Source of the DNA: a virus
Direction: 5' to 3' (one strand)
IMG/VR virus record: IMGVR_UViG_3300020193_000107
Location: 1 to 28,384 of that record
DNA: 28,384 nucleotides
Below the pieces are notes generated by a model. It saw only the letters and a list, made by a program, of their open reading frames with translations. It made no database searches and was not told the DNA's origin. The translations under genes and the position numbers were made by a program. Below, in pieces: positions 1 through 28,384 of the stretch (the stretch's first letter is position 1; every line of letters starts with the position of its first letter).

Positions 1-780
1 CCGATCGTGACCCACCCCGTGCCGTCGCAGACGACGAGCAAAGCCTGACCGGCCACCAGCGAGATCGTCGTCGCCCCGTCGATCGTCTCCGAGCCGTCGG
101 CGTCGACCGTGATGACGCCTGTCCCGCTGTTACGCACCGCGAACCAAAAGCCGTCCGTCGCCGTCGCCGCGGCGGGCAGCGTGAGCGTCCACGTATTCGA
201 GGTCGCATTGATGACCTTGCGCACGTCGGACGTGGTGAGTGTGTAGTTCGCCGACTTGGCAAGCACCGGGAGGGTCGTCCCCGGCGCGAGGGCAGTGATC
301 GCCTGCTTCACGCGCGCGGCCGTCCAGTGCCGGCGCGTCGTCGCCGTCCCCGCCTCCGCCTCGGCCTGCGACACGGTCGAGAGGAGGTCGCCGATCGTGA
401 CCCACCCCGTGCCGTCGCAGACGACGAGCAAAGCCTGACCGGCCACCAGCGAGATCGTCGTCGCCCCGTCGATCGTCTCCGAGCCGTCGGCGTCGACCGT
501 GATGACGCCTGTCCCGCTGTTACGCACCGCGAACCAGAAGCCGTCCGTCGCCGTCGCCGCAGTGGGCAGCGTGAGCGTCCACGTGCCCGACGACGCATTG
601 ATGACCTTGCGCACGTCGGACGTGGTGAGTGTGTAGTTCGCCGACTTGGCAAGCACCGGGAGGGTCGTCCCCGGCGCGAGGGCAGTGATCGCCTGCTTCA
701 CGCGCGCGGCCGTCCAGGCCCGCCGCGTCGTCGCCGTCCCCGCCTCCGCCTCGGCCTGCGATACGGTCGCGAGGAGGTCG
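1..780. repeat. Tandem duplication, 390-bp unit, two copies
   Basis: Bases 1-390 and 391-780 are almost identical. Differences cluster near 171-173 versus 561-563, 195-202 versus 585-592, and 317-322 versus 707-712. The unit is exactly 130 codons, so the frame of the surrounding gene is kept. The left copy touches the window edge, so more copies may lie outside. Confidence 0.95.
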
Positions 781-899
781 AGGATCTGCGTGATGGTGAG
801 ATACCGCGTGACGTTGTCCGCGCTCTGGTCGGTGGGGATCTTGTCGCCCACGGCTGCGGTCGTGACCGCGGTGAGATCGCGGATCTTCGTCGTCGCCAT
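1..899 (-). CDS. Tail fibre / appendage-like protein, C-terminus cut by the window edge
   Basis: An open frame runs from ATG at 899 to base 1 without a stop, so at least 299 residues are present and the C-terminus is missing. After a head of about 45 residues (starting MATTKIRDLTAV) it consists of a 130-residue module present twice almost identically. Each module has a WTAARVKQAI segment, a KSANYTLTTSDVRKVI segment and Gly/Thr-rich beta-like strands (FWFAVRNSGTGVITVDADGS). Such low-complexity beta repeats downstream of neck genes are typical of phage tail fibres or appendages, but I do not recognise a named family. It follows the 910-2505 gene by 10 bp in the late operon. A receptor-binding or fibre-shaft role is inference. 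Confidence 0.65.
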   Translation of the reverse strand, partial: MATTKIRDLTAVTTAAVGDKIPTDQSADNVTRYLTITQILDLLATVSQAEAEAGTATTRRAWTAARVKQAITALAPGTTLPVLAKSANYTLTTSDVRKVINASSGTWTLTLPTAATATDGFWFAVRNSGTGVITVDADGSETIDGATTISLVAGQALLVVCDGTGWVTIGDLLSTVSQAEAEAGTATTRRHWTAARVKQAITALAPGTTLPVLAKSANYTLTTSDVRKVINATSNTWTLTLPAAATATDGFWFAVRNSGTGVITVDADGSETIDGATTISLVAGQALLVVCDGTGWVTI

Positions 900-909
900 T
901 CCGGCCTCT

Positions 910-2505
910 CTATTTCGCCTGCGCGCCGAGCGGCATGTGATCGACCAGGAGCTGCGAGATGAAGAACCGCGTGCCGTCGACGGCGCCGTATACGTCCTTC
1001 TGGATGCGCGTGCCGACGATGCCGATGGCATAGCTCTCGTTCGTGAGCCCCGGCCCGCTCGGCGTGACGGTGAAGTTGGTCTTGCTGCTCGCCTCGAGGC
1101 TGGCTCCGGCGTCGGTCACGAACTCAGCGCCCGTGTCCGTCACGAGCTGGTACGCGGTCGCGACGAACGCGCCGTCAACCTTGAGGTTGACGGTCACCGA
1201 CTCGGTACTGAGCTGCTTCATGATCAGCCAGCCGCGGTCGTAGCGCTTGAGGCCACGCGCGTTGTCGAAGGGCAGCTCTGGAGTCGTGAAGCCGTTGCTA
1301 TACGCCACGCCGTCGTCAAGGGCCGAGTCCGTGTCCTCGAGCCGACGCAGAAAGCCGTCGTGGCCCCCGACATAGACGCGGAAGTCGCCGGCCGAGGCGC
1401 GGATCACGGCGGAGGCCGACGCGATGCCCGCGGCCGTGTAGTAGTACTGGTGGCGCGCCCACGCTTCTTCGGCGGGGCGGTCGATGAAGTAGACGAGCGC
1501 GGTGTCGACGACGCTCTGGCCCTGGCGGATGACGAAGATTTTGCAGGCGCGGAGCACGGGGTCATAGACCGCGTGCGCGCCGGACGCGAGCAGCGAGCGG
1601 TCGACGTTGTCCTGAATCCACACGTGAATGTGCGCGGGGCGCGCGAGCGAGACGGCCGCGTAGTCGCCCGTGGTCTGCGTCGCGATAATCGAGGCGACGT
1701 CGCCGTCCTCGCCCATGACGATGAGGTCGTTCGGCGTGCGCACGACCAGGCGCTCGGAGGCGACGCCGCCTTCCCACTGCGCGGCCTCGTAGCCCCAGTT
1801 CGTCGACGAGGAGTCGCTGTCCTCGACGAGGTAGGCGCGGGTCTTGCCGATCGGGATCAGCCGGTTGCCGAACTCGGGGAGGGCCACGACGCCGAAGTCG
1901 TCCCCGGTCTCGATCACGAGCGTCGTGACGTTCGCGTCGGAAAAGTCGTCACCGCCGCTCGCCGCGGCGTAGATCTTCTGCGTCTTGCCCGACACCCCAT
2001 AGGCCCAGAGGCGGCGCGACACGCCGCGGCCGTGGACGACCATCTGCTTCGGCCAGGCCGTCCCCGACCAGTCAGTCGGGATGTTTGCGAGATCGCTCGT
2101 CGTTGTCGCGCTCCCGTCCCAGGTCTGCGGCCGGTCGCTGCCGGTGCAGATGTAGAGCGTGTCGTTGAAGGTCGTGAAGTGCGTGACCTTGTCCGCGGTG
2201 AGGCCGCTCTTGAGGACGGTCGAGAAGTCCTTCCAGATCTTGCCGTCGGCCGTCGCGGTCACGATGAACGTGTTGCCGTTGCGCTTGCGGAACTGCGTGA
2301 ACCCCATGACGCGCGACCCGCCACTGATCGCGCTCGCGTTGACCTTCGTGACACCGTTGCGCGTCTCGCGGGCCCCGCGGTGCAGGTTGATGTTCAGCGC
2401 CTCGACCATGCTCTCGGGCGGGATCTGGTCGACGTTCGGGTTGGCGTTCCAGCCGCCACGCACGGCGGGGATCCGGTACGTGCTGCCGGGGTAGACGGAG
2501 GCCAT
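910..2505 (-). CDS. Large neck/tail protein, possibly P22 gp10-like stabilisation (nozzle) protein
   Basis: This 531-residue protein starts at ATG 2505, whose A is shared with the TGA of the upstream adaptor gene (TGATG), so translation is probably coupled. It is rich in short beta segments with Gly/Asp turns, as in a beta-propeller: FTQFRKRNGNTFIVTATADG, then TFNDTLYICTGSDRPQTWDG and HDGFLRRLEDTDSALDDG. No signal peptide or membrane segment is visible. Position directly after a gp4-like adaptor and before a fibre-like gene matches the P22 order gp4-gp10-tail appendage, where gp10 is a propeller closing the tail channel. I see no diagnostic motif, so the gp10 assignment rests mainly on gene order and predicted fold. 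An in-frame ATG at 2742 is rejected because it lies inside the upstream gene. Confidence 0.6.
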   Translation of the reverse strand: MASVYPGSTYRIPAVRGGWNANPNVDQIPPESMVEALNINLHRGARETRNGVTKVNASAISGGSRVMGFTQFRKRNGNTFIVTATADGKIWKDFSTVLKSGLTADKVTHFTTFNDTLYICTGSDRPQTWDGSATTTSDLANIPTDWSGTAWPKQMVVHGRGVSRRLWAYGVSGKTQKIYAAASGGDDFSDANVTTLVIETGDDFGVVALPEFGNRLIPIGKTRAYLVEDSDSSSTNWGYEAAQWEGGVASERLVVRTPNDLIVMGEDGDVASIIATQTTGDYAAVSLARPAHIHVWIQDNVDRSLLASGAHAVYDPVLRACKIFVIRQGQSVVDTALVYFIDRPAEEAWARHQYYYTAAGIASASAVIRASAGDFRVYVGGHDGFLRRLEDTDSALDDGVAYSNGFTTPELPFDNARGLKRYDRGWLIMKQLSTESVTVNLKVDGAFVATAYQLVTDTGAEFVTDAGASLEASSKTNFTVTPSGPGLTNESYAIGIVGTRIQKDVYGAVDGTRFFISQLLVDHMPLGAQAK

Positions 2506-3155
2506 CAGCGGAGGAGCGCCCGCGTCAGCGCCACGTCGAAGCGCGCGGGGGTCGGCGGCCCGCTGTTGAGGGCGCGAACGGTCGTGTGAGCGCCGATCGC
2601 CTGCTGGATCACGGTCGCATCGAGCGCGACGGTATGCATGGGCGCCAGCTTCACCGCGAGCGAGAGCACGATCAGTTCCTCGTACTCGCCGGGGAGCGTG
2701 ACCGTCGTGTCCAGGCTCGCGATCGAGGAGAGCGGCTTCCACGACCAGGCGCGGAAGGTGTAGGCCGCGTCCGGCGGGAGATCGAAGTGGATCTTCCCGC
2801 TCGGGTACTCCGTCGCGTAGTAGAGCCGTGCCGGACGGCCGCGCGTGGCCTTGTCCTCAATGCGCGCCCACTCGTCGAGGCTCATCGACGGATCGACCGG
2901 CGTGTCCACGTTCGCGCTGTCGCGGACGTAGCCCTCCACGATCCGCACGGGCCGCGTCGTGTCGAAGGTGCCCCCACTGCCGATGGTGTAGACGGCCGTC
3001 CCGATCGTCAGCGTGAAGCTCTCGTCGACGACGTTCGGCACCATGAGCCGCTCGGCGCTCCAGCTCGCGAGCGTCCGGTTCAGCACCGTCAGCCCATCGT
3101 CGAGCTGGGTACTCGTCGGCAGACGGATCCCGCAAAGCTGGAGCGCGCCGCTCAC
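2505..3155 (-). CDS. P22 gp4-like head-tail adaptor / tail accessory factor
   Basis: This is a 216-residue protein if begun at GTG 3155. The N-terminus (GALQLCGIRLP, then LDDGLTVLNRTLASWSAERL) and the later LPGEYEELIVLSLAVKLAP segment match what I know of gp4-like adaptors, which bind beneath the portal and retain packaged DNA. The GTG has no ribosome-binding site in range. A perfect AGGAGG (3183-3188) lies 5 nt before an in-frame ATC at 3176, and starting there would add the family-like residues MATARTL. The only upstream in-frame stop is the TAG of the preceding small gene, so no ATG is available. The true start is therefore probably 3176 with a non-standard ATC codon, or ATC is a base error for ATG. 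It overlaps the next gene by one base. Confidence 0.72.
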   Translation of the reverse strand: MSGALQLCGIRLPTSTQLDDGLTVLNRTLASWSAERLMVPNVVDESFTLTIGTAVYTIGSGGTFDTTRPVRIVEGYVRDSANVDTPVDPSMSLDEWARIEDKATRGRPARLYYATEYPSGKIHFDLPPDAAYTFRAWSWKPLSSIASLDTTVTLPGEYEELIVLSLAVKLAPMHTVALDATVIQQAIGAHTTVRALNSGPPTPARFDVALTRALLR

Positions 3156-3185
3156 GAGGGTGCGGGCGGTCGCGATGGTCGCCTC

Positions 3186-3365
3186 CTACGCGCGCGGGCG
3201 CGTGCGGGGTATCGGGCTTTTCCTTGGCGGGGGCGCGCCGTAGCCGCCGTTGCGGAGCGCGCCCTCGGTCGCGGAGAGGCTCACCTCGATCTGAGCGCGC
3301 TGCTGGCGGAGCTGGGCCAGACGGCCCAGCTCGGCCTTGTGCTGCTCGCTCGCGTCTGTCGTCAT
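3186..3365 (-). CDS. Small 59-aa protein between coat and adaptor genes
   Basis: ATG 3365 lies 5 bp after the coat stop codon, and the TAG overlaps the ribosome-binding site of the adaptor gene. The first 35 residues are helical and charged (EQHKAELGRLAQLRQQRAQI, coiled-coil-like); the tail is Pro/Arg-rich (PPPRKSPIPRTRPRA). I do not recognise a family. Small head-associated proteins do occur at this site between coat and neck genes. Tight packing and matching strand support its being real, but a virion role is only inferred. Confidence 0.5.
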   Translation of the reverse strand: MTTDASEQHKAELGRLAQLRQQRAQIEVSLSATEGALRNGGYGAPPPRKSPIPRTRPRA

Positions 3366-3370
3366 TCGCC

Positions 3371-4600
3371 CTACCCGCGCACGCGCGCGGCCCACTCCGG
3401 GCGCAGCGTCTTGTACCCGAACAGGACGTCGATGCGGCACGGGAACTTGTCGTTCGTGATGTCGTACTGCCGCACGATTCGGAGCGAGATGCCGTCATGG
3501 GTCTCGCGCGCGGCGAAGTCCTGGCCCCGCGGCATCTCCAGATCGGCCGTGACCATCGCGAAGGCGTCGCGGTGGTAGAGCAGCGGCTGGATGTACACCG
3601 TGCTGGCGTCGCCGGAGCCGCCGGCGGCGGTGAAGACGACGGCCTTGCCCGCCCCGGCGCTGACGAGCTCGACGTTCTGCGTCGCGCCCGAGGTGGTCGG
3701 GGTCGGGGTCACCGAGACCGTGAGCGCGCCGGCGCCGCTCGCCGTGCCGTCGGCCGTCGCAGCGAACTGCTGAAGATGGCTGTACCGCTGCTTCGTCTCA
3801 GGGTTGACGGCGTAGACGTCCGCGACCTTAAAGACGTCGCCCTGCTTGACCGTGGCGGATGCGTCGAGGCCGGTGATCGCGATCGTGGCCGTGCCGCTCG
3901 TGATGCCGCTCGAGGTGTTGACGACCGGCGTGGTGTCATCGCGGGTGCCGTTCGTGTGCGACGGCACCATGTTCGACTCCCACCACTTCACGCCCGCGGC
4001 CATGCCGATGTAGCCCTCGGCGAAGGCGCGCTCCAGTTCAGAGGCCTTGTGGAAGTAGGTGCTCACGCTGTTGACGAGCGGGAACATCGTCGAGGAGTCG
4101 AGGATGAAATGCCGGTTGCCGTCCGGCGCGAGGCCCTGGCTGACGCGCGCGTTCGCGCGGAGCACGTCCAGGATCGCGTCGGGCTCGGCGTCCGGGTCCG
4201 CGGCCGTGAGGTTGTAGACGTCCTTGTAGACATTGCTCAGGATGATGTACTCCACCTCGGCGGCGAGGCGGGCCATCGCGGGCTCGAGGATCCGCTCCGC
4301 AAAGTCATCGAGGCTCAGCGTGAGCTCGACGGAGCTGAAGTTGATGTCGACGCCCCGCTGCGTCGCGAGGGTGAGCGTCTGGGAGGTCTCGCTCACGTCC
4401 TGCGTGGAGATCGTGGCGCCGCTCCGCACCGTGAACTGGTTGGGCATGCGGACCTTGAGCGAGTCGCCGATCTTGGCACCGGAGCGGGCGAACTGATTGT
4501 CGTACTGCCGGTCGATCGTCTTGACGAACTTCAGGTTGTTGTGCAAGAGCGCCAGCGCTTTGCGCGTGACTTGGGTCGGCGTCAGAATGGTGTTCGCCAC
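3371..4600 (-). CDS. Major capsid protein, P22 coat-protein (gp5) family
   Basis: A 409-residue protein starting at ATG 4600 (MANTILTPTQVTRKALALLH). The N-arm is followed by KIGDSLKVRMPNQFTVRSGA and TLATQRGVDINFSSVELTLS, and by an inserted beta domain around residues 245-310 with VKQGDVFKVADVYAVNPETK and YSHLQQFAATADG. These match my memory of the P22-type HK97-fold coat, whose extra Ig-like I-domain carries similar words. It ends with CRIDVLFGYKTLRPEWAARV, which resembles P22 coat C-termini. Length is close to P22 gp5 (about 430). The order portal-scaffold-coat-adaptor agrees. It is expected to assemble on the scaffold protein encoded upstream. Confidence 0.9.
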   Translation of the reverse strand: MANTILTPTQVTRKALALLHNNLKFVKTIDRQYDNQFARSGAKIGDSLKVRMPNQFTVRSGATISTQDVSETSQTLTLATQRGVDINFSSVELTLSLDDFAERILEPAMARLAAEVEYIILSNVYKDVYNLTAADPDAEPDAILDVLRANARVSQGLAPDGNRHFILDSSTMFPLVNSVSTYFHKASELERAFAEGYIGMAAGVKWWESNMVPSHTNGTRDDTTPVVNTSSGITSGTATIAITGLDASATVKQGDVFKVADVYAVNPETKQRYSHLQQFAATADGTASGAGALTVSVTPTPTTSGATQNVELVSAGAGKAVVFTAAGGSGDASTVYIQPLLYHRDAFAMVTADLEMPRGQDFAARETHDGISLRIVRQYDITNDKFPCRIDVLFGYKTLRPEWAARVRG

Positions 4601-4603
4601 GTC

Positions 4604-4738
4604 TTATCCTCCGACGGCGCGCGGGAGATGCAATGTCACCAGCGCGAGAATTGCGTCGGGGCCGTCGACGATGCCGGCGGCGCGGGCGATCTTCTCGGCG
4701 GTGGGGGTCGGTCGAGGCTGGCTGGCCGCTCTCGCCAT
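4604..4738 (-). CDS. Short 44-aa ORF upstream of coat
   Basis: ATG 4738 opens MARAASQPRPTPTAEKIARA and stops 3 bp before the coat ATG. The spacing and strand suggest co-translation with coat, but the ribosome-binding site is weak (G-rich GGGGGTGCGAG) and the family is unknown. It could be a spurious frame in high-GC DNA. Confidence 0.35.
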   Translation of the reverse strand: MARAASQPRPTPTAEKIARAAGIVDGPDAILALVTLHLPRAVGG

Positions 4739-4896
4739 CTCGCACCCCCCCGGTTTGCGACACGTGACCCGTTCGAGCCGGGTTGCACGAGTCCCCGAGG
4801 GGTTGCTTCGCGTGCTGCCGGGGCGCGAGGCCGGCGCCACTTCGCGCGCTGCGGGGCACAACTCCCGCGCTGCTGCGTGTGCGCGACGATGCACGA

Positions 4897-4924
4897 ATGC
4901 TACAGCAACATGAGTGCTACACAA
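4897..4924 (-). promoter_or_regulatory. Weak candidate promoter ahead of the coat gene
   Basis: The 212-bp gap 4739-4950 between scaffold and the small coat-linked ORF holds no convincing gene. On the minus strand TTGTGT (4919-4924) and TAGCAT (4897-4902) lie 16 bp apart, a partial sigma-70 match. A TGCTACA direct repeat overlaps it. A separate coat promoter would raise coat above portal and terminase, but this is only a candidate. Confidence 0.25.
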
Positions 4925-4950
4925 CAGGTGCCCGCGTCAAGCAAATCTTT

Positions 4951-5763
4951 TTAGAGCCCGAGCGGGTTCTTCTTGAGCCGCTCGATCCGGCGGTTCTTGT
5001 CCCAGGCCATCCACTCGTCGATGGTCATCTTCTCGGGATCTCTGGTCGACGTCGTGGTGGCGCTGACGGGCGCGATCGGGTCCGGGGCGCCGCTGACGCT
5101 TCGGGGCGCCGGAGCGGCGGGGGCCGCGCCGAGCTTCGTCGCCTCGATCTTTCCGAGTTCGCGCCACATCTGCGCGGACGGGAGCTGGCCGATGCGCATG
5201 GCCTCAGCCTGGTTGGAGCCGAGCCAGTACGCGAGCTCGGCGCCCTGCTCGGACGCAAAGATCGCGTCGCGCATCTCCTTCGTGAAGACCGGGCGGTTGA
5301 TGACCTCGTAGACGTCGGCATGCTGCCCGCTCAGGGCCTGGACGCTGGCCGTGAAGGTCTCGGGGGGCGCGGCCTCAGTCGTCGCCCTCTCGGACGGCGT
5401 GCCCGGCGCGGGTGCCGTGTCCCGCTGCCACGCGAGGATCTTGTCCTCATAGGCCACCTGCGCCTGCTGGTATCTGACGGCGTCGACGTAACCCGCGCCA
5501 TCGGTGAACTCGGCGAGGCTCGGCGGCAGCGGGCGCGCGCCGGCGTCGACCTTGCGCTTGAGCGCCGCCAGCTCATGCTCGGCCGCGTCGGCGCGCCGCT
5601 CGGCGTCGCGACGGGCGCGCGTGAGTTCGTCGGCGCGTCGTTTCGCGAGCGTCTCGGTCTCGGGTGAAGGCTCGGCCTCATCGGGCGGGGGCGTGCCGTC
5701 GGCCGGCGCGGGCGTCGGGTTGATCGGCTCGTCGGTGGTCGTCATGTCCTGCGGTGTCGTCAT
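4951..5763 (-). CDS. Capsid scaffolding protein
   Basis: A 270-residue, highly charged protein starting at ATG 5763 behind GGGAGAGGCG. It begins with a disordered Pro/Thr/Glu-rich tail (residues 1-38), then a long coiled coil (AKRRADELTRARRDAERRAD and AALKRKVDAG, about 39-75). The middle has TKEMRDAIFASEQGAELAYW and LGSNQAEAMRIGQLPSAQMW. The C-terminus is basic (IDEWMAWDKNRRIERLKKNP), consistent with the helix-loop-helix that binds coat in P22 scaffold. Position between portal and coat is the standard place for a scaffold gene. Assignment rests on composition, coiled coil and synteny. It would act inside the procapsid and be released on packaging. A second ATG at 5745 is possible. Confidence 0.78.
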   Translation of the reverse strand: MTTPQDMTTTDEPINPTPAPADGTPPPDEAEPSPETETLAKRRADELTRARRDAERRADAAEHELAALKRKVDAGARPLPPSLAEFTDGAGYVDAVRYQQAQVAYEDKILAWQRDTAPAPGTPSERATTEAAPPETFTASVQALSGQHADVYEVINRPVFTKEMRDAIFASEQGAELAYWLGSNQAEAMRIGQLPSAQMWRELGKIEATKLGAAPAAPAPRSVSGAPDPIAPVSATTTSTRDPEKMTIDEWMAWDKNRRIERLKKNPLGL

Positions 5764-5779
5764 CGCCTCTCCCGTTTCG

Positions 5780-7516
5780 TCAGCGCGCGGCCGGGCCGGG
5801 GAGGCGTGACGCGCCGTTCCCGCCCGCGGGTGGGCCCGTGCGCGCGAGCGCGAGCATCTCCTTCGCGACCTCCGCCACCTTCGGCGCGAGTTCGTTGTCG
5901 ACCTGCTCGAAGAGCAGCGGCGCGAGGCCCGGGGCGAGCATCGGCGCGTACTGCATCGACTCGGTGAGCAGGTCGACGTTTTCCTGCCGGCGCGTCGAGT
6001 ACGTGCGCACGTCCGCGACGACGTCGTACTTGCCCAACGTGAGGTCGTTGAGGATCGTCGTCTCGCCCGTCTCGGGCACGGTCACCGCGTAGTTGATGCG
6101 CTCCATGCGGTCCTCGCCCTTTTCGTTGCGCAGCCGCACGATGCGCGCGGTGTCGTAGATCTTCGGGATGAGGTCGATGAGCAGCCGCACGGTCTGGATC
6201 ACCGCGCGCCGGAGATTGTCCGGGAAGTGGTACGTCCCGATCTTCGCGCGCGTCTGCCGGGCGAAGATCGCGCGCGCGGAGCGCTCATACGCCTGCTCGC
6301 CGATCGCGCTCTCGTACATCCCGAGCGTGTCCTTTACGAGGGCGGCCGACATCGTCAGCATGGCTTGGTGGCCCGTGCTCACCTGCGGCGGCGCCTCGCG
6401 CTTCGGGATCACGTTGCCCGTCGGGTCGTAGCGGAGATAGGGCAGGTTCTTCGTATTCGCCTGTCTCCACTCGTCCTCGTATTTGGCGATGCTCTGCGCC
6501 TGGACGATGTACGGCGCCTTCGGCGCGAGGGCGACGGTCTCCGTCGCGGTCGTCCACCAGTAGTTGAACGCGCGCTGGGGGTCTTTGCCGTCGCGGATGA
6601 GCGAGCGCTTGTAGACCTTGCCGTTGACGTTCACGCGGTCGCCGACGGCCTCCACGATCGGGATCTCGCGTCCAGGCCAGTCGCGCTCCTCGAGGATTTG
6701 ATGGCCGGCCATCTTGTACCAGCGGATCGTGTCCGTCTCGACGACGCGCGTCTTCAGGATGCGGAAGCCCTGCGCCGCGAGCACGTCGTGTGTCACGTCC
6801 TTCGTCAGCTCGACGATGCCGATCTGGCCCGACGGGTCTTCGCACTGCGCGATCGTCTTCGTCACGCGCTCTTTCTGGAAGTATTCCGCGATGCGCACCT
6901 TCTTCACTTCGTACCAGAGCGTCCAGTCCTCGCCGCGGCCCTGCCACTCGAAGTCGACGGGTTGGGCGTTGGGGAACTGCGCCGTGAACTCCGATTCCGG
7001 CAGCCAGTCGGTGATGAAGGCGTACATGCCGCGCGGGTCGAGGTAGACGCTGAAGGGGTTCTCGATGCCCTGCAGGCGCAGCTCCTGATCGAAGCTGTCG
7101 TCGCAGTACTGGTTCACGATGCGCCAGTAGCCGAACCCGCCCGCGGCCGCCTGCTCGCCGGCCGTCGCGTAGATCGTCTCGGCGTCGGACAGGTACTCGA
7201 TCTGGCGGATGAGATCCTGAAGGATCGTCGCGGTGGCGAGGTCGCCCTTGTCGTCGACGGGGCGCACCTTCCCTGCGGTACGGTTCTCGCGCTCCTCGTT
7301 CGCGACCTGGGCGAGGAACTTGCGCAGGAGATTCGCCGTCAGGCACGGGCGGCCGTCGAGCTCGCGCTGCCTGCGCGTGTCCTGGTCCCACTGGCCTTCT
7401 TCGACGTTGTAGGCGAACTTGAGATCCTCAAGCGCCGCGGCGCGGATCTCGTCGTCCGCGGTGACGATCATGTGGAAGCGCTCGCGCGCGAGCTCGAGGA
7501 TCTCGTCGTTGGTCAT
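5780..7516 (-). CDS. Portal protein, P22 portal family
   Basis: A 578-residue protein starting at ATG 7516. The N-terminal part carries AYNVEEGQWDQDTRRQRELD and RPCLTANLLRKFLAQVANEE, and the middle NPFSVYLDPRGMYAFITDWL; all resemble P22-like portals that I recognise. The following region has DWPGREIPIVEAVGDRVNVN and RSLIRDGKDPQRAFNYWWTT, and the C-terminal third FARQTRAKIGTYHFPDNLRR and NDLTLGKYDVVADVRTYSTR. It lacks the long helical barrel of P22 gp1 (725 aa). It forms the dodecameric DNA channel at one capsid vertex and docks the terminase encoded just upstream. A GGGAG lies about 11 nt before the ATG, and the ATG overlaps the stop of a 14-codon mini-ORF. Confidence 0.92.
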   Translation of the reverse strand: MTNDEILELARERFHMIVTADDEIRAAALEDLKFAYNVEEGQWDQDTRRQRELDGRPCLTANLLRKFLAQVANEERENRTAGKVRPVDDKGDLATATILQDLIRQIEYLSDAETIYATAGEQAAAGGFGYWRIVNQYCDDSFDQELRLQGIENPFSVYLDPRGMYAFITDWLPESEFTAQFPNAQPVDFEWQGRGEDWTLWYEVKKVRIAEYFQKERVTKTIAQCEDPSGQIGIVELTKDVTHDVLAAQGFRILKTRVVETDTIRWYKMAGHQILEERDWPGREIPIVEAVGDRVNVNGKVYKRSLIRDGKDPQRAFNYWWTTATETVALAPKAPYIVQAQSIAKYEDEWRQANTKNLPYLRYDPTGNVIPKREAPPQVSTGHQAMLTMSAALVKDTLGMYESAIGEQAYERSARAIFARQTRAKIGTYHFPDNLRRAVIQTVRLLIDLIPKIYDTARIVRLRNEKGEDRMERINYAVTVPETGETTILNDLTLGKYDVVADVRTYSTRRQENVDLLTESMQYAPMLAPGLAPLLFEQVDNELAPKVAEVAKEMLALARTGPPAGGNGASRLPGPAAR

Positions 7517-7586
7517 CGTCCGAGCATCTCCCGCAAGAGCGTCGTGGGGTCATTCATGCCCGGACCCACGTCAGCCTCGTCGTCAC
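7513..7586 (-). other. Ladder of two mini-ORFs bridging terminase and portal
   Basis: The 66-bp gap between terL and portal is spanned by two overlapping mini-ORFs. GTG 7586 overlaps the terL stop and encodes 10 codons (VTTRLTWVRA) to TGA 7554. ATG 7557 overlaps that stop and encodes 14 codons (MNDPTTLLREMLGR) to TGA 7513, which overlaps the portal ATG. Ribosomes could stay coupled through the gap. The peptides themselves may have no function. Confidence 0.3.
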
Positions 7587-9118
7587 GCGCTCATCCACGC
7601 CCGCAGGCCCGCCGCCAGCACCGGCTCCGGCCCCCGCCGGCGACGCACCTTGCTGACCAGCGCATCCGGGTGGTAGTACGTCATCGCCAGCGCGTCGGCC
7701 TCGTCCGGGCTGTGCCCGATCTCCGCCTTGATCTTCTTCTTGTCGACGATCTTCACCACGCTGTGCCCCTTGTGCGGCACGTACTCGCAGCGCGTGGCGC
7801 CGAGACCGTTCTTCAGCTCCACGTCGTCGGGGAGGCTGATCGCCCCGCGCTCGAAGGCCTCGCGCAGGCGCCAGTACATCTCGGCCCGCATGTTGTAGAA
7901 GCGCGTCTCGTCGCTCGCCGCCCGGCGCGCGTCGGCCGCTTCCACGATCGCCCCCTTGAGCGCGCGCACGTTGCCCTCGACGGCCCAGCCGATGCCCACG
8001 GTGTCGATGCGCACGACGTCGGGCCGGTCGGCGTCGACGTCGGTGCCGATCCAGCGCTCCAGCGCCTGGCTGTCCGCCGTGCGCAGCCGCTTGAGGGGAA
8101 AGACCTGCGGCCCCCGCCGGGTCGCGATGATCGAGTGGTCGCCGCCCGCCCCGCAGTCGACGGCCTTCACGAGCGGCGTGCCCGCGGGGAGCTCGACCTC
8201 GCGCTCCACCGCGTCCTCGATCCACTCCCACGGTATGAGCGTCTGCTCGTCGACGAGGGGGGGCAGGCCGAGCACGCGGATCCGGTACGGGTTCGAGTCG
8301 CGCCCGTACTTCGCGGCGAGGGCCTCGACGACCGCGGGCTCGACCAGCTCGCAGTCCTCGGCGTTCCAGCGCAGCGCGATGAACCGCCCCCCCGCCTGCT
8401 GCGTCTCCACCGCGTAGCCCGTCGCCCGCGTGGGGTTGAAAATCACCAGCATCACGTTCACCGCGCCCGTCATGTTGCCCTCGAGCGCCTCAAACACGGG
8501 CGGGCGCACCCCCGAGGCCTCGTCGATCACCTGCAGCACGTGCTCCTCGTGGATGCCCGCAAGCCCTTCCACCTGCTCCGACTCGGTCAGCTTCGGGTTC
8601 GCCGCCTTCGGGAACGCCAGCCACCGCTTCCCCCGCGCCTCCTCCGGCACGCTCGCCAGGAATAGCTTGTCGTTCTGCAACACGAACTGATCCCGCAACG
8701 GCGAATACATGAGCCACTTCGCGATCTCCGACCACAACACCTTCGACAACTGGTCGGCCGACACGCTCACACACGGCACCTTCGGGTACGAGAAGCACGA
8801 GAGAAACCATAGAATCGCCCACGCCGCGAACCCGTCCTTGCCGACCCCCTTGCCCGCCATGATCGACACCCCGAGCGTCTCCCGGCGCTCCCCTCGCTCC
8901 TTCGCCGCCACTAACCCCGAAAGCGCCCCCGCCGCCTCCCGCTGCTGCTCCGTCATCCGCAGCGCCGTCCCCTTCGCCCCGTTGTACGGCCCCAGAATCG
9001 CCTCCTCCACGAACCGCCCGAGATCCTCCCGCCACCCCCGCACCACCCGCAGATTCGCCGCATACGCCCTCGCCCCCTCGCGCGCCCCGACCGAGCCCCC
9101 AGAGCCTTGCCCGCCCAT
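7583..9118 (-). CDS. terL: Terminase large subunit (ATPase-nuclease packaging motor)
   Basis: A 511-residue protein starting at ATG 9118. The ATPase domain shows Walker A AGKGVGKD (88-95), Walker B VLQVIDEA (194-201) with catalytic Glu, and a coupling motif in LVIFNPTRA. The RNase H-like nuclease domain starts with VKAVDCGAGGDHSIIATRRG, continues with VVRIDTVGIGWAVEGN and closes with SPDEADALAMTYY, supplying the three acidic metal ligands (D, D, D). It translocates DNA into the procapsid and cuts the concatemer. The small subunit lies 194 bp upstream and the portal just downstream. The ribosome-binding site is poor (GAGGGG 3 nt from ATG), so a slightly different start is possible. Domains appear intact. 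Confidence 0.93.
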   Translation of the reverse strand: MGGQGSGGSVGAREGARAYAANLRVVRGWREDLGRFVEEAILGPYNGAKGTALRMTEQQREAAGALSGLVAAKERGERRETLGVSIMAGKGVGKDGFAAWAILWFLSCFSYPKVPCVSVSADQLSKVLWSEIAKWLMYSPLRDQFVLQNDKLFLASVPEEARGKRWLAFPKAANPKLTESEQVEGLAGIHEEHVLQVIDEASGVRPPVFEALEGNMTGAVNVMLVIFNPTRATGYAVETQQAGGRFIALRWNAEDCELVEPAVVEALAAKYGRDSNPYRIRVLGLPPLVDEQTLIPWEWIEDAVEREVELPAGTPLVKAVDCGAGGDHSIIATRRGPQVFPLKRLRTADSQALERWIGTDVDADRPDVVRIDTVGIGWAVEGNVRALKGAIVEAADARRAASDETRFYNMRAEMYWRLREAFERGAISLPDDVELKNGLGATRCEYVPHKGHSVVKIVDKKKIKAEIGHSPDEADALAMTYYHPDALVSKVRRRRGPEPVLAAGLRAWMSA

Positions 9119-9312
9119 TAGCCCCTCACCCGCTCCAGTCCCATCACCCCCCCCTTTACCCCTCTCCCACGTGAAACCGGGACTGACCTGTCATGAAGCC
9201 AGGACGAGGCCCATGCCCCCGGGGGTCCGAGCCGAGCTCGAGGTTGCGGCCGGCGGTAGCCGACAGCGGGTCCGCGGTCCAAAGGCGTAGTCCAGTGGGG
9301 GCATAGTCTGTA
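9119..9312. other. Gap between small and large terminase genes, no supported gene
   Basis: This stretch of 194 bp is GC-rich and open in several frames. A minus-strand frame ending at 9156 exists but overlaps the small terminase C-terminus and has no ribosome-binding site. I see no convincing hairpin or promoter. Confidence 0.4.
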
Positions 9313-9813
9313 CTATCGGCCCAGGTCAGCATTGGCGGGCACTTGCGCCGCATCGGACCCAGGCATCAGAGCGCCAGCACTACGGGTAGTGGGCCGCGTC
9401 CTGGCGCGGTCGCGTTCGACCCGCTCAATCAGCTCATGAAGAGATAGGTTCTGGGTAGATTGGCCACGTTCCAGCCGTTCGTCAGAGTGCAGCCAGTGAT
9501 GCGTGCCCGCGAGCTGGTAGGGGCTGCTCTTTACGTGGGCGTCCGGTTCGTCGAGCGCGCGGTTCAGGGTGTCGATCACACGCATTCGGGCCGACGTTAA
9601 AATGTTGGCCTGCTGCTCTCGGAACGTGTCGACGTGCTGAGCAGAGAACAGGTGGCGCAGCCCTGACATGCGTTCGTGCGCGGTGGACTTGGCGATGCCG
9701 AAGTAGTCGCCGATCTGCTCCCACGTCGCGCCCGAGTTGAGCATGGCGGCGGCCTTGCTTGGACTCCATCGTCGGCGCCGGAGCCGTTCGCTTGGCCGTT
9801 CGACGGTGCCCAC
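9313..9813 (-). CDS. terS: Probable terminase small subunit (HTH DNA-binding)
   Basis: A 166-residue protein starting at GTG 9813. An N-terminal helix-turn-helix is visible: WSPSKAAAMLNSGATWEQIG followed by DYFGIAKSTAHERMSGLRHL (about 16-55). A central helical part (EQQANILTSARMRVIDTLNR) could oligomerise, and the C-terminal tail is Arg/Pro-rich. It sits first in the late operon, immediately before terL, where terS is expected. Small terminases recognise pac/cos and load the large subunit. No family-specific motif is seen, so the call is HTH plus synteny. A GGAAGA abuts the GTG, an unusually short spacing, so the exact start is uncertain; the first downstream alternative would remove part of the HTH. 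Confidence 0.72.
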   Translation of the reverse strand: MGTVERPSERLRRRRWSPSKAAAMLNSGATWEQIGDYFGIAKSTAHERMSGLRHLFSAQHVDTFREQQANILTSARMRVIDTLNRALDEPDAHVKSSPYQLAGTHHWLHSDERLERGQSTQNLSLHELIERVERDRARTRPTTRSAGALMPGSDAAQVPANADLGR

Positions 9814-9844
9814 TCTTCCGCTTGTAGCACGGCTCCGGCCCGCT

Positions 9845-9996
9845 TGTGAATCTTTTCACACAAAAGCGCAACACTCTATATAGAGAAGAAAGTGTTGCGC
9901 ATTCCTAGAGAGGGCTTCTAAGGCCCTCTCTATAAAGCAGTAATGCGCCCAGCGGTGCGCTAATACCGCGCCGCGTCATTTAGGGGAGTGTTGCGC
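9845..9996. promoter_or_regulatory. Palindrome cluster in the late/early divergent control region
   Basis: Three inverted repeats lie between terS and the plus-strand operon: TGTGAA/TTCACA (9845-9850, 9855-9860); GCGCAACACT/AGTGTTGCGC (9866-9875, 9891-9900), with TATATA between the arms; and AGAGAGGGC/GCCCTCTCT (9907-9915, 9923-9931). A further AGTGTTGCGC is at 9987-9996. The tract is A/T-richer than its surroundings. This looks like operator sites for a phage regulator overlapping the late promoter; no U-tract follows the GC hairpin, so a terminator is less likely. Confidence 0.6.
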
Positions 9997-10052
9997 TTAA
10001 TTTTCCGCGCGGAGCAGAGCTCCCGGCCCGCAACGTCCCTGACGTTTTTCCC

Positions 10053-10081
10053 TTGACACTCCCTCACGGCTATATTATAAG
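10053..10081 (+). promoter_or_regulatory. Strong sigma-70-type promoter of the plus-strand operon
   Basis: TTGACA (10053-10058) is followed by a 17-bp spacer and TATAAG (10076-10081), set in a TATATTATAA stretch. It is the best promoter match in the window and lies 43 bp upstream of the first plus-strand ATG. Confidence 0.85.
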
Positions 10082-10124
10082 GTATGACATAGACGCTACA
10101 AGACGCACTACAGGGGGGCCAGCC

Positions 10125-10280
10125 ATGAGCAAGAAGCTGGTGATCGTGAGGTTACAGTGCCTGCGCTGTGGCCACACATGGGCGCCGCGTAAGCCGGACG
10201 TGGCGCAGTGCCCGAGGTGCCAGAGCCCGCGGTGGGACCAGGCGCGCGAGCCAGGCGCGAGTGAGCCAGGGCGCGAGTGA
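10125..10280 (+). CDS. Small zinc-ribbon protein
   Basis: A 51-residue protein from ATG 10125, preceded by CAGGGGGGCC. Two CxxC knuckles (CLRCGHTWAPRKPDVAQCPR, where CPRC is the second pair) define a rubredoxin-like zinc ribbon, with a basic/acidic tail. The first in-frame candidate, TTG 10053, is the -35 element of the promoter and is rejected. Similar ribbons occur as small phage or antitoxin-associated proteins; no specific function can be given. It is the first gene of the plus-strand operon, so probably expressed early and strongly. Confidence 0.75.
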   Translation: MSKKLVIVRLQCLRCGHTWAPRKPDVAQCPRCQSPRWDQAREPGASEPGRE

Positions 10281-10297
10281 GCGCTAGGGGGGACAAC

Positions 10298-10528
10298 ATG
10301 GAGCGCATCGTGATCTGCCTTGAGGGCGACAGCGAGCAGTGCGTGATCTCAGGCCGCTACTCGCTTGATGAGGGGGAGGGGGCGCGCGACATCGTGATGC
10401 GAGAATTCTTGGACATCAACGACTTCGATGCCCAGGACTACCGCCAGATCGCCGCGCTCGAGATCGGCGGCGAGATCATCTACGGCGGGGGCGCGTTCGC
10501 GCTGTCTGTGCTTCGCCGGGAGGCGTAG
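10298..10528 (+). CDS. Unrecognised 76-aa protein
   Basis: ATG 10298 follows GGGGGG at a good distance (CTAGGGGGGACAAC), which favours it over GTG 10277. The product (MERIVICLEGDSEQCVISGR, later AQDYRQIAALEIGGEIIYGG) is acidic with alternating beta-like strands, no membrane segment and no motif that I know. It lies 17 bp after the zinc-ribbon gene and 12 bp before the next, so it is part of the same transcript. Confidence 0.6.
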   Translation: MERIVICLEGDSEQCVISGRYSLDEGEGARDIVMREFLDINDFDAQDYRQIAALEIGGEIIYGGGAFALSVLRREA

Positions 10529-10540
10529 GGAAAGGACAAC

Positions 10541-11113
10541 ATGACAACGATGAGACCGATGAGACCGTATCGGAAGGCGCGAGGGCGCAGGCCCACCGCC
10601 GCTCAGATCGCCGCCGCCCAGCAGGCGTGGGATGCGCGCGAGGGCACGATCGAGGGGCGGTATCACCGGGGCCAGATCATCGTCGACGCCGCCGGCGACT
10701 ATTGGCGGATCACGCGCCCAGGCCGACGATATCACGAGGATGTCAGCGACCTGATCTATCCGGTCGTGCGTGCGCGCGCGCCTCGCGCGGCGCGGGCGTG
10801 GCGCGATCTGGAGAGCATCGCGGCGACGATCTATGGCCGGCATGACGACGCGGTGCTCGTCGCCGGGGGCGCGCTGCATATCCGGCTGCGCGCGCCCGGA
10901 CTCCTCGCCGGCGGCGACGAACTCGCGGTCGATGGCGATGTCGTGAGCGCATATCACGCACGCTACGACGACGCGCCGCGCACGGGACAGGTGCGCGACG
11001 CCAAGCTCGCGGCTCGCGTGCGCGAGCTGATCGCGCTGCGGCCCACGTGGACTCCGATGGCCCGCGTGCATGTGCGGCCCCAGACGCCAGTCGCGGGCGC
11101 AGGCGAGTCATGA
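10541..11113 (+). CDS. Unrecognised 190-aa basic protein
   Basis: Starts at ATG 10541 behind GGAAAGGACAAC. The N-terminus is basic (MRPYRKARGRRPTAAQIAAA), followed by GQIIVDAAGDYWRITRPGRR and a tyrosine/aspartate-rich centre. The C-terminal part (RVRELIALRPTWTPMARVHV) is helical. No catalytic motif is visible. Its stop overlaps the next start (ATGA at 11110-11113), so the two are probably co-translated. A DNA-binding role is possible from the basic N-terminus but not supported by a motif. Confidence 0.6.
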   Translation: MTTMRPMRPYRKARGRRPTAAQIAAAQQAWDAREGTIEGRYHRGQIIVDAAGDYWRITRPGRRYHEDVSDLIYPVVRARAPRAARAWRDLESIAATIYGRHDDAVLVAGGALHIRLRAPGLLAGGDELAVDGDVVSAYHARYDDAPRTGQVRDAKLAARVRELIALRPTWTPMARVHVRPQTPVAGAGES

Positions 11114-11712
11114 GAGCCCCGGCGGTCTTGCGCGTCCTCGATCCACTTACGCATCCGGCCTACGCGACGGCCGCGCGCGAGCTGGACGACTCGATGCGCG
11201 CGCTCGTCGCACGCCGTGCTAGCACGCCCGAGGATGCCACGGGTGCCATCGCCGCCCTCGACGCCGAGATTGTCGGCCGCGCGTACTGGTATGTGCTGCG
11301 GCCCGATGAGATCGCCCGCGAGATCATCGGCCTACGGCGGCGCATCAGCGTGGCGGAGGCCACGCGCATTCTACTCGCGTGCGGCGAGGCCGGCTACGAC
11401 ATCGCGGGCAACGGCGGCCCAGATCATGCCCTGCGGTATCCCGGCCGCCACGGCTACCCCGAGTATGCGCCGACGCGCGGCGCAGAACGGGACGAGGTGC
11501 TGTGGGCAGCGGCTGAGTGGTGGGCGCACTTCGCGACGAGGCCCATCACGTACATCTCGCTCGGCGATCACCGCGGATATCTCCCTCGGCCGGTCCAGTA
11601 CGATCAGCCGGGGAGCATGCATCCGCGGCAACGGGCAGCGCTCACCATCGGCCCGGAGCCGGACGTGTACATGCGGCAGCATACGCGCCGGCTGCTGGTC
11701 GTTGAGCCGTAG
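11110..11712 (+). CDS. Unrecognised 200-aa protein
   Basis: ATG 11110 overlaps the previous stop (ATGA). The protein contains PLTHPAYATAARELDDSMRA, a Trp/Tyr-rich core (GRAYWYVLRPDEIAREIIG) and AAEWWAHFATRPITYISLGD. Hydrophobic aromatic residues spread evenly suggest a folded soluble protein. I know no family for it. The second gene of a coupled pair; the partner at 10541 may form a complex with it (inference from coupling only). Confidence 0.6.
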   Translation: MRAPAVLRVLDPLTHPAYATAARELDDSMRALVARRASTPEDATGAIAALDAEIVGRAYWYVLRPDEIAREIIGLRRRISVAEATRILLACGEAGYDIAGNGGPDHALRYPGRHGYPEYAPTRGAERDEVLWAAAEWWAHFATRPITYISLGDHRGYLPRPVQYDQPGSMHPRQRAALTIGPEPDVYMRQHTRRLLVVEP

Positions 11713-11723
11713 GAGGAACAACA

Positions 11724-11963
11724 ATGACGACGAAGAGCTGCGAGTGCGGCGTGTGGACGGGCGAAATGTGCGATTGGGCGGGATCGCGAGATGAGACCGT
11801 GGTGATCGAGTACATGCCACCGGATCTGAGGGCGTCGCACGCGGCGGCGCATAACTACGGAGTGTACCCGCACAACGGGGCCGTCCGAGTGCGCGTATCG
11901 CGCGACTGCGCCGATTTGGTCGCGGAGAGCGAGTGGGCGTCGGTCGTCGAGGAGGAGGGCTAG
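11724..11963 (+). CDS. Unrecognised 79-aa protein with N-terminal Cys cluster
   Basis: ATG 11724 sits behind AGGAGGAACAACA, a strong ribosome-binding site. The N-terminus has four cysteines within about 16 residues of each other when the CECG pair is included (KSCECGVWTGEMCDWAG), possibly a metal site. The remainder is acidic (VSRDCADLVAESEWASVVEE). Family unknown; it lies 4 bp before the next gene. Confidence 0.6.
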   Translation: MTTKSCECGVWTGEMCDWAGSRDETVVIEYMPPDLRASHAAAHNYGVYPHNGAVRVRVSRDCADLVAESEWASVVEEEG

Positions 11964-11967
11964 GGCA

Positions 11968-12405
11968 ATGGCTGCGACAACTCTAACCGCGATCATCCGC
12001 GGCCTGCCCGGTACGTATCGCGAGCGCCTGAGCGCGCTCACGGTCGAGCGCGACGCGGACGGTCGATGGTGCGCCATCCTTACCTATGCGCTCGCGCTGC
12101 CGGGCATCGCAGATAGCGAAACCGGGCCGTATAGGATCGCGCTGGATACTCACGATCTCCCGCCTGGGGTCAGAGCCTGGGCGCGCGTGCGTGTGCCAGA
12201 CTCCATCCACGCCCTCGAGATCGATGGCGAGTCGCTCGATCCGCAAGCGGTCGTGGACACCATGTTCCTCGAGCTCGCCGCGCTGGATCTGGGCACGCTC
12301 GATGTCGCGCGCTTCGACTGTGGCGGTGCCCCGCGCTGGGTCGCGAAAACCCACGCCGGGTCGGAGTCGGAGCGCGTGGCGTGGATGCGGAGCATCACCG
12401 GGTAG
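11968..12405 (+). CDS. Unrecognised 145-aa protein, last gene of the plus-strand operon
   Basis: ATG 11968 follows a GAGGAGGGC ribosome-binding site that lies inside the end of the previous gene. Sequence words include IRGLPGTYRERLSALTVERD, LPPGVRAWARVRVPDSIHAL and LGTLDVARFDCGGAPRWVAK; alternating charged strands suggest a beta-rich soluble fold. No family recognised. A strong hairpin begins 16 bp after the stop. Confidence 0.6.
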   Translation: MAATTLTAIIRGLPGTYRERLSALTVERDADGRWCAILTYALALPGIADSETGPYRIALDTHDLPPGVRAWARVRVPDSIHALEIDGESLDPQAVVDTMFLELAALDLGTLDVARFDCGGAPRWVAKTHAGSESERVAWMRSITG

Positions 12406-12420
12406 GTAACCCAGCTCACA

Positions 12421-12463
12421 GCGCCTCGGCCTCCTGACCCAGCAGGAGACTTGGCCGAGGCGC
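12421..12463 (+). terminator. Long hairpin after the plus-strand operon
   Basis: An 11-bp perfect stem GCGCCTCGGCC/GGCCGAGGCGC (12421-12431, 12453-12463) encloses a second 5-bp stem TCCTG/CAGGA (12432-12436, 12443-12447) with a 6-nt loop and a 5-nt bulge. It directly follows the last gene. No U-run follows, so termination would be atypical or factor-dependent; an mRNA-stabilising 3' hairpin is an alternative. Confidence 0.55.
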
Positions 12464-12540
12464 TCGACATGCCATCGGGTGAGCGTCGCGCGCTGGGGGA
12501 TTTGGCAGCCCAGCGTGCCGCGTCTGGTCGCCCCTCTCGA

Positions 12541-12589
12541 ACATGGAGGATTTAGGAGCCGCGAAAAGCCGGGCTTAAATCCTCCATGT
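12541..12589. repeat. 14-bp perfect inverted repeat
   Basis: ACATGGAGGATTTA (12541-12554) and TAAATCCTCCATGT (12576-12589) are perfect inverted copies separated by 21 bp. The right arm contains TAAATCCTCC, which recurs in every unit of the adjoining array, so the two are evolutionarily or functionally linked. Confidence 0.9.
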
Positions 12590-12606
12590 CCTGCCAGCTC
12601 ACCGGG

Positions 12607-12800
12607 GGATTTAGCAGTGAATAGCCGCCGCGCTAAATCCTCCACCCCCCCCATCCGGGTCACATGGAGTGAATAGCCGCCGCGCTAAATCCTCCACCCC
12701 CCCCATCCGGGTCACATGGAGTGAATAGCCGCCGCGCTAAATCCTCCACCCCCCCCCATCCGGGTCACATGGAGTGAATAGCCGCCGCGCTAAATCCTCC
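12607..12800. repeat. Tandem array A, 52/52/53-bp units
   Basis: Units start at 12616, 12668, 12720 and (partial) 12773. Each holds GTGAATAGCCGCCGCGCTAA, then ATCCTCC, a run of 8-9 C, and ATCCGGGTCACATGGA. The first unit is preceded by GGATTTAGC (12607-12615), making a 9-bp inverted repeat with GCTAAATCC (12632-12640). Copies are nearly identical; the length difference is one C in the homopolymer. No protein-coding content is supported. Confidence 0.92.
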
Positions 12801-12929
12801 ACCCTGGGGGGCTAGGGGGCGCGTTCTGGCCTCTGATCCCCCCACCCTGGGGGGCTAGGGGGCGCGTTCTGGCCTCTGATCCCCCCACCCTGGGGGGTTA
12901 GGGGGCGCGTTCTGGCCTCTGATCCCCCC
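12801..12929. repeat. Tandem array B, three 43-bp units
   Basis: Units start at 12801, 12844 and 12887: ACCCTGGGGGGCTAGGGGGC, then GCGTTCTGGCCTCTGAT and a run of C. The third differs by one base (TTAG for CTAG). CCCCCC-ACCCT-GGGGGG across each junction can fold as a hairpin. The array follows array A directly and ends 69 bp before the methyltransferase start. Confidence 0.92.
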
Positions 12930-12998
12930 ATGCTTGGGGTTGTGCCGGCGGCAGAACTGGCAGAACCTTCATGTGCCGCCAGAAAGGTTGGGTTTGTG

Positions 12999-14156
12999 AT
13001 GCTCGACGCCTCGACGTTCAGGAACAGTCAACCGCGCGCCGTCGACATCTACAGCGGCTGCGGCGGGCTGTCGCTCGGCCTCGAACTCGGGGGTTTTGCC
13101 GTCGCATACGCCGTCGACTGGGATGGCTCCGCCTGCGCGACGCACTCTAAGAACTTTCGCGACGCGGTCGTGGAACGGCGAGATGTGCGCGAAGTGTCTG
13201 GAAACAACATCAGCCGCGCTGCGGGCGGCCCTATCGCACTCGTGGCTGGCGGAGCGAGCGCGGCCTGCGCACGCCGGACGATCCACGAAACTTTCCCCGA
13301 ATTCGTCCGGCTCGTCAGCGAACTGAAACCGGCGATGTTTCTCATGGAGAACGTCCCCGGTATCGCACACCGCCATAACTTTGCGCTGCTGCGGACGATC
13401 TATGGCGCCTTCGAGCGGCTAGGGTACCGCTGCGCGGGCGATGTCTTGCTCGCGGCTGACTATGGGGTTCCGCAGCTCAGATACCGATTCTTCCTCGTGG
13501 GGACGCTAACGGATATCGACTTGACATTCCCCGCACCGACGCACGCGCCGAGGCCAACGCAGAACCTGCTCGTGCAGCCTCAAGTGACCGTCTGGGACGC
13601 CATCGGTGACCTTCCGAGCATTGAGTCGCGTCAGGCCGACGAGCCGATCGCTTATGCGTCGGCTCCCCAAACGTCGTATCAGCGGGCGATGCGCGAAGGC
13701 GCCGGCGACGTCGTCACGAATCACGTCTGTTCCGCGCCGGACGACATCAACTTACGCCGCGCGAAGTTCGAGGGCGCTCGCCTTCGCCGCGACATGCCGG
13801 CGTTCACGATAACGGCATCATTCGGCGCATTCACGCACCCGCTCGACAACCGTGCGCTGAGTATGCGCGAGGGTGCGCGGCTCCAGAGTTTCCCGGATCG
13901 TTTCACGTTCTCCGGCCCGCGAAACTCGCAATACAAACAGATCGGGAACGCCGTGCCTCCGATGCTCGGCGCCGCGATGGCGCGGCATCTGCGCGAACTG
14001 CTTGCAGGAGGCACGCCGTCAGGTATCCGGCCGCGCGTGACCTCGACGCTGCTCAACGACCCCAGAGGTGGCGATGCTCTTCCCGTCCTGACGCCGAGGT
14101 TCAAGGAACTGTTCGGTCAGGCGACACGGTGGCCGAAGGCAAGAGCGAGCGGGTGA
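12999..14156 (+). CDS. C5-cytosine DNA methyltransferase homologue lacking the catalytic PCQ loop
   Basis: A 385-residue protein from ATG 12999, chosen because GAAAGG lies upstream while ATG 12930 has only a C-run before it. Dcm-type motifs are present: motif I DIYSGCGGLSLGLELGG (AdoMet binding), VDWDGSACATHSKN, motif VI MENVPGI, motif VIII VPQLRYRFFLVGT, motif IX SMREGARLQSFPD and motif X QIGNAVPPMLGAAMARHL. Motif IV, normally GGPPCQGFS with the nucleophilic Cys, reads VAGGASAACARRTIHET. The loop is about five residues short before ARR and about four short after it. The flanks align well, so small in-frame deletions removed the active site. The protein may bind DNA without methylating it, or the sequence here is faulty. 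It lies alone downstream of the repeat block and converges on the dpdA operon. Confidence 0.85.
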   Translation: MLDASTFRNSQPRAVDIYSGCGGLSLGLELGGFAVAYAVDWDGSACATHSKNFRDAVVERRDVREVSGNNISRAAGGPIALVAGGASAACARRTIHETFPEFVRLVSELKPAMFLMENVPGIAHRHNFALLRTIYGAFERLGYRCAGDVLLAADYGVPQLRYRFFLVGTLTDIDLTFPAPTHAPRPTQNLLVQPQVTVWDAIGDLPSIESRQADEPIAYASAPQTSYQRAMREGAGDVVTNHVCSAPDDINLRRAKFEGARLRRDMPAFTITASFGAFTHPLDNRALSMREGARLQSFPDRFTFSGPRNSQYKQIGNAVPPMLGAAMARHLRELLAGGTPSGIRPRVTSTLLNDPRGGDALPVLTPRFKELFGQATRWPKARASG

Positions 14157-14309
14157 TCCCCTACTTGGGCGAAGGAGCTCGCGGGCCAGGTCGCGAGGGA
14201 AGCGACGCCCGCAAGAGCGATTCTAGCCGAAGCCTTTCCAAAAGCTAGCGGGTGAAAGTGTAGGCACCAGCGCCCGGGTGTCAAGTGCCCTATTTGGGAC
14301 ACGCAAGGA

Positions 14310-14389
14310 GGGGTGTGAAGTAGGTGTGCGGGGCTTGTGAGCATTCACAGGTTGACGTCACACTCAGCGCACACGGGGGTGTGAAGTAG
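14310..14389. repeat. 14-bp direct repeat in the convergent intergenic region
   Basis: GGGGTGTGAAGTAG occurs at 14310-14323 and 14376-14389, 66 bp apart; the second copy is inside the 3' end of the dpdA-like gene. The rest of 14157-14363 between the converging genes holds no supported gene or clear terminator. An 8-bp GTGCGCGC/GCGCGCAC hairpin (14406-14424) falls in the coding end of dpdA. Confidence 0.75.
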
Positions 14390-15206
14390 CTGATTTCATG
14401 ATGGTGTGCGCGCTGTGCGCGCACAGGAGGCTGGTGTCACAATTCCACCCGGCTAGTATCGGCTGCTGTTCCCCCCGGCTGATATGGTCAAGCACTTGCG
14501 CCCTCCACCGCAGCGCGAACCGGACACAATGGTTGCATCGTGTGTGTGTGCAGCCCGCTTCGGCGGGCCGATAGCGGGCCTGCCGACTCCAGGCCATTGA
14601 ATCCGCACTGTCCAGCATGGCGGCGGCGCCGAGCAGCAGCCCCGTGGTCTTTATTCCGAACCCGTGCAGCCGGTAGCCGAGCGTCGCGAGCTGGCGGAGA
14701 ATCGCCCGCCCCTCTTTCGCCCCTTGCCGCCGACACACCGATCCGACACCGACGAGCCTCGTCAGCGGCAACCCAGCGGCTTCATACTGGTCTGCATGGC
14801 GCACATAATCGTGCGGCATCCACCCTTGGAGCACCGGCACCCACGGCAGATCCGGCGCGAGGTCGAGCAGCGTCGCGTAACTCTCCACCGTGCGCCGCTG
14901 ATGCTCGGCCAGTGTCAATCCGGTCTTGGTGAGCATGAAGGGTTCACACATCCAATCTTGGATCGCCGCCCATCGGAGCCCGCCGATCTCGTCCATGTAT
15001 CGACGGACGGCCTTCGCGTAGTCCTGCGGTATCGTCCGCCACTCGCCATACATGCTCAATTCCGAAAACCCTCCTGAGTCAAGCGCCCATGCGCCACGAG
15101 CTCGCGGGAGCGTTCGGCGTGGCCCGAGGATCCGATGCGAGATGAATAGGGGGACATCCAGCAGAGCAAGCCACATGGGGCGATCGGTACCGAGCCAGAA
15201 GTCCAA
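14364..15206 (-). CDS. dpdA: DpdA-like 7-deazaguanine DNA transglycosylase
   Basis: A 280-residue protein starting at TTG 15206, 3 bp after the transporter stop codon and 8 nt behind AACAGG. This start gives MDFWLGTDRPMWLALLDVPLF, which fits DpdA N-termini that I recall; ATG 15176 would lose it. DpdA is a TGT relative that replaces guanine in DNA by preQ0 or related bases. Visible features are ALDSGGFSEL (Asp43, equivalent to the TGT base-binding DSGGF), GVGSVCRRQ (153-161), HGFGIKTTGL (181-190), SADSMAWSRQARY (200-212, a candidate nucleophile Asp202) and a Cys cluster CTHTRCNHC (219-227), a probable zinc site. The upstream gene encodes a queuosine-precursor transporter, strongly supporting the pathway. 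It is the last gene of the early minus-strand operon. The residue roles are inferred from TGT. Confidence 0.85.
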   Translation of the reverse strand: MDFWLGTDRPMWLALLDVPLFISHRILGPRRTLPRARGAWALDSGGFSELSMYGEWRTIPQDYAKAVRRYMDEIGGLRWAAIQDWMCEPFMLTKTGLTLAEHQRRTVESYATLLDLAPDLPWVPVLQGWMPHDYVRHADQYEAAGLPLTRLVGVGSVCRRQGAKEGRAILRQLATLGYRLHGFGIKTTGLLLGAAAMLDSADSMAWSRQARYRPAEAGCTHTRCNHCVRFALRWRAQVLDHISRGEQQPILAGWNCDTSLLCAHSAHTIMKSATSHPRVR

Positions 15207-15208
15207 TA

Positions 15209-15691
15209 TCAGGGCCTGTTGGCCGAGCGCCAGTACCACATCGCGCCTATCGCGAGCAGCGTCATCCATGCCTTGCCGATGATCTGCCCAGGGAGATAGT
15301 CCAGCGACCCGAACGCGAGCGAGAGAAAGAGCGCGCTGTCCACGACGAGGCCGACGGCATTGGACGCCATGACCGCGCCGAGACCGTACCTCTTTCGCAG
15401 CGGCGCGTAGACCGCGAAGTCGGCCAGCTCGGAGACGAGAAACGCGGCACCGGATGCCAGGGCGAACCGTGGCGATAGGACGGCGGACAGCGCGGCGCCA
15501 GCCACGATGCACCAGATCACGATGCGCGGCCCGTGCCGATCATGCGTGAGGTCTCGGAAGGTGAATGCGAGCCCGGCCGCATAGACTCCTGCGGGCGCGA
15601 CGAACCCGAAGCCAACTGGGACGAGGCCGAAGCGGAGGATGAGCGAGTTAGCGACAAACACTGACGCGATGAACAGTAGAGGCCAGATCAT
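15209..15691 (-). CDS. yhhQ: Queuosine precursor (preQ0) transporter, YhhQ/VUT family
   Basis: A 160-residue integral membrane protein starting at ATG 15691, behind AGGAG at 8 nt and overlapping the previous stop by one base (TGATG). It has about five or six hydrophobic segments. Family signatures that I recognise are FRDLTHDRHG (about 45-54), SELADFAVYAPLR (around residue 87) and SNAVGLVVDSALF (around 107). It is shorter than E. coli YhhQ (221 aa), like other compact phage versions. The protein should move preQ0 or preQ1 across the inner membrane. Direct coupling to the dpdA-like gene (2 bp between them) implies that the imported base feeds DNA modification rather than tRNA. No precursor-biosynthesis gene is present in the window. 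Confidence 0.88.
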   Translation of the reverse strand: MIWPLLFIASVFVANSLILRFGLVPVGFGFVAPAGVYAAGLAFTFRDLTHDRHGPRIVIWCIVAGAALSAVLSPRFALASGAAFLVSELADFAVYAPLRKRYGLGAVMASNAVGLVVDSALFLSLAFGSLDYLPGQIIGKAWMTLLAIGAMWYWRSANRP

Positions 15692-16065
15692 CACAAGCTC
15701 TCCTGTTGCCCCAACATCTCGGCCGTGACCACGACCTCGCGGAGCTGCCACGTCTTGCGCCGCCCGCGCGCCCCCGCCCGCCGCCAGCCATGCACGAGCA
15801 CCGTGTTGTCGGTCGCGAGGCAGGCGCGGACGCGGCTCGCCACGGGCTCGGCGCGCATCTTCGCGATGCGATGCGCGACGTTGGCGCTGCTCGTGGTCTG
15901 TATGTACGTCGTGCCGGGCACGCCGGGGATCACGGCCACAAGATCGGCGAAGCCGAAGAGATCCTGGCGGATGCGCGCGTGCTGGTTCCACTTCTCGACC
16001 ACGGCCACCATGTCGCCCGCGATGGCGCGCAGATACCGCAGGGAGCGTTGGGTGGGCGAGCTCAC
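15691..16065 (-). CDS. PD-(D/E)XK / resolvase-like small protein (tentative)
   Basis: A 124-residue protein from GTG 16065. The core reads VAVVEKWNQHARIRQDLFGF, then ADLVAVIPGVPGTTYIQTTS and SNVAHRIAKM, followed by VHGWRR and RKTWQLREVVV. That arrangement (D in DLFGFADLVA, a strand with YIQTT, trailing W-R-L strand) resembles small phage Holliday-junction-resolvase-like nucleases that I recall. The usual (E/Q)xK is IQTT here, so catalysis is uncertain. Its stop overlaps the transporter start (TGATG). It could also be a non-catalytic DNA-binding relative. Confidence 0.5.
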   Translation of the reverse strand: MSSPTQRSLRYLRAIAGDMVAVVEKWNQHARIRQDLFGFADLVAVIPGVPGTTYIQTTSSANVAHRIAKMRAEPVASRVRACLATDNTVLVHGWRRAGARGRRKTWQLREVVVTAEMLGQQESL

Positions 16066-16084
16066 CGCCGCGCCACGCTCATGC

Positions 16085-16225
16085 TCACCACGTCACGGTC
16101 ACGGTCAACACCGCCGCGGCAAGCCAGTAGATGCAGCGCCGCGCGTCGCCCTCGACGGCGTAGATGACCGCCGCGCCGACGTCGAGCGCGATGAGGAGCG
16201 CGGGGAATATCTGCGCTCGGCTCAC
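16085..16225 (-). CDS. 46-aa membrane peptide
   Basis: GTG 16225 to TGA 16085 encodes VSRAQIFPALLIALDVGAAV, then IYAVEGDARRCIYWLAAAVL and TVTVTW. Two hydrophobic helices flank a short charged turn, so a helical hairpin in the inner membrane is likely. I recall similar small phage membrane proteins, but no function. It lies between the PP-loop gene (16 bp upstream) and the nuclease-like gene. Confidence 0.55.
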   Translation of the reverse strand: MSRAQIFPALLIALDVGAAVIYAVEGDARRCIYWLAAAVLTVTVTW

Positions 16226-16241
16226 CGCCGCGCCCGCCGGG

Positions 16242-17090
16242 CTACTCGCATAGGTTGTAGACGCTCATGCAGGCAGGGCCGTCAGGCTCGCGGAAGAGGT
16301 CGCCTTGGGCCTCGGCCAAGCGGATATACGCAAACACGTCGGCCACCGTGGGCACCCGGATCGCGCGACCGTCCTTCGTTATGAACGGCTGCGAACAGTA
16401 GCGTTGCGGGATGTAGTCGGTGCGGAAGAACGACCGATACCCCGCGCCGGGGGTACGCTCTTGCACCACGGCATTGAGCCGAGATTCGAGCTCCATCAGC
16501 CTGGCCTCGATCTCCGGCGTGCGCCGCGCGAGCACGAGCAGCTCCCGCTTATTGACCATGATGCAGGGCCAACAGCCCACGCGCCCGACGCCCATGAGAT
16601 AAAGCGGGTTGGGTTTGACGTTGTGACGCTTGTGAATGGCGAAGACGTCGGCCGCCGTCCAGTGGAATAGCGGGCGCTCGATCCAGTACCCGCCCCCCTT
16701 TTCTTCCCATTGTCGCGATGGCATCGCGGCGCGGGCAGCCGACTCATCGGCCCGGATGCCCTGATATACCGTCGCCTCATCCTCAAGCGACTCCAGATAC
16801 TTCCAGAGCGGTAAGATTTTTAATTCCTCTGTGCAAAAGCGAGCGTGGACCATCGGCACTATCCTGCGACCTAGTACGAGATCGCTAAATCCGTCGTACT
16901 TTTCGCTTTTGAGCACGACGAGTTGACCATCAAGCACCGACTGATTGATCTCCTCCACGTAGGCGTAGGTCAGCGGATGCTCCCAGCCGGTATCGCAGAA
17001 GACCGCCGTGAACGGGATGCCCTGCTCGCGCAGCCACAGGAGCAAGGCCGTCGAGTCCTTCCCGCCTGAGAACGCGGCGACGTGGATCAC
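16242..17090 (-). CDS. PP-loop ATPase, PAPS reductase / DndC-like family
   Basis: A 282-residue protein from GTG 17090, whose GTGA overlaps the stop of the upstream membrane peptide. The PP-loop SGGKDSTALLLW lies at residues 8-19, followed by TAVFCDTGWEHPLTYAYVEE. The family arginine/cysteine region is MVHARFCTEELKILPLWKYL, then YQGIRADESAARAAMPSRQW, PLFHWTAADVFAIHKRHNVK and PLYLMGVGRVGCWPCIM, with a CxxC pair. Such proteins activate a substrate with ATP: PAPS reductases, DndC of DNA phosphorothioation and many phage proteins share this layout. The cysteines may bind an Fe-S cluster or zinc. Substrate unknown. No DndB/D/E partner is visible, so phosphorothioation is not supported; its place near the preQ0 genes makes base tailoring a possible but unproven role. 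Confidence 0.8.
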   Translation of the reverse strand: MIHVAAFSGGKDSTALLLWLREQGIPFTAVFCDTGWEHPLTYAYVEEINQSVLDGQLVVLKSEKYDGFSDLVLGRRIVPMVHARFCTEELKILPLWKYLESLEDEATVYQGIRADESAARAAMPSRQWEEKGGGYWIERPLFHWTAADVFAIHKRHNVKPNPLYLMGVGRVGCWPCIMVNKRELLVLARRTPEIEARLMELESRLNAVVQERTPGAGYRSFFRTDYIPQRYCSQPFITKDGRAIRVPTVADVFAYIRLAEAQGDLFREPDGPACMSVYNLCE

Positions 17091-17194
17091 CGCTGCGCCC
17101 GCCGGGCCATGCGCGCGAGGATCACGAGCTTCCACACGACGCCGGCCAGCAGCGCGACGGTGATGATGGACAGCGCGGCATGGAGCCAGGTCAT
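17087..17194 (-). CDS. 35-aa single-pass membrane peptide
   Basis: ATG 17194 overlaps the methyltransferase stop (ATGA), and its TGA overlaps the PP-loop start. The product MTWLHAALSIITVALLAGVV continues WKLVILARMARRAQR: one hydrophobic helix and a basic C-terminal tail, predicted cytoplasmic. Overlaps on both sides favour a real, coupled gene. Confidence 0.5.
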   Translation of the reverse strand: MTWLHAALSIITVALLAGVVWKLVILARMARRAQR

Positions 17195-19980
17195 GGCGCT
17201 TCTGTGAGCGCCGCCATCAGGCGACGGCCGAGCCATTCGATGACGGGCACCGTCACCGCGTTGCCCATCATGCGGTAGCGCGGCGAGTCGGGGCAGGTGC
17301 AGCGTTCTGCCGCGGCCTCGGGGTCGCGCGCCCAGTCGTCCAGCGGCAGGCAAAGACATGTCCAGCCTATGGGGAAGCCCTGGAGTGCCTCACATTCTGC
17401 GGGAACTAATCTGCGGACTGCGAGAGCGGGCTGTGTTGATTGCGCTTGAACGCTAGCGGATCGCCCCACTTCTTGAATCGCTGATAGTGCTTGTCGCAGT
17501 AGCCGAGCCCCTTCTGCGGGTTCCCACATATCGAGCAAGGAACCATCTTCCGGTGCTGGCGCAGATGGCAGGAGCGGCACAACGCGATGAGGTTCGCTGG
17601 ATCGTTGTTCAGCGAATTCTCGTCGAGATGATGTACGTCGAGACGCTTGCGCGTTGTTCCGCACGCCTCGCACCGGACCGCGCGCTTGATTGTGCGTGCT
17701 CGATACCGCCCCTCCGTCGGGCTCGTTACGGTGATCTTGAACCGGCCCTTGAACCCTTGCGCCATGCACGCCATGTCGCAGAACTTGCGACGGGAGAAAT
17801 GGAGCAAGGACTGAAGCTGCCCGTCGCGCTCCATCCCGCGAATCAATTGCTTCCCGCAGGAGGCGCAAAATCGAATCGGCGTCGGCTTGCGTGGCATCGG
17901 CATACGCATGAATACTAGCCGCGAATCCTTGCATGGTCAAGGCGTCAGACAGATCATTGAACGTGTCAAACGTGGTGATCTGCGTCGTGTCGAAGGCGAT
18001 GGCCGGCGTCCACGGTATCCCGAGGCCGCTGCCGACCTTGAGGGGCGGCGATGTCGCATCGGACGGCGCCTGATCGAGGCTCGTCGTCGGATCGAAACAC
18101 ACCATCGGCACCCCGCGCCCCGTGCCGTCCTCGCTCGCGTCGTGGCCCTCGGCCCGGAGCGTGTGCGTGACGATCAGGTGTCCCGGCTTGGTGTTGCTGT
18201 CCGGCCCCTTCGCGTCGCGCTCGCACAGCGTCGCCGCCACGAGGTTCTCGTCGTCCTCCTGGCGCCGTCCGGGCGCGTTGACCCCGGAGCCGTGCGAGCC
18301 GGAGCTCAAGGTAGCCGCGAGGTGTGGCGCGATGAGCGTGCCTTTGTTCGCGCCGTAGTCCTGCCCCCCGCCGATGCCGCCGAGCGCGCGCGCGATGTCG
18401 ACGCCGATCACGAGGTTGTCGGCATCGGCGGGGGCGGTGCCGGGCCGTCGTGCGCCGCCAGCGCGGTTAGCGCCTGTCGCAATGCTGGCGGCAATTCGCG
18501 CCCCCGCTTCTCCGCTCGCCGCAAGATCCCCGTCGCCGCGCGCGGGCTCAAAAAGTATTTGGGCAACGCGCGCTTCATCAGGACCGCAGACAGCGTCACG
18601 CGCTCGGGACTCGGCCTCTGCGAGAAGAATCCGAGCGCGGTCGCGCCAAGGTTCCTCGACAAAGAGATCATCTGCGAGCGGCTCCAACGAGGCGATACAC
18701 GCCAGCAGCGCGGTCAAACTTAATGATTTCGCGTTCCAGCAGGGCGGGCACGAGCCGGTCCAAGCTGCGGTGAGCACGAAGATGCTCAGCGTCGCCTCGG
18801 CACACGTGCAAATTTGCTGAGGCGTTGTCTGTTTTGACCAAGTTGATATGGTGGACGCGCTCGGCTGGATCCAGAGATCGCCCCAAAGTACGCTCCATGA
18901 CTCGACGGTGTTGTCGCTCTCGTCGTCCGTCGCGGGAGCGCATGATGTAGCCGTCTGACTCAACCCATCCTGTCGGTCGTCGGACGGACACGCCCAGCTT
19001 GACGGCGCGGATGCGGACGCCCGCGCCCGTGCGTCCAAGACGCTGAGCAATCTCGGCCACGCTGATGCTTCCAGCGAGGCGGCGAAGCTCGCCATCCTCC
19101 TTCGTAGTCCAGCGATGGCCGAGGATTGATCGGTCGCACCTCCGCAGTCCCCAGAGACGGTTACGGATCGCGGATCGAGTAACTCCCAGGCGTCGAGCAA
19201 GCTCTGGGCTACGACAGCAGCGAGCGTGACGCTGGAGAAATGCGTCGGCGTCTGGAGTCCATAGTTCGCGTCCACGCCGACGAAGAACAGGCGCCGTCTC
19301 CGTTGCGGCACACCGAACTCCTGCGAGTCGCATTCCTCTACCTCCGTGAGCCATCCGGCCCCATGCAGCGCGTCCAGAACGGCCCCAATGTCCTCGCCTC
19401 CGTTGACGGACAGAAGCCCCGGCACGTTCTCAAGGAGCAAAAAGGGCGGTCGCAGCGCCTTGCCCACTCTGATGATTTCCCAGAAGAGCGCGGTGCGATC
19501 GTCCTTGAGTCCGCGGCGCTTGCCGGCGACGCTGGCGCCTTGGCAGGGGAATCCGGCGACGAGAAGATCCACGGTGCCGAGTCGCCTTTGCCAGTGCGCC
19601 CGCTCTGCGCTTTCAACGGCTGCACGATCGATTCCGGGCGCCCCCGGCCATTCCGCGCGATCCTCGCCTCGAATGCCATGACCGATGGGGGAGGGCCAGA
19701 GTTCAGCGTGAAACTGATGCCCTTCTGAATCCCGAGCCCCGCATTCCGTAGCCGCACCTTCCCCTTGGCATCCGGCGATGGAGTCTTCGCCCGCTGGGCA
19801 TCGGCTTGGATCGAATACACCTCGAACGTCGGTCCATCGCCACACGCCGGGCCATCGGACGCCGAGGACGCGCTGGCAGGCGCGGTCGATCTCGACCTGG
19901 CCGACGCATCGGAATCCGGCGCGCTCGAGGCCGAGGTCGAAGCCGCCGACTCCCGCGAAGAGGCTGAGGAAGCTTGGCAT
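17191..19980 (-). CDS. C5-cytosine DNA methyltransferase frame, interrupted by two HNH genes
   Basis: A continuous 929-codon frame begins at ATG 19980 behind GAAAGGGG. It holds motif I SLFAGVGGFDLGLERAGF (6-23), motif IV AGFPCQGASVAGKRRG with Cys146, motif VI LLLENVPGLL (around 184), motif VIII FGVPQRRRRLFFVG (222-235), target-region words THTLRAEGHDASEDGTGRG and AFDTTQIT, motif IX VRRLVPAECEALQGFPIGW and motif X MMGNAVTVPVIEWLGRRL. The middle contains two HNH endonuclease genes in other frames (18668-19333, 17406-17909), and residues 55-136 are an unusual linker between motifs I and IV. The frame stays open through both, perhaps only because the DNA is GC-rich; translation of those parts looks non-native. 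It may produce one long protein, split polypeptides, or be spliced. Catalytic motifs are intact. Confidence 0.8.
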   Translation of the reverse strand: MPSFLSLFAGVGGFDLGLERAGFRCVGQVEIDRACQRVLGVRWPGVWRWTDVRGVFDPSRCPAGEDSIAGCQGEGAATECGARDSEGHQFHAELWPSPIGHGIRGEDRAEWPGAPGIDRAAVESAERAHWQRRLGTVDLLVAGFPCQGASVAGKRRGLKDDRTALFWEIIRVGKALRPPFLLLENVPGLLSVNGGEDIGAVLDALHGAGWLTEVEECDSQEFGVPQRRRRLFFVGVDANYGLQTPTHFSSVTLAAVVAQSLLDAWELLDPRSVTVSGDCGGATDQSSAIAGLRRRMASFAASLEASAWPRLLSVLDARARASASAPSSWACPSDDRQDGLSQTATSCAPATDDESDNTVESWSVLWGDLWIQPSASTISTWSKQTTPQQICTCAEATLSIFVLTAAWTGSCPPCWNAKSLSLTALLACIASLEPLADDLFVEEPWRDRARILLAEAESRARDAVCGPDEARVAQILFEPARGDGDLAASGEAGARIAASIATGANRAGGARRPGTAPADADNLVIGVDIARALGGIGGGQDYGANKGTLIAPHLAATLSSGSHGSGVNAPGRRQEDDENLVAATLCERDAKGPDSNTKPGHLIVTHTLRAEGHDASEDGTGRGVPMVCFDPTTSLDQAPSDATSPPLKVGSGLGIPWTPAIAFDTTQITTFDTFNDLSDALTMQGFAASIHAYADATQADADSILRLLREAIDSRDGARRAASVLAPFLPSQVLRHGVHGARVQGPVQDHRNEPDGGAVSSTHNQARGPVRGVRNNAQASRRTSSRREFAEQRSSEPHRVVPLLPSAPAPEDGSLLDMWEPAEGARLLRQALSAIQEVGRSASVQAQSTQPALAVRRLVPAECEALQGFPIGWTCLCLPLDDWARDPEAAAERCTCPDSPRYRMMGNAVTVPVIEWLGRRLMAALTEAP
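17406..17909 (-). CDS. HNH homing endonuclease inside the methyltransferase gene (second insertion)
   Basis: A 167-residue protein from ATG 17909 in a different frame from the methyltransferase. Zinc pairs FCASCGKQL and FCDMACMAQG lie at the N-terminus. The HNH core is VRCEACGTTRKRLDVHHLDE followed by NSLNNDPANLIALCRSCHLR, with the H-H...N...H pattern. A C-terminal CSICGNPQKGLGYCDKHYQR is a further zinc knuckle. Its 3' end overlaps the codons for VRRLVPAEC, the conserved motif IX region of the host gene, which is where homing elements commonly insert. The ribosome-binding site is weak. It probably cuts uninterrupted alleles and is selfish DNA. Confidence 0.8.
   Translation of the reverse strand: MRMPMPRKPTPIRFCASCGKQLIRGMERDGQLQSLLHFSRRKFCDMACMAQGFKGRFKITVTSPTEGRYRARTIKRAVRCEACGTTRKRLDVHHLDENSLNNDPANLIALCRSCHLRQHRKMVPCSICGNPQKGLGYCDKHYQRFKKWGDPLAFKRNQHSPLSQSAD
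18408..18671 (-). pseudogene. Out-of-frame methyltransferase-associated segment (LSPRAATGILRRAEKRG)
   Basis: From ATG 18671 (overlapping the HNH stop, ATGA) to TGA 18408 a frame other than that of the methyltransferase encodes 87 residues including SAVLMKRALPKYFLSPRAAT and GILRRAEKRGRELPPALRQA. I recall this conserved segment from phage methyltransferase loci. The same DNA in the methyltransferase frame reads ARVAQILFEPARGDGDLAAS, which also looks family-like. So either two frames are overprinted, or a frameshift near the C5 run at about 18433-18437 separates parts of one ancestral frame. Confidence 0.4.
18668..19333 (-). CDS. HNH homing endonuclease inside the methyltransferase gene (first insertion)
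   Basis: A 221-residue protein from ATG 19333, which has a perfect GGAGGT six bases upstream, itself part of methyltransferase codons. Two Myb/SANT-like DNA-binding repeats are visible: WTPDADAFLQRHARCCRSPE with LARRLGVTRSAIRNRLWGLR, and WTTKEDGELRRLAGSISVAE with IAQRLGRTGAGVRIRAVKLG. The HNH_3-type core is RRVMERTLGRSLDPAERVHH followed by INLVKTDNASANLHV. The first 20 or so codons overlap methyltransferase codons in another frame, up to about 19267, where the methyltransferase resemblance stops. Likely a free-standing homing gene or the ORF of a mobile intron; no intron core was recognised by eye. Confidence 0.8.
   Translation of the reverse strand: MRLAGVRCAATETAPVLRRRGRELWTPDADAFLQRHARCCRSPELARRLGVTRSAIRNRLWGLRRCDRSILGHRWTTKEDGELRRLAGSISVAEIAQRLGRTGAGVRIRAVKLGVSVRRPTGWVESDGYIMRSRDGRRERQHRRVMERTLGRSLDPAERVHHINLVKTDNASANLHVCRGDAEHLRAHRSLDRLVPALLEREIIKFDRAAGVYRLVGAARR
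19572..19820 (-). other. Cryptic out-of-frame methyltransferase target-region segment
   Basis: In a frame other than the methyltransferase's, this stretch reads VYSIQADAQRAKTPSPDAKG, then PPPSVMAFEARIARNGRGRP and ESIVQPLKAQSGRTGKGDSA. Those words resemble the variable target-recognition part of phage Dcm proteins. The limits match the extra 82-residue linker between motifs I and IV of the host gene almost base for base, so this is probably an inserted, out-of-frame fragment of methyltransferase DNA. Confidence 0.55.
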
Positions 19981-20002
19981 GGCATCACCCCTTTCTCCAG
20001 GT

Positions 20003-21262
20003 TTAGCGGTTTGTATCTATCAGTCCCCATTGCGTTCTCTGGCCTCTGCCTCTCGCTGTTGCGCTTATGCGCAACACTTTGTTGCGGTTTTCCAGGCGGC
20101 CGAGCATCGCCCGCACGGCGTTGGGGCTCGTATTCAGTTCTTCGGCAAGGGCTGTCGCGGTTTCCGCCCCGCGCCGCAGGACGGCGAGGATGCGCTGCGC
20201 CAGCGACGCCGTCTGGAAATCAGGCTGGACAGCGTTGACGCGGACTTGGCCGGTATCGGCATCCCAGGCGAAGGCGAGACCGGAGGGGGGGGCGAGGCGC
20301 CCCACGTTGCTTTTTCGGTGATGGAGGGTGAGGATCAGCCGGCCGTCGTCAGGATCGTCGAGCCGTCGCGCCTCAATGGTCGAGCGGGCGGTGTTCGCCA
20401 CATAGACGCCGCCGAAGGGGCGCCGTGGGCCGTCAGCCTCGGCGTTGGCCTTGGAGACGTGCGCGAGCACCAAGTGGGTGGCGGCGTCGAGCGAGCGCAG
20501 GGCGGCGAAGGTGCGGAGCGCGGCGTCGTTCGTTTCGGGCTCGCTGCCGGCGGCAGCGCCGAGGGAGTCGGTGATAACGAGCTCGATCCCGCAGCGCGCG
20601 ATCTCGGCATGCAGTTGATCGACGTGGTCGGTGAGCGGGCGGTGCATGCGATGGTAGAGGATCGAGCCTTGGGGCAGAGCTTCCCGGCCCGCCGTGAGAC
20701 GCCAAAGCCGCTCCTGGTGATCCGCGCGCTCGGATTCCCAGTCGAGGTACAACACGCGGGCGAGCGGCCCGACGGTCCACGCGGTTGACAAGGCGTGCCC
20801 CAGGAGCCCGGCCACGGCCACCGCGAGCGCGATCCAGGTCTTCCCCACGCCGCCGTCGGCGTAGAGGACCGTGATCTGGCGGCGCGGGATGAGGGAGGGG
20901 ACGAGCCAAGCGTCCGCGACCCAGTCGGGATCCGGCGCGCGCGGCTCGAGCGCGACGGGCGGGTTCCCGCGGCGCAGGGTCCGCACGAGGGCCTGGCACG
21001 AGCGATCGATGACCGTCGGCCACTCGACGTCCGGGAGGACGGCGTCGCAGGCTTTAGCAAACTGGGCGCGCGCCGAGGACGCCAGCAGATTGAACCGGGA
21101 CCACGCGACCTCGCCCACGAGCGTGGAGGTGGCCGTGACCTCGGCCGTCACGGTTTCAGTCCGCTCGGCGACGCGCGCGAACTCGAGCACGACCTCGCGC
21201 TCGGCCTCGCCCCAGCGCAAAAAGTACGAGCTGCCGATCGGCGTGATGGGCGGGCAGTTCAT
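20003..21262 (-). CDS. RecA-like AAA ATPase, replicative helicase / RepA-type
   Basis: A 419-residue protein from ATG 21262, overlapping the CHC2 gene stop (ATGA). The central ATPase domain shows Walker A YADGGVGKTWIALAVAVAG (134-152), an LYLDWESE strand (about 171-178), Walker B IELVITDSLGAAAG (226-239) and a sensor strand LVLAHVSKAN, followed by FGGVYVANTARSTIEARRLD. This is the AAA_25/RepA layout of hexameric phage helicases. The C-terminal 90 residues (LAQRILAVLRRGAETATALA, then EELNTSPNAVRAMLGRLENR) form a winged-helix domain. Pairing with a primase-type zinc finger suggests a replisome. It probably unwinds DNA at the phage origin in the cytoplasm. Confidence 0.83.
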   Translation of the reverse strand: MNCPPITPIGSSYFLRWGEAEREVVLEFARVAERTETVTAEVTATSTLVGEVAWSRFNLLASSARAQFAKACDAVLPDVEWPTVIDRSCQALVRTLRRGNPPVALEPRAPDPDWVADAWLVPSLIPRRQITVLYADGGVGKTWIALAVAVAGLLGHALSTAWTVGPLARVLYLDWESERADHQERLWRLTAGREALPQGSILYHRMHRPLTDHVDQLHAEIARCGIELVITDSLGAAAGSEPETNDAALRTFAALRSLDAATHLVLAHVSKANAEADGPRRPFGGVYVANTARSTIEARRLDDPDDGRLILTLHHRKSNVGRLAPPSGLAFAWDADTGQVRVNAVQPDFQTASLAQRILAVLRRGAETATALAEELNTSPNAVRAMLGRLENRNKVLRISATARGRGQRTQWGLIDTNR

Positions 21263-21747
21263 GAGTCGAGTCGCTCCGCTTCGGTCTCCCATGCCGCCGC
21301 TTCCGCGAGGAGCTCCCACGCCGCCTCGTCATCGGGGTGCATGGTCTTAGTGACATGCGCGCGGAGGGCGGCCGCCGCCTGTCGGCCCACGCGGATGTCC
21401 TCGGCATCGCGGAGGGCCGCGCGCCACGGCTCCCAGCGCGCCTCTTGGCGGCGCGCCTCCCGGTACGCGCGGCGGAAGGCCCACTCGAGCTCGGTCAGCG
21501 GCCGCCGCAGCCGCACGGGGACGCGGGGATCGGAAAAGAGGTCACCGACGCGGAGCTTGAGCGCGTGCGTGATGGCCGTCACCCCGCAGCCCGCAAAGCA
21601 GTGGACGAGGATGCGGCCGTCGGCCCCGGCGGACACAGACAGGCTCGCGCTCCGATCCATGTGCGCTGGACAGGGCACGAGCGCGTTGGCGCCGGCGCGA
21701 TGCCGCGTCTGCGCCGGGAACAGCGCGAGGAAGGTCTCCAGCGTCAT
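21259..21747 (-). CDS. CHC2-type zinc-finger protein (primase N-terminal domain-like)
   Basis: A 162-residue protein from ATG 21747. The zinc ribbon is LVPCPAHMDRSASLSVSAGA followed by DGRILVHCFAGCGV: Cys26, His29, Cys50 and Cys54, the pattern of primase CHC2 domains that read template DNA. No TOPRIM or AEP catalytic domain follows; the remainder is helical and Arg/Ala-rich (RRAYREARRQEARWEPWRAA). Either catalysis is provided by another protein, or it serves as a helicase loader. The next gene is the RecA-like helicase, coupled by ATGA. Confidence 0.72.
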   Translation of the reverse strand: MTLETFLALFPAQTRHRAGANALVPCPAHMDRSASLSVSAGADGRILVHCFAGCGVTAITHALKLRVGDLFSDPRVPVRLRRPLTELEWAFRRAYREARRQEARWEPWRAALRDAEDIRVGRQAAAALRAHVTKTMHPDDEAAWELLAEAAAWETEAERLDS

Positions 21748-21755
21748 GCTTGCGA

Positions 21756-21932
21756 TCAGCCGCCCGCCGGGTCAGCGCCGACACCGATCCAGGTCGCGAC
21801 GAGGACGAAGTGCTCAGACGCGCACGTCGGGCACCCCCGCGCCGTGACGTGGAAGAGCGTCTCGTCGTCGAGGCAGAGCGCCGCGCAGTTGAGCGGGAGG
21901 GCGGCGCGCTCGGTCAGGGCGAGGACGTTCAC
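21756..21932 (-). CDS. 58-aa zinc-knuckle protein
   Basis: GTG 21932 overlaps the previous stop (GTGA); TGA is at 21756, 8 bp before the CHC2 ATG. The product VNVLALTERAALPLNCAALC continues through VTARGCPTCASEHFVLVATW. A CPTC pair plus two upstream cysteines may bind zinc. Family unknown, but the tight coupling on both sides supports a gene. Confidence 0.55.
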   Translation of the reverse strand: MNVLALTERAALPLNCAALCLDDETLFHVTARGCPTCASEHFVLVATWIGVGADPAGG

Positions 21933-22306
21933 GCCGTCCTCCCCGCGTGCCGTTCGATCTCGTCGCGCGTGAGCTGCACCGCGAGCTCGTAAGCGAGTGA
22001 GTCCGAGCAGAGCCGTCGCCGCTCCTCTGCCCGCGCCTCGGCGGCGACGGCCACGAGCTGCGCGAGCGCGGCGAACCGCTCAAGCCGCGGTAGCCTGAGC
22101 ACGTGCGCCGCGGCGAACGTGTGGAAATGGCTCGCGCCATCGATGAGCGCCGGGACCAGGCGCGTCTCGATCATTTCCACATCGACATTGGCCTCGCGCA
22201 GCGCGGTCGCGACGGCATCGCTCACGTCGAAGAGCCGGTATTTGGGGAGAATGTGCGCGTCCTCGGCGACATCGGCGAGGATGACAAGGATGCGGCGGTC
22301 GGTCAT
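21929..22306 (-). CDS. Unrecognised 125-aa protein
   Basis: ATG 22306 overlaps the previous stop (ATGA). The N-terminus alternates strand and helix (TDRRILVILADVAEDAHILP, DVSDAVATALREANVDVEMI), resembling a Rossmann-like fold; the rest is helical (LERFAALAQLVAVAAEARAE). I see no catalytic signature. It belongs to the coupled run of small genes leading to the primase/helicase pair. Confidence 0.6.
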   Translation of the reverse strand: MTDRRILVILADVAEDAHILPKYRLFDVSDAVATALREANVDVEMIETRLVPALIDGASHFHTFAAAHVLRLPRLERFAALAQLVAVAAEARAEERRRLCSDSLAYELAVQLTRDEIERHAGRTA

Positions 22307-22803
22307 AGGGAGTTCTCTCTACGCCCGCCGAGCACGGTGCGCACACCGCTCGTGTAGTGACGACGCGCCTCCGCCACTTCTCCCGTGCGTTCGCCGGAAT
22401 AACTTCCGGGGCTGGCAGACCGCTCACCGAGAGGATGCGCGGGTGGCTTCAGGCAATACTCGCCGGGGTCGAAGTATGCACCGCGGTCGAACGCGACGAT
22501 CTCCTTCGCCGTGGACTCAAGCATCTGGTAGCGCGTGGCCCGGCGGTGCTTGATGAGGTAGACCGTCGAGCGGGAGACGATCACGCCATCGAGGCCGCAC
22601 ACACGCTTGCACGCGACGGCCAGGGCGCACTCACCGTGCGCCTTCTTCTTCGCTCGCCCGCAATCCGCAGGCGTCACCTCGATGGTGATGCCCTTCGTCG
22701 CGTCGACCACGCGGTTGACCGTGGGGAAAAACTTGCGGACGATCGCGAGGGCCTTGTCGCTTCTCTTGCCTGCTGTTGGCTTCTTCCGTCCTGTCCGCTT
22801 CAT
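22303..22803 (-). CDS. Unrecognised 166-aa phage protein
   Basis: ATG 22803 lies 9 nt after GAAGGGAG. The basic N-terminus (MKRTGRKKPTAGKRSDKALA) is followed by IVRKFFPTVNRVVDATKGIT, VTPADCGRAKKKAHGECALA and VACKRVCGLDGVIVSRSTVY, later EIVAFDRGAYFDPGEYCLKP. Two or three cysteines line up in the centre but no clear zinc pattern appears. I have the impression of similar proteins in other phages but no function to give. Confidence 0.6.
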   Translation of the reverse strand: MKRTGRKKPTAGKRSDKALAIVRKFFPTVNRVVDATKGITIEVTPADCGRAKKKAHGECALAVACKRVCGLDGVIVSRSTVYLIKHRRATRYQMLESTAKEIVAFDRGAYFDPGEYCLKPPAHPLGERSASPGSYSGERTGEVAEARRHYTSGVRTVLGGRRENSL

Positions 22804-22857
22804 CTTGTACGGCTCCCTTCTTCACTCGCTGTTGAATTCCGAGATCGGGCAGCGCAC

Positions 22858-23247
22858 CTACTGCTCCTCGAGCGGCCGCTCCGGCTCGCGCGGCACGCCG
22901 AAGGCGCGGGGTTCGTCGTCGCCGCGCTGCTCGGCCGCCGCCTGGCAGCGCACGCAGCGCGTGGCGGTCGGGATCGCGACTAGGCGCTCCGGCAGGATCC
23001 TGTCGCGGCACGCCTCGCAGATGCCGTAGGTGCCGTCGTCCAGTCGCTCGAGCGCGGCGCTGAGATCCCGCGCGTCCTGTACCATCCGCTCGCGCGCGTG
23101 GAGCTCGAGCTCGTAGGCCTCGTTGGCGACGGCATGATCGCCGTCGTCACCGACGACGAACCGGGGCACGCCGGGGCCGAGATCGGCGAGTCGGCGAGTG
23201 AGTAGGGCGAGCCGTGCGGTGAGCATCCGGCGCGGGTCCGCGGTCAC
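22858..23247 (-). CDS. DksA/TraR-type C4 zinc-finger protein
   Basis: A 129-residue protein if started at GTG 23247; ATG 23226 is an alternative and neither has a good ribosome-binding site. An N-terminal helical hairpin (YELELHARERMVQDARDLSA, ALERLDDGTYGICEACRDRI) ends in the DksA finger CEACRDRILPERLVAIPTAT followed by RCVRC, a CxxC-x17-CxxC arrangement. The GTYGICEAC word is characteristic. Family members bind the RNA polymerase secondary channel; acidic tip residues of DksA would lie in the 50-70 region, and LDDGTYG is the only part recognisable. It could tune host transcription during infection. Confidence 0.8.
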   Translation of the reverse strand: MTADPRRMLTARLALLTRRLADLGPGVPRFVVGDDGDHAVANEAYELELHARERMVQDARDLSAALERLDDGTYGICEACRDRILPERLVAIPTATRCVRCQAAAEQRGDDEPRAFGVPREPERPLEEQ

Positions 23248-23305
23248 GACACCGCAGCGGCGAATGTCCGCGGGTCACGATGTGCGGCCTCAGCCTCGCT
23301 CGCCT

Positions 23306-23464
23306 TCACCCCCGCGCCGCCTTCGTCTCGGCCACGACGTGCGCACGATGGCGCTTGTCGCCCCGGTGATGACCGCAGACGCGGCAGCGGAACACGGTGA
23401 GGACCGGGCGCTCGGGCTTGCCGGGCTCAGGCCCGCGGTAGCGGCGGCGGCCAAGCGGCCTCAT
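23306..23464 (-). CDS. Small 52-aa zinc-binding-like protein
   Basis: ATG 23464 opens MRPLGRRRYRGPEPGKPERP, then VLTVFRCRVCGHHRGDKRHR and AHVVAETKAARG. A CxxC followed by several histidines suggests a short C2H2-like zinc site. The start is uncertain (ATG 23512 is in frame) and the ribosome-binding site is weak. Family unknown. Confidence 0.45.
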   Translation of the reverse strand: MRPLGRRRYRGPEPGKPERPVLTVFRCRVCGHHRGDKRHRAHVVAETKAARG

Positions 23465-23535
23465 CGGCGAACTATCGGACACGGGATGATTCTGGGAGCC
23501 GACGGCTCGCAACCCTCGGCGGGTGCTCGCCTAAT

Positions 23536-23565
23536 CCGGGAGACTCCTACTTGGTACACTCCCGG
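23536..23565. repeat. Inverted repeat beside the integrase gene (terminator or attP candidate)
   Basis: CCGGGAG (23536-23542) and CTCCCGG (23559-23565) flank a 16-nt AT-richer loop in the 133-bp gap downstream of the integrase. Such gaps often hold the attachment site. No tRNA-like sequence is visible, so attP is only suggested. Confidence 0.3.
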
Positions 23566-23597
23566 GTCACCGTCGAGACCGCGCGCGGAAATCGCCG

Positions 23598-24599
23598 TCA
23601 CGGCGCGGGGTTCTCCGTACCGGACACGGGGAGGGCCGTCCCCGGAAAGCCGGGAGTCCGGGAGTCGGGGACGGAAGTCGCGGCCCCGAGATCGGGCAGC
23701 GTCGCCACCGCGTCCGCGAGGGCCTGATCGACCACCTGCGCGTAGATCTGCGTCGTGTGCAGGCTCGCGTGGCCGAGGAGCTTCTGCACCTTCGTGATGT
23801 CGTTCGTCCTCGTGAGCAGATCGGTGGCCGCGGTATGGCGGAAGCGGTGCGGCGTGCATTTCGGCACCGGCGGATCGCAGGCGGCGCCCCACTTGCGCAC
23901 GCGGTGCTGGATCACCTTCGTCGACCAAGCACCGCCGTCCCCGTTGCTGAAGAGGTAGCAGTCGGGGCGCTTGTCGTCGGCCGCGCGGGTGGCGTCGTAG
24001 GCGACGAGCAGCGCCCAGAGCGTCGGATGGAGCGGCTTGACGCCTTCCTTGTTGCCCTTGCCGAGGGTCCAGATCGCGCCGAGGATCTCGCGATCACCGA
24101 CGCGCTGCGGGCCGAGGATGTCGCCGAGGGTGAGCCGGCAGATCGTCGCATCGCGCAGGGCGAGGTAGTACAGGACGCCGCGGAGGGCGGCGTCGCGGGG
24201 CCCGAGCGGCAACGCGAAGAGGGCGTCGCGCTCGGCGGCACTGAAGGGCCGGGGCAGAGCGCGGGGCGAACGAATCGTGACGACGTCGGTGAAGGGATCG
24301 GCGCGCCAGTAGCCGCGCCGCAGGCCCCAGCTCGCGAACTCGCGCACCGCGCCCTGGTAGGTGGCGAGTGCCTTGCGCGAGAGGCCGCGCTTGTCGAGCT
24401 GCCTGAGCCAGCCCGTCACCATCGCGGCCGTGAAGTCGAGCGAGCGATCGCCCCCTGTCTCGTGGGCGACGTGGTTCTCGAAAGATCGGAGCGCCGTCTT
24501 GTAGGTCTTCAGTGTCTCGGCCGTCGCCTTCGTCCCGCGCCGGGTCGCGAAGGACTTCGCCTCGAGGAACTCGTTACGGTATTTCTCCAGGCTCGCCAT
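23598..24599 (-). CDS. int: Tyrosine-recombinase integrase
   Basis: A 333-residue protein from ATG 24599 behind GAGGATGGCAC. The N-terminal SAM-like core-binding domain spans about 5-110 (TYKTALRSFENHV, YQGAVREFASWGLRRGYW). The catalytic domain has Arg149 (YYLALRDATICRLTLGDI), a basic beta-hairpin (WTLGKGNKEGVKPLHP), His251 and Arg254 in HRFRHTAATDLL, His277 in LLGHASLHTTQIYAQ and nucleophile Tyr286. All expected catalytic residues are present. It integrates the phage at attB. ATG 24674, with AGGAAG upstream, would add 25 Arg-rich residues and is a real alternative. The gene lies inside the early operon, transcribed with ERF, and no excisionase is recognised nearby. Confidence 0.93.
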   Translation of the reverse strand: MASLEKYRNEFLEAKSFATRRGTKATAETLKTYKTALRSFENHVAHETGGDRSLDFTAAMVTGWLRQLDKRGLSRKALATYQGAVREFASWGLRRGYWRADPFTDVVTIRSPRALPRPFSAAERDALFALPLGPRDAALRGVLYYLALRDATICRLTLGDILGPQRVGDREILGAIWTLGKGNKEGVKPLHPTLWALLVAYDATRAADDKRPDCYLFSNGDGGAWSTKVIQHRVRKWGAACDPPVPKCTPHRFRHTAATDLLTRTNDITKVQKLLGHASLHTTQIYAQVVDQALADAVATLPDLGAATSVPDSRTPGFPGTALPVSGTENPAP

Positions 24600-24697
24600 G
24601 TGCCATCCTCGCCGGAGAGATTCCTGCGGCGCGCTCGGCGGTCGCCGATACCGGCCACGGGTGGCGGTTAGCATATGGCAATCTTCCTTTCTGGGGT

Positions 24698-24874
24698 TCA
24701 TGTGAAGAGATCCTGCGTGACGAGGACGTTTTGCGCGCAGGGCGTGAGCAGCACGATCGTCTGGCCCGGCGGCATGAACTGATTCGCGCCCGGCGTGCGA
24801 CGCGAGTAGTGGCGGTCAGCCAACGCGCAGGCGCGCGGGTCAAACTTTTTGACGCGGAGCCAGTCCGGGCTCAC
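24698..24874 (-). pseudogene. Truncated N-terminal remnant of a phage protein (DRHYSRRTPGANQF family)
   Basis: GTG 24874 overlaps the previous stop (GTGA). The 58 residues read VSPDWLRVKKFDPRACALAD, then RHYSRRTPGANQFMPPGQTI and VLLTPCAQNVLVTQDLFT. I recall this start from longer phage proteins of roughly 150 or more residues that continue with an aromatic-rich domain. Here the frame stops early, right before the integrase, so it is probably a decayed remnant, although a functional short form cannot be excluded. Confidence 0.5.
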
Positions 24875-25065
24875 GCCTCGCCGCCCTCCTCGTCCCCGCA
24901 CGACCCGTCGCATGTGTCGAGGCCGCAGTCCGGGCACGGCGCGTCGTCGAGGATCTCATCGACCGAGGTATCGGCCTGGGCGCGCCATTCGCGCGCGAGC
25001 CGTTGCAGCTCCTCCCGGTAGCCCTCGCTGGTGATATGGTCGTGCTCCTGCTCGTAGCGGTTCAT
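24871..25065 (-). CDS. 64-aa acidic protein with C-terminal Cys cluster
   Basis: ATG 25065 overlaps the previous stop (ATGA). The N-terminal helix (YREELQRLAREWRAQADTSV) is followed by DAPCPDCGLDTCDGSCGDEE; four cysteines (CPDC, C, C) can form one zinc site. Unknown family. Confidence 0.6.
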   Translation of the reverse strand: MNRYEQEHDHITSEGYREELQRLAREWRAQADTSVDEILDDAPCPDCGLDTCDGSCGDEEGGEA

Positions 25066-25829
25066 GGGGCCATCCTCTGCGCCGCGATGCGTTCGTGCTG
25101 GGCGCGGACGCCGGGGACATTCATCGCCCCCTTGAGCGCGCGCGCGAGCTGGTTCAGCGCGGGAAGGTTCGGTTCGAGCAGTGTGATCGGCTGCGCGCCC
25201 GTCGCGACGGCCTGGACGAGCGCCATCAGGTCCGTCACCTCCGCCGTCCAAGTGTCGCGGAAGCTGACCCCGCTCGCCGAGGGCGGCGGCGGCGCGGGCG
25301 GGGCAGGCACGAACACGGGCCGCGCCTGCACGACCGGCGTCGCGACGGGCGCGTCGATGAGCCGCTGCGCCGTCTCCGCGTCGCCGCGCTGCTCGGCCGC
25401 TACGGCCTCCGCGAGCCGCTGATCCTCGGCCTCTGTCTTCAGGCGGCGCTCTTCAGCCGCCACGCGCTCGCGCTCTGCCTGCACCGCCCGCTCCCGCTCC
25501 CGCTGCGCCGCCTCCTCTGCCTCGTGGCGGATGCGCGCCTGCTCCACCTCGTAGGCACCCATCGCGCGCGAATACGCCCTGTCGGCCTCGAGAAACGGCG
25601 CCCGCAGCGTCTCGCGCTTCGCCGTCGCCATCTTCCACGCGGCGTGTGCGGTCGCGCAGATCGGGCCCATGACCTCCTCGATCTTCGCGAGCCGACGCTT
25701 GATGTCGACGCGGTCGAGGACCGCAGCCTCGAAGCTGCGCTGGTCGGTGATCGCGATGAGCGGGATCTGCTGCGCGATTGCCGCGGCTTGCGTCTCGAGT
25801 TCATGCGTGACGATCTCGGGCGTGCTCAT
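25062..25829 (-). CDS. Coiled-coil phage protein of the recombination cluster
   Basis: A 255-residue protein from ATG 25829. Residues about 40-140 form a long charged coiled coil (LAKIEEVMGPICATAHAAWK, RHEAEEAAQRERERAVQAER), then a Pro-rich linker and a C-terminal domain (SFRDTWTAEVTDLMALVQAV, LNQLARALKGAMNVPGVRAQ) that resembles proteins I recall near ERF/RecT genes. Its start and stop both overlap neighbours (ATGA). It might assist single-strand annealing or act as a structural adaptor; there is no catalytic motif. Confidence 0.65.
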   Translation of the reverse strand: MSTPEIVTHELETQAAAIAQQIPLIAITDQRSFEAAVLDRVDIKRRLAKIEEVMGPICATAHAAWKMATAKRETLRAPFLEADRAYSRAMGAYEVEQARIRHEAEEAAQRERERAVQAERERVAAEERRLKTEAEDQRLAEAVAAEQRGDAETAQRLIDAPVATPVVQARPVFVPAPPAPPPPSASGVSFRDTWTAEVTDLMALVQAVATGAQPITLLEPNLPALNQLARALKGAMNVPGVRAQHERIAAQRMAP

Positions 25830-26416
25830 AGGAGCGCGAGTCCTTGGTGCTCGTCCTGACGACGCTCGTCCTGGCGCGCGTGGTAGACCGTGACGGCCGC
25901 GAACCACACCGGCTCTGCGGCGGCGACACTAACCTCGTGGAAGCTGTAGGTGCCGTCGCCGCGGAGCTGCACGACGCCGAGCGCGGCGACCGGCGCGTGC
26001 GGATGCTGCTCGTTCCACGCCGCGCGGTACGCCGCGAGCTGCCAGCCAGCGGGACCGAGCTGGCAATGGTCGGTATTTTTCCAGTCGAGGATGACGCGGA
26101 GGCGCTTCTGCTGGAGCCAGCCGACGGTGTCGGGGTGCCCGCGATAGCGCCATGTCGCGCTGACGACCTCGCGCTCGGTTGCCTCGGTCTCGAAGCCGGA
26201 CTCCTTGATGAATCGGCGGTAGGCGTCCACGCGCGGCACGACATCGTCGGCGAGCGACGACTCGTCGAGGTAGCCGTAGACGATGGCCTCGATCGCGGCG
26301 TGAACCTCACTGCCCCGGCGGCGGGCGTTCTCGAGGACGGCCACCGGCACGCCCTCGAAGTCAGGGCCGAGGCCGACGCTGGCGAGGATCTCGGTGACGC
26401 GCGGGAAGGCCCTCAC
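25826..26416 (-). CDS. RecB/Cas4-like PD-(D/E)XK exonuclease
   Basis: A 196-residue protein from GTG 26416, overlapping the ERF stop (GTGA). Signature residues are in order: His39 in RRGSEVHAAIEAI, Asp96 in YRGHPDTVGW, Asp111 and Lys113 in VILDWKNTD, and the QxxxY motif QLAAYRAAW (126-134). This is the PD-(D/E)XK arrangement of RecB-like nucleases. Adjacent to ERF it would supply resected single-stranded DNA for annealing, like the Exo-Beta pairs. It lacks the four cysteines of Cas4 iron-sulfur nucleases. Confidence 0.85.
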   Translation of the reverse strand: MRAFPRVTEILASVGLGPDFEGVPVAVLENARRRGSEVHAAIEAIVYGYLDESSLADDVVPRVDAYRRFIKESGFETEATEREVVSATWRYRGHPDTVGWLQQKRLRVILDWKNTDHCQLGPAGWQLAAYRAAWNEQHPHAPVAALGVVQLRGDGTYSFHEVSVAAAEPVWFAAVTVYHARQDERRQDEHQGLALL

Positions 26417-27264
26417 CTCGCCGGCCCGGCCTTGAGCGCGTCGATGATCGCGTCGTACTGCGCCATCGGGATCTCGCCGATGCTGTTGATCCTCCGCGCC
26501 GTCAGCAGCGTGTGGATCTGCTCGTCCGTCCAGGCCACGGGCTTGAGGCCGCGCGCGATGGCATGAAACCGCTTCTGTTGGTTGTCTGTGATCATGCGCA
26601 CGCCGCCATCCGCACCGCCGCCGTCCTCGACGCGCCCCACGGGCTCGACGCCGTTGCCCTCGTCGCCGCCCGTCTTGCCGTCTTGGTCGTAGTCTTCGGG
26701 TGAGCGGCCGGACACGACGAGGAGCGAGTATTTCTTCGCATATGTGAGCGCGATCCCGACACGTTGCATGCTGTTTGCGCCCACGCCCTCGTTGGCCTGA
26801 TCGACGGGCATCGTGATGACGCCGCTCTCCTCATAGTGGCCGAGGGCGTGCGTGATCCGGCAGATCTGCGCGACGCGCTGCGGCTCCGGCTTCCATTCCT
26901 CCGGCGTCGGCACGCGCCAGCGGAACGACAGGCCGACCGACCCCATCAGCGGGGAGATCACCGTGGTGATCTCATCAAGCGGCGCGAAGCTGTAGCGGTA
27001 GCCAGGCCCGCTGCGCGTGGTGATGCGCGCTTCCTTCGTTTTCAGGATCGGCGGACAGTGGCGCTGGAACTCGGCCATCGCGGCGTCATACGCCTGCTTG
27101 GCCGAAATCTTCTGCACGCGCTCGGCGAGCGCGAGGATGCGCTCCATCGTCTCGACGCCGGCGCCGGTCTCGATCGCCTTCTCGATGAGGGCCTGCGGGT
27201 CGAGGGCCTGCAGGCGTGCGAGTGCGGTCTCTCGCTCGATCACTGCGGGGGTCGTCGTGCTCAT
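26413..27264 (-). CDS. erf: ERF-family single-strand annealing recombinase
   Basis: A 283-residue protein from ATG 27264 behind AAGGAG at 6 nt; an ATG 18 bp earlier is less likely. The ERF domain spans about 45-200: KISAKQAYDAAMAEFQRHCP, then ITTRSGPGYRYSFAPLDEIT, VGLSFRWRVPTPEEWKPEP and SMQRVGIALTYAKKYSLLVV. The word YSFAPLDEI and ALTYAKKYSL are typical. The C-terminal part (IPMAQYDAIIDALK) follows an acidic Gly-rich linker. It anneals complementary single strands to circularise and recombine phage DNA, in partnership with the nuclease encoded next. Confidence 0.92.
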   Translation of the reverse strand: MSTTTPAVIERETALARLQALDPQALIEKAIETGAGVETMERILALAERVQKISAKQAYDAAMAEFQRHCPPILKTKEARITTRSGPGYRYSFAPLDEITTVISPLMGSVGLSFRWRVPTPEEWKPEPQRVAQICRITHALGHYEESGVITMPVDQANEGVGANSMQRVGIALTYAKKYSLLVVSGRSPEDYDQDGKTGGDEGNGVEPVGRVEDGGGADGGVRMITDNQQKRFHAIARGLKPVAWTDEQIHTLLTARRINSIGEIPMAQYDAIIDALKAGPAR

Positions 27265-27301
27265 GGCATCTCCTTGTGGCATCCGCGCCGTGCGGGCGTG
27301 G

Positions 27302-27397
27302 TCATTGCGTGAGGATGACGTGCAGCGCCGCCACGAGCACCGCCACGCTCGCGACGGCGAGGAGGAAGGCGGCGGCGCGGCGGAGTTCGGTGATCAC
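27302..27397 (-). CDS. 31-aa membrane peptide
   Basis: GTG 27397 overlaps the stop of the 15-codon ORF upstream (GTGA). The product VITELRRAAAFLLAVASVAV continues LVAALHVILTQ, a single hydrophobic helix with a basic N-terminus. Coupled translation is likely; function unknown. Confidence 0.4.
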   Translation of the reverse strand: MITELRRAAAFLLAVASVAVLVAALHVILTQ

Positions 27398-27441
27398 GCT
27401 ACCGCCCGCCGCCGGGGCCGCGAAGTCCACGCCGAGGCCAT
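27394..27441 (-). CDS. 15-aa leader-like ORF with a strong ribosome-binding site
   Basis: ATG 27441 is preceded by AGAGGAGGTGGAGACG, one of the best ribosome-binding sites in the window. It encodes MASAWTSRPRRRAVA and its stop overlaps the start of the next ORF. The peptide may serve only to load ribosomes for the downstream membrane peptide. Confidence 0.35.
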   Translation of the reverse strand: MASAWTSRPRRRAVA

Positions 27442-27523
27442 CGTCTCCACCTCCTCTGAGAAGTGATCGTCGGGCGTTACAGGCCGCAGCTCGCCGCGGT
27501 GAAAAAACGCGCACGCCGCGCGA

Positions 27524-27610
27524 TCACGAGTCGCCCCTTGCGCCGAGGAAAATCGCGCAGAGCAGGGAAACGACCGCGATCCAGATCGCAAGGACGACGA
27601 GGGCGGTCAC
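27524..27610 (-). CDS. 28-aa hydrophobic peptide
   Basis: GTG 27610 follows the HTH gene stop by 2 bp and encodes VTALVVLAIWIAVVSLLCAI with a short charged tail FLGARGDS. One membrane helix. A further 16-codon ORF overlaps its stop (GTG 27527 to TAA 27477). The spacing suggests translational coupling with the HTH gene. Confidence 0.4.
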   Translation of the reverse strand: MTALVVLAIWIAVVSLLCAIFLGARGDS

Positions 27611-27612
27611 TT

Positions 27613-27846
27613 TTACGAGCGCGCGAACGCTTGCGGGGCCGTGCTGCCTGTGGCCTTCGCGGCCGCGATCAGCCGCCGCGCGGTGCCGACCACATTCGCC
27701 GATCTCGTGCGGCCCGCGAGGACGTGCGAGATCATCGTGCGGCTCACCGCCGCCTCGTCAGCCAGCCGGTGATGCGTGATGGCGTGGCGCTTGAGTTCAA
27801 CGGCGAGTCGGGCTAGCGTGGCGGGGGTGACGTGACGTGATCTCAT
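27613..27846 (-). CDS. Small HTH regulator, first gene of the early operon (Cro/CI-like)
   Basis: A 77-residue protein from ATG 27846. An XRE-like HTH is visible: VELKRHAITHHRLADEAAVS followed by RTMISHVLAGRTRSANVVGT. A mixed Ala-rich tail follows. It is divergent from another HTH gene across 46 bp, the classic arrangement of a lysogeny switch. The promoter's -10 is only 8 bp from the ATG, so the mRNA would be almost leaderless. It is the first gene of the long minus-strand operon, so Cro-like is my preferred reading. Confidence 0.75.
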   Translation of the reverse strand: MRSRHVTPATLARLAVELKRHAITHHRLADEAAVSRTMISHVLAGRTRSANVVGTARRLIAAAKATGSTAPQAFARS

Positions 27847-27851
27847 GGCAT

Positions 27852-27884
27852 GTCGTTATACGCCTAGCGACTAGCGCGGGTCAA
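27852..27884 (-). promoter_or_regulatory. Early-operon promoter with candidate operator
   Basis: On the minus strand TTGACC (27879-27884) is separated by 18 bp from TATAAC (27855-27860), a good sigma-70 match. The spacer carries two CTAGCG copies in direct repeat (27864-27869, 27871-27876), a likely binding site for one or both flanking HTH proteins. The ATG at 27846 begins 8 bp after the -10. Confidence 0.7.
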
Positions 27885-27892
27885 TAAATAAA

Positions 27893-28384
27893 ATGGCGCG
27901 GTCGTCCTTCCCCGCCTTTGGCGAGCGATTACGCGGCCTGTTCAAGGCGCGCGGGATCACGAACCAGAGCGCGTTCGCGCGCGAGCACAACTTCAACCAG
28001 TCGAAGATCTCGCGCTGGCTACGCGGGAGCGTCCCGGAGAGCGAGGAGGACATCAACCGGCTGGCGCACATCCTCGGCACCACGAGCGGCGAGCTTCTCA
28101 CCGGGCGTGGCGCGCCGCCGGCCGCGCCCGTCGTCGCGGTGCCCGCCGACATTCGCGACATCATGCAGGAACTGTGTCAGGCGCAGGCCCAGCTCCTCAC
28201 GCGGGCCGTCGAGGCGCTCTGGACGCGAAGTCTTAGCGTCTCTCAGGGGCGGTTGGGCGCTAACACTCCGTCAGCCGCCCGTCAGCCGCCTAGATGCAAT
28301 CGCAAGCCGCCGCGCCGCCCGACCCCGCCGCGGGACCGCCGGGGGGGGGGGGGGGGGGCCCACCCCCCCAGCCTCGGCCGCGCC
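27893..28384 (+). CDS. XRE-family repressor-like protein, cut by window edge
   Basis: ATG 27893 starts MARSSFPAFGERLRGLFKAR, then GITNQSAFAREHNFNQSKIS and RWLRGSVPESEEDINRLAHI, ending in LGTTSGELL: a complete XRE-type HTH with the tail helix. It then continues Ala/Pro-rich and a helical part (DIRDIMQELCQAQAQLLTRA), and is open to the window end. No ribosome-binding site precedes the ATG (AATAAA instead), consistent with a leaderless mRNA. It would be the lysogeny repressor opposing the Cro-like gene. The last 40 codons include a G18 run that is probably artefactual, so the C-terminus cannot be trusted. Confidence 0.7.
   Translation, partial: MARSSFPAFGERLRGLFKARGITNQSAFAREHNFNQSKISRWLRGSVPESEEDINRLAHILGTTSGELLTGRGAPPAAPVVAVPADIRDIMQELCQAQAQLLTRAVEALWTRSLSVSQGRLGANTPSAARQPPRCNRKPPRRPTPPRDRRGGGGGAHPPSLGRA
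28341..28358. repeat. 18-base G homopolymer near the window end
   Basis: Eighteen consecutive G are followed by C-rich sequence. Nothing else in the window reaches this length. It resembles a sequencing or assembly artefact at a contig end. Confidence 0.9.

Follow-up and report, generated by a model that had tools for sequence, protein, structure and literature searches.

A predicted salvage-only 7-deazaguanine DNA modification cassette in a P22-like temperate phage, and the pairing of phage VUT transporters with exchangeable DpdA-like enzymes

The closest described systems are found in phages that encode DpdA with or without the genes for preQ0 synthesis. Escherichia phage CAjan (Seuratvirus), and likewise EC151, combines a transporter, a DpdA and full synthesis: in CAjan, folE, queD, queE and queC accompany a DpdA of phrog_887, and a VUT protein of phrog_4899 lies in the same cluster. 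Deletion of dpdA abolishes dPreQ0 in CAjan DNA (PMC6884629). A third group, the DpdA-only phages (for example Orion and Salmonella phage 7-11), has DpdA without preQ0 synthesis; Hutinet 2019 left the case of 76 such phages open, suggesting host supply or uptake, and observed that YhhQ homologues occur in some phages with no correlation with any group (PMC6884629). In bacteria, YhhQ is present in about 9% of dpd islands (PMC11888242). Each part of the system reported here is already known, DpdA without synthesis from the DpdA-only phages and transporter, DpdA and full synthesis together from CAjan. The locus that we analyzed resembles CAjan in carrying a phrog_4899 VUT protein and a DpdA in one cluster, but its DpdA belongs to PF23859/phrog_1279 and no synthesis genes were seen. 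With the DpdA-only phages it shares a DpdA without preQ0 synthesis, to which, unlike them, it adds a predicted transporter of its own.

The locus lies in a linear virus record of 28,384 bases (GC 0.678, possibly incomplete), hereafter the window. Both genes are on the minus strand, where the initial annotation had placed them: a VUT/YhhQ-type membrane protein of 160 aa (15209..15691; ATG at 15691, stop 15209-15211), the first gene of the cassette, and a DpdA-family transglycosylase of 280 aa (14364..15206; TTG at 15206, stop 14364-14366). Only 2 bp (15207..15208, minus strand) separate the stop of the transporter from the start of DpdA, a junction that from its sequence is likely to allow translational coupling. 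The transporter protein contains SELADFAVYAPLR, and CAGGAGAG lies a few bases 5′ of its ATG. Because both products have strong Pfam and phrog matches, these are not chance ORFs. The pair forms the end of a leftward run of early genes (recombination, integrase, AAA ATPase, methyltransferase, PAPS-reductase-like), as had been proposed, and faces a rightward C5-methyltransferase gene. Pfam profiles detected a P22 coat (E 3.5e-36) and a P22 portal (E 1.9e-147), and the window also encodes Erf and an integrase, in agreement with the earlier view of a P22-like, temperate phage. Similarly, the reported lack of folE, queD, queE and queC held: neither these genes nor a CAjan-type cluster of them with dpdA were found among the window genes scanned, in a record that may be incomplete. 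The window also yielded no QueF and no tRNA or Rfam element. By tblastn, portal and terminase matched distant phages, at no more than 38% and 32%, respectively, among the matches listed. Scans of viral contigs with terminase and portal recovered the same phage from other samples (contigs L174/L179 and L178); these contigs span the structural half alone (window 1-12736 at most), and the cassette half is therefore known from one assembly.

Several neighboring features were recorded alongside. Tandem repeats occupy window positions 12616-12804 (52 bp, 3.6 copies) and 12799-12930 (43 bp, 3.1 copies), just before the rightward methyltransferase, and an other-sample contig of the same phage matches the window to 12736, that is, it ends inside these repeats. 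At one extremity of the record, positions 1-780 hold a 390-bp unit twice, head-to-tail and 96% matching. Just upstream of the cassette, 16242-17135 on the minus strand encodes a PAPS-reductase-like PP-loop protein (phrog_424, PF01507); we considered it as a divergent QueC and rejected it as a member of the cassette (PF06508 E 0.015 versus PAPS_reduct 1.8e-28; no homologue in other VUT loci). A PAPS reductase is also encoded about 5 kb from the VUT-DpdA pair of Rhizobium phage RHph_N3_2. Further upstream, a 929-aa C5-methyltransferase ORF (17191-19980, minus strand) has its domain broken into three stretches, and HNH-like ORFs occupy 17406-17909 and 18668-19354 in frames other than its own; it may be an enzyme gene into which homing endonucleases have inserted.

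The 280-aa protein matched PF23859 with an E-value of 4.4e-78 (262.6 bits, cut-off 27), with residues 3-256 aligned to positions 5-268 of the 291-position profile, and phrog_1279 with an E-value of 7.7e-86. PF23859 was the sole Pfam family at E ≤ 0.1, and the TGT profile PF01702 did not match. The TTG start is supported, since the Met of ATG-starting relatives aligns with it and the Pfam match opens at residue 3. The protein contains the segments ALDSGGFSEL, GVGSVCRRQ and SADSMAWS, and across 20 relatives D43 (in DSGG), D84, Q127-G128, G153, G155, H181, K186 and D202 (in ADS) are invariant. The TGT-like catalytic aspartates and base-pocket glycines (DSGGF, D..CE, VG.GS, ADS) are all present; by motif, we take the aspartates to correspond to D102, D156 and D280 of TGT. 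An AF2 model reached a pLDDT of 84.5, with very low confidence in the non-conserved tail (residues 248-280). Sequence searches against the PDB returned no related structure; matches came from the fold search alone, in which Foldseek placed the model with TGT (2pot, 2e-7) and with the DNA preQ0 insertase DpdA (7ui4, 1.7e-6), in both cases with probability 1.00 and a TM-score of about 0.5. Cap10 (9ntn) was matched equally (probability 1.00, TM about 0.5). The structure and HMM comparisons suggested for this protein in the initial annotation thus returned a TGT-fold match. The best phage matches are mycobacteriophage DpdAs (47-52% identity). Profile and model together assign the protein firmly to the DpdA family, with a TGT fold, and its predicted activity is the insertion of a 7-deazaguanine into DNA.

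The upstream protein matched Vut_1 (PF02592; E 3.1e-11, 44.3 bits, cut-off 27.2) and phrog_4899 (E 6.4e-33), which also includes the putative preQ0 transporter of CAjan. Its score for TIGR00697, the NCBIfam equivalog for queuosine precursor transporters, was 34.6 bits against a cut-off of 50.95, and it likewise fell below the PRK11212 cut-off; the putative transporter of CAjan is also below the TIGR00697 cut-off (22.2). The earlier label of a YhhQ-type preQ0 transporter therefore stands in part: the protein is a Vut_1 relative with six predicted helices (AF2 model, pLDDT 92.9), but having missed the TIGR00697 cut-off it is not filed as YhhQ itself. Its best fold match in the PDB was the ECF S-component 3p5n_A (E 0.03, probability 1.00, TM 0.58), which makes an S-component-like fold of the model suggestive, not strong. 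E. coli YhhQ (COG1738) shares with the window VUT group the Vut_1 family, six transmembrane segments and a linkage to Q genes, and is required for preQ0 uptake as judged by an indirect assay (PMC5372724); the window protein differs from it in its length of 160 aa and in its scores below both cut-offs. We found no demonstration in the literature of preQ0 transport by any short (about 160 aa) VUT member, and the short VUT protein is predicted from its family to be an importer of 7-deazaguanine bases.

With the transporter as sole query, blind to DpdA, we screened viral contigs and ran profiles of three DpdA/TGT-like families over all ORFs of the resulting 67 loci. A DpdA/TGT-like gene adjoined VUT in 65 of them; the two unpaired loci were a short fragment (L085) and one with a QueC piece alongside (L059). 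After dereplication into clusters at 90% identity, with loci reached via DpdA left out, the partner was present in 40 of 42 viral clusters (40 of 43 counting MT837598.1), and as a control the transporter query was run on bacterial and archaeal genomes, where 2 of 56 clusters had a partner (Fisher p about 1e-21, with the viral count taken as 40/43). MT837598.1 (L087), deposited as 'Bacteriophage sp.', was rejected as a phage: it is a piece of bacterial chromosome in which glnE-like, hemH-like and grpE-like ORFs flank a Sutterella-like VUT. The two genomic pairs, in the Microvirga alba BT350 assembly (L112 5120-6282) and a Chloroflexia MAG (L101 10016-11136), lie in candidate prophages, which would tie such pairs to known hosts. 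The reverse link is loose: when the window DpdA served as query, 17 viral loci were recovered, and the fetched flanks contained VUT in three. The partners belong to PF23859/phrog_1279, to phrog_15826, annotated as DpdA-like only, or to phrog_887, which includes the CAjan DpdA. These three families are colinear on the key motifs; their profile-profile scores are weak, and we therefore do not claim common descent. Both gene orders occur, as does one divergent pair that is still adjacent (viral contig L028:5206-6447). The VUT tree requires at least 11 changes of partner family and six of arrangement, counts that are rough because resolution is weak, with 43 of its 99 inner branches open.

The same transporter query identified the pair in six named phages, in which VUT adjoins, or lies within about 0.5 kb of, a DpdA/TGT-like gene. 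Sinorhizobium phage phiLM21 has a PF23859 DpdA, as in the window, but there DpdA precedes VUT, whereas Mycobacterium phage StevieRay, Arthrobacter phage Aoka, Pseudanabaena phage Pam5 and Rhizobium phages RHph_N3_2 and RHph_X2_30 have partners from phrog_15826 or phrog_887. The transporter-DpdA unit, singled out earlier for its occurrence in a P22-coat phage, is real but not peculiar to it, recurring in unrelated mycobacterial, Arthrobacter, rhizobial and cyanobacterial phages. The new element is that the phage VUT nearly always has a DpdA for a partner, and that this DpdA is exchangeable. This near-total link of the short VUT family to DpdA-like genes contrasts with the 2019 remark that YhhQ homologues show no correlation. 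Neither the near-obligate link nor the QueF-containing form described below was found in the searchable literature, a scope that leaves out most subscription journals.

Evidence on the cargo came from gene neighborhoods. In 46 of 80 genome loci, queC lies within 3 kb of the cellular VUT relative, and queF lies beside VUT in Rubrobacter L094, L119 and L170; the VUT of L094 is among the closest relatives (66%). The L170 genome has a TGT and no QueC match, as does Roseiflexus G049. Furthermore, in three lineages of cassettes a QueF/QueF-L-like gene encoding a protein of 108-110 aa lies between VUT and DpdA: in Aoka, which differs from the window by this extra gene (gp39, annotated as hypothetical; L091:6480-6809), and in the metagenomic viruses L021/L022 (L021:6686-7015) and L032 (6462-6785). 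The best NCBIfam match of these proteins is QueF-II, below its cut-off. The L032 protein retains C-P-x5-D-type and H-E motifs; no clear NADPH motif of the QueF type is seen, which makes it possible that such proteins have QueF-L activity and make the archaeosine base. Since QueF enzymes act on preQ0, these neighbors favor preQ0 as the most likely cargo, with preQ1 possible. An overlapping variant of import followed by insertion into DNA holds that the cargo is queuine, preQ1 or another purine and that the inserted base is not preQ0. COG1738 is indeed heterogeneous, with subfamilies that may prefer preQ0, preQ1 or queuine (PMC5372724), and the DpdA of some phages, nt-1 for one, is a promiscuous enzyme (PMC6884629). 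The occurrence of QueF-like, preQ0-acting enzymes inside three cassettes of this kind and next to the nearest cellular VUT, together with the frequent proximity of queC, the maker of preQ0, renders this variant rather unlikely, though worth keeping in view.

Synthesis genes are rare across the family. Among 50 viral records with VUT, QueC was matched in one (L059) and QueD in none, and control genomes matched as expected; all of these records but L059 and L087 carry the pair, and many are fragments. The named phages were searched whole, and no QueC or QueD was found in the records of phiLM21, StevieRay, Aoka, Pam5, RHph_N3_2 or RHph_X2_30. In bacterial genomes the pair was found just twice, in Microvirga alba and in the Chloroflexia MAG; both also have queC and tgt, and import is therefore not strictly needed there. 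M. smegmatis, by comparison, has none of the Q genes (PMC6884629). Hosts thus do not in general lack preQ0, and the importer may top up or replace the host supply. Proposed at the outset from the window alone, the minimal salvage-only reading gains support from the near-obligate viral adjacency of VUT and DpdA, the cellular linkage to queC and queF, and the QueF-like genes within cassettes.

We therefore regard it as probable that VUT and DpdA together constitute a salvage-only 7-deazaguanine DNA-modification cassette that acts through import, insertion into phage DNA and protection. Both would be expressed together with the early genes, and through VUT the infected cell would take up a 7-deazaguanine base present in the medium, most likely preQ0. 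Before packaging, DpdA would exchange guanine in phage DNA for the imported base by TGT-type transglycosylation, and the modified virion DNA would resist G-recognizing restriction enzymes. In a preQ0-making host the importer would add to the existing supply, whereas in one that makes none, such as M. smegmatis, modification would hang on environmental base. Of two tested phages that bear DpdA without synthesis genes, Orion is unmodified and 7-11 has trace dADG only (PMC6884629), a point against the activity predicted for the window-type DpdA; the unmodified DNA of Orion in its preQ0-less host fits a need for an importer.

The target could instead be tRNA, in which case the pair would raise the level of queuosine-type modification in the tRNA of the infected host. 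The window-DpdA family is indeed named 'queuine tRNA-ribosyltransferase' in PHROGs and in many phage records, its fold is that of TGT, and infected cells already handle Q precursors in many hosts. Nevertheless, the Pfam family that the protein matched is DpdA rather than tRNA TGT, 37 of 38 sampled bacteria bearing the cellular transporter have their own TGT, and M. smegmatis, the host of StevieRay-type phages with the pair, has no Q genes (PMC6884629) and therefore no downstream tRNA pathway, all of which makes a tRNA target improbable. Slightly less probable again is that DpdA uses host-made preQ0 while the transporter is a lysogenic-conversion gene for salvage of Q precursors by the host, their adjacency reflecting shared regulation. 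The phage is temperate, as its integrase indicates, and DpdA can work without VUT, since 14 of the 17 DpdA loci have none within the fetched flanks. Against this, the dependence is one-sided: the 40 paired viral clusters involve three divergent DpdA families in varied arrangements, and a host-benefit gene would need no DpdA partner every time. Finally, decay or inactivity of the pair in the window phage, for which the TTG start and the non-conserved, low-confidence tail of DpdA might be cited, is very improbable given that both frames are intact, all family-invariant residues are kept and both genes show coding-type codon-position GC.

Salvage by import and insertion, as preferred here, bears on the largest group of DpdA phages, which has no preQ0 synthesis genes and for which whether and how the DNA is modified was left open in 2019. 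In phages the transporter almost never occurs without a DpdA-like partner, which offers a testable answer for part of this group, namely import of the base. Such phages are predicted to become modified and restriction-resistant once preQ0 is in the medium. More tentatively, and at somewhat less than even chance, the cassette may be a modular one in phages of unrelated hosts, combining a small VUT importer with any available DpdA-like inserter and sometimes a QueF-like enzyme, so that modification and restriction resistance would depend on 7-deazaguanine bases that other microbes release into the environment.
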